Shown here piece after piece: positions 1 to 64,000 of a DNA stretch of 64,000 nt. The position numbers were made by a program, and so were the translations under genes. Origin of the DNA: Prosapia bicincta (taxonomy: Eukaryota > Arthropoda > Insecta > Hemiptera > Cercopidae); NCBI GenBank assembly GCA_036971475.1, contig JBAIZL010000001.1, positions 81,567,983 to 81,631,982 of the forward strand, written 5' to 3'. The notes below the pieces were generated by a model. The model was not told the DNA's origin. It ran no database searches and worked only from the letters and a program-made list of their open reading frames with translations. Every line of letters begins with the position of its first letter. Positions within the stretch are counted from its first letter, which is position 1.

Positions 1-2463
1 AACTGGGATGAATTTAAATGTGTTCCGAAATATGAAACATATATTTGTAAAACAGAAATAGTACCCTAATTCCTGGTGGGCGCAATTGCCCCTCCCCTGG
101 AGACACCGTTGAACTAACCTTGGCAGTTTTTTTCTATTCATTTACAATATTGATTGACTTTTGTAATTTTTAATAATAGATGTACGGTTATGAATTTTAG
201 TTCAGATATTTGTTTCAGTTTGTATGTGGGTTAAAGCGGAGAAAGATTACCTAGACAAGATGTGCTATATGCAAGTTGCCAAAGTTAAGCAGTATGTTTG
301 TGCATTGTACTTTTTACAACCTACTCCAGAAAGATTGGGAAGAAAAATGCTATAGAAACACAATTTCATACAAATTGTTATTCTAAATGAATAGACACTG
401 TGATTTATAAACTTCTATTGCAATATTTATACCTAATTCATAAAACGTTTGGTAAATATGCAGTTTAAGTAACTCAGTTCCCTGGAAAAAATAATTCAGT
501 TAAGTTGGTTTTCATCCATTTCAAACTTTTGAAAATACGAGTTCTCTAAAATTGCGTATTTTCCAAACTTAAGATATTTTTATTTTAACAAATGTTATAA
601 TGTCAAATATTTAAAAAATATTTTTGATTTGTCTGTTGTTTTAATATTTCATCATAGAAATAACAGTTTAATCATAGAATATTGTTGTATCATATCATTA
701 TATTACTGAGAGTTGGATATGACTAGTGGATGTGAGCAAATTCATTTCAAATAGTGAGTAAATCATGCTCAAAGTGCGTTTCTCAAGTATTTAAATATAA
801 CTAAATATGGTACTTATGCGGTTGTTGAACTGGAAATAATACAAGAGGAACGTAAATACTAGCATTGATATGATTCCCTTCTACTTAAAACACTTAAAAA
901 TTTACAATTATGTTACAATTGGTTTAACAGAAAATACTTTGTTATAAGCGCTAATTACTTTTACTGCATACACGATAAATGCATAACACTGACGTTCACA
1001 GATCTGTATAAGCTTCGGTTTGCATGGTTTAATGAATATGTTGATATTTTTGTAAAATCTGGTGACCGATGTTTTTGGAATTGGTGTGGCTTGAGCAATA
1101 CCTCTCAAGGATTTATTCTGTTAGCTGAATGGCATTTATTTTAGTGAACAGAATTAAATGTCCAAAAGAGTAACGTCTTATAAACACCGAATAGTACTTT
1201 TGTTGTAAGGTTTTAATATTATTATCACTGCAAATCTTTAATACGCCATTTTAAAGATGTTTATTTAAAATTTGTGATAATCAAAATTTCAATTTCAATA
1301 GATCAGTGATGGTAAATATTTGGGATTTAATTCTCCTTATTATATTATTTTAGATTATCACTTTATCAGGTAGGCTTTAAATCGTAAGAAAATAAGTATC
1401 TGGCAGAGTATATTTCATTAGTACTTACAATGACTATTGAAAATTTGAAATGACACCATAAAAAATGGAATAATATTGTATATATTATAATTATATGAAT
1501 TTAAGAAGTTGTGTATAATTTATTGATTTTCTTACAATCAAGAATGTTTAGATGAAATTATGATTTTTTAAATATAAAAATTTGTAAAAATTATTGCAGC
1601 ATAAGATAATGCCACATGATAAAGAATATTATCATTGTTTCAGGCCACATATGAAACGAATAGTTTCTTTGTAAAAAATATTTGTTTTTAGTAGAAACCT
1701 TTAATTTTTATCCATGGAAATATACAAATTACAGAATACAATTTTTATCTTTTTTGTTCGTTTGAGACTATAGTAACTTATTTCCATACAAATAACAATT
1801 ATGTATTTTAACAAATTTAAAACAAACACATCTAATAAAAGAGACTATTTTTAGTAGTTTATACACATTAAAACTATTATTATTATTATCTTATTTCACT
1901 ATTACAATAAACCTTACCCCATGTAAAGTGGAGTGGTCATTACGGAACGCTTCTCAAACAGAAACTGATTTGGAAATATGAAAACACTAGTTTTACTTCA
2001 CTAAACAGAAGAATGTATACAAAAGGTCGTAGACCTCCTTGTTGGCAATAATTTCACATTTACGGACCGGCCGTAAAAATCATGCCTTTGAAAACAATAG
2101 TCCATGGGTCAAAGCAGCAATAAAGTATAGTCTGTAAGCTTTGAACCTGAGAGGGTATGGCCAGGATATTTATAACCCAAGGGCAATGATACTGGTTTTA
2201 TAAGGAAGTGCATTTTATTAAACTACTTTAAAAATCTATGTCATTATGTAATTTGAAAAAATATCTTTAATTAGGCTATAACATAATTCCTGGTCAAAAG
2301 TATTGAATTATTATGATATAATATCACCTTAATTAACTACTTTTGAAATTGCAAATACATTCACATACATAAATAATTTTATACATTATTACATTTTTTT
2401 AAAATTTAGACGTAATAGTTTTAATATGTACAAAAATCAATTATAAAATATAGTTTCACTGAT
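1..2463. other. AT-rich DNA without a recognisable gene
   Basis: Strongly AT-rich sequence with stops in all frames. The longest open stretch is a 66-codon - strand run near 908-1108, with no recognisable motif and no supporting splice context. I see no RNA gene, transposon terminus or conserved domain here. Confidence 0.5.
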
Positions 2464-3775
2464 TAATGCATTCTTTAGGTTTGGCAAGTAGCTATAACGG
2501 GCGATTTGTTTATTACGTTAATATTTAGGTCTCGGTATTTTATTAAATCTAGAATTGTGTTAAATATAATCACTACATCATACTACTATCGTTTTGTTTT
2601 TACACCTAATGTTTAAATCGATCTTTAAATATTAACAAAAATAAAAATATATTTATGATCTATGGTAAAATCAAATCGAAAAATATTGCTACAATACATT
2701 TACTCAAGTAACGATAAATTTAAACCTTAGCATTTTGAAAAATTATTTAAAGGCATTAACAAAAATTACTTTGCAAAGACAAGATTACTTCCGATTTACT
2801 AATTAGGTGTTAATTACTTTTAAAATAAATCTTATATCACTTTTATCATATTATTTACAGTTTTGTAATTACGCTTTCATTCTTAACGAATTTAAATTAT
2901 TTACAGAAATATTACCTAACATTTATCAATTTCAACTTTAATTTGTGCGATGAACGCCTGCAGAACGGAAATAAAATAACCCCCAACATTACTTTTAGTT
3001 GAAGTCAGTGTAATTGGTTAATTGAAATTCGTGTACTGTGGTTAGTTGAAATCCGTGCACTACCATTATTTGAATGTTGCGTATTTGGTTAGTTAACGGG
3101 TGCATAAATTGTGTGCGTACATTTTGGTTAATGCATTTTTTAGTTTGGTAAAGTAGCTATATTGGGCGATTTGTTAATTACGTTAATATTTAGGTCTCAG
3201 TATTTTATTAAATGTATAATTGTTTTAAATATAATCACTACATCATATTACTATCGTTTTGAAATATACACTTAATGTTTAAAACGATGTTTAGGTAGAC
3301 TATTACAATTATAATAAGATACATACATTCATACAAATATTCATTTATATATACACAGATTACAAGGAAAATATATGTACTGTATTGGTATAGATAAAAT
3401 TTTTAGTTGTTCCCAATTACTTTATGGTTTTATGAAAAGAAACGTGACAAGTTTTCTTCTTTATAACAATGTATTGTAAGTTGTAGTTCCTTGATGAAAG
3501 GCTAGTTTACCTTTTACTTTGACTAGTTTACTTTAATATTAAGGTATCAATATGCTGTTTACATCTAGAATCATTTTTAAAAACTTTTGAAAAATAGTCA
3601 ATTTATTATATTAATTATCGTTTTGTAACTACACTTATTCATCACGATGTTTAAATATTTATTACGTTAGTTATTTAAGTTTCAATATGTTGTTAAATCT
3701 GCAATTGTTTACAAAAAAATTACTGTATCATATTTCCCATAGTTTTGTAATTACACTTGATATTCAAAAAGATTT
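2464..3775 (+). repeat. Diverged repeat, three copies of a ~160 bp AT-rich unit
   Basis: A unit running from TTTAGGTTTGGCAAGTAGC through ACGTTAATATTTAGGTCTC to an ATCGTTTTG block occurs at 2464-2625 and again at 3129-3290. A more decayed version lies at about 3646-3775. The first two share long identical stretches, including TATAATCACTACATCATA. Between them, 2990-3110 holds short imperfect repeats built on TTAGTTGAAATCCGTGCAC. The family and function are unknown; it may be flanking sequence of the virus-like copy that starts near 3757. Confidence 0.55.
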
Positions 3776-4254
3776 TCAAGTATACTATTTATAATTATAA
3801 TAAGATACAAGATGTCGTGCTCATTGGTCACAGTTTGGTTTACATTATAGAATATCCTAGTCTTTTGAAAAAATATATATTTTCACTAAAATATTGGATA
3901 GGACGACCAGTGAAGACGGTTAAAGCTATTTTCAACAGTCATCTAGATAAAACAATTGTCCTTTACGACAACGAACATGTGATGAGATATGATAAATGTA
4001 GGTATACTGGTTTATATTAAGGAACTATGACCGATATGTACCACGATTTACCAAACAATTTGCGTACCGGAATCAGAAATCTTTACGTTTTCATTGCTGA
4101 CAATCAGGTTTTTGTATACAATGAATTTCTGGAAGCTGTGACTGCAGTTGGGAAGGATATTTTCTTTGTTTTGAAAATACGTCTAGACTCCGTCGTGAAG
4201 ACGATTAGATTCCGAGAGTTATATACAATCTTGAAAGATATCTTTTATAAGTAG
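3757..4254 (+). pseudogene. Unknown element ORF with short repeated blades (copy 1)
   Basis: One reading frame runs through a single TAA at 4018-4020 to 4254. The protein shows repeated short blocks of the type 'D.. VFVYN..LEAVT', with alternating hydrophobic residues, as in beta-propeller-like proteins. The last part (4027-4254) matches 35431-35614 plus 45481-45540, where the same gene is split by the nested element. It sits directly upstream of the PLA2-like gene, as in the other copy. The function is unknown and the propeller idea is only an impression. The N-terminal part before 3880 may not be genuine. Confidence 0.5.
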
Positions 4255-4287
4255 GCGCTTGGATGACTGTTATGAATCAATAATAAA

Positions 4288-4790
4288 ATGGATGTCAAAC
4301 GGAAAACACCTGTCAGTCGTAAACGTGGTGTCGTAAACTGCTGTCAGACTAATGTCCGGTATTTTGAATAAAGCCATCGATTTACTTCCAGTCGAATTAC
4401 ACATACCGTCGTACAATTATTGCGGGCCGGGAACAAAATTGAAGACACAGTTGGTGCGCGGTGATAAAGGTATAAGGCCTTTGGACGCGGCTCGTAATGA
4501 ACACGATACGCCTACAGCAACTACAATGATTCAGATAGGAGACGTATAGCTGACGGAATTTTTGCGGGAAATCTTGGAGCAGAGTCAAAGCGGATGACGC
4601 ATCGCTCGGTGAACGCGCTGCTGATTTGGACTTAAAGGCCGCAATGAAAGCTAAGACCGCATTGGGTGGCAGTAAAGGACGTCGACGTCCTCGACAGCGT
4701 TGAAACGTCTGCAAGGCAAAGGGTTTTACTTGAAACTGTGCAAGAAACAAGGCCGCGGGAAGAAGAAAAGATGCACGAAAAAACATCGAT
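4288..4790 (+). pseudogene. Parvovirus-VP1-like phospholipase A2 domain protein (copy 1)
   Basis: The ATG at 4288 opens a basic, nuclear-localisation-like leader (KRKTPVSRKRG). After a frameshift, the frame from 4352 reads DLLPVELHIPSYNYCGPGT and then NEHD. The CGPGT loop and the His-Asp pair match the calcium loop and catalytic dyad of the PLA2 family found in parvovirus VP1 and in insect virus-like elements. Downstream remnants (ADGIFAGN, an AMKAKT region, and a Lys/Arg-rich tail) lie in shifted frames up to about 4790. In parvoviruses this domain breaches endosomal membranes during entry; the role here is inferred. It is clearly a pseudogene. Confidence 0.7.
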
Positions 4791-4799
4791 TGATATTTT

Positions 4800-5010
4800 A
4801 TCCATTAGACCATTGACTAATGTACAACTGGAAATATACGCCGTAGTCTTGTGAGTACGGTTGTTTAGAGGTGTATACATGAGAGGTACGCTACCTACAA
4901 GACCTTTAAGAAACAAATCGGCTATAATGAATTTGGATAGTGTATCTGGTCCCAGCACTTATTGGGTGTGTTACAAAAAGAGGGAAAACTCTATAGAGTA
5001 CTATGATAAA
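4800..5010 (+). pseudogene. Adenain-like cysteine protease remnant (copy 1)
   Basis: Frames in this stretch read LTNVQLEIYA, then FRGVYMRGTLPTRP, then NLDSVSGPSTYWVCYKK and EYYD. This matches the better preserved copy at 46078-46440, where the catalytic block is GTHWVCY. Here the His is replaced by Tyr (THW to TYW) and the C-terminal half carrying the catalytic Cys is missing. Adenovirus-type maturation proteases are standard Polinton/adintovirus genes that cleave virion proteins. A premature stop and frameshifts confirm decay. Confidence 0.65.
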
Positions 5011-5059
5011 AACATATCACACACCTGTTTTGTCTTGTGACTTTCCCACCAATTGATGT

Positions 5060-5660
5060 TTAAAAAGGCGAATGGGAAATAGCATTTATCGATCTGGCAA
5101 CATACAACTCGATACCAAACGTCGTTACAGATGTAAACAATCATTTTCTTAACGGTGGTGATACAAATATTTATACGATTTCATTGCAAACCGGATCGTG
5201 CGAAATTACCGATTTTGAGAGGTATATAAAACAAACTAGTTCATGGTTCGTTTTTAATATTGACACCAAATAATAACACTTTCAAAGTGGAAATAACATG
5301 TTCGCGGGCAAACATTTTCGACAAAGCCATGTCTATAGGCCAGCTGATGGGGTTCAATAGGAAAACATTAGAGCCAAATCATAAACACTCTTCTGATCTG
5401 CCTGTAGATATCATCAGTGTTAATGTAATTCACGTGGACTGCAATATAGTTGCAGGATCGTTTTAAAATGACGCAGAATGATATACTTTACACGAATTCT
5501 ATCCACAGGTACCGTCTGGTTATTAAATTGTAGACGACCCTCTGAGCCAAATATATTTACCTGTCAAAGTAAGCGTCATTCATAACATCGGTGTAAGTCT
5601 AAGAGATCAGAACGGTAATACAATTAATTTGGAGAGAACATTTTCATTCGATTATATTTA
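5060..5660 (+). pseudogene. Penton-like virion protein remnant (copy 1)
   Basis: In pieces, the frames read GEWEIAFIDLATYNSIPNVV, then SCEITDFERYI, then LTPNNNTFKVEI (from 5260), SIGQLMGF, HKHSSDLPVDI, CNIVAGSF and IYLPVKVSVIHNI. The same blocks recur at 20897-21340 and 46490-47110, so this is one gene family present three times. The position after the protease and the beta-rich pattern suit a single-jelly-roll minor capsid (penton) or related virion protein of Polinton-like viruses. That identity is my inference from context and family memory, not from a structural test. Confidence 0.55.
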
Positions 5661-5870
5661 CGTAGACGCCAAGATGTGTCTAATTATTAACAAGTGCACC
5701 TATAAGAAGGGCGGCAGTTTACGTCCCAAGCCGACACATTCAACACTGCGAAACCTTAGGTTCCTCAGATCTTTGGGTATTAAAGTGAACAATGGAAATC
5801 TTCGGCAATCGACTCTAGCGCCGAGTACACAATACCCTCAATGGATTGGAGTACCATAGTCATCGACCGT
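5660..5870 (+). pseudogene. Start of capsid-like segment (copy 1)
   Basis: The frame contains YKKGGSLRPKPTHS and TLRNLRFLRSLG, matching 47120-47220 and 21355-21415. In the 47 kb copy the same frame runs on into the capsid-like block DVKLYLNSQYFP. In copy 1 the match fades after about 5790 and the capsid part cannot be followed. The frame closes at 5857-5859. Confidence 0.45.
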
Positions 5871-6748
5871 ACTCCTCAGATACGTTTGGTATTAACGATT
5901 AAATTCGTATTCCCACTCATCAACAAGAATCGTCTCAATTTCAAACAATAAAGCAGGCCGAAGGAATCTTGTTTATTTGCATGTTTTCCAGCAAAGACAA
6001 AGCAGAAGGATAAACTTGATTCTGGTTATTGCTTCTCTCATCTATTATTTAATTTAATTCCTTAAGTAAATTAACTTATAACCATTATTATTATTATTAT
6101 TTAGTAAATAAATAAATAAAAAACAACAGTCGGATAAATTGTCTTCGAATTCAGATTTCTTAACACTAATGCTTATTAATTAAGTTGTATATCTCATTAG
6201 ATAATTATAAAAATTTTAAAAATTCATTTAACACGTAGATACTATAGCAACATCATTAATTGAAAGACAATTCCTTTTATCTTTAAATTAAACAAAAGTT
6301 TTGTTTTGGTAGTTTTTATGTAATTGAATTATTATAAATATTATTGTCCGTATTACCAATTTACATGCAAACTTTTATATTTATTAGGTCTAGATATAGC
6401 TTTTGTTGAACTAATTTTGTGTCTCTTACTGTATATACCTTGCATCGTTTGCAATCTCTTGTCTCTTACTGCAATCGTTTGCATTATGTATTTTGAAACT
6501 AAATATACTAATTATTTTATATTTTTTTATTGTCATATTTCTGTCAACAGGAGGTGTAGTGTAAATAATTCAGTATCATAACACCTTTGCTTCGATTTTT
6601 CTCCAAGTTCCAGACAAACATCAAACATCCCCCACCACTACATTTATCTATATTAACGCTTCTTCTGAAGCGTCAGTCTGTGTTTGGACCTCACAAACAT
6701 AAGACTGAACATTTATGTTTAATTTTCCTCTGCTTTTCATTTCTTCTT

Positions 6749-6751
<3 letters not shown>
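5871..6751. other. AT-rich spacer, no gene seen
   Basis: Low-complexity AT-rich DNA. Open stretches such as the run starting at 6324 are hydrophobic only because of T-richness. Nothing here resembles a known domain or RNA gene. Confidence 0.4.

Positions 6752-6797
<46 letters not shown>
6752..6797. repeat. (TA)n microsatellite
   Basis: An uninterrupted alternating AT tract of about 46 bases. Confidence 0.95.
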
Positions 6798-6799
<2 letters not shown>

Positions 6800-7823
6800 T
6801 CTAATTTGTTATTACAGGTTCATATTGAAATATAATGGTTTAAAGCAATATGCATGTTAAGCTATGTGATATATTTGTAAGATGCATGTTATTGCTTAAA
6901 ATTATTGTATATATTTTAGAAATACGTTTGAATACATTTACACATTCAGCCCGATGGCAATATTGGTGATCTCATCAAACTACTGTCTGTTTTTTCGTTA
7001 AGTTACACCTCTGGCGGCAGTGGGTTGCATAGCGTGTCTTTGTGTTCATCTCAATAATTTTATTTCTACCAGATAGGTTTATTGAGGACATCAACACAGT
7101 GTATTAGAAATTCAAATATTGTTTTGTTTATCGGGTCACAAATAAAAAAAGAAATACGAATGATAAAATACTGTATGACAAATAATAAAAAAGACAGAGA
7201 AAAAAGATAATTTACATAAAAATCTAAAGTACCTACTACTAATATATACTACATACTAAAATTAACCAGTCAACTTTTAACTCGGAATGTTTGTTTTTGT
7301 TTATGCCTCAATATTCACAAAGCGATAGAGATCGATAATGTAAAAACAGACATAGATAATGCATATGTAACGTCCGAGACTATTTATAGCCAAAATTAGC
7401 TGACATTTGTTTACTGCAATCTTATGATGACACATTAGGTTTTCGGGCGTCCAAGTATTTTGTCAATGACTCATATTTACAATAGTCTGTTCCCACCTCG
7501 AGTTGGTTCATTAACAATAATAGGACAGTTATAGTTCGTTATTGGGTTAGCTCAGAATGCTTAGTTTATTTTTATAATCGTTGTTTTTACCTGATATTTT
7601 GCCGCGTTAAATGGTTCAAACTAAAAAAGCAATAAAATATAAAAGTTAATCCAAATTAAATCTGTTCATAAAACTCCCTGAAGCATAGTTTCAGTTGAAG
7701 CATCAAAAGTTTACTTGAGATGGTCGGATTTAAAAGCGACTTAGGCATACTAATATCCAAACTCTCTTCTGTAAAAATCAAACCTTTATACACACACACG
7801 TATCGACACTAGAGAAGTTTTAA
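6798..7823. other. Spacer without recognisable gene
   Basis: Mixed AT-rich sequence with no convincing coding frame. It lies downstream (- strand sense) of the retropepsin fragment and could be further decayed retroelement sequence, but I find no second LTR or RT motif. Confidence 0.4.
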
Positions 7824-8340
7824 TTAGACTGGGAGCGAGAGTGCATTAGGTTCAAAAATACTGTAATCTTTTAAAGGTTCTAGTTGCGCATTTATTGTTA
7901 TTTTTATATTTTCTTCTGTGTTGCTTACAATAGGACAATAGGCTTCACTCTTATGCACTGAAACTATGCACTCTGGAATTTCTAATCCATTTAAGTGTTT
8001 TTGTGGTAAGAGTTCTTCTCCATTATTAATATTTTGTATTTTAAACTCAACTGTTTGGCTAGTGCGGGCTTGTATAACATAACTCAATTGTTCCTGTTTT
8101 ACTGACGTGCTGTCTGTTTTATTACAATTCCCTTTTTCTGTATTAAAATAATGAATAGGGATTTCTTCACCACAAAGTATTAATTTATTGTTTATAAAGT
8201 CTAAACTCATTCCTAAAGCTTTTATATTATCAAGACCCAGTAATAGGTCGAAACTCATGCAATCATGCAAACTAGTGCAATCAATTAGAGTAATGTTTAA
8301 TAATTTTACAAACCATGTTAGTAGTCTTTGAGAATGCTGG
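7824..8340 (-). pseudogene. LTR-retroelement pol fragment, C-terminal half of retropepsin plus linker
   Basis: The - strand frame opens with SFDLLLGLDNIKALGMSLDF, the flap-and-second-half pattern of Ty3/gypsy-type aspartic proteases (hydrophobic-LLG-D ... alternating beta strands). About 100 residues of linker follow (NGEELLPQKH, EYCPIV-like strands, ILEPN-type turn), as found between PR and RT. The catalytic DTG/DSG half and the RT are absent. The frame can be read a little way upstream into the direct repeat that bounds the Penelope-like element, so the latter may have inserted in this retroelement. It is a remnant, not a working gene. Confidence 0.55.
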
Positions 8341-8422
8341 AACTCCGGCGAAAAGCTTCAGCATAATTGTAAATGTTGAATAAAATATATCTTGATTATG
8401 AACTTTTTGAAGTTATTTAATA
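8273..8422 (+). repeat. PLE left direct repeat (pseudo-LTR)
   Basis: Begins TAGTGCAATCAATTAGAG and ends AAGTTATTTAATA, and matches 11885-12040. Inside is an inverted pair (ATGCTG ... CAGCAT) around a CCGGCGAAAAGC segment. That recalls the GAAA side of hammerhead ribozymes reported in PLE terminal repeats, but the CUGANGA box is not intact. Confidence 0.8.
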
Positions 8423-9384
8423 ATTATAACAAATCAAGAAAAAATAATCATCTTTATTATAATATAATTGCCTATCGGGGTTTTTGATGATATAATAGTG
8501 ATGAATGTGCTATGGATATATTCTATTGAAGAATTTATATTTGGAGTAAATTATGATACTTTGGATTATAGTTGGTGTAAATTTTAATACTTTGGTAAGT
8601 CAACAAGTAAATACAGATTGGCAAACAAGGTCATCTTTTATCACAACACGAATGGAAATCAGTGATGGAAATCAATAAACTTTTACAAAATAAATTCAAT
8701 CAACCTATATACACAGGATTATATAATGACAATATAAACAGTATTATAAATTGGATATTGATGATAATAATAATAATTAAGATTACAATTGGGAGTATAT
8801 AAATATAGATTGATTATATAAAAAATAACAATTATAAGATTTTAATTCGAAAATATGAAAATTATAAATATTTAGATAACAATAGTAGTATGGTAATTTC
8901 ATGTTAACATGGCAAAGATATAATAGATTGTAAACTTTTATAAATAACAGTTATAATAATTTGATTTCAGATAATTGATAATACTGATATTTTTATAGTG
9001 GAATTATATTACTCCAATTTAAAATATTATTTTATAAACAATTAAATAATAATTTTATTATATTAAGACAATTATTAAAAAAATAATAATTGATATTAAC
9101 TAGTTTATAAGGAAGAAAAAAAAAAAAAAAAAAAAATTATTATTGTTACGGATTATTTTAACTTTAGATATTTATTACTGATAGAATTAATATGGACAAA
9201 TAAGTTTTAACGATAAATGAATGAATTTATTTACAATATTTTATGAAATAAGTATATAAAAAAAAAAAAAAATTTAATAATAATTACAAAAATTTTAAAA
9301 TATTGACTCTATTGTAATAATTTAGAATAAGAAATTTATAGGTATTTTATATTAATGTTAGTACTGTGCTGAATTGATTGCACT

Positions 9385-11133
9385 ATGATTTCAATGAAAC
9401 AAAATAATTTTAATTCAACTAAAATACTAAACTTATATCAAAAAAAGAAAATACAATTAATGAACAATAACTGTAATATTTTCTTTAACAAAAAATGTAT
9501 ACAATATAATATAATACCTAATTATGCTAAAATTTACATTAAAAATAAAAGTACAGCAGCACAAAAAACTAATATTATGGCAGAAAAAATTTGAATAAAA
9601 AATGAAATTAAAGAACTATATAAAAAGCAAAATAATTTAACAACTGATATATATAAGTTACATTTAGAATTAACAAAATCTTTACATATTTTGAATTGGA
9701 ATAGGAAATATCACAAAATACATGAAACAATTATAAAACTTAGGAAGATAAAAATAGAAAAAATTAATAAAAAAATTAATATTTTATTGAAAAATAAAGA
9801 AACAAATAGGACTCCTATAAAAATATTTCATAAATTTGCACCTAATCTAATTAATTTAACAAATGTACAATTTAATAATAATGAAGTAAAAACATTAGAA
9901 AACATGAACAAAGTAAATATAAAAAGAAATATTATTAGAGATTTAGATAACATAATTGTAGATACTGAAATGGCGATTAATAAATTAAATGAAGAAGAAC
10001 AGGAAAATATAAGAATTGATGCAACCTATGAGATAACTAAAATAATAAAAAAACATAATAATAATAAATTAAAAAATGATGGTAATAAAATACAATCTTT
10101 ACATATCAATAATATAAAACAAAAAATAATTGAAAATGAGTTAGCCATAGTAAAAGCGGATAAAAGTAATGCGATAGTAATTATTAATAATCAAGAATAT
10201 ATAAATAAAAATGAAAATTATATTAAAGATAATAATTTTATGATGCTAAAAAAAGATCCTACGGTTCAATATAAAAACGAAATAAAAAATATGATAAAAA
10301 ATTCATATAAAATGTTTAGGAAAAAAAATATTAATGAAATGATAAATGATCTTCCTAAAATACCAATATTAAATGGACTCATAAAATTACATAAAAATGA
10401 CAAACCAATACGACCTTTAATTAACTTCAAACAAGCACCATCTTATAAAATATCTAAAATTATTTCATGCATATTAAAAGACAAGATAAAATTAAACAAT
10501 AGATATGCTATTAAAAATACATATGATTTAATTGATAAAATTAAAGATATAAAAATTGATAATAAAACTAAATTAATTTCTTTAGATATTAAAAATATGT
10601 ACACTACCATACCATTGAAGGACACATATAAAATAATACATGATAAATTAAATTTAAATTTAAAAGACAAAGAAGAAATTCATGAAATAATAAATACCGT
10701 AAAAATAATATTAGAACAAAATTATTTTACATATAATAAAAAAATATATAAACAAATGGATGGTTTGGTAATGGGTTCTCCATTATCATCTATAATCTCC
10801 GAAATATTTTTACAAAGTTTAGACAATGACATAATTGAAATCATAAATAAATATGACAAAAATGGAATATGGTACAGATATGTAGATGACGGAATTTATA
10901 TTTCTACAAATAATGGCATAAATTTACATTTAATAATTGAAGAAATAAACAACTTGCATCACAATATAAAATTTTCCCACGAAATTGAATGTAACAACAC
11001 ACTTAATTACCTTGATATTACAATATATAACCAGAATGACAAATTAGATTACGCAATATATAGAAAACCCATGATTACTGATAATATTATACCAAACCAT
11101 TCCAATCATCCATATAATCAAAAGATGGCATGA
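9385..11133 (+). pseudogene. PLE reverse transcriptase (TGA-interrupted)
   Basis: A single reading frame runs from 9385 to 11808, broken only by TGA at 9592-9594 and TGA at 11131-11133. Segments show RT motifs in order: IRPLINFKQAPSYKISKII (motif 2 area), SLDIKNMYTTIPL (motif A with catalytic Asp), DGLVMGSPLSSIISEIF (motif B) and YRYVDDGIYI (motif C, YVDD). The protein is Lys/Asn-rich because of extreme AT bias. The basic, helical N-terminus before the RT core is typical of PLEs. The enzyme would copy element RNA at a nicked target. Both breaks are TGA, each one step from TGG. Confidence 0.85.
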
Positions 11134-11808
11134 TTTTACAACCTATTGTATAGAATGTATAAAATACCATTAAATAAACAAAATAGACAAAATGAATTAA
11201 ACATAATATATCAATTAGCTTCAGTAAACGGTTATAAAAGGAAGACTATAGATAAATTGAATAGTAACGTTCAGAATAAATTACTAAATTATAACAGACA
11301 AATTATAAGTAAAAATGACACAAAATGGACTAAATTTATTTACACGGGATATGAAATTAAATCACTTGAAAAGTTGTTTAAAAATACTAATATTAAATTT
11401 GCGTTTTATACAAACAATACCATCAATAATCGTATTTTAAATCAAAGTAATCACACTAGTAAATTAGATTTATGTGGGATATATAGCATAAATTGCCAAG
11501 ATTGCAATAAAAATTATGTAGGTCAAACAAAAAAGAAAATAAAGGATCGCTACAAAGAACATCTCAATGCGTATATAAAACCAGATATATATAAATCGAA
11601 TATGGCCACTCATTGTATTGCAAATAACCATAGTTTTCCAGACATACAAAATATGAATTTAATCAAACATATTAATAAAGGTTTGAAAATGAATGTTCTG
11701 GAAAACCTATATATCTACAAGCATAAATTAAACAACATACTTATTAAAGAACAGTCCCAAATTAAATCTAAACATAACACAATTTTTCATGTTTTAGATA
11801 GAATTTAA
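11134..11808 (+). CDS. PLE C-terminal GIY-YIG endonuclease region
   Basis: This continues the same frame as the RT after the TGA at 11131-11133; the first ATG is at 11146. It contains CGIYSINCQDCNKNYVGQT, the GIY...YVG core. Downstream are KIKDRYKEHL (the catalytic-Arg helix), a conserved H in ATHCIANNHSF, and a late E (ENLYIYKH) at the position of the metal-binding Glu. The Cys pair CQDC is typical of the PLE-specific CCHH zinc-finger insert. The endonuclease nicks target DNA to prime reverse transcription. It was probably made as a fusion with the RT; separate translation is doubtful. Confidence 0.8.
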   Translation, partial: FYNLLYRMYKIPLNKQNRQNELNIIYQLASVNGYKRKTIDKLNSNVQNKLLNYNRQIISKNDTKWTKFIYTGYEIKSLEKLFKNTNIKFAFYTNNTINNRILNQSNHTSKLDLCGIYSINCQDCNKNYVGQTKKKIKDRYKEHLNAYIKPDIYKSNMATHCIANNHSFPDIQNMNLIKHINKGLKMNVLENLYIYKHKLNNILIKEQSQIKSKHNTIFHVLDRI

Positions 11809-11884
11809 GATTTTATCAAACAGATAATTCATTTAATGTAAAGCAAATAGATTAAAGAAATAAGATATCAGTGGTTTATGTACA

Positions 11885-12040
11885 TAGTGCAATCAATTAG
11901 AGTAATGTTTAAATAATTTTACAAACCATGTTAGTAGTCTTTGAGAATGCTGAAACTATACTCCGGCGAAAAGCTTCAGCATAATTGTAAATGTTGAATA
12001 AAATATATCTTGATTCTGAACTTTTTGAAGTTATTTAATA
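11885..12040 (+). repeat. PLE right direct repeat (pseudo-LTR)
   Basis: Second copy of the repeat at 8273-8422, with an extra ACTATA-type insertion between the ATGCTGAA stem and the CTCCGGCGAAAAGC segment. Here the inverted arms ATGCTGAA and TTCAGCAT are perfect. Confidence 0.8.
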
Positions 12041-12044
12041 TATA

Positions 12045-12048
<4 letters not shown>

Positions 12049-12111
<63 letters not shown>
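12049..12111. repeat. (TA)n microsatellite, left part of interrupted tract
   Basis: An alternating AT tract directly abutting the gypsy LTR. It continues on the other side of the element at 20154-20198, indicating insertion into a TA tract. ATAT is a plausible 4-bp target duplication (12108-12111 and 20154-20157). Confidence 0.85.
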
Positions 12112-12116
<5 letters not shown>

Positions 12117-13431
12117 CATAAATTCCCTTGGGCTTTATCTATGTTATTTCAAGTTTGTTAATTTAATTGTTATAGAATAATTAATTTGTTTTAAAGTGTT
12201 GGGCGCCAGTTTACTTATTGTTCGACTGAAGTTCTAATTAAACAATTTGCTTATATTGTATAATTTTAAATTATGCTTCTTATTACTATGACCTACCTTT
12301 ATTTTTATTATTTTGATTCCTTTTTCTTTATAAGATTTCAACCAAATTACTTAATTAGAGTAGGCCTTACAAAGAAATACAAGACTTTTTAGTTATAACA
12401 ATTGCTTTAATATTTTAGAACATTATTAATTCCTGTTGCCAGTTAAATACAAAGTATACATGTTAAATCTACATTTAATTACAAATTATTTCAGACTATA
12501 ATGTCGAACCAAAATCTTATACGGTAAACAACCTGTTATTTATTTCATTCATTTTATTTATTATTATTTAAATTTGACCAGCTAATAAATTAAAGACTTT
12601 TGGGGCGTGTTTAGGTTCTTGCCTTATGAAATTACTTTTTTCTTTTGAAATTTAGAGTTACTTGTATATTAGAAAATTTGTTTTATTGACCAGAAATTTA
12701 TAATTTTTTAAATTAGTTTTTAATTAAAGTTTTTACTTAAGTGCAGTGACGTTCTTTCCTTTTTTTCGTTAACCCTTGGCATTAGTTCGACGATTTTTTG
12801 CAACACTTCACTCACAATTGGTATCTGGTACTCTGACTCAAGGATACCTTTATTATGCAGTGATTATAAATTTAATAAATTAACTATACACCAACTTCTT
12901 AACACCACATTTATCGATAATTAAATTACTTATATTTCTTTTAAACAATTTCACACACTTTCTTCAGGAACATCCACACACGTCCATCTACTTTTTTGGT
13001 CGGAAAAAGACTGCCTCTCTTTTTCTGCACTCGAATTTGTTTACCGCGTATTTCCCCTTCTCGTTCATTTTCTACCCAATGAAAAACATCTATCTTGGCT
13101 TCCACCAATCAAATTTGAAATTCGTACGTTATACTTTTTTTTTAAACTATCCGTTATTTTTGAAAGTGTACGTGACACATCTGTCGTTCTCTCCCGTCCC
13201 TTTCAACTTTCTAAAACCTAACAAAAAACTCTACCCTAGTTCTCTAAGGGTTTTACAAATTGTTTATTGCCTTAAATATTTTTTTTTTTAAACTTTTTTT
13301 TTTTTTTGTTTAATGTATTCCTTTGTCGGCTTTTACTAAGTCAACTTTTGGAAGTATTGTTTACTGTTAATGTTTAGTTTTTATTATTATTATTATTTTT
13401 TTTTTAATATTTATAAATTTAATATTATAAT
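12111..13431 (-). repeat. 3' LTR of gypsy element
   Basis: 1321 bp, beginning TTATAACATAAATTCCC and ending AATATTATAAT on the + strand. It matches the right LTR almost base for base. A C-rich + strand segment at 13432-13442 (GTTGGGGACAA on the - strand) is the likely polypurine tract. Open frames inside the LTR (e.g. 13037-13291) are duplicated in the other LTR and are not genes. Confidence 0.93.
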
Positions 13432-13886
13432 TTGTCCCCAACAAAAATTTTCTGTGATTATAAATCAAAACAATTCTATTATTTGCTTTTTTTTTTAGAT
13501 TTAAATGAATGAAAACTTTTTGTTTAAACCCTTTTTTAAATTTTTAAATAAATTAATCTAGACATATTTATTAACTTATTCTAATTTCTTAAAACACTAA
13601 TGACATGAAACTCAAACTGCTACAACTCTATTGCTGTCACTAATCTACCCATAAAGTCCCTTTTCATTGTCTCTTACACAAAGGCTCCTTCTTAGCTACC
13701 TGTTTCTTATTGTCTCTTTCCGCAACAGAAACCTTTTTTTTACAAATTCCTTCTACTGCTGACCCTCAACATTTCTGTCTCCTTAAATATTTACAACCTT
13801 ACTTACACATGTCTATTTGTAAACAAAATATATAACAGTTTATTATAGTTAATAGTCTAACAGATTTTATTGGAGTTTATTTAATT
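13432..13886 (-). other. Gypsy 3' untranslated region with polypurine tract
   Basis: Non-coding - strand sequence between the integrase stop and the 3' LTR. It ends at 13442-13432 in GTTGGGGACAA, next to the LTR, as expected for a plus-strand primer. No env-like frame is visible. Confidence 0.6.
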
Positions 13887-14993
13887 CTAATCCACTATTT
13901 CTGATTTGATATATTTTTTTAAATTTCTAACATTAAATTTTCCTTCTACAACATGGTTTTCTAGAGTGGCAACTAGGTAGCTAGACTTCCCATATTTCTC
14001 AATTACCCTATATGGTCCCTTGAATAATTCTAAAAATTTCCCGTATATCCCCTTTTCCACATTAGATGTATTTAGCTTCCTGATCAACACCAAATCTCCT
14101 ACTTCATATTCGGTTAACTGGTTTTCTTGATTAAACTTCTTGGCACAGTTTTCCCTTTTCTTTTTCATTCGTAAATAAATTTCGGCGGTGTCGACGATTT
14201 TTTCACTTTCTTTCTCTGGCATTTTTATAAATTCGTCCCATATTCTTTTCGGTTTTCTTCCAAATTGTGCTTCATGTGGAGTAACCCTAATTGTTTCTTG
14301 AAAGGTTTCGTTGATTATTGTTTGTACGTCCTCCAATAGTAATTCCCAATTTCTATGATTTTCTTTTAATAATATTCTGAAAAGTTGATTCAGTTGTCTC
14401 ATGGTTCTCTCAGCTCTGTTACCTTGTGGATTCCTCACCGAAGTGTTTAGTGTTTTTATTTGAAGTCGTCGGAGTTCCTCTTTCCATTTTCTTGCAGTAA
14501 ATTGCGTTCCATTATCCGTGATAATAGCCTGCGGTTTTCCATATCTATTGCAGTAATCTTGCAATCTCCTTAGTGTAATAGTCGTTGTAGGTCTATTGAC
14601 TTTATAAAGCTGTACGTATTTAGTGAATACGTCAATGATAACCAAAATATATTTTGCACCACTTTTTCCTTTTGGTAAAGGACCACAGTAATCCATAGAT
14701 AACAATTCTCCTTTGTTTTTTGGTATGATACAATCCATTTCCCCAACTCTATGTCGTATGTCATGTTTGCATTTCTGGCATATTTCACATGATTTGACTA
14801 TTTGTTCGATGTCCTTACTTAGATGATCCGCTGCGAAATCTTCTTTAAATGTTTGATAACTCTTGTTAATACCTAAATGGCCAAAGTGAGTATGTATTTC
14901 CGTGATTAGATTCCTTTTGATATTGTCTGGTATGTATAACTTGAAATGACCTTTATCTCGACGATATAACTTGCCTTCCCATAATTTGTAATG
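13887..14993 (-). pseudogene. Gypsy integrase
   Basis: This continues the RT frame after an in-frame TAG (14994-14996). It starts with an HHCC zinc-binding region (HTHFGHLG ... CEICQKC). The DDE core follows: SMDYCGPLP (first Asp), ITDNGTQFTA (second Asp) and RNPQGNRAERTMRQL (catalytic Glu). The C-terminus has an SH3-like segment (VGDLVLIRKL ... FKGPYRVIEKYGKSSY). It catalyses strand transfer of element cDNA. An ATG at 14738 falls inside the core and is not the true start. The TAG is one base from CAG (Gln) and isolates INT from RT. Confidence 0.85.
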
Positions 14994-16625
14994 CTAGTGT
15001 AATTTGTCCGATGAATTCCTTAATTTATTAACTATAAGTTTTGTTTTATGGTCTTTGTCTTGAAATGTCTGTATATGTTTCAACATATCCAAAACTTTGT
15101 GGTCAAATTTATTACGTATTGTTGCAATTTGAATGAAATTACTGTCTTGATTTATTTCTATGTTGTCTTCACCAGGGTGTCTGCTTAATGCGTCGGCTAC
15201 AATATTATCTTTTCCGTTGCAATGTTTTATTTCAAAGTTATACTCCTGTATAAGTAACATCCAGCGGGTCATACGAGCGTTTAACAGTTTACAGTTGTTA
15301 ATGTATGATAGGGCCTTATTATCTGTAATCACCGTCAAAGGGTTCCCCAACACAAAACATCTGAATTTTTTGAGATTATGCACAATACTCAGAAGCTCCT
15401 TCTCTGTCGTACTGTAGTTCAGTTCAGCTCCTTTAAATGTTCTACTTGTGTACCCAATCACGGCAATACGTTCTTCTTCATCATATTGGAATAATTGTCC
15501 GCCTAAAGCATATCCACTCGCGTCACACTGCAGGTAATACTGTTTATTTAGTATTGGATGTGCTAACATAACCCGGTCTAAAAATATCCTCTTTATTTGT
15601 ATAAAGCTATCTTCTTGTTCTTTAGACCATTTGAACCTACATCCCTTCTTCAACAGTTGTTGTAATGGTGCGGTAATTGATGCGCTGTCCTTTACAAAAC
15701 GGTGATAGAAATTTATGAGCCCGAGAAATCCTTTTATTTGTCTCGAATTTCTAGGCCTTGGAAATTGGTTTATGGCTCTGACCTTTTCTTCACTTGGCTG
15801 AATTCCTTCCACTTTTAAAGTGTGTCCTAAATATTCAAGCTCCCTTCTACAAAACTGCGACTTATTGAAATTGACAGTTACGTTTGCATCTTTAAAAATC
15901 TTAAAAATTATCTCTAGTTGTTCTAGGTGTTCATCGAATGATTTAGACAAACATAAAATGTCATCAACGTAAATAATCAAAAATTTCCTTGCTTCCTTTG
16001 TTAGTATGGAATCTAAACTCCTTGTAAGACTAGCTAGACTAGAGCTTAATCCAAATGGTACCGTTTTGAAACGATAAAACAGTCCATTATGTAGGAATCC
16101 CGTAAAGTCCCTGCAGTTGGTTTTTAATGGGATTTGCCAAAAGCTACTGGTCAAATCGATAGAAGACATAACTTTATAACCACTACATTTTGTCAGTAGA
16201 TCTTGAATCGGTAAGATTCCTTTATAGTCTGGTAACGATCTCTTATTAATTTCTCTAGCATCTAAGCAGATCCTGACTGTGCCATCCTTTTTAAACACAG
16301 GTACTATTCTGTTTACGTATGGACTATTGGCTCTTTCTATAATATTTAATTTCAGCATCCTTTCTATTTCAGTGTTGACTGCCTCCCTAAATTTAATTGC
16401 CACAGGCCAACTATTTTGCTTGTATGGTCTCGTATCAGTTACGGTGAATTCATGCTCATAGGTAGTAATTAACCCTGGTTGCTCACTAAAAATTTGTTCA
16501 TACTTATAGATAATCTCTATTAACTTCTTCGTTTGGTCAGGTTTTATATTCTCTAATTCCAACATTTTTTTTTCTATTATTCCTAATCTTTCCTCCTTAT
16601 AGTTCATTATGACATTACAATCCAA
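14994..16625 (-). CDS. Gypsy reverse transcriptase-RNase H
   Basis: 543 codons on the - strand. RT motifs in order: SPYVNRIVPVFKKDGTVRIC, INKRSLPDY, SSIDLTSSFWQIPL (catalytic Asp), FKTVPFGLSSSLASL and IIYVDDILCLS (YVDD). The connection and RNase H follow, with CDASGYALGGQLFQY (Asp), TEKELLSIVHNLKKFR (Glu) and ITDNKALSYI (Asp). A partial chromodomain-free tail ends at the TAG. The frame differs from the protease by one position. The change falls near the A-rich run around 16660-16675, so a -1 frameshift or an indel could join them. Confidence 0.92.
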   Translation of the reverse strand: MDCNVIMNYKEERLGIIEKKMLELENIKPDQTKKLIEIIYKYEQIFSEQPGLITTYEHEFTVTDTRPYKQNSWPVAIKFREAVNTEIERMLKLNIIERANSPYVNRIVPVFKKDGTVRICLDAREINKRSLPDYKGILPIQDLLTKCSGYKVMSSIDLTSSFWQIPLKTNCRDFTGFLHNGLFYRFKTVPFGLSSSLASLTRSLDSILTKEARKFLIIYVDDILCLSKSFDEHLEQLEIIFKIFKDANVTVNFNKSQFCRRELEYLGHTLKVEGIQPSEEKVRAINQFPRPRNSRQIKGFLGLINFYHRFVKDSASITAPLQQLLKKGCRFKWSKEQEDSFIQIKRIFLDRVMLAHPILNKQYYLQCDASGYALGGQLFQYDEEERIAVIGYTSRTFKGAELNYSTTEKELLSIVHNLKKFRCFVLGNPLTVITDNKALSYINNCKLLNARMTRWMLLIQEYNFEIKHCNGKDNIVADALSRHPGEDNIEINQDSNFIQIATIRNKFDHKVLDMLKHIQTFQDKDHKTKLIVNKLRNSSDKLH

Positions 16626-16650
16626 TTTTGTTTCTTCATTATTATAAAAC

Positions 16651-17172
16651 TTAATTATTTTTTTTTTCTTTCTTTAATCGATCATTACATTTGGCATTAA
16701 ATTCGACTGTTCTCTCTACAAAATCGATAATAGTTTCATTTTTTATTAAAAAGTTTATGCCTAATATGCAAGTTTTAATCAGACCTGGCACAATTATGAA
16801 ATGTGTTTCCACTTTATATTTCCCTATCCCTACAGTAGTTACTATTTGATTTTTTATAGCTTTAGACTTCTGACCCAACGCTCCCATAACTCTTATGTTT
16901 GACATTCTCCAATCTGACGAATTCTCTAACAGCTCCTTGTTCTTACTATAAAAATCTTCTGACATTACATTAAACTGACTTCCCGAATCTATCAAAGCAA
17001 CAGTTTTAATATCCCCTAATCGGATTTCAAGTTCAGGGCAATTTTCTAATTCTAATGATGGTTCAACACAAACTTCGTCTTCATTTAAAATGTCCCGTAT
17101 TTCCGCAATTAGTGTCCTACAGTTGGTTATCTTACTAGAGTTAGGTACCTGGCTAGGGTCAGCGTCCTCGTT
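16651..17172 (-). pseudogene. Gypsy aspartic protease
   Basis: In the same frame as gag but separated from it by TGA at 17173-17175. Upstream residues LELENCPELEIRLGDIKTV lead into ALIDSGSQFNVMS, which carries the DSG catalytic triplet. The flap region is AIKNQIVTTVGIGKY, and CILGINFLIKNE holds the ILG second-half motif. Retropepsins cleave Gag-Pol. The ATG at 16995 lies at the active site, so the true protein is part of a polyprotein. It ends in a Lys/Asn run at 16651. Confidence 0.8.
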
Positions 17173-18712
17173 TCATGCACTTGTAGAGGGCTTGGGTTGG
17201 TAATTTATGACATCACCCTTATGTTGTCTACCCTTGTCCAGCTGTTTACTCCGATAGTCGTTCTGACAATACCCTGTCTCCCGGCTATTTTCGTTATTCC
17301 TAAGGTCAGGTCGTTGCTCTCTTGACAAATTCCTGTCCCGAATGCCGTTCGCTTGTCTTTGTAGGTGCAGATAATGAAACTCTGTTACTAGGTCGACAAA
17401 TTCGCCATTAGTTTTAATTCCCCTCGTCACCAGTGCAATCGCCATGTTAGGATCAAAATGTTTGGCTAGTTTACGTATAATTAGATCATCTGGAAGTCTC
17501 GGTTCGAGTCCTTTAAACCATAATAAATTTCGTTCTACATATTCTACCATGTTCAACTGCCCCCTGTAATTATATTTTCCAAACTCCAACTCATCCCGAA
17601 CACGCCCCTGTATTAATTCACTCCAGAATTTTTGTTTAAATGCAAAGATAAAATCCCCGAACTGTTTAAAGCTTTCTGAATGTAATCTAAACCAATTGGC
17701 AGCTGGCCCGCGTAGATGTTGCATTATCCATTCTAAACCTGTTCCCTGGTAATACTTTTCATGTAACCCCATAAGCTCGTTAAGAAATGCCATAGGTATT
17801 CTTTCATCTCCCGAAAACATTATATTCGTGTTTATTGGTGTTATAAGATTATTATCTCTTCGGTTTTCTGTCGAATTTATTTGTTTTCTTATCTGTTCAA
17901 TATTTTCGTCTAATTTTCTCAATTTTGGCTCTAATTCTTTGCTATTATTTGTTATTCTCTTGTCAATTGCCGTTTTCAAAGTTTCTAGGTAACCCGTTTG
18001 TCTGTTATATTGCTCTGCGCATGTTTCTTCAATCGGCACGATCTTTCCCTGCGTATTTTGAACTTCACGGTTTATGTTGTCTAATCGGCTATCAATTTTT
18101 TGTGCATACTCTTGGTGTAATCCTTGAGTATTTTGGCCTGATACTAATATTTTTTTATCTAGTGTTTCTAGCAAATTGTTTTCGGTTACCATTAACTTGT
18201 TATTAAGTGTTGCAATATCTCCCCTCCTGTCTTCCTCCAGTTTCCTTAATTTGTTGTCAAAATTCTCTCCCATTTTTGTGATTTCCTTATTCAAGTCTTC
18301 CCTATTCTTTTTTATATTGTCATTTATTTCTATTAATTTATTATCCATGTCTCTTTTATTTTGGACAATATTTTCATTTGTTTTAGTCATGTTATCATCA
18401 AGATTCTTTAACTTTTTTAATATTTCCCTCAAAATATCATTGTCTCCTAGTGTTCCTACTGTGATCTCATTATTAGTCAACATGCCTGTTGTGCTCTCTG
18501 TCCCCAAATCCCCTTATCTTTTCATTAACATTTTCTGTTACTCTCACCACTTCTACGTCTCCGAACCCGTCTTCCGTATGCCTCATCTGCCCTACTTGTG
18601 TTTCTTGTGTATTTTGATGTTCCATTTTGAAATTTTTGTCGCGTATTCTTATACTGCGTCTAAGCGTGTAGCTATCTATTTGCCCTCTTATAATATTTTC
18701 CTTACTCATCAA
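17173..18712 (-). pseudogene. Gypsy Gag-like protein (frameshifted near 18500)
   Basis: The frame starting with the ATG at 18712 (MMSKENIIRGQID...) stops at 18473. The main frame, open from about 18510 to 17173, carries on after a probable one-base change in a G-run. Residues 20-200 of the main frame are long heptad-rich coiled coil (KLKNLDDNMTKTNENIVQNK and similar). A Gag capsid-like segment follows (PMAFLNELMGLHEKYY, LRGPAANWFRLH, FKQKFWSELIQGRVRDEL). No CCHC zinc knuckle is visible. Gag forms the particle shell. The C-terminus is cut by TGA just before the protease. Confidence 0.75.
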
Positions 18713-18810
18713 TTAATATAACAACTTACGCTAGACAATTCTTATTAATACAATAATACACTACTAGGTCTACTGGTCAATACATTTAAATTTTAATGCA
18801 ATTTCAAAAT

Positions 18811-18832
18811 AGCCCCACGTTCAGTAGCCAAT
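18811..18832 (-). promoter_or_regulatory. Probable primer-binding site of gypsy element
   Basis: Directly inside the 5' LTR, the - strand reads TGGCTACTGAACGTGGGGC. It begins with TGG, as expected for pairing to a tRNA 3' CCA end. The tRNA identity was not determined. Confidence 0.6.
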
Positions 18833-20145
18833 TTATAACATAAATTCCCTTGGGCTTTATCTATGTTATTTCAAGTTTGTTAATTTAATTGTTATAGATT
18901 AATTAATTTGTTTTAAAGTGTTGGGCGCCAGTTTACCTATTGTTCGACTGAAGTTCTAATTAAACAATTTGCTTATATTGTATAATTTTAAATTATGCTT
19001 CTTATTACTATGACCTACCTTTATTTTTATTATTTTGATTCCTTTTTCTTTATAAGATTTCAACCAAATTACTTAATTAGAGTAGGCCTTACAAAGAAAT
19101 ACAAGACTTTTTAGTTATAACAATTGCTTTAATATTTTAGAACATTATTAATTCCTGTTGCCAGTTAAATACAAAGTATACATGTTAAATCTACATTTAA
19201 TTACAAATTATTTCAGACTATAATGTCGAACCAAAATCTTATACGGTAAACAACCTGTTATTTATTTCATTCATTTTATTTATTATTATTTAAATTTGAC
19301 CAGCTAATAAATTAAAGACTTTTGGGGCGTGTTTAGGTTCTTGCCTTATGAAATTACTTTTTTCTTTTGAAATTTAGAGTTACTTGTATATTAGAAAATT
19401 TGTTTTATTGACCAGAAATTTATAATTTTTTAAATTAGTTTTTAATTAAAGTTTTTACTTAAGTGCAGTGACGTTCTTTCCTTTTTTTCGTTAACCCTTG
19501 GCATTAGTTCGACGATTTTTTGCAACACTTCACTCACAATTGGTATCTGGTACTCTGACTCAAGGATACCTTTATTATGCAGTGATTATAAATTTAATAA
19601 ATTAACTATACACCAACTTCTAAACACCACATTTATCGATAATTAAATTACTTATATTTCTTTTAAACAATTTCACACACTTTCTTCAGGAACATCCACA
19701 CACGTCCATCTACTTTTTTGGTCGGAAAAAGTCTGCCTCTCTTTTTCTGCACTTGAATTTGTTTACCGCGTATTTCCCCTTCTCGTTCATTTTCTACCCA
19801 ATGAAAAACATCTATCTTGGCTTCCACCAATCAAATTTGAAATTCGTACGTTATACTTTTTTTTTAAACTATCCGTTATTTTTGAAAGTGTACGTGACAC
19901 ATCTGTCGTTCTCTCCCGTCCCTTTCAACTTTCTAAAACCTAACAAAAAACTCTACCCTAGTTCTCTAAGGGTTTTACAAATTGTTTATTGCCTTAAATA
20001 TTTTTTTTTTTTTAACTTTTTTTTTTTTTGTTTAATGTATTCCTTTGTCGGCTTTTACTAAGTCAACTTTTGGAAGTATTGTTTACTGTTAATGTTTAGT
20101 TTTTATTATTATTATTATTTTTTTTTTAATATTTATAAATTTAAT

Positions 20146-20153
<8 letters not shown>
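18833..20153 (-). repeat. 5' LTR of gypsy element
   Basis: 1321 bp, near identical to 12111-13431. Differences seen are single-base changes (e.g. TTTACTTATTG vs TTTACCTATTG, CTCGAATTTG vs CTTGAATTTG) and T-run shifts. It would carry the promoter for the - strand transcript. Confidence 0.93.

Positions 20154-20198
<45 letters not shown>
20154..20198. repeat. (TA)n microsatellite, right part of interrupted tract
   Basis: Continuation of the alternating AT tract seen left of the gypsy element at 12049-12111. Confidence 0.85.
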
Positions 20199-20202
<4 letters not shown>

Positions 20203-20429
20203 AGATTGTAACCAATACATCTTTTTATTTCAATCTTTCTTTGTCTATTTTTTATACTATAGGTTTTGAGAAATTTTATCTTTAATTATTAATTTCAACT
20301 GGATAATTTTACTTTATCTAAGTCCCCTTCAGTCTTTTTAATATTTAAAATCAAATTTACAAAACTCTTTACATCGATTTTTCTCTATTTAATCGCAGCT
20401 TATAACATGAAGTTTATTTGTCATAGCAA

Positions 20430-20925
20430 ATTAGCAGCCGTACTGTGAGCGGTTGCGATAAGGCGATTCCCGCAAAGATTGTCGGTTATCTGGACTTGGT
20501 CGGCTGGACTTCGCGTGTACTCTGAGCAATTGCGATAAGGCAATCCCCCCACAGACTGTTGGTTAACTAGGTGTAAATTGTTGGTCGCCCGGACGTCGCT
20601 CAAGTTGTTTAGTTGGTCATTTACGGACCATTCCCCACCCCCGGGGTGAACCCCGAACCAAGGAGAGACAACCCGCAACCTCTCCCCCCCCCCATCTACC
20701 CAATACCACCCCCTAACACTTAGGCGTGGGTTAGGTTAGGTTAGGACACTAACGCGACAGTTAAGACACTAGAGAGACACGCCGTCTTGCAAAATCATCC
20801 CCCACACCCCCGGGTGATCCCAAAAACTCACCCCACATATACCCCTAACACACACCACACTCAGGTGGTGCCACCTGCCATCTGGCTGATTTAGGTTTGG
20901 CAGCACTCTTTATTTCTACTAATAA
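20430..20925. repeat. Degenerate terminal-repeat-like end of another Polinton-like copy
   Basis: This CG-richer block contains GCAATTGCGATAAGGCAATC, CCACAGACTGTTGG and AAATTGTTGGTCG. They match the reverse complement of 36241-36320, inside the left terminal region of the nested element. The stretch then becomes C-rich with CACCCC/ACCCC runs, like the right terminal repeat at 45000-45474. It stops at TTTCTACT, immediately before sequence of a penton-like gene. The CTACT end resembles the GATACTACT terminus of the nested element. The partner end and its 6-bp duplicate were not found. Confidence 0.4.
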
Positions 20926-21400
20926 CACACTCAAAGTGGAAATAAATTATTTCCAACCAATCTTTTTCGACAAGGCCATGTCTGTAGGCCAGCTAATGGG
21001 GTTCAGTAAGAAAACATTAGAGACAAATCATAAACACTCTTCTGACCTACCTGTAAGTATCTTCAAGGTTAATGGGATTGCGTGGACTGCAATATACTTG
21101 CAGGATCGTTTCAAAACGGTACAGAATGTTATACTTTGCACGATTGTTTATCCACAGGTACCGCCTGGTTATAAAATTGTAGAAAATCTTCGGAGCGTAA
21201 TATATTTACCTGTCAACTTAAATGTCATTCATATTATCACTGTAAGTCTAAGAGATCAGAGCGGTGATATAATTGATTTTCGTAGAGAAAACATTTCCAA
21301 GGATTACAATCAAGGAGACGCCAAGATGGGTCTAATATTTAACGAGAGATTCTATAAGAAGGGTGGCAGTTTACGTCCGACGACGACACAGTTAACACTG
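20897..21400 (+). pseudogene. Penton-like virion protein fragment (copy 2)
   Basis: From about 20925 the frame reads NTLKVEI, SVGQLMGFSKKTLETNH, SSDLPVSI, VPPGYKIVENLRSVIYLPVN, IDFRRENIS, then AKMGLIFNERFYKKGGSLRP. These are the same blocks as in 5260-5760 and 46690-47170. The first ~75 residues of the family (GEWEIAFIDL block) are missing; the sequence upstream is terminal-repeat-like. The ATG at 20897 lies outside the homologous part, so the apparent start is artificial. The frame closes shortly after TTTQLTL. Confidence 0.6.
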
Positions 21401-22110
21401 TGAAACTTTAAGTTTCCACGTGTCTGGAATTGCCTGAATAATTTTCGCCTGGCAACAACTACAACCGTATTTACTTCAAGTGCATACTGCCACAAACCCA
21501 CAGTTATGTAGATTGTAAATGTGCACTGCGCAATGCAAGATATTATTACGATTTGCTTATGGCTTAGTCTTAGAGTGTAAAATAGCTTGAAAGTCACTGG
21601 CGTTAGATTAACCTTTAGAGCTTCAAAAAAATCTTAAAACTTGATGGTCATTGGCGCAGGTTAACACCCTCTAAATCTAAAGAAAAATGTTTTTAAAGTC
21701 CCTGCCACGAGGTAGTTCCCTGTAAACTTTTAAAACACAAACAACTCTATGGCTTTGAAAGTCCCTGGCGTAGGAAAAACCCTCCTGAACCTTCTTAGCT
21801 GTTTGCTTTTATTTTCAAATTGGGAACTGCATTTTGTCATGGAGTGGCAGTTACAGAAAATGCCGATAGTTGGAGCCATTTTCATTCGGGTAATCGACCT
21901 TGAAGGTCGGGAAGAACATCCTACTTGAAAGTAGATTGCCCGTCATTAATTGAAAACTGAATTTTGTGGAATGTGGCAGTCACTGGTAAATAGTGTTGGT
22001 TGGAGCTATTTCCAAACTTGTAATTTTGACTTAATGATGAAAGTTTCAACCCCGTAAGAGACACATTGAACAAGTGTATAACAATACAAGGCATTTAAAA
22101 TTTTCAGTTA
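21400..22110 (+). repeat. Virus-like element tail: ORF remnant plus GTCCCTGGCG repeats
   Basis: 21445-21580 matches 50585-50715 and 57215-57350, the end of an element ORF. 21590-21800 then holds several degenerate ~60-70 bp direct repeats built on AAAGTCCCTGGCGTAGG, with CTTTTAAA spacers. These recur at 50720-50990 and 57350-57620. 21800-22040 also matches 51000-51235. This marks the region as part of the same element family. Confidence 0.65.
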
Positions 22111-22207
22111 TTTTACAATCAGACATGGTTAAGGTTACTTTTGCACCGATTCTCTTACAATTGAAAACTTGATTTTCAAACGTTATTCACTCGCCATCCA
22201 CAGATTA

Positions 22208-22453
22208 TTCTCTTTTCGTACTTGGAAAGGTGACAAGCGAAAAAAAGAATCCATACTGATGATGGTGGTGGTGGTAATTATGATGATGATGATGGTGCTC
22301 GTTCGACATGTAAGATTTGTTGTGTAGATGTGCAAGTTGCATTTCTACCATATGGAAATTTGTTCACCTGTCAATTGTGTTCGCTTAGCCTTTTAGTATG
22401 TAGCGTGTGCAGAACGCCCACGTCCACCCCGATATGTGTTTATCTTTCATAGG
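22208..22453 (+). pseudogene. IAP-like BIR-RING remnant (copy 2)
   Basis: TCTTTTCGTACTTGGAAAGG encodes SFRTWKG, the start of a BIR domain as at 38514-38545. Almost the whole BIR is then deleted. A GAT/GGT-rich acidic linker follows, then a RING: CKICCVDVQVAFLPYGNLFT ... CQLC ... CSVCRTP. Two zinc ligands are altered: the Cys and His of the usual PCGH are Tyr and Asn here. Inhibitor-of-apoptosis proteins block caspases or ubiquitinate targets. This copy cannot fold normally and is a pseudogene. It lies downstream of other element sequence, as expected for a captured viral gene. Confidence 0.7.
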
Positions 22454-22636
22454 CTTCGGAACTGGTAAACCTTAAGAACCAAATGTTGTGGTGGTGGTGG
22501 AAGGTCGTGAGACCAAGTTGGTGAACTCAGTAGCCTTGACGTCGGGGCAGTGGGAAGGGAAACCAACAGACCTTGACAATCAGATGTTACGGTCAACTGT
22601 GAGACCTTGATACCTCACCTACGAAACGTTGGGGAG

Positions 22637-22682
22637 AAGAGTATATATCAATGACACTTGTAGATCTCTCACAGTAGCTCAG
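22637..22682 (+). promoter_or_regulatory. Possible TATA-plus-initiator promoter
   Basis: GAGTATATATC at about 22639 is followed ~30 bases later by CTCTCACAGTAGC, which resembles an insect initiator. A proline-rich open frame lies downstream. This is suggestive only. Confidence 0.25.
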
Positions 22683-22856
22683 AGATGGGGCCTGCCCTTA
22701 ACATTCAAGAGCTTAGGATAAACCTTTTTTTAATTTCACTGTGAATTAATGTTTTAGTAATACTTCTTAGAGTTTTATAGTGCAATTGTATAATACTCCA
22801 TGGCTATCGAGAGTGATTTTCATATTACTAAATCGTGTTGTCGATATTTCACACAG

Positions 22857-23359
22857 ATGAAGAGGCTTAGGGGGGAGACTAAATCGGCGGGGTATCACTT
22901 AGTCTCACTGAGTATTTTATCCGTAGTATCCTATCTCCCCTGCACTTCTTATGGTATAATTATCACCAGCCTGTCACAGGACAGGTCTGTGCTGAGGACA
23001 TCCTTGCCAACTGTCCAGAAACCACCCACTAACCAGAGCTGAGCAGGGCATCGCTGATCCTGATGACATTCCTGACACCTGAACAACCACCTCAGCCAGC
23101 CAACCAGCCACCTCAACCACAAGCAGCACCATCACTACCATCCACCTTAGGTGCAGCGTCAGATGATGTGGTTACTCAGGACCTGGATATTATGGATTAC
23201 ATGATATCCGAAATACAGAACCGAATGGCTCCTGAGGGACCACCTCATCCGTCTCCTGAACTGCTGCCAGCAACGCTCGAGGATCTGGACGAAATTTTTG
23301 TCATCGATTTATTGATGTCATCGAACGAAGAAGTAGAGAAACAACACTTCTCGCAATGA
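22857..23359 (+). CDS. Hypothetical Pro-rich acidic protein
   Basis: The GC content is higher than in the flanks. The clearest frame (23063-23359) is Pro/Gln-rich (PEQPPQPANQPPQPQAAP), then acidic and helical (DDVVTQDLDIMDYMISEI; EDLDEIFVIDLLM), a pattern seen in transcription activation domains. An upstream frame from the ATG at 22857 (MKRLRGETKSAGYH...) stops at 23040-23042 in a different frame, so a frameshift or splice would be needed to join them. I do not recognise the family. It follows virus-like copy 2 and may be an accessory gene of that element. Confidence 0.3.
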
Positions 23360-23703
23360 GGCAAGATTGAATATGATTTTCATGTAAAAATGATTAGTTA
23401 GCAGTATTTTAAGCTTTGCAGAGGCACTTGTTTCAATATATTACCCTCTACATTCATCTTCACGTAAAACCGATAGTTTTTCTCATTTGGAGCGGAGTAT
23501 ATTCAATATATACCCGCATTTCTTTGTGTATGGGGGTGGTATATTGTAATGGAAAGACCGCCACTGAGAACATCGATGGCTGGAGCTGTCTTCCCTAGCT
23601 TTAGAAAATATTTTAGGCACACACACTAAGCCAAGGATACATGCGAATGTTGATGTTTTGCTTGACTTTTAAATTGGTTGCGTATTATTTGTACGCTGAA
23701 CAC

Positions 23704-23852
23704 ACAGCAACATCACAACTATGCACTATTGCAATCGACTCACACCAACAAAGACTCATTACTAGAATTGACCTACATAGAAGTTCATTTCTGATTGGGA
23801 ATAATTAATGGTGTAGTTCAATTGTGATAGTGCATAGTTGTGATTTTGCTGT
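23704..23852. mobile_element. Short hairpin element (MITE-like)
   Basis: The ends are inverted: ACAGCAACATCACAACTATG on the left pairs with CATAGTTGTGATTTTGCTGT on the right, continuing through GCACTAT for an arm of about 27-30 bp around a ~90 bp centre. It has no coding capacity, and no clear target duplication was found. Confidence 0.55.
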
Positions 23853-24064
23853 AATGCCAACTACAAATATTATACTGAATTTTAAAGTCATGCGAACCCA
23901 ATATTCGCTGATCTACTTACTGTGTGCGTATTATATTTTCTAAATACTTTTTTGTGTGACTGTCAGTGAATGTGTTAATCTCTAGTCTTTAAATTCTTAT
24001 TTTTTTTTAAATATTATTATTTTATTTCAAATTTTGTGTTATACTATTAGTTATATTAAATATG

Positions 24065-24830
24065 AATTAGACGTTTAACTAAAAGCTTCCATTGCAAATC
24101 TAAACTTTTTCTTGAGCAATTCAGGTTTGAATGTAACATCATAATGAATACCAATAACGTTAGCCTTTTTTATTTGTAGTTATGAGTGATTAAATTCTAT
24201 TATGATCTGTCGTTATCTTTCTGCAAGGATTGGGCTGATTTTTTTCCTGTGCGGTATTTTCAAATGTGTTCCAGGTGTTGATTCTATCTTTACCATTGCT
24301 ATGTCTATAGATAGTGTGTTTCCTCCAGATGAAACAGGTAGTGAAGTTGTCTTGATTGGAGATGATCTAAGTTCTATGGTTAAGGGTCCTCTGTGTTTAA
24401 ATTGTATTCGTTGTGGTTGTAGTCTTTGTTGTTCTGGGTGTGGTTGTAGTACCAGACGATGGTCCTACTAGCCCTACTGGTGCAGGAAGTAACACTTCTT
24501 GAGAAGTTGTATCTCCTCCTCATCCTCCTGGTCTTAAATCTCTTGGCTCGTTGGCTCTATGCTCTAACTTCAGTTGCCCCAGCATCAAACTATATGCACT
24601 GCTTAATTGACTTAATGAGATACAGGATTTATTGTCTTAATATACGTTGACAGTGCTAATATATCTACTTGAAATCCATATGCAATGGTAATATCATCCT
24701 TTTTGTCTTTCGTCTACTATTATTGCTAAAGAATCCATATCTCATTTCCAAATGACAGTTTTCCACATTAATATAATTTTAACCACCATCAAATGCGTGA
24801 TACCTATTAAAACGGTCTGAATCAACGTTT
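24065..24830 (-). pseudogene. Argonaute-2-like 5' coding fragment, unit 1
   Basis: On the - strand the unit reads, in order, a linker GPLTIELRSSPIKTT, then VSSGGNTLSIDIAMVKIEST, THLKIPHRKKISPILAER, RQIIIEFNHS and IKKANVIGIHYDVTFKPELL, then KKKFRFAMEAF. The 'I.IE.NH ... HYDV.F.P' block is the start of the Argonaute N domain. A separate piece upstream (24620-24800) carries AFDGG, CGKLSFGNEI and ITIAYGFQVDILALSTYIKT, the rest of the N domain. Several stops are present and no PAZ, MID or PIWI domain exists. Argonaute-2 is the slicer of antiviral siRNA pathways; this fragment cannot act as one. Confidence 0.7.
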
Positions 24831-24839
24831 CAATTAAGA

Positions 24840-26677
24840 AATTAATAATTTCCTATTTTTTAAATAACAATTTTAATATTTAAATAATAAGGTTTTAATT
24901 TAGGGTATAAGGAAACGTTGTAAAGAGTCAAGAAGTCAGTAAAATTTTGAATAAGTATTATTAAGACAAATTAAAAATTATAATAGCATGAAACTGTAAT
25001 AACTAACTAAATTTGACAAACGAGAGTGAAGTGAAAATTTTTTAAGTGCCGAAAAATGCTAACTTGAGAACTAGGCCACTTAAAACTATCATCGACATTT
25101 TGAAATGACCAGAAAAATCCATAATAAACAGTGATGAAAACAGAATTTAAAAAACACAAATAACAAAAAAGTTACAGCCATTTTAAAATAATAGACATTT
25201 TTCAGTGTTCTAAAACAGATAACAAAATTATGCAGGTTAAAACTGATACGTTGTCCAACCCACGCGTACAAGAAACAAGCACGGAGATAGCGACGAGCTT
25301 AAAGCAGAGGGGAATGGTTACATAGCCGCAATAAATACAAGAACTGAAGGACCTGTAAGGCAGTCTGTAAAAATTTTTAATACGAGGTGCTAATGGTCGT
25401 AATGTCGGTCAGCACCTAGGACAACCACCATAAGGCCAGGGACCAGGGAATCCAGACGAGAGGAATCTAGGACCAGCAGGGAAATCCTTGGCAAGTCATT
25501 TTCTCTATTATATACAAACTAACGTTAAATTTAGTTAGTTAAAAATATTAAATTTAAATTGCCAATTAAACCTAAACAATTACTTCATTCTATGTTGAAA
25601 AATTAAATAAAACTTTAAAGTAATAAAATTAAATAGTATAACAAAAATGTTTAAATAATTAATAATATATATTAAATTTACAACGTAATTTTGGCCATAA
25701 GCCAATCACTTTCAAGAAGACCAGATTTATTGAATCATATAAATTTTAAAATTATTTATAATAAAATGTGAATTTACCAATTCAATCTTGAAATAAGAAG
25801 ATAAAATTTTTTTATTATGTTAAATTTGCAAATAATTTTGTTTAAAAATGTGTAAATGTAATTAATGAATTGTATATAAAATGTAGGATTTAAATATGTG
25901 AAAAATAACGAACTTTTAATTAATAATTTGTGAAGATAAAGAGAGAGTTAAATGTATTTTATTTGAAAAGAAAATTATTTTAGTTTAAAATCAGTAATTA
26001 AATGCATTATAAAACTCACAGTATTTGAATTTATCCTGTGTTGAACAACCAATAAAAACTTTTAGTTTTTTTCCAACTGATGATTAATGATTATAAAATC
26101 AAAGTACAGTTTTAATTAAATTTCATTAATTAATAAATACATAAAATTCAGAACCTAATGTTTCTGCAAAAGAGTTCTCTCCTGAGAACAATTTTATTGA
26201 GCTATTCTAAAAATTAGTTGGTTTTTTGTATTGAAGCCCAGAGACAATGTCTACTGGCAGATCATGTTTAAAGAACACAGGAGCCTTTTAAAATAGGTAT
26301 CTTAAACATGATCATATTTTGTACGTCCCCTTGCTGTGCCTGCAGATCTCATGAAGTGGTAAGATTCTTTGAACATTTTGGGTTCATATAAATGTTGTTT
26401 TTTTCCAGCTGACTATTTTACTGACATGTGTGACTATATACAGACCCAACAAACCTGCCTACCATCTTAGGGGAGGTCGTACAAACGTTAAAGTAGTAGT
26501 CAGCGGGAATAGGCTTGCATTTGGGCGTGGTACATTACGCGGGAACACAAGACAAAATTTAGGAATCTTAACACGGTACACAAAACGGTGGGAGCATCAG
26601 ATATATAAATATAAATAAATAAATAAATGCTGCAACAACACCGAAGCAAAGCGATGGAGCGAGGGGGGACGTTGCAC
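24840..26677. other. Insertion between Argonaute-like units 1 and 2
   Basis: Interrupts the tandem array, making the 1-to-2 spacing ~2.6 kb instead of ~0.9 kb. It is mostly AT-rich and non-coding. 25300-25500 is A/G-rich with CCAGGGACCAGGGAATCCAG-type phrases. 26225-26260 (GGTTTTTTGTATTG ... CTACTGGCAGAT) resembles 49210-49255 in the insertion at 47375-49390, so the two may be relatives. The right end carries a short (AAAT)n run at 26605-26630 after a GC-richer segment, as at the 3' end of a SINE. Confidence 0.4.
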
Positions 26678-27600
26678 TATGTGGAAAAATATTCATTCTA
26701 AAAACTTTTATTCCATATCTGAGTTTCTCTTGGGCAAATATGGTCTGACTGATACATCATATTGAATAGCAATAACGTTAGTCTTTTTTAGTTATAGTTG
26801 TAAATGATTAACTTCTATTATGATCAGTCGTTATCTTTAAACAATGATTGGTCAGTATTTGTATTTGTTCGCTATTTGCAAATGTATTAAAGGGGTTGAT
26901 GCTATATTTACATTTGCTATATCTTCAGATAGTATATCTCCACCAGATGAAGCAGGTTGTGTAGTTGTCCTGATTAGTGATGATCTACAATCTATGGTGA
27001 AAGGCCCTCGGTGTTTAGATTGTTTTTATTGTGAATGCAGTTGCAGTCATTGTTGTAGGTATGATTGTAGTACCCTGTTGGTGTAGACGATGGTCCTATT
27101 TGCCCTTCTGGTGCGGGAAGTAACTCTTCTTGGAAAGTTGCATCTCCTCCTTGACCTCCTGGTTTTACACATCTTCTCAATTTACGAGCTCAACCAAGCC
27201 CTTCAGGTGCTAAAGGTAGATACTCAAAATCACCTTATGCTCTAACTCCAAAACCCTCCCACTTAAATACATCTGTGACTGTGCTACTCCATCTTCTGCA
27301 GAAAGGGATGGAGACTGTATTGGTTTACCTCTACGTTGGTTCCTTGCTCCAACCTCAGCTGCCCCAGAATCAAACTATATGCACTCCTTGAATTACTTCC
27401 TGAGACACATCATTTCCTGTCTTAATATCCTTTAAAAGTGGTGTGCATCTACTTGTAATCCATATTCACTGGTAATATCAAACTCATTGTCTTCCTTCAT
27501 CTATTATTACCACTGTATCATATATGTCATTTCCAAATGACAGTTTTCCACAATTATCTATGTGGCGAGCTATCATATGCGAGATATCTATGTGGAAACT
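26678..27600 (-). pseudogene. Argonaute-2-like 5' coding fragment, unit 2
   Basis: Reads KTNVIAIQYDVSVRPYLPKR near 26700-26780, an Argonaute N-domain start. Upstream on the - strand is a linker whose frame includes KPGGQGGDATFQEELLPAPE and GQIGPSSTPTGYYNHTYN (27180-26992), a Gly/Gln-rich N-terminal tail as in insect Ago2. The N-domain remainder (STYIRTG-type block) lies near 27420. Stops interrupt most frames. It is the same unit as at 28225-29125. Confidence 0.7.
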
Positions 27601-28225
27601 TATTCATTCTAAAAATTTCATTGCGTAACTGAGATTTTTCTAAGGAAAATCAGGTATGAATGCAACTTCATATTAAATATCAATAATGTTAGTCATTTTG
27701 AGTTATAGTTGTAAGTGATTAGCTTTTATTATGATCTGTCGTCCTCTTTAAAAAAGGATTTGTCAGATTTTGTTCCTGTGCGATATTTGCAAATGCACTA
27801 AAGGTGTTGATGCTATCTTTACCTCTGCTATGTCTTCAGATAATGTGTATCCACCATATAAAAATGTTGTGTAGTGGACTTGATCTGTGATGATCTACGT
27901 TCTATGGTTAAACTTTTTTCGTGTTTAAATTTTTTTCGTTGTGGTTGCAGTTGCTGTCTTTGTTGGCCTAGGTGTGATTGTAGTACCCTGTTTGTGTTAC
28001 TATGTTTGTGTTACCCTGTTACTTCCTGAGATACATGATTTCCTGTCTTACTTGACATTACTGACATATCTACTTGAAATTTGTATTCAATGAAAATATC
28101 AAACTTCCTTTATCTATTATTACCACTGCATCATGTATCTCATTTCCAAATGACAGTTCTCCACAATAATCTATTTTTTTACGACCACCAAATGCGAGAT
28201 ATCTATGTGGAAAGTTATTCGTTCT
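27600..28225 (-). pseudogene. Argonaute-2-like 5' coding fragment, unit 3 (internally deleted)
   Basis: Only ~620 bp against ~900 bp in neighbours; the GRGGD...LLPAPEG part is missing after 28000. The pre-N block and the HYDV-type N-domain start are recognisable near 27620-27900, and the FGNEI...D block near 28140. Many stops. Confidence 0.6.
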
Positions 28226-29125
28226 AAAATCTTCATTGCGTATTTGAGATTATTCTTAGGAAAATCAGGTCTGAATTTAACTTCATATTGAATAGCAATA
28301 ACGTTAGTCTGTTTGAGTTATAGTTGTAATTAACTTCTATTATGATCTGTCGTTCACTTTAAACAAGGGCTGGTCAGATTTTGCTCCTGTGCGTTATTTT
28401 CAAATGTATAAAAGGTGTTGATGCTATCCTTACCTTTGCTACGCCTTCAGATAGTGTCTGCACTAAATGAAACAGTTTGAGTGGTTGTCTTGATTGGTGA
28501 TGAACTACGTTCTATTGGAAAGCCCTTCTTTGTTTAGATTTTTTTGGATGTGGTTGCAGTTGCAGTCTTTGTTGTTCTAGGTGTGGTTGTAGTAATCTGT
28601 TGGTGTTGACGATGGTCCTACTTGCCTTCTGGTGCAGGAAAAAACTCTTCTTAGAACGTTGTATCTTCTACTCGTCCTCCCTGTTTTAAATCTCTTCTTA
28701 TTGTACGACCTGTACCACGCAAAATAGGAGCTAAAGGTATATATTCGAAATCACCTTCTGTACCAACTCTAAAACGACTACCACATTAATTCACCGGTGC
28801 TTGGGCTACACCATCTTCTGCAGAAAAGGAGGAGGCTGTATTGGTTTACGTTGGCGCTATGCCCTACCTTCAGCTGCCCCGAGATCAAATTATATGCACT
28901 TCTTGAATTACTTCCTGAGATACAGGATTTCCAGTCTAAATGTTCGTTGACAGTGATGTCATTCCTACTTGAAATCCATTTTAAATGGTAATATCAAACT
29001 CTGTCTTTCGTCGACTATTATTACCACGTATCATACCATGTATCTCATTTTTAAAAATTACAATTTTCCACATGAATTCTGTTTTTACGACCATCAAATC
29101 TTTGACATTTATGTGGATATTTATT
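28225..29125 (-). pseudogene. Argonaute-2-like 5' coding fragment, unit 4
   Basis: A complete-length unit with the same order as units 2 and 5: on the - strand the N-domain remainder from unit 5's boundary (PHKCQRFDGRKN, 29125-29080), then STYIRT-type sequence near 28920. The Gln/Gly-rich linker lies near 28620-28700 and the pre-N block near 28300-28500. Stops and small indels in every frame. Confidence 0.65.
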
Positions 29126-30010
29126 TATTCTAAAAGCTTTCATTGCAAATCTGAACTTTTTCTTGAGAAATTAAGGTTGAGTGTAACATCATATTAAATA
29201 ACAATAACGTTATCCTTTTTTATTTGTAAATATGAGTGATTAACTTCAATTATGATCTGTTGTTCTCTTTTTCCAGGGATTGGGCTGATTTTGTTCCTGT
29301 GCGGTATTTGCAAATGTGTTCCAGGTGTTGATGCTACCTTTACCGTTGCTATGTCTATAGATATTGGGACTCCACCAGATGAAACAGGTGTCTTGATTGG
29401 AGATGATCTACGTTCTATGGTTAAAGGTCCTCAAGTGTTTAAATTGTTTTCGTTGTGGTTGTAGTTTTTGTTTTTCTAGATGCGGTTGTAGTACCCTGTT
29501 CGTGTAGACGATGGTCCTACTTGCCCTTCTGGTCTGGAAGTATCTCTTTTTGGGAAGTTGAAATTCCTCCTTGTCCTAATGGTTTTCAATCTCTTCTCCC
29601 ATTACGATCGTTTGTTGGTACCCCAAATCTCGATGTGCACTGAATCCGCTCCCTCCTAAATCCATCAGTGCTTGTTCTACACCATCTTCAGCAGAAATGG
29701 ATGAAGGCTGTGTTGGTTTACCCCTACTTTGGCTCTATGATCTACCTTCAGCTGCCCCAGCATCAAGCTATATCCAATGCTTGAATTACTTCCTGATATA
29801 CAGGATATTCTGTCCTAATATACGTTGACAGGGCTGACATATCTACTTGAGACCCATATTCAATGCTAATATCAAACCCGTTGACTTTCTTCATTTTTAA
29901 TTACCACTGTATCACCTATAGCAATTCCAAATGACAGTTTTCGACATGAATATATTTTTTTACGACCATCAAATGCTGGATATCTATGTGGAAATTATTC
30001 ATTTTAAAAG
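29125..30010 (-). pseudogene. Argonaute-2-like 5' coding fragment, unit 5
   Basis: The best preserved N-domain remainder of the array: FDISIEYGSQVDMSALSTYI, then RTEYPVYQEVIQALDIA (29880-29760). 'IQALDIV' is a hallmark at the end of the Argonaute N domain. The linker EGQVGPSSTRTGYYN lies near 29540-29460. The pre-N block GPLTIERRSSPIKT and VPISIDIATVKVASTPGTHL lies near 29440-29300, with the DVTLN N-domain start near 29190. Confidence 0.7.
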
Positions 30011-30650
30011 CTTTAAATGCAAAATCTGAACTTTTTCTTGGGCAAATCAGGTTTAATGTGATATCAGAATGAATATCAATAGCACTATTTAATATCTTTA
30101 AATCACGCTATCTTTAAATAGTGTGTCAACACCTTACGAAACAAGTTGTGTAGTTGTCTTGATTGGTGATGGTCAACCTTTCATGGTTAAAGGCCCACTG
30201 ATTTAGTGGCTGTGGTTGTAGTTGTTGTTCTTGGTACGGTTGTAGTACCCTGTAGGTGTAGACGATGATCCTACTTGCTCTTATGGTGCAGTAAGTAACT
30301 CTTCTTGGAAACTTCTACCTGCTCCTCGTCCTCCTTGTTTTATACCCCTTCTCTTTTTTTGACCTAAAACGTGCCCTATAGCTGCTAAAGTAGATCTTCA
30401 AAATTACTTTGTGCACCAACTAAAACACCCTTCCCAATTAAATGCATATGTGACTGTGCTATATTATCTTCTGCAGAAAGGGATGGAGGCTGTATTGGTT
30501 TGCCTCTACAATTGGCCCTATTCTCTACCTTCAGCTGCCCCAACATCAAGCTATATCCAACTTTTTACTTACATCCTGAGATACAGGATTTCCTGTCCTA
30601 ATATACGTTGACAGAGCAGACATATCTACTTGATATCCATATGCGTAGAG
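30010..30650 (-). pseudogene. Argonaute-2-like 5' coding fragment, unit 6 (upstream end of array)
   Basis: The - strand sequence enters the array at about 30645 with YGYQVDMSALSTYIRTGNPV, then SQDV. This is in the middle of the N domain, so the unit is truncated at its 5' side. The linker (GAGRSFQEELLTAP) and pre-N part follow toward 30100, with an internal deletion near 30080. The sequence upstream of 30650 is unrelated. Confidence 0.65.
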
Positions 30651-31701
30651 ACGGGTGTACTTTATCCCCCCAATGAGAGAGCAGTATTCGTTACCCCCCC
30701 CCCCCCCCCAACACTCATGCCCAACCTCCAGTCGTTGATATGTTGATGGTAACATAGACATAGGTGGTAAGCACCGCCTAAAGATAGTGGAGGTGAATGA
30801 CGAGAAGGGATTTCTTGTTCTGATGGGGGTGATGACGTAGGTAAATGTTGTAAATAAAATAGGAATAAATTTGTATCGTTGGGATTTCATCTGTGAACTT
30901 TTGGCTTCATAGCGTGGAACGCTACGGACTGAGCTACAGCGTAGGTAGTTGTGTTGTAGTGTTGTATGCGGGTACAAGAAGGTCTTTGTCGTCCGGTGAT
31001 CTGACACATAGAGGGTTCACTATTAGAATCAGTTCGTTCAATTCATATAGTTGGTGCCGTGTGACGGTCAACAGGTAACCGTCATAGAGCTCTATGGTGT
31101 AAGACTGTTTTAAATTATAGGGCAGTTTTCTCTAGGGTCTATTCAGACCTTCAACCTCACTTTGGTTGTTGGTAATAGTCCAACAAGAGCACCGGATTTT
31201 TGCGAGAGCGTAGGAGGTTGACAACCTCCTGGCAAGGAAAGCTCTTTCAATCTTTTACAGTAGCAATTTCCCTAGTGGTGAGTGGGCGTTTAGACGATAA
31301 CGCAGATAGAAAAAAATGTCCACCTCTTTGTAATCATCCTTTCCCGTGTCGTGAGCTGCCCTAACACGCAGTAACGACATGAAGTTGGAGATTACAAGCC
31401 TTTGTACAATGGTTGCTTTACCGACGTCCATGATTCTAATGCAAAGGCATAAGATGTCATCACTTTTTATGTACTCTTTCCCCATCGCAGCGTAGAAGGT
31501 CTCGCAGCTGGTCCCCCACCACTGATGTATGTTGTGTATATTATTTTATTAATAATAAAAGAGAGAATTAGGTTTTTTTAGCTGACCAAAGGTGTAAAAT
31601 AATAATAATAGTAAACTGTGCATTTGAAAGGAAAACTTTATTATTGAATATATACTTAAAGCGTGAATATCTACTCTAAATTAAGAAATAGTCTGCAGTG
31701 C
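30651..31701. other. Spacer with C16 homopolymer; no gene recognised
   Basis: A run of about 16 C lies at 30694-30709. The rest has moderate GC and no recognisable domain. A 76-codon - strand frame at 31255-31485 has no motif or context that supports it. Confidence 0.35.
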
Positions 31702-32573
31702 CTATCTGCAGGCTTTACGAGAAACTCCATCTACGTCCAAGACCAGTCTTCCTAGTATACGTAGTACATCAGCCGATACGCTACGAGCAGCACTTGCACG
31801 TGCATTTCCCACAACTGTCTAAGAAAATTAATTAGAAATTAAATTCATTTATATTCCTTTGATATTACTACAATTATCACCGTCCAATAAAACTTACTAA
31901 ATATTGATGAGAATAAACAAAGGAAATACGGGCTTGCTCGATTTCTTGTATGTGCTTCAACTCCTCCTCTAATTCACCTGAATGTGAAGCTCGATCTCTG
32001 AGTCTACTTACAACGAGACTCAATGGTGCAGCCTATGAAATACAATTTATTAGTAATGGAAAATACGAAAATAACTGTAACAATTCATTAAGAATACAAT
32101 AACCACCGGTATTGGGTGGTCGCTTAGGCTAGGCTAGGTTAGGTTAGGTATTTGTATTACAGGCAGACTACACCTTTTACGGTCGATTTCGTTAGCATGA
32201 TTACTTAAATCTTCCTAAATACCCGTTTCATCGTAGCCAGAACCACCGTTATTCGTTGTGTCACTAGACTGAAAACCAATGCCAATAATGTCTTACCGAC
32301 ATGGCGTGTAATGCGAAATTTACAATTTTCCAACTCCGGAAGATCACATTCTTTCACTATAGCAGTATATTGTTTCGGACAAACGTCGACTTTTTTATAT
32401 CGTCATCATCGAAGCCCACTTGAATTGATAAACCGTGAACAGTTGTTACGAGCTTTGCACGATTAATACCTTATTCTTCATTCAACGCCAACGACTTTAA
32501 AGATACCAAAATTCGTTCGTAAACCGGAACCGCATTGAACCGCATGGAGAGCTTACTTGATGTACTCGCCATA
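31702..32573 (-). pseudogene. Unrecognised, apparently spliced gene divergent from polB
   Basis: A clean last exon (31702-31818: TVVGNARASAARSVSADVLR ... to TAG) is joined in phase 0 to a clean exon 31898-32032 (AAPLSLVVSRLRDRASHSGE, EELKHIQEIEQARISF). The - strand acceptors are TTTCTTAG and TTTCATAG, and the donor is TTTA/GTAAGT. Further upstream, coding-like pieces (DETGI ... EDLSNHANEIDRK; KECDLPELENCKFRITRHVG) lead to an ATG at 32571-32573 (MASTSSKLSMRFNAVPVYER), but with a stop and frame changes. I do not recognise the product. It starts ~125 bp from the polB start in the opposite direction, so a shared divergent promoter is likely and the gene may belong to the virus-like element. Confidence 0.4.
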
Positions 32574-32697
32574 ATTATACAAGAAAAAACGCAACACATC
32601 TAACTGTAAAGCACTGAATACCTATGCAAGGAGGTAAGTGTGATTGTTATCCTATCTCTGTTTCTAATCTTACTTGTTTTTAAAAAAACTTATATTA

Positions 32698-35396
32698 TGG
32701 ACACAGACTTCGAGAGTTGGTTTATTCTCTGACTAGGAGTACAACAGACGAAGATCGACTGGGTTTTATCATGATTACCATAAACGTCAAGAATTGTGGA
32801 CCTGGGTACGTAACCTTAAGACCTGCTTCGGAAATAACGTCAGACATTCTTTGTGGGATTTTTGGCGGAATAGTCCAGGGTAACGCTGAGGGTTTTATAT
32901 GAGGTGATACCTTTCAGGTATCGTGTACCAAGTTTAGAGTACCTGCGGGCCGAGGTCGAAGTAGACGTGGAATTTACAATAACTTTTATCTCAGTCTTGT
33001 GACAGCCTTGTGTAAGACACGACAGTCTTGTCACAAAACAAAAAAAGAATATAAAGCTATAATACAGGACAAATGTAATGTGCACAGCAACTAATGACTG
33101 ACGCTAGTGTAAAAATTACCTAGTCAGGTGCAAGTGGTAATGAGTTACAGGCGTTTCAAAATCATTTGACTGAATACATAATCACGGTGTACAGTTACGT
33201 TAGTGGAGGTAGACATGTATTTTTGAAGGTAATGTGAACAATCCCAAGTATAAAATAAACTTGCTATTTTACAAGTCCTATTTTAATGTTTAACTAGTTT
33301 AACTAGTGCGTTTCCGTGTAGTTTCTATTGTAAAGCATGTCAAACCCCGTACAACAATTTTGGAAAACAAAGATGTTCAGCTACCTATTATTCTTGTAAA
33401 CGATCTCCACTGTGTGTGCTAGATGACACACAGTATTCAATGCGTTGACTAACCTTTAATTTATAAACCAGCAATGTTACAACACACATTCCGAAAGCGT
33501 ATGCAAGTATATTAGAAAATGTCTAATGGGTGAAAAGGCGATTTTTACTCTATATCGTAAAACCCCTCATCAGTGTGGAGAAGTTTATTGTAAAAGGTGC
33601 TTGGAGTACAAGCCGGCTCACCATCGGTGTTAGATGAGAATCAATACCCAAAAACCTCGAGTTAATGATTTCATCTTTCTATTTTTTACCTGGAAACGCG
33701 TCAAGACGAAGTCCTTGATAGTGTTCACGTTTACAGGGTAAATATATGCATTTCTCAACAGTACTGTTGGAAATGTGTAAATGGCGAACATTGCCGTAAT
33801 TGCACACCACGAACTTTTGTTTATAAAGAGAGTTCAGTTGACGGGTTCATGGCCTACATAATGTATGTGCGTAAAACGTATAAAAAGGTCTGCGTTATCA
33901 CTCATAATGGACAGGCATTTGATTTCCAATTCCTTTTGAAATACGTTCTGGAAGAAACTCAGTTTACACCTGAATTGATAATGCCTGGAACTAGGATTAT
34001 TTTTATGGAGATCGATAACTTTATCGATTCTGTAAACTATATGCCAATGACAATATCTAAACTCCCTGAAGCTTTCGGCATACCTCCCGAAAAAAAGGGT
34101 TACTTTCCTCACCTTTTCAACACAGTGGCCAATGAAAATTATGTAGGTCCTATTCCTCCAAAGGAATACTACTGTCCTGATTCAATGTTTGAAAAAAATT
34201 ATACAAAATTCTTACAGTGGAAATTCTTACAATACAAAATTCCAACGAACATGTGTTCGATTTCGAAAAGGAAATGTTTGAATATTACCTCTCTCATGTT
34301 GGTATATTAGCTTTAGCTCAAGCCTGTATAACGTTTCGTGTTTCGTTCTTGAGGGAATGCAATGTAGATCCGTTTTTCGAGATCATCACTATCGCTAACG
34401 CGTGTAGCTTAGCGTTCAGAAGAAGTTTTCTCAAGCCACACACAATAGGCATACTACCAAAGAATGGGTACAGACTCGTTGATAATCAGTGCGCTATTGC
34501 TCTACAGTGATTCACATGGGTCGAAGACTAGAACGGCTTTCGACTGGAATATGCTGGTAGAGGTTTTGAAATTAAAGGAGATGGTATAAAGGTCCACGGA
34601 TTATGTAACCAAACGAAGACCGTATATGAATGTCAATGCTGTTACTGGCACGGACGTCTAAACTGTTACAAATTTGGACTTGATTTACCTCTAATCGACG
34701 ACCCGTCAGACACTCATAATGCTCGACTGATCAGGACTAAAGCTAAGACGGCTAAGTTGACCGTCATTATTGTGTTGTCGAGTTGTGGAAGTGTTAATTT
34801 TATAAGAATAAAAAAACAAACAAAACGATGGCATACCTTGATTTGCACCCTCTAATAAACCTCCCACCACTAAACCCTCGAGATGCATTTTCATGCGGTC
34901 GTATGGGGAACGTAAAATCGTACCACATCTGTCAGGATAACGAGAAAATTCGGTACTTTGATATTTGATATCCGATAGGACACCTTAAAATACACGTCGG
35001 TAATAATGAGTGTAGAGACGTAGGAATTTCTACTGATGGCCTCCTGAAATGTACAGGCTTACCTCCTCGTGATCTGTATCATCCAGTGCTGTCAGTGAGC
35101 AAGAGCAGTAAATTGATTTTCATCCTGTACCGTACATGTGGCGAGAAATAAAAGTCACCTGGTGACTGTACTCACTCTCTTGACGAACGGACATTGACAG
35201 AAACATGAACTATGGATGAGATATGCAAAGCTGTGCAGAAAAATTATCTTATACAGGAAATGTACGAGCTTTGGAAATACGAAATGGCTTCATTTGACAA
35301 AAGGAATGGAGTGTTTACCGACTATATTAACACATTTTTAAAAATAAAGCAGGAGTCTTGAGGTTACCCAGATTGGAGTCGTTCTGAACAAGAAAT
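32698..35396 (+). pseudogene. Type B DNA polymerase, decayed (copy 3)
   Basis: Homology to the polymerase at 40916-44162 runs through all three frames. N-terminal blocks are TLRPASEITSDILCGIFGGI, DTFQVSCTKFRVPAGRGR and IYNNF (32790-32990), then LMTDASVKI and ELQAFQNHL (33090-33200). Next come SCKRSPLCVL (33405) and a Cys-rich region. The exonuclease core (33849-34510) contains THNGQAFDFQFLLKY, which keeps the ExoII residues. YECQCCYWHG lies near 34625. The ExoI Asp is lost (YLETRQDE), polymerase motif A is deleted (frames jump from KIRYFDI to YPIGHLK near 34960), and everything after SEQE (35393), including motifs B and C, is gone. Protein-primed polymerases replicate linear viral genomes; this one is dead. 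Confidence 0.8.
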
Positions 35397-35404
35397 AATA
35401 ATCT

Positions 35405-35614
35405 ATGGCGAAAGCTATTTATACAACGATATGTGCCACAGTTTACCAAACGATTTGCATGCCAGTTTCAGGTATATGGACGGATATCTTTACTTTTTCA
35501 CTGCTGACAATCAGGTTTTTGTGAACAATAAATTTCTGGAAGCTGTGACGGCAATTGAGAAAGATATTTTCGATGTTTTGAAAATACGGTACATGAGGAC
35601 GAATAGACTCCGAG
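35405..35614 (+). pseudogene. Unknown element ORF, 5' part (split by the nested element)
   Basis: Reads NDMCHSLPNDLHAS, YLYFFTADNQVFVNN, LEAVTAIEKDIFDVLKIR, then the codons for RLRE at the insertion point. It matches 4030-4220 of copy 1. The rest of the frame (RDLYTTLKDIFYK) resumes at 45481, beyond the 9.86 kb insertion. Upstream it is fused to the truncated polB by a deletion. Function unknown; short repeated beta-like blades. Confidence 0.7.
35609..35614 (+). repeat. Target-site duplication, left copy (TCCGAG)
   Basis: TCCGAG immediately precedes the AGTAGTATC terminus, and the same hexamer follows the right terminus at 45475-45480. The uninterrupted homologue in copy 1 has a single TTCCGAGAG at this place (about 4210). 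Confidence 0.9.
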
Positions 35615-35999
35615 AGTAGTATCAGTCGTGACTTGAGCACAAACTACCCCTAAATGTCCTGTACGTCACCGCTGAGTATAGGGGTTGTTTTAGATTATGG
35701 AGGGGGTTGGTGTGGCCTTGATCGTAGCCTTTGGGGTGGGTTTGACTACGTTTAGCGGGGTAGTGGGTAGTTTTTGAAAAAAAAATAATCCAACCTAACC
35801 CGTCCTCTATGTGTGTTGTGTGGTAAGGGTGGTTCCTAGGTAAGTTTGGAATCTGCCCCTGGGGTTGCTCCGGGGGTGGATTCGGAGGTTGGGGGTAGTT
35901 TTTGGAAAACATTTTGGAAAAATGTGTGTTACGTGTTGGGGTGAGTATAGAGTGTATTTTGACTAGATGTGGGGGTGGGTTCACCTGGGGGTAGTTTTA
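35615..35999 (+). repeat. Left terminal inverted repeat
   Basis: Pairs with 45092-45474. Shared phrases include CTTGAGCACAAACTACCCCT, GTGTGGCCTTGATCGTAGCC, AACCTAACCCGTCCTCTATG and TGTGTTACGTGTTGGGGTGA. An open - strand frame here is not a gene. Confidence 0.9.
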
Positions 36000-36950
36000 C
36001 CCTTTAGTCACCCTTTAGTCGCGCTTGAAGTAAAGTCACCTAGGAGCCTGGCCTTAGGCAAAGCTACCTTGGAGCACGGTCTCAGGTAAAGCCATCCCGA
36101 AGCCGGCCCTTAAGTAAAGCCACCCTAGGAGAAATGCCTCAGGTAAATTCACAGTAGAGTCAGGCTATAAGTGGGGGGTTGTTTTTAATAATATATGAAA
36201 TTGCCAAAAAATGATCGGTTAGATCAAACGACCAACGTTCCCAGTAAACGCTATGTTTAACCGACCAACAATTGAGTTCAAATAGTCAACAGTCTGTGCG
36301 GGGAATCGACCTATCACATTGCAGGGGCTCGGTAGGCTTACGCAACACAACGCAAACGGTCGCAGTAAGGTGTGTAGGCCACTATGTTAAGCCAACATGC
36401 ATGATGGCCCTATATAGTGTGTTAAACAAATATGCATGTAAACATGCATACATACTATGCTAAGCCGACATACATGAATCCCTAAATGTGCCTACTATAA
36501 GGCCTACTATGTCGGTAAACCACTGGCCAAAGCCTTTATGATCTGAGCTATACACACATTTTCACCTCTTCTATCAGCTAGAGCCTCGGGCAGGCAACCG
36601 TATGGTTCATATGGGAAGTACTATATGGTATAGCTACCATACCAAAATAGCTATGTAGAAACCGTCAAGGCCATTATGATATGAGCTTTACACATATTGT
36701 CTAGGTATGTTGTATCAGTTACAGCGTCTCGACTAAGACAAATACCTCCATCTAATCTTAGGTAAAGCTACCTTGGAGGTAGGCCCTAGGTAAAGCTACC
36801 TTTAAGTCAGGCCGTAGGTAAGGCCAGCCTGGAGTAGAGCCTTAGGCAAAGTCATGCCTGAGGCCAGGCATCAGGCCTCGGGTAAAGCCTCTCTGGAATC
36901 AAACCTTAGGTAAACCTACCTTGGAGTCAGCCCTTATCAATAGCTACAGC
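36000..36950. repeat. Sub-terminal ~28 bp minisatellite and mixed terminal sequence (left)
   Basis: 36010-36165 and 36740-36935 consist of degenerate ~28 bp units of the type GGTAAAGCCACCTTGGAGTCAG, matching in inverse 44630-44960. Between them, 36180-36320 matches the inverse of 45030-45090 in part and also the 20430-20640 block. The order of sub-blocks differs between the two ends. Confidence 0.75.
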
Positions 36951-37960
36951 TACGTAAAGGCAGCTACTATTGCATACACAATCACAATAGCTACGTAAAG
37001 ACAGCTACCAAAGCATACCCTATCACAATAGTATACATCCTGTATTAATCTATTATGTATGTTACCCCAACATCCTGTATCAAGCCAATAACCATATAAA
37101 CCTACATTCCTGCTGTATTATGCCAATATGTACGTTACCCTACATATGCCTACATACTGCGTTAAGAAAATATGGATGTTAACCTACATTAACTCCTGAA
37201 ATAAGACGATATGCGTTACCCTACATAGGCCTACATACTATGTTAAGAAAATATGCATGTTAACCCATATACATCCTGTATTAGGCCAATGTGCATGATA
37301 CCCTACATTCCTCCTGTATTAAGCCAATATGCACGTAAAGCTACATACAATACATACTGTGCTAAGCTAATAAGCATGGATACCTACATTCTTTCTGTAT
37401 TAATTCAATATGTATGTTACCCTACATAGGCCTACATACTGTATTAAGCAAATATGCATGTACACCTAAATAGGCCTACATCCTCTATTAAGCCGATATG
37501 CATGTTGTCCTACAAAAGGCGACAAAATGTGTTAACCAGGTATGCTTGTAAACCTACATAGGCCTACACCCTGTATTAAGCCAAGATGCACGTTACCCTA
37601 CATACATCCTGTAATAAGTATATATGGATGTTAACCTACATAGTCCTACTTATTGTGTTAAGTCAATATGCTTGTAAATCTACACACATCCTGTATTAAG
37701 CCAATATGCATGATACGGTACATAGGCCTACATATTGTGTTAAGTCAATATGTAGTGTTGTTATAATAATACACTTGAGCCGATATCCATGTTGTCCTAC
37801 AAAAGCCTAAAAAATGTGTTAACTCGTTATGAATGTAAACCTACATAGGCCTACACCCTGTATTAAGCCAATATGCACGTTACCTTACATAGGCCTACAC
37901 CTTGTATTAAGCCAATATGCATGATACGGTACATTATCCTACAGAATGTGTTAAGTCAAT
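36950..37960. repeat. Sub-terminal satellite, ~45-60 bp units (left)
   Basis: Some twenty degenerate units of the form CCTACATAGGCCTACATAC, TGTGTTAAGCCAATATGCAT, GTTACC. Only about two inverse units exist at the right end (44480-44580), so the left array has expanded. The unit contains palindromic TAGGCCTA and ATGCAT. Confidence 0.85.
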
Positions 37961-38435
37961 ATGCAATGTTGTTATTATTATACGTTTCAATAAAAGTGTA
38001 GGTAAGTTCATACAGACAGAGTTCGACAAATAAATGCTTGTTTAAAACCTTTACAGTAATATTGTTATTCGCCCGACCGCGATAGCGCACTCTGAATATA
38101 TCAGCATAACCGCAGCAAATAACGTCAAACAAAATGTCAGTCAAGATGTCGTCTAACAAAATGTCAGACGGCATATGTAATATCGGTAGCTCATCTGTAT
38201 AGGATTAACTGTTGCCTGTATAGGTTTGCCACCTATACTTACTTTACACTAGTCCATCTATCACAGAAAGAAGAAACCGGCCTCTTGCTGAGCATAAGGG
38301 CGGGTGTATACAAATCTGAACGAGTTCAACATGCCTCTGTCCCTGTGGTAACCCCTATCAGCCTTGACGGAATCAACCCCTACACAGAGAACAATATAAG
38401 TACGGGCAACACAGACCTAGTCCTCAGACAACACC
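37961..38435. other. Region between left repeats and IAP-like gene
   Basis: Contains short repeats (CAAAATGTCAGTCAAGATGT / CAAAATGTCAGACGGC, 38129-38170). An 89-codon frame from 38285 runs into the BIR coding frame region without recognisable motifs. It may hold the IAP promoter and leader. Confidence 0.35.
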
Positions 38436-38989
38436 ATGGTAGGTGTTTACTACTGGACAGATACTCTCACAATCGAGAAAAAAGCGTTCCCCAAACTATC
38501 ACTGTATCGTCGCAGATTACGCTCGTTTCGTACTTGGAAAGGAGTGTCAAATGATACTGTCAACCTCATGCGTCTCAGTGAAGCGGGTTTCTTTTACACC
38601 GGCCAAGAAGGTCAAACATTGTGTTTTACATGCGCAGGAGGCCTTGAAGATTGGTCATCGAATGATGATCCGTTACAGGAACATGCAAAGTGGTTTCCTA
38701 AATGTAAATACGTAGTGGGTGTACTTACACTAAACGGTGTGCTAAACGGACACAGATGGGGGTAGACATCTGTAAAACAGACGATGAAGACTACTCGGAC
38801 GATGATGGTGTAAACATTCAATCTCAGGATGATCGTACGCTGTGTAAGATTTGCTGTATCGATGAAATACAGGTTACCCTTCTACTATGCGGACATGTGT
38901 TTGCCTGTCAGGGGTGTGCCTTAAACCTTCAAGAGTGTAGCATGTATAGAGTACAGACATCCGCTACGATAAGAGTATATCTATCGTAG
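38436..38989 (+). pseudogene. IAP-like protein, BIR + RING, frameshifted
   Basis: The first frame (38436-38765) holds a single BIR: RLRSFRTWKGVS, LSEAGFFYTGQ, LCFTCAGGLEDW, DDPLQEHAKWFPKC. The zinc ligands C-x2-C, H and C are all present. The second frame (38756-38989) has an acidic linker, then a RING: CKICCIDEIQ, LLCGHVFACQGC. The last C-x2-C pair is damaged (CSMY). The two frames meet at a GGGGG run near 38758, so one base change or slippage separates BIR from RING. IAPs bind caspases through the BIR and ubiquitinate through the RING; DNA viruses use them to keep infected insect cells alive. A related remnant lies at 22208-22453. Confidence 0.85.
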
Positions 38990-39369
38990 CTAAGCCTAAT
39001 ACAATGTAAATAATATTATGTGATCAATAAAACGATTTTTTACGATACATGTGTTTGTACTTATTGTTGAAAAAAAACGAAACTCCTTTAATAAAACAAA
39101 CAATAACGGTAGATCAACATGGGATAGCGCATAAGGTAATAAGTAATGGCAGTATCTATAGACGTATATATACATTATTAATATGTGAACAATAAACATA
39201 ATTAAACATTCAATGTTACATTTCTTAAATCTAGTTACAAATACTCTGCTATTGCATTATATCCAATACAACGACAATTTTACAAAAGCTATATAACTGA
39301 TGGGAATTCGTCTATCCCAAGACAAATTAATAGAAATTTAGGTAGTTTATATAATATTTCTGTATCATC
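38990..39369. other. Convergent 3' spacer
   Basis: AT-rich gap between the + strand IAP-like gene and the - strand unknown gene. AATAAA occurs on the + strand at 39026-39031, a likely polyadenylation signal for the former. No other feature seen. Confidence 0.45.
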
Positions 39370-40164
39370 CTATAAAATAGACTTCACAAGTTTAACACTA
39401 TCTCTTAATATTAGACATTTTTCTGTAAACTGTAAAAATTCTCTATATCTGGCGTAATTTCGTCTGTGAGCTAAATTTAATTTATAAAGGTCCAATATAT
39501 ATTCATAGATACATGTAAACTCATATCCCCGGTCTAATGCCATTTTTAGTGTTGTAATTCTAAAACAATATAAACTGTTGTTAAAAGCTAATAAAAATTG
39601 ATTAGGACAAAACACACTCATGGTGATGTCATAATGATAATCCCTTGATAACCAAAAGGTATGGCCTTCTATGTATAACATATGCTCACTAGAAAAGATT
39701 ACATCCAAAAATATTTTTTTTATATTCTTTTCTTACCTTATAGGCAAATTTCTTAAAAGTCTGAACAGTTTTCTCAAACACATACAAAGGATTATAAGTA
39801 TAAAATATATTTAAATATGTAAATATACTAATGAAATCCTCATCTAAATAGCTTATAATCTTGTCGCTAATTAGTGGGTTGGTGAAGCATTCAACTGATG
39901 CCATGGCGTGTTTGAAAAGTAACACAAAGGTTATTGAAATAATTTTATCTAAATTTTGTTCACATAAATATCCCTCGAAGGGGTAAAGGAGAGGCCCAAA
40001 CCCCGCCATTTCCTCGTGACATCCAACTGAAAAAAACAAAATAATGCCTCCGTATATGAATGACTCTCCTGCTTGACAAGTACATTCACCTTACGGACCT
40101 TTACGGCCGCTCCAGAGGGGAAGCATATTCCTTGCGAACTGGTTAGAGCCACGCCAGTGGGCAT
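39370..40164 (-). pseudogene. Unknown gene of the nested element, frameshifted
   Basis: Two - strand frames join in sense across a short overlap at 39689-39708, within an A/T run. Upstream: PFEGYLCEQNLDKIISI, KHAMASVECFTNPLISDKII, YNPLYVFEKTVQTFKKFAYK. Downstream: SSEHMLYIEGHTFWLSRDYH, YRITTLKMAL-type helix, NYARYREFLQF. An earlier ATG at 40162-40164 opens a third frame that overlaps the start. The protein would be about 200-250 residues, with many aromatic and hydrophobic residues. I recognise no family. It is convergent to IAP and in line with polB. Confidence 0.4.
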
Positions 40165-40204
40165 TCATCCTTCACATTCATACTACCCGTCAAGCAGGAG
40201 GGTC
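40063..40204. repeat. Inverted repeat ~20 bp arms, 142 bp span
   Basis: GACTCTCCTGCTTGAC near 40063 and GTCAAGCAGGAGGGTCT near 40188-40204 are inverted. It could be a small hairpin insertion overlapping the 5' end of the unknown gene. Confidence 0.45.
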
Positions 40205-40289
40205 TAAAAATTGCATTTCGAAAACATTTGTGTGAAAAATCAACATTCGCTAGTACATAGCTATTCAATTTGTTCTCTAATTCGTGGAA

Positions 40290-40950
40290 TTTTGTAGCCA
40301 TAAAGTAGTAATCATTGTGCAGAAATACATTTTTTTAAATTTTTTTATAATTTTTATTATTTTTCTGTTATTCTGAATATTTATAGAAAACAATACAGTA
40401 CATAGCTAATCATTATGATCACCCAACCGTGGTTTTATTGTAACCATAAGGTAGTAATCATTGTGCATAATTAATACTTATTTATATTTTTTATAATATT
40501 TATATATGTATTTATATATATAATCTAGCATTTGTTAAGCTGAATATTTATAGAAAACAATACAATACATACCTAATCATAATTTTCACCCAACCGTGGC
40601 TTTATTGTAACCATAAGGTGGTAATCACTGTACAGAATTAATACTTATTAATATTTTTTATAACATTTATATATGTATTTATATATATATAATCTAGAAT
40701 TTGTTAGGCTGAATATTTATAGAAAACAATACAATACATAGCTAATCATAATGTTCACCCAACCGTGGCTTTATTGTAACCATAAGGTGGTAATCACTGT
40801 ACAGAATTAATACTTATTAATATTTTTTATAATATTTATTTATGTATTTATATATAATCTAGCATTTGTTAAGCTGAATATTTATAGAATACAATACAGT
40901 ACATAGCTATTGATTTTATTCGCTCATGCGAGGACGTTTGTAACCATAAG
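40290..40950 (-). repeat. Tandem repeat derived from the 3' tail of polB
   Basis: The anchor GTAACCATAAGG (or GTAGCCATAAAG) recurs at 40294, 40440, 40607, 40776 and 40940, spaced 146-169 bp. The last one is inside the polB C-terminal codons (ILPYGYKRP). Each unit also carries CACCCAACCGTGG and TTTATAGAAAACAATACA. So the final coding codons plus 3' flank have been copied about four times downstream of the gene. Confidence 0.8.
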
Positions 40951-43900
40951 GCAGTATGTCGTACCCATCGTCGTCCAATTTCCTCTTTGCACCTGTTAAC
41001 CTGAATATTTTATTTTCAGACATCGTGATGACGTTACGATCTTTTGTGTGACGAATCCTATCACTAGTGGCTACGATAGGATCATTACCGTCCAAAACCA
41101 TTCGTTTCATTGACTCAAAATTGACCGAGGCGGAAGTACTGAGATTCAGGGTCAAAACTTTGACTTTGCACACGGTCATGTGTTCGTTTTTATTTGTAGA
41201 CCAGACTTTGTAGGCGTAGACTTTAGGACCTCCTGAGACGAATTCGGTGATATAAGACCCGGGACCGTATTCTAAGAGCTCGGCAGTTATTTGGCCTAAA
41301 TAATCTCCGGTCACGACTCTTGGCAAGGCCTCCCTATGAAGGTATACTACGCTGTCGGTATCCTTGTAGATACGTTGAGGGCCTAGAGCGTCCATATATT
41401 CGTACAACTTTAGCCGGTCATGGGCGGTAATGTAGACGGCCAGCACAACGTTGTTAGTGGGTAGTATTTCGCAAACGTCATCTGAAAACTGCCAATTCAC
41501 TACCAAAACATCCTCGTTCACTTCCTGAATGTTATTCATATCAATAGACGGGCTTTGCAACATTTTAAACAATTCCTGAGGCTGCCTAATAATCGACGTT
41601 TTCGATTGATTCTCCCTTTGCCCGAATTTTCCCCAAAACGAGTTCAACATCAATTTGGCCAACGAGCGGCATCCTTCGTTTTTAGCGATCTTTGACTGGT
41701 CTAAACGGACACCCTCGTTGATGATATAATCTTCTACGTACTTGGCCTTGTACTCTTCGGTCCGACACCAGCCGGGGTAACCTGACGCCTCCTGTTTCAT
41801 CTTTAGAAATTTATTAATAAACTCTTTAAACAGCCCATCGTTCCCTGAAGCCATCTCGTACTGCCACATTTCGTGCATTTCCACAATGACATAGCCCTTC
41901 TCTACCGCCTTACGTATCTCGTCCATGGTCCATGTGCCTGTCAGAGCACGCTCGTCCACCGTATGGCCGCATTCGTCAGGATTCAGAGTTTCGTCGCATG
42001 TCCGACAGAGTACAAACATCAACCTCGTATACATCTTTAGCGGCAATACAGGGTGGTAGAGCGCTGTGGGCGGTAGAATTGTGCACATGAGCAACCCTTC
42101 GGCGCTCATCCCCAATTCCCTACACTAGTCGTTACCGACGGCCAACATAGGGTGTCCAATCGGGTATTTTCCGTACTTGCATACCCAAGGGTAGAGCGAA
42201 CACACGCCGGCGTACTGGATTGTTTCAACCTCTTTAGCAGCGCAGTAGGTCTTTATATTTCCCGTCCTGTCGCCGAAAAAAGCGTCACGGGGGTTAAGGG
42301 GCGCCGTGTTGAGGATGGGGTGGTTTTCGAGTCAATCTAAAGACTTGTCGATTTTCTTCGGCTGTCTAAATACACACTCCCACATCTCGACGACCTCGTA
42401 GCCGGCCCGTAAGAGTTTACCTTTTTAGCTTTTGTCCTTTCGAAACGGGCGTTGTGCGTGTCCGCCGGATCATCCTCCAGGGCAGCGTCACGTCCGTTGG
42501 GGAAGCACTTGGGTTTGTCTCCATGCACAGTCCATCGACCTTTAGACCGTCGACTTTCATCTCGTGACCGTTACCAGCATGACTTATTCGCAGGTTGCCT
42601 TCTGTTTCGAGCCACAGCAACCATTGCAGAGCGATAAACGATTGTTTATCGGCCAGACGGTAGCCGGCTTTCGGAACTATGAGTATGGTGTTTGGTTTCA
42701 GAAAGTTTCTTCTAAACGCCAAGTTACAGGCGCTAGCGATGGTCACTGCCTCTAGAAACGGATCAACATTACACTCTTGTAGGAAACAGGTCCTGAATTT
42801 CAAGCACGCCTGTGCCAAGATCTCCACGTCCGATAGGCAGTATTCGAATATATATATTTGAAAGTCAAACACGTACTCGTTGCGCACCTGGTCGTCATAC
42901 CATCGTGAAAACTCTTCGTGATTCTTGTCAAACATAGAATCGGGGCAGTAGTACTCTTTGGAGGGGATAGGACCCACATACGTTTCATTGGCCATCGTGT
43001 TGAAGAGGTGCGGAAAATATCCCTTTTTCTTTTCCGGAGGCAGATCGAAGGCTTTAGGCAGTTTAGACAGAGCCATAGGCATGTAGTTGAGAGAGTCGAT
43101 GAATTTTGTGTTATCAATCTCCATGACGATGACCTTGGTGCCTCGCGTAATCTGGTCAGGTGTAAATTGGGTCTCTTCTATTATGTACTTTAGGATAAAC
43201 TGGAAATCGAAGGCCTGGCCGTTGTGAGCGATTACTATCACTTTTTTGTACGCCTTTCGCACTTCCATAAGGTACGCCATGAACTTGTTGACGGGGTCCT
43301 CTCTGAACACTCGAGTTCTATCAGTGCACTGTAGGCACGCGCCGCCGTTCATACACTTCCAACAATATTGCTGGGATACGCACAAGTTGACTCGATGCAC
43401 TCGAATGTCGTTAATAACTTCGTCTTGTCGAGTTTCAAGATCAAACAAGACGAACAGAAAGTTATTTGCTAGCGGGAGACGAGTATCAATTCTCATGTAG
43501 CACAGATGGCCTACTGGCATGTAATGCTTACACACTTTACAATAGCCCTCGCCGCAAACGTGAGGAGCTTTTCTATTCTTCTTTAGAATGTATCTATCAC
43601 AGTCTGGACACTTTCTTATAGCCCAGCATACGCTTTTGATGTGCGCCTTAAAACAAGCTCTATTTTGAAATTGTCTATTGCAGTCGCCGCACAGGATGCC
43701 GTCGTCTTCAAGCACACACGGCGGGGACCTCTTGCAAGAGTTGCATAAGTGGTTGGTATGATATAACAAATTTAGCTTGTGCTTTGGGTTCTGAACGTCG
43801 CCCTCAAAGTAAATATCACGACCTCTGCTACCGTAATTGTAAACGGTGATTTTATAATAGTAGAGATAATCTTGAAACTGTTGCAATTCTCGAATCCCGG

Positions 43901-44162
43901 CACCACCATCTCCTATCTGCACCCCGGCGTCCGTCATTAGTTGTTTTGTTCTGTTGATTTGACGATTGCATCTGTCCATACTCATAGGCTTATACTCGGG
44001 GTCTCTTAATGCATGCTCGATAGCTACAACCAGAGAACAAGGCAAACAGAAAGCGTCTGTATTTTTTATCGTAACAATACCCTTTCTACGGTGCGATTTT
44101 TCGTTGAAATTATTATACAGTCCGGGTAGTGTTTCTCCATAGACCTTTATATCTAAACGCAT
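40916..44162 (-). pseudogene. Protein-primed-type DNA polymerase B of nested element
   Basis: The N-terminal frame (44162-42417, 581 codons) has GLYNNFNEKS, NTDAFCLPCSLVVAIEHAL, a Cys/His cluster (residues ~140-215) and all three 3'-5' exonuclease motifs: D241-L-E243, N314-GQAF-D319 and YCLSD (441-445). The C-terminal frame (42115-40916, 399 codons) has motif B KLMLNSFWGKFG (154-165) and motif C YKDTDSVV (250-257). Between them (42417-42116) coding continues in shifted frames with a stop. Motif A there reads GVCSLYP: the invariant catalytic Asp (normally DxxSLYP) is Gly (codon GGC at 42206-42208). The ~90 N-terminal residues present in copy 3 are missing. This enzyme would copy the linear element genome, but this copy is inactive. 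Confidence 0.9.
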
Positions 44163-44459
44163 TTACAGGTATAGAATATATCCATAAAAGCTATTTGTTT
44201 ATTTAAACTGATTTCTGATTATAAATGTATGCCGTGGTATGAACATCGTATATAGTAAACTGATATGATACAATAATAAAAACAACAACAATCGCCTAGA
44301 TTCGTTGTGAAACAGCTGTGCGGGTTTTATGCCTGCTATAGTGGTCACCTACAGTGATTGCGGTTTTAAGATAATGTGTTATCTCTGCAGGTTTGCACAT
44401 GTCGAGGACATGGTCCTCGGTTATTTACAGCTTTGTAGGCCAGGCGTATTCCCTCAAGC
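44163..44459. other. Upstream region of polB / inner edge of right terminal region
   Basis: Non-coding; probably holds the polB promoter (- strand). No clear TATA/initiator pair stands out. Confidence 0.35.
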
Positions 44460-45091
44460 GATAATGCCTTGTTGAACCAATTATTTACCTATGTAGGTTT
44501 ACTTGCATAATGACTTAACACAGTATGTAGGCCTATGTACAGTAACGGACATGTTGGCATAATACAGGATGTATACTATTGAGATTGGGGGTACATTGAT
44601 AGCTAACCACTCCTGGGCGTCTTTACCTATTGCCCGACTCAGGGGTTGCATTACCTAAGGTCTGATTCCAGAGAGGCTTTACCAGAGACCTGGCCTCAGG
44701 TCTACCAGGTGGATTAACCTAAGGCCTGACTTCGGAGTGGCTATACCTAATGTCCGGCTCCAAAGAGGAATTAAATAAGGCCTGACTCTAGTGTGAATTC
44801 ACCTAAGGCCTTTCTCCAGGGTGGCTATACTTAAGGGCTGGCTTCGGCATGGCTTTACCTGAGGCCCTGCTCCAAGGTAGCTTTAACTAAGGCCTGGCTC
44901 CTAGGTGACTTTACCTCGAGCACGACTCCTGGGTGACTTTTACCTAGGACTCCGATCATTTTTTGACAATCTGAACACTAGCCCTGGGAACCCACCCCCA
45001 CATCTATCCAACACTTACTCTAAATATACCCCACACAGTTGTTTAGTCATTTGATCCAACCGATCGATTTTTGACAGTTTCATTTATTATT
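44460..45091. repeat. Sub-terminal repeats (right)
   Basis: 44480-44580 has one to two inverse units of the left satellite (GTAGGCCTATGTA, GGCATAATACAGGATG). 44630-44960 is the inverse of the ~28 bp minisatellite (CTAAGGCCTGACTCC-type units). Confidence 0.75.
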
Positions 45092-45474
45092 TAAAACTAC
45101 CCCCTGGCGAACCCACCCCCACATCTAGCCAAAATACACTATACTCACCCCAACACGTAACACACATTTATCCAAAAGTTTTTCCAAAAACTACCCCCAA
45201 CCCCCGAATCCACTCCCGGAGCAACCCCCGGGGCAGCTCCCAAACTTAGCTAGGAACCACCCCTACCACACAACACACATAGAGGACGGGTTAGGTTAGA
45301 TTACATTTATTTCCAAACACTACCCCTACCATTCTAAACGTAGTCAAACCCACTCCAAAGGCTACGATCAAGGCCACACCAGCCCCCTCCATCATCCAAA
45401 ACTATCCCTATACTCACCGGTGACGTACAGGACAGTTAGGGGTAGTTTGTGCTCAAGTGACGACAGATACTACT
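45092..45474 (-). repeat. Right terminal inverted repeat
   Basis: Reverse complement of 35615-35999 with about 10% divergence; ends GATACTACT at 45474. Confidence 0.9.
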
Positions 45475-45480
45475 TCCGAG
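45475..45480 (+). repeat. Target-site duplication, right copy (TCCGAG)
   Basis: Identical to 35609-35614, immediately after the right terminus. The interrupted frame of the host copy resumes from here. Confidence 0.9.
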
Positions 45481-45545
45481 ATTTATATACAACATTGAAA
45501 GATATCTTTTATAAGTACGCGCGAGAATGACTGACATGAATAAAT
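45481..45545 (+). pseudogene. Unknown element ORF, 3' part (split by nested element)
   Basis: Codes DLYTTLKDIFYKYARE, matching ELYTILKDIFYK at 4219-4254 in copy 1, and completes the ORF interrupted at 35614. Confidence 0.7.
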
Positions 45546-45551
45546 AATAGA

Positions 45552-45975
45552 ATGGGTGCCAAACGGAAAACACCTGTTAGTCGTAAACGTGGTGTCATAA
45601 ACACAGGATGTGGACTAGTGTCTGGTGTTTTGAATACAGCCATCGATTTACTTCCAGTCGAACTACACGTACTTTCGTTCATCCTTGCGGATCGAAAACA
45701 AAATTGAAGACACAGTTGGCACGCGGTTATAAAGGTATAATCCATTGGACGAGGAATGTAAACACGATATCGCCTACAGCAACGACAGTGATTCAGATAA
45801 GAAACGCATTGCTGACGGAATTTTAGCGGGAAAAGCTTGGATCAAAGTCAAAGCGGGTGGCGCATTATTCGGTGAACTCGCTGCTGCTTTGGCCGTAACG
45901 GCCGCAATGAAGGCTAAGACCACATTTGGTGGGGGTAAAAGACGTCTTCGTCCACGAGAGCGTACCGTTCAATAG
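45552..45975 (+). pseudogene. Parvovirus-VP1-like phospholipase A2 domain protein (copy 3)
   Basis: The ATG at 45552 gives a basic leader (AKRKTPVSRKRG) and then SGVLNTAIDLLPVELHV. After a frameshift the calcium loop is damaged (CGSKTKL instead of the CGPGTKL seen at 4430), but the catalytic His-Asp and context are kept (KHDIAYSNDSDSDKK). Downstream are ADGILAGKAWIKVKAGGALF, an Ala-rich helix (ELAAALAVTAAMKAK), and a basic RRLRPRERTVQ end. The N-terminal basic patch may be a nuclear signal. In this element class the protein is presumably a virion component aiding membrane passage. Frame damage makes it a pseudogene. Confidence 0.75.
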
Positions 45976-46077
45976 CTGTTGAAACGACTGCAAAACAAAG
46001 GGCTTTACTTGAAACTGTACCACAAACAAGGCTGCGGGAAGAATAAAAGGTGCACGAAAAAACCCATTAGATTGTAT

Positions 46078-46440
46078 ACCCATTAGACCTTTGACTAATG
46101 TAGAACTGGAAAGATACGCCGGAGCCTTGGAAGTACCGTGGCTCAGAGGTGTATACGTGAGAGATACACTTCCTACACGACCATTAGGAAACGATTACTT
46201 CTATAGTGAATTCGGATAGTATATCTGTTCCTGGCACTCATTGGGTGTGTTACAAAAAGAAAGGAAACTCTATAGACTACTATGATAGTTTTGGGAATTT
46301 GTGACCGCCAAAATAGCTAAATAGGTATTTTAGTGAAAATGCTGATGTACACTATAACTACAAGAGACATCAAAAGACAACTTAGTCGTTTGCGGTCATT
46401 TGTGTTTTAAAGTTTCTCACGTCATGAGTATAGTTCTAAC
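46078..46440 (+). pseudogene. Adenain-like cysteine protease (copy 3)
   Basis: In shifted frames: PIRPLTNVELERYAGALEVP, LRGVYVRDTLPTRP, PGTHWVCYKKKGNSIDYYDS (catalytic His and the Asp of the DSFG turn), NADVHYNYKRHQ and VVCGHLCF (catalytic Cys, codon at 46391-46393). Order and spacing match adenovirus-type maturation proteases (C5 clan) of Polintons and adintoviruses, which process capsid precursors. A basic GLYLKLYHKQ tail from the preceding gene lies just upstream. At least two frameshifts and stops are present. Confidence 0.75.
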
Positions 46441-46489
46441 AGATAACACACTTTTTTGTCTTGTGACTTTTTCCCACCAATTGATTTTT

Positions 46490-47110
46490 CAAAAGCGAGA
46501 AGGATATAGCATTTATCGATCTGGTAACATACAACTCGATACCTAACGTCGTTACAGATGTAAACAATCTTTTTCATTACGGTGATGATAAAAATATTCA
46601 CACAATTTTAGTGCCAACCGGATCGTACGAAATTACAGATATTGAGAGGTATATTTAAAAAAACTAGTTCCTGGTACATTTTTAATATTGAGACCAAATT
46701 ATAACACACTCAAAGTGGAAATAAAATGTTCGCATGCAATCTTTTTCGACAAGGCCATGTCTATAGGCCTACTGATGGGGTTCAGTAAGAACAACATTAG
46801 AGGCAAATCATAAACACTCTTCTGACCTGCCTGATTATATCATCAAGATTAATGGGATTAGCGTGGACTGCAATATAGTTGCAGGATCGTTTCAAAACGG
46901 CACAAAATACTATACTTTGCACGATTTTTATCCACAGGCACCGCCTGGTTATAAAGTTGTAGAAGTCCCTCGGACTGTAATATATTTACCTGTCAACTTA
47001 AGCGTCATTCATAATATCACTGAAAGTCTAAGAGATCAAAACGGCGGTATAATTGATTTTCGTGGAGAAAACATTTCCATAAGATTGCATTTACGTAGAC
47101 GCCAAGAAGG
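46490..47110 (+). pseudogene. Penton-like virion protein (copy 3)
   Basis: Blocks in shifted frames: DIAFIDLVTYNSIPNVVTDV, PTGSYEITDIERYI, NTLKVEIKCSHAIFFDKAMS, then (46863-47110) DCNIVAGSFQNGTKYY, PPGYKVVEVPRTVIYLPVN, DFRGENISIRLHLRR. It follows the protease directly, as in copy 1. The beta-rich pattern and position suit a minor capsid or related virion protein; the exact role is inferred. Confidence 0.6.
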
Positions 47111-47374
47111 GTCTAATATTTAACGAGCGCTTCTATAAGAAGTGCACCAGTTTACGTCCGACGACGACACAGTTGACACTGCGAAACTTTAGGTTTCCCA
47201 GATCTTTGGAAGCGAATGCTTTAGAGTTTGATAGCTGCAATGTACCGGATGTAAAATTGTACCTCAACTCTCAGTACTTTCCCAACGATAATACTCTCGG
47301 CGATAATGCCATTTTGTATGACATGTTGAAACTGCCAAAAAACCGTCTCAAAGTAAAAGATTGCGGCTAGCCCA
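47110..47374 (+). pseudogene. Capsid-like protein segment (5' part before insertion)
   Basis: Frame: AKKGLIFNERFYKK, SLRPTTTQ, then (47173-47370) LRNFRFPRSLEANALEFDSC, NVPDVKLYLNSQYFPND, AILYDM. The 'C..V..VKLYLNSQY.P' block is, from memory, in the virion protein family that accompanies these insect elements, probably the hexon-like major capsid. The frame stops at 47368-47370. The continuation is at 49395. The N-terminal half of the expected capsid is absent. Confidence 0.5.
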
Positions 47375-49394
47375 AAATCTTTTGAAACAGTGTCATAAGA
47401 AAAATGTAATAAATTGTAAATTAGACTGAATAACAAAAGTAAATATAAAATGTTTAAGAAATGAACCACCGAAGCTCAAATATACAATTAAATAAAAGAT
47501 ACTTGTATTAAAAGCAAAATAAATGAAAATAATATAATTAAAATTATGTAAGAATAGAGAAAAATAATGAAAGAGTGTGATATTCCCCCAAAAACAATAA
47601 ACTGTCGAGGGGAGAAGAAATATGTCAAAACTAGAGCAACTCACGAACGGAAAGGGTTAGAAACGTCAATCACGTTCGTAGCAGCATCTCAAATCATGAT
47701 AGTGGACCATGGTTTGAGAAATTATCAAAAATTTCACCGAAAGGAACACTTAAGACGCCTGGCTAAAAAACGAACCAAAACAAAAAGAGATAGTATAATA
47801 AACAACCACCCTTGCAGGTCTGAACTGGCTTGCCTAAAGTAAACAGAAGCACGGCTGGTTGTAAGGGTGGGTAATCGCTCGACGAGGGTAAGGGAGACGC
47901 AGACGAGACTTTGAAAGAGACAGACGTATTTTTCGCTAGGACATCCTGAGGCGTCTCCAAGATGGTGTTACGTGGTTAAACACGACGACTAGCCCCTGAT
48001 GGACGTGACGATGCCCTGCTTTGCAACGCTTCCACGAAAACGAACTTTGTATTATTTTTGTAAAATGTAAAAAAGTATTAAAGACGGCCTTTAAACCGAT
48101 CTAGTCCGTTTCGCTGCTGAACCAAGGAGTCCAGGACTACAACCGAGGGGAACCAAGCAGTCCAGGACCACTCCGAGGGACAAGAGGAACCACCATAGTG
48201 AAAGTTTTGGGGCAAGTCTGAATTTTAATAGTATAACCATTTTTTCTAAATTCATAAAATTGCTAAAGAATAATTACCAAATTTTGTATTAACAATCAAA
48301 TCATCATTTATAAAAAAGTAAATTAAAATAAAGAAAATATGTAAGCAATTGACTTACTTTCAAAAAGCTTCAAAAAAGGTGGTTTTAAGATAAAATATTG
48401 TTCCAGTTATTTATATCCAATATGAAAAGCAAATGTTAAGAATTACAGTGAATTAACGGGAAAATTAGTCTATACACTTGAAATTCAAATAAAGAAATAA
48501 AGAAAAGTATTCAAAAGTTGATGTCACAAGAGAGTCTTGAAACAAAATTATAATCACAATTTTAACAGGTTCTATGTCCATATATCCCAGAGGAAGAAAA
48601 TAGATTTATATGAGGGAACACAGAAATATTCAAACACAATATTACTTAACAGTAAGTTCACCTGTTGCTTTCCTGAAATGTATGGACATGCTATAAAATT
48701 AATTAATATAAATTATTTTCTTGTCAAATTTGAATAAGTGAGAAAACTTAAGTATGAAATTTGATTTAAGATGTGGCCTGTTCAAGGATAGACTGATGAA
48801 CGTTAAAGGGCTGGAACAATAATTGAAGCGAAATTTTAGACAACTTTCAAGAATATTAAGTAATAATATCAAAAATCAATTATCATGTATTTGATGTAAA
48901 ATTAATTGCTTAATAAAAGAATAAATGTAAGATGAGCTAAATCTTGAGAAAAAGTAACAATCAATGTAATAGAATCAAATTTAAAAACATTTCAAATTTA
49001 AAGAATTAAAACAATTTATGACAAAAAGTGATTCAATTTATTAAAACCATCCTGTGGTAAAATTAATTAATTAAAATTCATAGAAATTTTTCCAATCATT
49101 AAAAAGAGTAGAAATAAATCAATAACATAGAATTAAGAGAAAGTTCGTTAAAAAATAATTTTGATAAAGGTATAACAAAAAATAACTCTTACGTAAGGTA
49201 AAAACCTTGTGGTTGGTTTTTTAAAACAAGTCCAGGAATTTATTTACTGGCAGATAGAGCTGGACACACCACAGGTACCAGGAACTGGTAAGCCAGGTGA
49301 GATCATATTTTAACCGCGGTCGGAAAGCGAAAGGGTTTGGCCGCGGCAATATACTTTAGATCTCAATAGTCCTATTATTCACGTAAACCATCAC
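47375..49394. mobile_element. ~2 kb insertion in the capsid-like gene, type unknown
   Basis: Separates two pieces of one capsid-like coding region. It is AT-rich with no RT or transposase. 47900-48200 has AGTCCAGGACTACAACCGAG / AGTCCAGGACCACTCCGAG phrases, and 49200-49340 a GC-rich end (ACCGCGGTCGG ... GGCCGCGGC). Similar phrasing at 25380-25480 and 26225-26260 suggests a shared non-autonomous element family. Terminal repeats or a target duplication could not be defined. Confidence 0.4.
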
Positions 49395-49609
49395 AATGTA
49401 TAGACTTGCCTACCTTTAAAGAAAAAGCACCGTTTTTTAATCGATTGTTCGAAACAGACGATACGATAAAATCAGGGCCTGTAGATGTTAGACTTGAAAT
49501 CGAGGCGTCTGATAATACTCCATCTAATACTTCCGGTTATTGCTTGATTATGCAAGATTCGCATATTGTCTTTCACCTGCCAACAAGTGTTGTTAAAAAA
49601 ATTACGTAA
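49395..49609 (+). pseudogene. Capsid-like protein, C-terminal segment
   Basis: Frame: FKEKAPFF, then (one-base shift) IDCSKQ, then SGPVDVRLEIEA, NTPSNTSGYCLIMQDSHIVF. It completes the block started at 47110. The 'PVDVRLE.EA ... YCLI..D' ending is typical of the same virion family. The stop is at 49607-49609. Confidence 0.55.
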
Positions 49610-49654
49610 TCTGCGACGACGTTCTTGATGTGTGCATTTTGTCTCAGTCGTCGT

Positions 49655-49926
49655 CATGGACGTGATGGATGTAGATCGTACTGCTCGACCGTTGGGCATA
49701 TTTTTAAAGTCTGTGCATTTTCTGGATGACCCGTGTACGAAGTTTGTTGCGACAGGGCTTTTTCAGCACACCGTCTACGAAACTAGGGGTTCTTATACAG
49801 GCTGGTAGAAAATTTGTTTTTCACATACAACGATTTTATAATTTTAAAATAAAGACTAGCTTCGGTAAAAGGATATATCGTCTTTATAACTGTATGAAGC
49901 AACTGTGGCGTAATGTTTATTTTTAA
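49655..49926 (+). pseudogene. Small unknown element ORF
   Basis: The ATG at about 49655 gives MDVMDVDRTARPLGIFLKSV, then FVATGLFQHTVYETRGSYTG. After a frame change, RKFVFHIQRFYNFKIKTSFG and RLYNCMKQLWRNVYF follow up to the stop at 49924-49926. About 90 residues with mixed alpha/beta character; unrecognised. The stop lies inside the arm of the 104 bp palindrome. Confidence 0.4.
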
Positions 49927-50022
49927 ATAAATAAAACCTCTAAACCACAAATAATATTTATTTAAACCTTTAGGTTTAAATAAATGTTATTTGTGGTTTA
50001 GAGGTTTTATTTATTTAAAAAT
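49919..50022. repeat. Near-perfect palindrome, 50 bp arms, 4-nt loop
   Basis: The arms 49919-49968 and 49973-50022 pair with one mismatch around the loop TTTA. Each arm contains AATAAA on one strand, so the hairpin offers polyadenylation signals in both directions. It lies between two element ORFs. Confidence 0.9.
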
Positions 50023-50073
50023 GATATATCGTCTTGTTTTATGGTAAACACAGGGTCACCTTAGGTCTACCAG

Positions 50074-50702
50074 AATGGAATTAATTAATATATACGATGC
50101 CGCTCGTAAACCAACGCATCAGCTAACTGCTTTATAATGAGCACAACTAGGGTCGTACATCACTGAGTGTCTAGCCACGGACGAGTTCGTGTCCAGTACT
50201 CTCCCCGAGGCAGACAAGTTGTACGAGGAAGTTGTTTGGTACAAGAAACATGCAAGCAGTAGTTGAGATTCATGCCTTCGTCGACAACGAAGGTAAATAC
50301 GTTGTCTGGCTGTGGTTGCCGAACATTACCAAAGTGTTACCATTTTTAAACCGCTTTACAAATTTCACAAGTTAAATGAGTTATCGCAAAAATCTGATCG
50401 TTGGTTACAGTCACGCTACCTTCGAATTAGTTGGTATGAAGGTAGCATACCTTTTGGCTAAGACATGATGCGAAACATATTAACGCCGTTTACCACTCGA
50501 TTCAAAAAAGGCTTGGAAAAGGCTCAATATTTGAGACAGTTTCATTCACATATCTGGATCTACCTGTAAAATAACCGCCTAGCAACAACAACAACCGTAC
50601 TTACTTCAAGTGCATACTGCCACAACACAACAGTTACGTAGATTGCAAATGTGCACTCCGCAGTGCAAGATATTATTACGATTTGCTTATCGCTTAGTAT
50701 TA
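50074..50702 (+). pseudogene. Unknown element ORF (copy 3)
   Basis: The ATG at 50074 gives MELINIYDAARKPTHQL, then in shifted frames GSYITECLATDEF, EADKLYEEVVWYKKHAS, EIHAFVDNEGKYVV, AVVAEHYQSVTIFKPLYKFH, LSQKSDRWLQSRYLRISWYE, ILTPFTTRFKKGLEKAQYLR, FHSHI, NNNNRTYFKCILPQHNSYVD and CKCALRSARYYYDLL. It looks like a single ~200-residue protein that accompanies the element; copies lie at 56821-57340 and (end only) 21445-21580. I do not know its function. Confidence 0.5.
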
Positions 50703-53700
50703 GAGTGTAAAATAGCATTAAAGTCACTGGCGTTAGGGTAACTCCTCGTAATCCTCCAAGAAAATGTTTTAAAGGTCCCTGTCACAGGGTAACTCCCTAT
50801 AAACCTTTTGAGCTTCAAAAATATTTAAAAATGTGATGGTCACTGGAGAGGGTTAACACCCCCTAAACCTCAAGAAAAATGCTTTTAAAGTCCCTGCCAC
50901 GGGGTAGTTCCCTGTAAACTTTTAAAGCACAAACAACGCTATGCCTTTGAAGGTCCCTGGTGTAGGCCAGTCTTCCTGAACCTTCTTAGCTGTTTGCTTT
51001 TATTTTCAAGTTGGGAACTGCATTTTCTCATGGCGTGGCAATTACAGAAAATGGCGGTAGTTGCAGCCATTTTCATTCGGGTAATCGACCTTGAAGTTCG
51101 GGAAGAGCACCCTATTTGAAGTCGATTGCCCGACATTAATTGGGGACTGCATTTTGTGGAATGTGGCAGTCACTGGTAAATAGTGTCGGTTGAAGCTATT
51201 TCCAAACTTTTATTGTGGGCTTAATGATGACGGTTTCAATCCCGATTAATTGAAACGTAGATTATTAATCCTGTTTTTAATCTCAGGATTAATTGTATGA
51301 TTATCTTACAATTGAGAACCTAATTTTTCTGTAATTGTAAGAATTTGGGACCACCTGAGTTTAAAATGGAAAATTAATCTAGCACACATCCTAGGACAAT
51401 ATGCACAAGAATTTTTTTTTTTATTTTACACGGAAAGTTCTTGTTTTATCAATTTAAAGTTGGGTAAAATATTCAGTGTGGTGTAGTAAGTTGTGCAACC
51501 TCTGCCGAGTGATCTCACATTATCTCTATTCATAACTTAACATATGTAAATATTCGAAAAACAACGTTTTGGCTTAATTTTTATGGATTTTGCCTACGAA
51601 TTTAAATATACTTTTAAAGTCTCCAGTTAAGATAGATTTGATTGTAATTTTATACTTTACTATATACCTATAAAGTGTCTAGTCAGGATAGATTTGGTAG
51701 TAATTTTATGGTTCTGTGTATAAAATTACAACCCAATCTATCCTGACTGCATAGTTCATAGGTATATTTCAATATAGATAGGCTATATCAAATTAACCTT
51801 CCCTGCCCAATGTTCAGCAAGGTAAAATTGTTCAGAAAAACAAAATTCGCCGATCGGAGCGGTAGTCGCTGATCTTAATAATTACCATTTACGTGGGCTA
51901 GTAGGTAAAAAATGCTTTTAAACACTTATACAACGATCATACCAACATGTATAATACACCGACAAACATAACCTGCTTCACATACTGTTGTTAAAAATGT
52001 CGGCCTTCACGCTATGTTGCCGGATTTTAGCACTACGGCCTTCTACAATAGTTGCCCATGCTTAATGCGTTCGAAAATGAAAGTTATTAATTTGGTTAAT
52101 GTTTTGCATATTGTCATTGACAATACTTTCCAGGAGGTTAGACATTTTATTAAAAATTATTAATTTTACGCTGGAACTTCAATATTCATTGTTTCGCCAT
52201 TTTTTATTGACAAAAAAATAGACGAACTTTATTAGATGCAATTTAGAAGTGTATAAGTATGATATTATCTGAAACAGTTTTCAAAAGAAAAACGACTCTT
52301 ACGGTTTCTTCTAATGAAACATACTCTGCCTGTATATATTCAACAGTATTTTATTGGTCAGTGTAATAAATATATAATATAATAAAATAATAAGAATATC
52401 ACTTGTGACTAATGCACCTGTGATTTATGTGCTTGTGCATTTAGTTTGTATTCTTCTATAAGTTCGAAGTACTATTCTTGCAGTAATAATTTCCTATTAA
52501 TTTCAACTGGATTAAAGTTTTAATTATTTGAGTATTATTTAGGTAGGTAACTGTGTGTTTGTTTTAGTTAAACAAAACATATTAGAAGTCAGTCTACTGA
52601 TCCATTGTTTTTAAGATCGTTTCAGATTGATGTAATAGCAATTTGGTATCACACAAGTCCATGTATAATTTTTCTAATTTTCCAAACTAATTGTAGTTAA
52701 ATTAAATGTTGCTTAAAACTCAGTGAAATACAAATTTAAATGATTTGTAGGATCTCTAAAAGTGATAGGATGATTATTAAGGAGTCCTGTTTGGTAAAAT
52801 CAAAATTAAATCACAGATTTCATATAGTAGGTGTACTATAAATTTTGGTAATTATTAAGATCAGTGACACCTCTCCGATCGGCAAAATTTTTTTTCCTGA
52901 TCAATTTGACCCAGTTGAATAGAATCTAAAGTTTTTTTTTATTGCAAACAGATATTTACATAAAAAAATAGCCCAATCCAACCTGACCTAACTTTGGTGC
53001 TTACTAACGCTCCAATCGGCGATTTTCCTGATAGATTTGACCTTGCTGAACACGAATGTGAAGTTATTTTTAACGGCAAACACATATTAACGTAAGAAAA
53101 CCAGGTCAGATTTTATTAAATGTGTTTGCAGTTTAAAAAAAACTTCAGATTTGTGTTCAACAAGGTCAAATTGATCAGGAAAAAAAATTCTACTGATAGG
53201 AGCGGTAGTCACTCATCTCAATAATTACTAAAATTTTAGAGCAATAAACTGTAAAAGTATAGTCTTAATGGCGTTGGGTTTTTAAAAAATTTTAATTTTT
53301 TAATTAGTTGTTTTAATGTGTAGAACAGGAATATCAACTTTTTTCCCGGAAGATAAGGAAAGTTACTTTTTTCTACATTTTAAATGTCAGTGTGTAATGA
53401 CTTGTAGGTTTATAGCGTAAACGAGTCTTATTGACATTGTTAAAAAAAAAAATAATTTGTAATTACTCGTTTAATGTGTTGAACACGAATAACAACCTCT
53501 TTCCGCAAAAAATTCAAAAAGTTAATTTTTTCACATTTTTAATGTTTGTTATGGCATGTATAAATTGCACAGCAGCTACAGCACACTCCACTACGTCAAA
53601 GTCAATTTATTTGAATACTAAACTTCAAATCTAAATATTTAACTGTTGGTTATAATTTTATACAACATTGCTATATACCTTCATTAAAATATACCTATGA

Positions 53701-54421
53701 AATATCCAGTGAGGATAGATTTGGTTGTAATTTTCTACATCAGCAATAAGTCTAAACATTTACCAAAATTAAAACCAAATCTATCCTGACTGGATATTTT
53801 GTAGGTATCTTTTAATATAGGTAGATAGTAATATTTAATAAAATTAAAACCAAATCTATCCTGATCGGATACTTCGAGGCTACATTTTAATATAGGTAGA
53901 TAGTAATGTTGAATAAAATTTTAACCAAATCTCGACGTAATGCAGTGTGCTATAGCTATTGTGCACCCCGTTCGCTCTATAGGCTACATGCCATTACAGA
54001 CTAACATTTAAAATGTAATAAAAAGCAAGCCCGTATTTTCCGCAGAAAAAGAAGTTAAAATTCGTGTTCTACATATTGAAACGAGTAATTAAAAAAAAAA
54101 ATTTTTAACCGTCATTTAAACTATATTTTCACCCAATAAACTTGTTTATATACCAGTGCATATTTAGGCATCTTCACAGGTTGATAAAAATGGATCTGCA
54201 CATTACCCTCCCTATCCTAACTTGTGATTTCTTTTCATACTGGAACAAAGAACCTTTAAAATTACTTTTAATCGTAAACAAATAATTCATAATATACAAC
54301 GCTTAATAAGTCGTATTATACATTGAAGTTAAAATAATAACTGGCATTAATTTCAATTCAAAAACTTCGTTGATAGATATCTTGGTCATATGAAAGTTGT
54401 GTTTTATATAAAATGTAATAT
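50186..54421 (+). repeat. Segmental duplication, copy A
   Basis: Matches 56821-60811 in direct orientation over nearly its whole length. It begins inside the unknown element ORF (TTCGTG...CAGTACTCTCCCCGAGG) and ends at TTTATATAAAATGTAATAT. 51024-51420 is missing from copy B. The inner part (51420-54400) is non-coding and rich in inverted repeats: AATCTATCCTGACTGGATA and its reverse recur at 51626, 51681, 51735, 53712, 53775 and 53847. GATCTTAATAATTACC blocks appear in both orientations (51873 and 52848). Confidence 0.9.
51780..53240. mobile_element. Foldback-like inverted-repeat element within copy A
   Basis: 51800-51890 (GCCGATCGGAGCGGTAGTCGCTGATCTTAATAATTACC area) is inverted relative to 52848-52930. 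A third, forward version is at 53150-53230. The centre is AT-rich with no coding potential. The equivalent sits at 58040-59650 in copy B. Class unknown; similar to foldback or large MITE elements. Confidence 0.4.
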
Positions 54422-56820
54422 TAATATCAGCATTAGGTACTAGTGTACTACTCGTACACACTTGGACATATACTCATACATAGCTAATTGTGATTGTCAG
54501 TTCCTATTATTTATTAAAGTTATGTAATGATATGTGAGTTGACCATGTCAGTATGATTGCTTTATATTATGTAATAGTTGTGTGTGTGTGTATGTAAAAT
54601 AATTATATTCAGATAGGTTCATTGGTCAATTTTTAAAAAAACATATATTTACAAACTTCTAATCTTATTAGTGTGAAGTGGCCATAGGCTTTAATTATTA
54701 CAGTTGAGGAACAGTTGTTGAGTTTTCTTTCCAGACAGTCTATTTTGTCTCTGACAAGATAAATCCCGCCTTAGAGGAAACTTTCAGAGGGGATGGACGT
54801 GCAATAAATACAAAAAGTTTCTCGCATAACTTTTCTTAAAAAAAGATGATAATTTTTGTTTTTCCCCCAATCGAGTGGATTATATTTTGTAGGTAGTGTA
54901 TCCTCGTCTAAATATCTATTAACTTCAATGAATGCCTGTGACTGTTTAGTGCCGCTCGGTTTGTGTTTTTGTACCTTAGATATAAAAAATGTTGCCAGAC
55001 TTAGTATTTAATGCCGCTCATAGTTTTTAAACTTATCTGTAACTCCCTCAGCCAGGGCTGAAATAATGGCCTTAACCTTTGATGAGTAGTTCTTTTGCAA
55101 CATCTTGCATCCATCAACCAGGCTTAAAACTAAAGGTATGACTATAGATGCCGAAGCATATTTCCCACTACTAACACGTTTTTCAATGGAGGCAGTTCTA
55201 ATGAAATATAGAAAGAATTAGAAATTCACAATAAAAAAAATATGATTTTTTTTGGGAAACGTGAAAATAATTGGTAAGTTGAGTAGTTTAGGATATTAGA
55301 GTTTTAAAATCGTAAATACTTTAATACATAATTAATTTATTATAAATGTTAAAAAGTGTTATTTTAATTTATTCACTGAAAACATATTTTATATTATAAT
55401 ATACAAAATTTTGTATTTAATTGAAGTATGACCCGATCATAGATCGGCTTCCTAATATTGAATTATTATTTGAAAAAAGTACATCAACACCAATTGTGAT
55501 AGACTAATTTTTTTTTTAAGTGTATTTGAACTAGATTGATTGTATCAAAACATATTTTATTAACGATTTGTACAAGATTTTTATAAGGAGAGTGAAAGCT
55601 AATAGAAAGAATTAAATAACACAAATTTTTAAAATTTGTGTAAAAGTAGTAACACTAAAAAAGTTAACAAAAACTGTTTTGTGTTTTCATAAATATTAAA
55701 TTTAGATTTTATTTATAATTTGTATTTTTATTTATTATTTGGTATAATAACATGTACGTTAATACAATTCATGAATACAACAAAGAAATATAGCAGTTTT
55801 AGTGATATTATGCCTTTTTTTCATATCAACTATGGTTCTAATAACAGTAATAACTATAAAAATTACATATTGTTGGTTCTTCTTGTTCACTTTCAGGCAC
55901 GGACTGTATTTATTGTAATATGTACTAGAAATAACACCTAAAAATAATCAACTTTATTGAAACAAATTATTTATAAATCAATAAGGAACTACTTTAAACA
56001 AAACTGTTTCAGAACTATCTTTAGCAATCAAAATACCACAGGTGGCCGACACAAATCACATTCACAGTAAAAAACCATGTTCTAATTTCCTGCTCATTTT
56101 GTTCCGAACAGCTTGTCAAATCAGTGACTGACACGTCCCACTCTGACTCCAAGCTCCCTACATACTTATAAGATAGTTTACGTTCGATGGACTTTAGTTT
56201 GCTTATCTGGGTTAGCAGTTTGTAAACAGTTCGGGTCCCGCTGCACGTGTAGGTGTGAAATGCCAATCCTTCACAGTTTAGTTATTCATGAACCTGATAC
56301 TTCATTTCACTACGAAACAGGTCGGTGTAAACCTGCTCCTTCATCTCGCTACAGAACAGGTCGAACTATGATTAACGAATATCAGTAACTAAATCACAGG
56401 TTTGGAAATCACTTCCCATCACTGCTCATACATAACACTTGCCTATAGTAGCACTGCCGTTTCAAGAGATGTATCTATAACCTTGACTGTAAATAAACTC
56501 TTGGTGGTTAAGGGGGGTTGAGAAGAGTTTGATGGTGGGTTAGGATAAAAATATTATGTAATTTTTTAGAGAGTTTTGGGGCTATGTCAAAAAGTGTTAT
56601 ATTACAGCTCAAAGTACACCCATTGACATTATCACTCGCATACACTTTTGGCACCATAATCCCATACAGGAACATCTCTACTCATTTAATAGAGTACTTA
56701 CATACACTATTATCTTTAACCTAATGTTACTCCTACCCCTACTATATTTGTATAAAATAGTTCAATAATTCCTAAACAATTAATTTATAAATTAGCATGT
56801 TTAAAGAGTAAGGTTATATT
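54422..56820. other. Spacer between duplicated segments
   Basis: AT-rich. No convincing gene. 56280-56360 has a tandem duplication of ACTTCATTTCACTACGAAAC / CCTTCATCTCGCTACAGAAC. An 81-codon - strand frame (56021-56266) shows no known motif. Confidence 0.35.
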
Positions 56821-57345
56821 TGTTCGTGGTCAGTACTCTCCCCGAGGGAGACAAGTTGTACGAGGCAGTTGGTTTGTACAAGAAACATGCAAGCAGTAGT
56901 TGATATTCATGCCTTCGTCGACAATGAAGGTAAATACGTTGTCTGGCTGTGGTTGCCGAACATTATCAAAGTGTTACCACTTTTAAACCGCTTTACAAAT
57001 TTCACAAGTTAAATGAGTCATCGCAAAAATCTGCTCGTTGGTTACAGTCACACTAACTTCGTATTAGCTGGTATGAAGGTAGCATACCTTTTGGCTAAGA
57101 CATGATGCGAAACATATTAACGCCGTTTACCACTCGATTCAAAAAAGGCTTGGAAAAGGCTCAATATTTGAGAGTTTCATTCACATATCTGGATCTACCT
57201 GTAAAATAACCGCCTAGCAACAACAACAACCGTATTTACTTCAAGTGCATACTGCCACAACACAACAGTTACGTAGACTGCAAATGTGTACTGCGCAGTG
57301 CAAGATATTATTATGATTTGCTTATCGCTTAGTCTTAAAGTGTAA
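56821..57345 (+). pseudogene. Unknown element ORF fragment (copy B)
   Basis: The same ORF as 50186-50702 (EADKLYEAVGLYKKHAS, DIHAFVDNEGKY, YFKCILPQHNSYVD), 5' truncated at the duplication edge and with further stops. Confidence 0.5.
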
Positions 57346-60300
57346 AATAGCTTGAATGTCACGGGTGTTAAGGTAACTCCTCGTAATCCTCCAAGAAAAT
57401 GTTTTAAAGGTCCCTGTCACAGGGCAACTCCCTATAAACCTTTTGAGCTTCAAAAATATTTAAAAATTTTATGGTCACTGGAGCGGGTTAAAATCCCCTA
57501 CACCTCCAGAAAAATGCTTTTAAAGTCCCTGCCACGGGGCAGTTCCCTGTAAACTTTTAAAACACAAACAACGCTATGTCTTTGAAGGTCCCTGGTGTAG
57601 GCCAGTCCTCCTGAACCTTCTTAGCTGTTTGCTTTTATTTTCAAGTTGGTAACTGCATTTAATTTTACACGGAAAGTTCTTGTTTTATCAATTTAAAGTT
57701 GGGTAAAATATTCAGTGTGGTGTAGTAAGTTGTGCAACCTTTGCAGAGTGATGTCACACTATCTCTATTCATAACTTAACATGTGTAAATATTCAAAAAA
57801 CAACGTTTTGGCTTAATTTTTATGGATTTTGCCTACGAATTTAAATATACTTTTAAAGTCTCCAGTTAGGATAGATTTAATTGTAATTTTATACTTTACT
57901 ATATACCTATAAAGTGTCTAGTCAGGATAGATTTGGTTGTAATTTTATGATTCAATGTATAAAATTACAACCCAATCTATCCTGACTGCATACTTAATAG
58001 GTATATTTCAATATAGATAAACTATATCAAATTAACATTCCCTGCCCAAAGTTCAGCAAGGTCAAATTGATCAGAAAAGAAATTCGCAGATCGGAGCGGT
58101 AGTCGCTGATCTTAATAATTACCATTTACATGCCTAGTAGATAAAAATGCTTTTAAACACTTATACAACGATCACACCCACATGTATACAATAGACATAA
58201 AATTGTTAGACACTACACAACGCTATTTGGTTAGCTCATTATACTCACGTTATATTACTTTCATTTTATTTTATTAAACTATAATGAAGTGAACTAACAA
58301 ATTTACGTGAACGAGTAGACAAAAATGCTTTTAAACACTTATACAACGATCACACCTACAAACATAACCTGCTTTACAAACTGTTAAAAAAATGTCGGCC
58401 TTCACGCTATGTTGCCGGTTTCTAGAACTACGGCCTTCTACTATAGTTGCCCATGCTTAATGCGTTCGAAAATGAAAGTTATTAATTTTGGTTAATGTTT
58501 TGCATATTGTCATTGACAATACTTTCCAGGAGGTTAGACATTTTATTAAAAATTACTAATTTTACGCAGGAACTTGAATATTCATTGTTTCGCCATTTTT
58601 TATTGACAAAAAAATAGACGAACTTTATTAGATGCAATTTAGAAGTGTATAAGTATGATATTGTCTGAAACAGTTTTCAAAAGAAAAACGACTCTTACGG
58701 TTTCTTCTAATGAAACATACTCTGCCTGTATATATTCAACAGTATTTTATTGGTCAGTGTAATAAATATATAATATAATAAAATAATAAGAATATAACTT
58801 GTGACTAAAGCACCTGTGATTTATGTGCTTGTGCATTTAGTTTGTATTCTTCTATAAGTTCGAAGTACTATTCTTGCAGTATTAATTTCAACAGGATTAA
58901 AGTTTTAATTATTTGAGTACTATTTAGGTAGGTAATTGTATATTTGTTTTAGTTAAAACATGTTAAAAGTCAGTCTACTGATCCATTGTTTTTAAGATCG
59001 TTTCAGATTGATGTAATAGCAATTTGGTATCACACAAATCCATGTCTAATTTTTCTAATTTTCCAAACTAATTGTAGTTAAATTAAATGTTGCTTAAAAC
59101 TCAGTGAAATACAAATTTAAATGATTTGTAGGTTATCTAAAAGTGATAGGATGATTATTAAGGAGTCCTGTTTGGTAAAATCAAAATTAAATCACAGATT
59201 TCATATAGTAGGTGTACTATAAATTTTGGTAATTATTAAGATCAGTGACACGTCTCCGATCGGCAAATTTTTTTTTCCTGATCAATTTGACCCAGTTGAA
59301 TACGAATCTAAAGTTTTTTTTTACTGCAAACAGATATTTACATAAAAAAATAGCCCAATCCAACCTGACCTAACTTTGGTGCTTACTAACGCTCCAATCG
59401 GCGACATTTTTATTTTCCTGAAAGATTTGACCTTGCTGAACACGAATCTGAAGTTAGTTTTAACGGCAAACACATATTAACCTAAGAAAACCAGGTCAGG
59501 TCAGATTTTTTTAAAATGTGTTTGCAGTTTAAAAAACCTTCAGATTTGTGTTCAACAAGGTCAAATTGATCAGGAAAAAAAAGTCTGCTGATCGGAGCAG
59601 TACTCACTGATGTTAATAATTACTAAAATTTTAGAGCAATAAACGGTAAAAGTATAATCGTAATAGCGTTGGGTTTTTAAAAAATTTTAATTTTTTAATT
59701 ACTTGTTTTAATGTGTAGAATAGGAATATCAACTTTTTCCCGGAAAATAAGGAGTTACTTTTTTCTACCTTTTAAATGTCAGTCTATAATGACTTGTAGG
59801 TTTATAGCGTAAACGAGTATTATTGACATTGTTAAAAAAAATTATTTTTAATTACTCGTTTAATGTGTTGAACACGAATAACAACTTTCCGCAAAAAATA
59901 CAAAAAGTTAATTTTTTCACATTTTTAATGTTTGTAATGGCATGTATAAATTGCACAGCAGCTACAGCACACTCCACTACGTCAAAGTCAATTTATTTGA
60001 ATACTAAACTTCAAATCTAAATATTTAACTGTTTTTTATAATTTTATACAACATTACTATATACCTTCATTAAAATATACCTATGAAATATCCAGTGAGG
60101 ATACGTTTGGTTGTAATTTTCTACATTAGCAATAAGTCTAAACATTTACCAAAATTAAAACCAAATCTATCCTGACTGGATACTTTGTAGGTATCATTTA
60201 ATATAGGTAGATAGTAATATTTAATAAAATTAAAACCAAATCTATCCTGATCAGATACTTCGAGGCTACATTTTAATATAGGTAGATAGTAATGTTGAAT

Positions 60301-60811
60301 AAAATTTTAACCAAATCTCGACGTAATGCAGTGTGCTATAGCTATTGTGCACCCCGTTTACGCTATAGGACTACATGCCATTAAAGACTAACATTTAAAA
60401 TGTGATAAAAAGTAAGGCCGTATTTTCCGCAGAAAAAGAAGTTAAAATTTGTGTTCTACATATATTGAAACGAGTAATTAAAAAAAAAAAAAATTTTAAC
60501 CGTCATTTAAAGTATATTTTTACCCAATAAACTTGTTTATATACCAGTCCATATTTAGGCATTTTCACAGGTTGATAAATGGATCTGCACATTACCCTCC
60601 CTTTCCTAACTTGTGATTTCTTTTAATACTGGAACAAATAACCTTTAAAATTACTTTTAATCGTAAATAAATAATTCATAATATACAACGCTTAATAAGT
60701 CGTATCATACATTGAAGTTAAAATAATAACTGGCATTAATTTCAATTCAAAAACTTCGTTGATAGATATCTTGGTCATATGAAAGTTGTGTTTTATATAA
60801 AATGTAATATA
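56821..60811 (+). repeat. Segmental duplication, copy B
   Basis: Second copy of 50186-54421. It differs by the ~400 bp deletion (junction near 57660), small indels, and a ~175 bp extra piece at 58180-58355 flanked by repeated AAAAATGCTTTTAAACACTT. Confidence 0.9.
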
Positions 60812-61370
60812 GATTTTTCTTAAGAATAAGTAAATACAGAACCTTGTGTAACTGATAGATTTTTTAACTGTGCAACTATTATAATGTTCCTAAATATTGT
60901 CTTTAAAGTTTTGTTTTAAAAAACTATTTCCAGGGTTGGTTATGGATAGTGTTACTAACAAGGGGGTATTTGAATCTGGGGTTAAATGACACCAAAATTT
61001 ATATTGAGTTATATATTACCTTAGGTAACATACAAAATGCTGAAAATTTTTGAGTATTTGAGTGAAAGTATTTTTCACAGAGAGGTGTTTCATAAATATT
61101 GGATGTGCTCATTGGTGGGATTATTATATGTTAAATTATGTAAGAAACTAGTAACTCAAGTTGAAAATGGAAACAACTATTATAAACAAATTTATATTTA
61201 AAAAAAAATGTTCAAACTTTTTTTGTAATTCTTGGTATTTATAAAAAAAATTTAATTAGTCACTAATTATTTTGATGGGTTAGTTTTGATTTATATTTTA
61301 TGATGAGCTGTAAATTTTTAATAGATCTTAGTAGGTTATTAAAGTTAATTTAATTTTTGTATGATTTTAG
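60812..61370. other. AT-rich intronic or upstream sequence of CLASP-like gene
   Basis: No coding frame. It ends in a plausible splice acceptor (TTTTTGTATGATTTTAG) at 61370. Confidence 0.4.
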
Positions 61371-61660
61371 GGTTATCAACTCTCAGAGTGGTATAGACAA
61401 CAGTGATTGATAAGACAGTCAGAATTTTTATATTTTGAAAGATTGCAAGGTTAAAAATATAAATCAACATGCCTCTAGTTAAGAAAAAAACCATGGATGA
61501 CTATTTAAAACTCATGCCTGATCTAGACCATACAATGAAATTTCGTATTGGACCAGAATTAGTAGAATTTTTACAGAATGAGCGTAACCATATTGATCCA
61601 TCACATATAAAACCGCTTATTGACAACACTTTACCATGGTTGCAGACAACCAGCGCTAGG
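61371..61660 (+). CDS. chb: CLASP-like (chb/Mast) first coding exon
   Basis: The exon follows an acceptor at 61370. The ATG at 61469 (context CAACATG) starts 64 codons ending exactly at the donor AGG/GTAAAT (61660/61661). The protein (TMDDYLKLMPDLDHTMKFRI, ELVEFLQNE, HIKPLIDNTLPWLQTTSAR) aligns in length and pattern with the N-terminus of insect CLASP: a 'D.F...M...D...K...GE.LV.FL' helix, then 'ID.L.PWL'. CLASP binds microtubule plus ends and supports spindle and axon function. The frame stays open into the intron to 61828, but splicing at 61660 gives in-phase continuation at 63648. It is diverged from textbook CLASP, so it could be a paralogue. Confidence 0.6.
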
Positions 61661-63647
61661 GTAAATATAAAAAAATATTTTATTATTTGTTATCAAGAGG
61701 TATGCAACTCTGTCACGATTTGGTTTAAACCTGTGGTAAATGAAAAAATATATACATTGGCTATTTGGGAAATAAAAAATGAAACACATGAAATTAAGGA
61801 CATGTTTAATTATGTAATTGAATGTTGATATTTTATTAAATGTGTATGAAAATAGCATATAGATTTTGGTAATATAATAATTTTTTACTACAATAACAAA
61901 AAGTCTCATTTTAATATTTTAAGTTTCTGCTAGAGTCTCATTTTAATATTTTAAGTTTCTGCTAGGCCCTACATAAATTTGTGAGAGGATGGAGTTAAAC
62001 TTGTCCAATAACAAGGAATAGTATATTGCAGCCGAAATAAATTGAGTAGGAAACAAATTGGTTGAAATAAAATTTGCAAACTCTAAATCTAAAATAAAAA
62101 TTCAAACTCGACTTGACCCCTCCTCGTTTAGCTTTATAGGTGTTATGGTGCTTTTTATAATTGGGTCACCGTTATCTTCAATTTTACCTCTGACTCTTAT
62201 TCTGTTTCTTCCCCTTGTTTTTTAATAATTTAATTTTTCTAAATATTCCAGATTTTTTCAATATTTTTTTTGTTGTTTTGAGTGTACTTTTGAACCTTTT
62301 TTCAGCTCTTTAAAAGTACCGCCTTCTGAAGCCCTTTTGTCTTCACAGGACGTTGGATGTAGCCCCTCCTCGCTACCCCGACTTGACCCCTCCTCGTTTA
62401 GCTTTATAGATTGGGTCACCGTTATTTATTATTTCGTTTTTATTTACTGGTGCGCTGAAGTCAATGTCTTTCAGTGCTTCTTCTTTTTCTATTGTAGGCT
62501 TTATTGATTTTAAAGCAGCCGGTTTAAGTCCTGGTGTAGTAAGTGTCCATTTATCTTGTATGTTATGAGCGACCGTTCCAGGTTTATACGGGACTTTAAT
62601 TTCTCAAAGAGTTCATTCCGGGTAGGAGGTCAACCCTTAGGCTATCAACTATTAGAAATAATAAATCCATGGTCCCACTATTCAATGTTACCGGTAGCAT
62701 TGTCTGTAGCTTGACCCTTTTTAACCCAGATCCTAACCCCGTGACCAGACCGACATTAGCCACTGGAAGCTCGTAAAACTCATTTCCTAATTGTTTTAAG
62801 GCTAAATATTTGTTGGTCTGAATCACTGACATTTAAGCCCCTGTGTCAGTCTTTGCTGTGATTTCCTGTCCATTTATGTAAATTGAATAGCCGGACACGA
62901 ATCTGTCTATTAGATTTTATTGGGTCTTCCTCCTCCTCTAATAGTTCGTCCCTGAGATTCTTGGACAGTCCACCCAGCTTTATCTCTTTGTCATGGTGGT
63001 AAACCGGAATATCCCTATTTTCATGATTATGCTGGATCCCTAGCCTGAGCAACCTACTTTTATTATGCCAACCAGAGATCCTACTTCCTAGTTTATTTTT
63101 ATGTTGGTCACTAGGTCCCGGGATGGCTGAGAAAGAATCTGTGTTTTACGGATATTTGGATTTGGGCTTTTCTTTGGTGTCACCATAGGATGGCTCGTTA
63201 GGGTTAGGTTAATGGTTTGACGTGACCTCCCTTTGTGGACCCCTAGTGGTATTGTGGTTCCCATTTCCATTCCCTTTCGTCTCACTCTCTGAAACATTAC
63301 TATCTGTTGTAGAAAAGTAATGGCATTTTTTATATTGTTAGTAGGGTTTCCTACGCTCGCTAACTGCAAATTACTTCCCAAAATCAGGTGTTTTTCAGGG
63401 ATAACCAGATTTAAATTTTTTGCGTGGTTTATCATCATGACAAAGTACTCTGCCACGCTAAATGGGCCATTAGGATAGTATTTTACAAAAAATCTTCCGT
63501 TTGAGACTGTTTTGGCCGTCTCAATTTGAATACTTATAATGTAGAAGGTTTTGATTAGGAAGATTCTCCGAAATGTATTCATCTGAAATTTTTCAATTGT
63601 GGCAAACACTTATGTAACTTGATACCTTTATACAAACTGTGTTTCAG
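61661..63647 (+). other. CLASP-like intron with inserted repeats
   Basis: Begins GTAAATAT and ends TGTGTTTCAG. TTGACCCCTCCTCGTTTAGC plus flanks occurs at about 62111 and again at about 62383, a direct repeat ~270 bp apart. 62590-63610 holds an antisense retroelement fragment. Confidence 0.55.
62590..63609 (-). pseudogene. Antisense LTR-retroelement gag-protease fragment in intron
   Basis: On the - strand, GQEITAKTDTGA (62875-62838) is a retropepsin active site (DTG), followed by a TAA and then SVIQTNKYLALKQLGNEFYE, GLVTGLGSGLKRVKLQTMLP and FLIVDSLRVDLLPGMNSLRN. The last block carries the 'LLPGM' variant of the usual LLG(M/I)-D second-half motif. Upstream (63609-63088) a 173-codon frame has a Gag-like basic region (RRKGMEMGTTIPLGVHKGRS). 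A frameshift near 62880 separates them. No RT, LTR or integrase is present. It is inserted opposite to the host gene, which limits interference with splicing. Confidence 0.6.
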
Positions 63648-63753
63648 GTCATTGAAAATGGACTCAACATTTTAATTACTCTTGCTTCACGCGTAGGATT
63701 AAATTTTCGACCTTATTTACCAACAGTGATACCTATGATCATTAACAAGCTGA
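63648..63753 (+). CDS. chb: CLASP-like exon 2 (TOG1 continuation)
   Basis: 35 codons plus one base between CAG/ (63647) and /GTGAGT (63754). Protein: VIENGLNILITLASRVGLNF, RPYLPTVIPMIINKLS. This is the HEAT-repeat pattern of CLASP TOG1 ('G...L..L..R.G..F..YL.TV.P..IDRL'). It is in phase 0 with the preceding exon and leaves phase 1 for the next, which is outside the window. Confidence 0.6.
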
Positions 63754-64000
63754 GTGAGTATTTTTTTGACACATAATATTTTAAGTATAGAAAAAGCAAA
63801 TACATATAATTTTATGCACACAATTTTTATAGACTATGAAGTAAACAATTGTAAACTGTAATGTGTACATATTCAAATATTTCAACACAATTCTTCTTAT
63901 GAAGTGTTTTTAAAGAATTAAACTTTTTCAATTATAAAATGGCAGTTATCTAGTGAAAATTTTGGGTGAAAAAAAATTCAAGAAACCTAGGTTATGAATC

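Follow-up and report, generated by a model that had tools for sequence, protein, structure and literature searches.

In the 64-kb window (the whole stretch of Prosapia bicincta DNA that was analysed, 64,000 nucleotides), a Polinton/Maverick-derived element has very probably integrated into what remained of a related Polinton, through a staggered cut of 6 bp; the inserted copy is now 9860 bp long. There is good support for nesting of a Polinton-derived insertion within an older relative: the nested polymerase is sister to that of the interrupted element, the ends are exact and a paralogue shows the site unoccupied. The boundaries and terminal repeats of the insertion are:

35609..35614, no strand: left copy of the target-site duplication (TSD), TCCGAG; single copy in the paralogue
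35615..35999, plus strand: left arm of the outer terminal inverted repeat (TIR), beginning AGTAGTATC; direct reading and self-alignment
36006..36165, plus strand: left arm of the inner TIR segment, containing 28-bp subrepeats; self-alignment
44780..44938, minus strand: right arm of the inner TIR segment; self-alignment
45092..45474, minus strand: right arm of the outer TIR, terminating in GATACTACT; direct reading and self-alignment
45475..45480, no strand: right copy of the TSD, TCCGAG; read directly

The insertion occupies 35615-45474, with AGTAGT...ACTACT ends and identical TCCGAG hexamers on either side: the exact termini and flanking hexamers reported by the first-pass annotation were borne out to the base. 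Two random hexamers in the window are equal with a probability of 5.5e-4, and the 26-bp terminal pattern (allowing up to three mismatches) occurs in the window only at the two ends of the element, with 0 matches in 100 shuffles. TIRs with AG...CT ends and a 6-bp TSD (at the one insertion looked at) characterize Polintons/Mavericks, and PMC8097293 reports (AGT)2//(ACT)2 termini combined with 6-bp TSDs as one type of Maverick end. It counts 628 vertebrate sequences that have (AG)3//(CT)3 or (AGT)2//(ACT)2 termini and a perfect TSD of 6 bp. The annotation's reading of AG termini and 6-bp duplications as Polinton/Maverick-type is thus supported; its description of a base-exact definition as "rare" is not, exact ends with 6-bp duplications being routine among Mavericks. 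For the nested element's own family a single insertion stands behind the 6-bp TSD, a point that weighs against the explanation given above.

The alignment of the outer TIR arms (35615-35999 / 45474-45092) spans 386 columns at 90.9% identity (E 1.5e-150); the inner segments (36006-36165 / 44938-44780; 160 bp) are 88% identical. The annotated TIR length of ~385 bp therefore holds for the outer arm and is a lower bound for the whole, because the inner segment is also inverted-repeat. No second copy of the TIR is present within the 64-kb window, and searches of viral and prokaryote collections by exact matching of TIR patterns returned none, a result only weakly informative for an insect element. 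The outer arms differ at 37/383 sites (K2P 0.103), so neither arm arose as a fold-back copy of the other. A false inverted arrangement or chimeric join in the assembly, for which the repeat-rich window with its long duplications offers opportunity, is accordingly very unlikely; the TSD is also exact, and the paralogue is continuous.

The older element and related fragments comprise:

4032..5776 (approximate), plus strand: older-family fragment (paralogue) whose insertion site is unoccupied; alignment
20897..21421, plus strand: third older-family fragment, capsid-like; alignment
32708..35421, plus strand: older element polymerase remnant; PF03175 on 33849-34310 and tblastn of relatives
35427..35614, plus strand: small ORF of the older element, split by the insertion and resuming at 45481; alignment to paralogue
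45552..46047, plus strand: PLA2-like remnant of the older element; matches the PF08398-bearing part of Macrosteles gene model P0009
46485..47367, plus strand: capsid-like remnants of the older element; 47083-47367 weakly matches the double jelly-roll domain PF21738

Separate alignments of the two flanks to the paralogue, each flank taken with about 45 bp of adjoining element, show a single TCCGAG in the paralogue; the alignment of the left flank extends as far as the TSD, and that of the right flank begins with it. The similarity of paralogue ORF 4021-4251 to the left flank runs to roughly the point of insertion, and the last 14 codons of this ORF match 45474-45515. The claim of an interrupted ORF with an uninterrupted homologue hence stands as to the single TCCGAG at which both flanks meet, but the homologue (76-84% identical) is a paralogue, not an allele. 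The interrupted ORF itself follows a truncated polymerase and belongs to a decayed remnant of a related element, which was the target of the insertion. The assignments of its other parts vary in strength. The PLA2-like remnant comes in part from a tblastn in which matches falling within the two polymerase intervals (32600-35480 and 40900-44200) were hidden; window ORF 45733-45972, scanned alone, has no Pfam match. The match of 47083-47367 to PF21738 (E 2.8e-4) is under the curated cutoff, and 46485-47120, which has no Pfam match, is putatively capsid-like.

A further line of evidence concerns the polymerases. That of the nested element is:

40916..44162, minus strand: family-B DNA polymerase; PF03175, E 7.5e-19 and 3.5e-14, and tblastn of relatives

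It is spread over three frames with two in-frame stops, and falls in a clade of insect polymerases whose members we take to be Polinton polymerases. Among the best 120 of 605 matches, many of them unnamed, the closest named relatives are from the leafhoppers Macrosteles and Homalodisca, followed by beetles. In a tree of 40 rows the nested and older polymerases are sisters (UFBoot 97), and the pair groups with leafhopper-type sequences (100). Together with the TSD, the TIRs and the unoccupied-site paralogue, this upholds the earlier claim of nested insertion between related elements. Polymerase-related loci were found neither in viral contigs nor in GTDB contigs or phage records (weakly informative for an insect element).

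The older polymerase remnant contains stops and frame changes, and lacks the C-terminal part of its relatives. In-frame stops number 7 in 580 codons of the older copy vs 2 in 1073 of the nested copy (Fisher p 0.011; the older-copy block 33082-33717, with 11 stops, crosses a frame change and is excluded): the older element's polymerase is more strongly decayed than that of the nested element. Dating of the insertion by TIR divergence was rejected. A K2P of 0.103 predicts about 8.1 stops in the nested polymerase, and the two observed conflict with this (Poisson p 0.013); the TIR arms are thus not simply an age clock.

The interior of the nested element holds, besides the polymerase:

36948..37970, no strand: minisatellite region; units of 38 to 201 bp, longest-running unit 44 bp
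38421..38762, plus strand: BIR-domain ORF, first part of an IAP-like gene; PF00653, E 1.1e-20; IAP relatives P0121/P0122
38708..38986, plus strand: RING-domain ORF, second part of the IAP-like gene in another frame; PF13920, E 1.8e-7, and alignments to IAP RINGs
39373..40334, minus strand: ORFs without assigned identity (40146-40334, 39692-40090, 39373-39732), which may together be a single broken gene; none scores above the Pfam cutoff
40366..40909, no strand: 169-bp tandem repeat, 3.3 copies; repeat search

ORF 39692-40090 has no homologue at E 0.01. Neither six-frame Pfam scans nor single scans of 16 ORFs (from a set of 42 of at least 55 aa) detected an rve integrase, a packaging ATPase, an adenovirus-like protease or a capsid in the nested element, at limited sensitivity: the six-frame long-frame scans are judged insensitive because they missed a 68-bit polymerase piece and the piece at 33849-34310. 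The lack of a detected integrase, protease, ATPase or capsid gene, and a length below the typical 15-25 kb (PMC6431247, section 10; a typical value, not a defining one), count against the Polinton explanation. Any claim of intactness beyond the termini is unsupported, given the broken polymerase and the integrase and virion genes not found by these scans. With polymerase and IAP frames broken, the nested element today is a fossil.

The undetected integrase also bears on what kind of element this was. If it were instead some other TIR element, or an integrant resembling a bidnavirus, that had picked up the polymerase of a Polinton, it would be clear why no rve integrase was found, and bidnaviruses do join TIRs to a Polinton-derived polymerase (PMC4061559). 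Such an origin is very unlikely: the ends and TSD are of the Maverick type (PMC8097293), the insertion sits in a sister Polinton lineage, and no parvovirus-like gene (neither parvovirus-like capsid nor SF3 helicase beside the polymerase) was reported by Pfam scans of limited sensitivity.

Under the Polinton explanation, integration would have been performed by a retrovirus-like (rve) integrase, encoded by a gene since lost from the copy or supplied in trans. The element may already have been non-autonomous when it inserted – TIRs, polymerase and IAP, without integrase or virion genes – and mobilised by another Polinton's integrase. This is quite plausible, if short of probable: integrase and virion genes are undetected even though the TIRs and polymerase region are largely kept, and the shortfall of polymerase stops relative to TIR divergence fits little neutral decay after insertion. 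However, a single copy cannot separate deletion before from deletion after insertion, the window holds no second TIR copy, and the gene scans are insensitive. Alternatively, and with equal plausibility, a full-length Polinton may have inserted and then lost these genes through deletions in its interior and turnover of its minisatellites. Large minisatellites do lie between polymerase and left TIR, and PLA2-like and capsid-like remnants survive in the interrupted element, which is of the sister lineage; against this, no remnants of integrase or virion genes were found inside the nested element, and its polymerase is less decayed than TIR divergence predicts.

In either form of the Polinton explanation the element would have been copied from its TIR ends by its own polymerase, for which we assume protein priming from knowledge of the family, and the IAP could have delayed host-cell apoptosis during replication. 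This BIR + RING IAP-like gene, on which the first-pass annotation is silent, is the least expected feature of the element. It has the order that defines an inhibitor of apoptosis, BIR then C-terminal RING, spread over two frames; the final C-x-x-C of the RING ORF has Y in place of the last C. Because of the two frames and the replaced cysteine, the present copy is broken. A related relic lies elsewhere in the window:

22136..22449, plus strand: another relic of this IAP type, the second, with its leader and BIR start at 22136-22231 and its RING at 22300-22449

Next to this relic (at 22.1-22.4 kb) is a capsid-like fragment from the older family. Compared with the nested IAP, its leader is 59% identical over 32 aa and its RING 53% over 51 aa; the leader is common to both relics and does not align with the two IAP relatives found. 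No loci related to IAP P0122 were found in viral contigs (weakly informative for an insect element). Judged by title or abstract start, none of the literature matches listed describes a Polinton with an IAP, from which we claim no absence from print.

Comparison with known systems places the nested element as a broken fossil of known kind. It resembles Polintons/Mavericks, specifically the insect lineage near the Macrosteles and Homalodisca polymerases, in its (AGT)2//(ACT)2 ends, long TIRs, 6-bp TSD and same-clade family-B polymerase; it differs in being shorter (9.86 kb), in the integrase, protease, ATPase and capsid not found, and in carrying the IAP-like gene. Adintoviruses with anti-apoptotic genes are a further comparison, from which it differs as an insect-type element with a BIR-RING IAP; a term search found neither "IAP" nor "apoptosis" in the main text of the adintovirus paper. 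The giant planarian Gypsy-like Burro elements also have a BIR domain within a mobile element (PMC6431247), but there it sits in an LTR retrotransposon polyprotein and not in a polymerase-bearing TIR element. Bidnaviruses share the combination of TIRs and a Polinton-derived polymerase (PMC4061559); the nested element differs from them in that 6-bp duplications flank it where it is integrated and in that no gene of parvovirus type was seen.

In a genome rich in repeats, nesting is in itself nothing unusual. Since exact ends, TSD and an empty-site paralogue are in hand for an insect Polinton lineage near the leafhopper copies, a genome-wide search for relatives is straightforward. The presence of same-type IAP relics with a shared leader at two places in 64 kb leads us to propose, tentatively, a hemipteran Polinton lineage whose genome stably includes a dedicated BIR-RING IAP gene; elements of this lineage with polymerase and IAP but without integrase may have been cheaters, spreading in trans. 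The two occurrences of an IAP-like gene suggest that animal Polintons acquired inhibitors of apoptosis, as large DNA viruses have done; such recruitment would fit the life of an infecting virus better than that of a plain transposon.

The insertion under study, a Polinton/Maverick-type sequence here termed the nested element, occupies positions 35615-45474 and splits a decayed relative, termed the older element. Its termini are AGTAGTATC and GATACTACT, and the flanking hexamers reported by the first-pass annotation are present on both sides:

35609-35614: target-site duplication (TSD) TCCGAG, left copy
45475-45480: TSD TCCGAG, right copy

Each terminal inverted repeat (TIR) comprises an outer arm and an inner segment: the outer arms (35615-35999 vs. 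45474-45092) are 90.9% identical and the inner pair (36006-36165 and 44938-44780) 88% identical, with a longer spacer between outer and inner segments on the right side. A 26-bp terminal pattern (up to three mismatches) was found only at the element's two ends, and never in 100 shuffles. A folded assembly artefact is disfavored because the outer arms differ at 37 of 383 sites.

When the left and right flanks are each aligned alone, they join on a stretch at ~4032-5776, where TCCGAG occurs once, at the point at which the flanks meet; the ORF at 4021-4251 aligns with the left flank up to its final 14 codons, which align with the right flank instead. This stretch (76-84% identity) is a paralogue and not an allele: the uninterrupted homologue earlier read as the pre-insertion state does display that state, albeit in a paralogous copy.

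Both flanks are parts of one decayed plus-strand element, of which the following remain:

32708-35421, plus strand: polymerase remnant, without the C-terminal part of its relatives
45552-46047, plus strand: PLA2-like remnant, matching the Macrosteles gene model P0009
46485-47367, plus strand: capsid-like remnants

A small ORF, split by the nested insertion, follows the polymerase remnant. P0009 itself matches PF08398 (6e-13); the window ORF 45733-45972 by itself gave no Pfam match. The segment 47083-47367 matches the double jelly-roll domain PF21738 below cutoff (E 2.8e-4), while 46485-47120 is presumed capsid-like, in part from its recurrence in three copies.

The polymerase search returned 605 hits; among the 120 listed, Macrosteles quadrilineatus (Hemiptera, Cicadellidae) leads, followed by Homalodisca, cerambycid and other beetles, and many unnamed proteins. 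A tree was built from 38 sequences that we selected from these 120 plus the two window ORFs (40 rows, all kept). Nested and older polymerases are sisters (support 97), which upholds the earlier claim of nesting between related elements, and the pair clusters with leafhopper-type sequences (support 100); the older fragment, which is short, sits on a long branch. The two polymerases have 64% of residues in common over 209 aligned. With Macrosteles belonging to the Hemiptera, a hemipteran host is probable.

In-frame stops number 7 in 580 codons of the older polymerase vs. 2 in 1073 of the nested (Fisher p 0.011), a heavier load that is in line with nesting; from the stronger decay of the older element we infer that the target was already dead at insertion. 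TIR divergence predicts 8.1 stops in the nested polymerase, against the 2 seen (Poisson p (≤2) 0.013): the TIR arms may already have been unlike at insertion, or the polymerase may have been selected for part of the time. No insertion date is assigned.

The window holds other repeats. Two 1321-bp direct repeats (12111-13431 and 18833-20153; 99.3% identity) enclose minus-strand integrase-core and RT/RNase H ORFs; 12111-20153 has the appearance of a young LTR retrotransposon of the Gypsy type. At 9691-11808 an RT ORF is followed by a below-cutoff GIY-YIG match, a make-up that we take to be that of a Penelope-like element. A diverged direct-repeat array (24079-30696, 72-84% identical) includes a weak, below-cutoff match to ArgoN (E 0.0033; one long-frame scan, 20652-35613, minus strand), and a ~4-kb direct duplication (50185-54421 and 56822-60810; pieces ~94-95% identical) has inner inverted repeats.

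The nested element itself encodes:

three frames, minus strand: family-B DNA polymerase (PF03175)
different frames, plus strand: a BIR ORF and a RING ORF
39373-40334: ORFs that gave no Pfam match above the cutoff

The polymerase, with its two in-frame stops, has a 34-residue gap relative to its relatives. The BIR and RING ORFs match inhibitor-of-apoptosis (IAP) proteins of solved structure, and match two unnamed proteins (302 and 309 aa), no other hit having come from the 7 candidates; the last RING cysteine is a tyrosine in alignments. Neither six-frame scans nor single scans of 16 of the 42 ORFs ≥55 aa found an integrase, ATPase, protease or capsid in the nested element, a soft negative because a long-frame scan, limited in sensitivity, missed a known polymerase piece. 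The Homalodisca model P0018 has a degenerate rve-like tail (PF00665, E 0.047), which as a query had no match in the window outside the polymerase intervals.

Ends of the (AGT)2//(ACT)2 type with perfect 6-bp TSDs are described as an established Maverick type, in an account that gives 628 vertebrate sequences with (AGT)2//(ACT)2 or (AG)3//(CT)3 ends and 96% of vertebrate Maverick loci as eroded (PMC8097293); the nested element matches this type in its 6-bp TSD and its ends. Since typical Polintons are described as spanning 15-25 kb and encoding both a polymerase and an integrase (PMC6431247), and since ends and TSD fit Mavericks, the nested element represents a known kind, of which it is a defective member or derivative; its cargo gene is unusual.

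Most mammal-associated adintoviruses are said to encode anti-apoptotic and/or candidate oncogene homologues (PMC11071296), and planarian Gypsy-like elements also contain BIR domains (PMC6431247). The window has a second IAP relic:

22136-22449, same strand as the capsid-like older-family fragment 20897-21421: leader, start of BIR, RING

Its leader is 59% identical to that of the nested IAP over 32 aa, and its RING 53% over 51 aa. The relic, assigned to an element by position alone, lies ~0.7 kb from the capsid-like fragment; together with the shared leader and RING, this suggests that an IAP was carried by both the nested and the older lineages.
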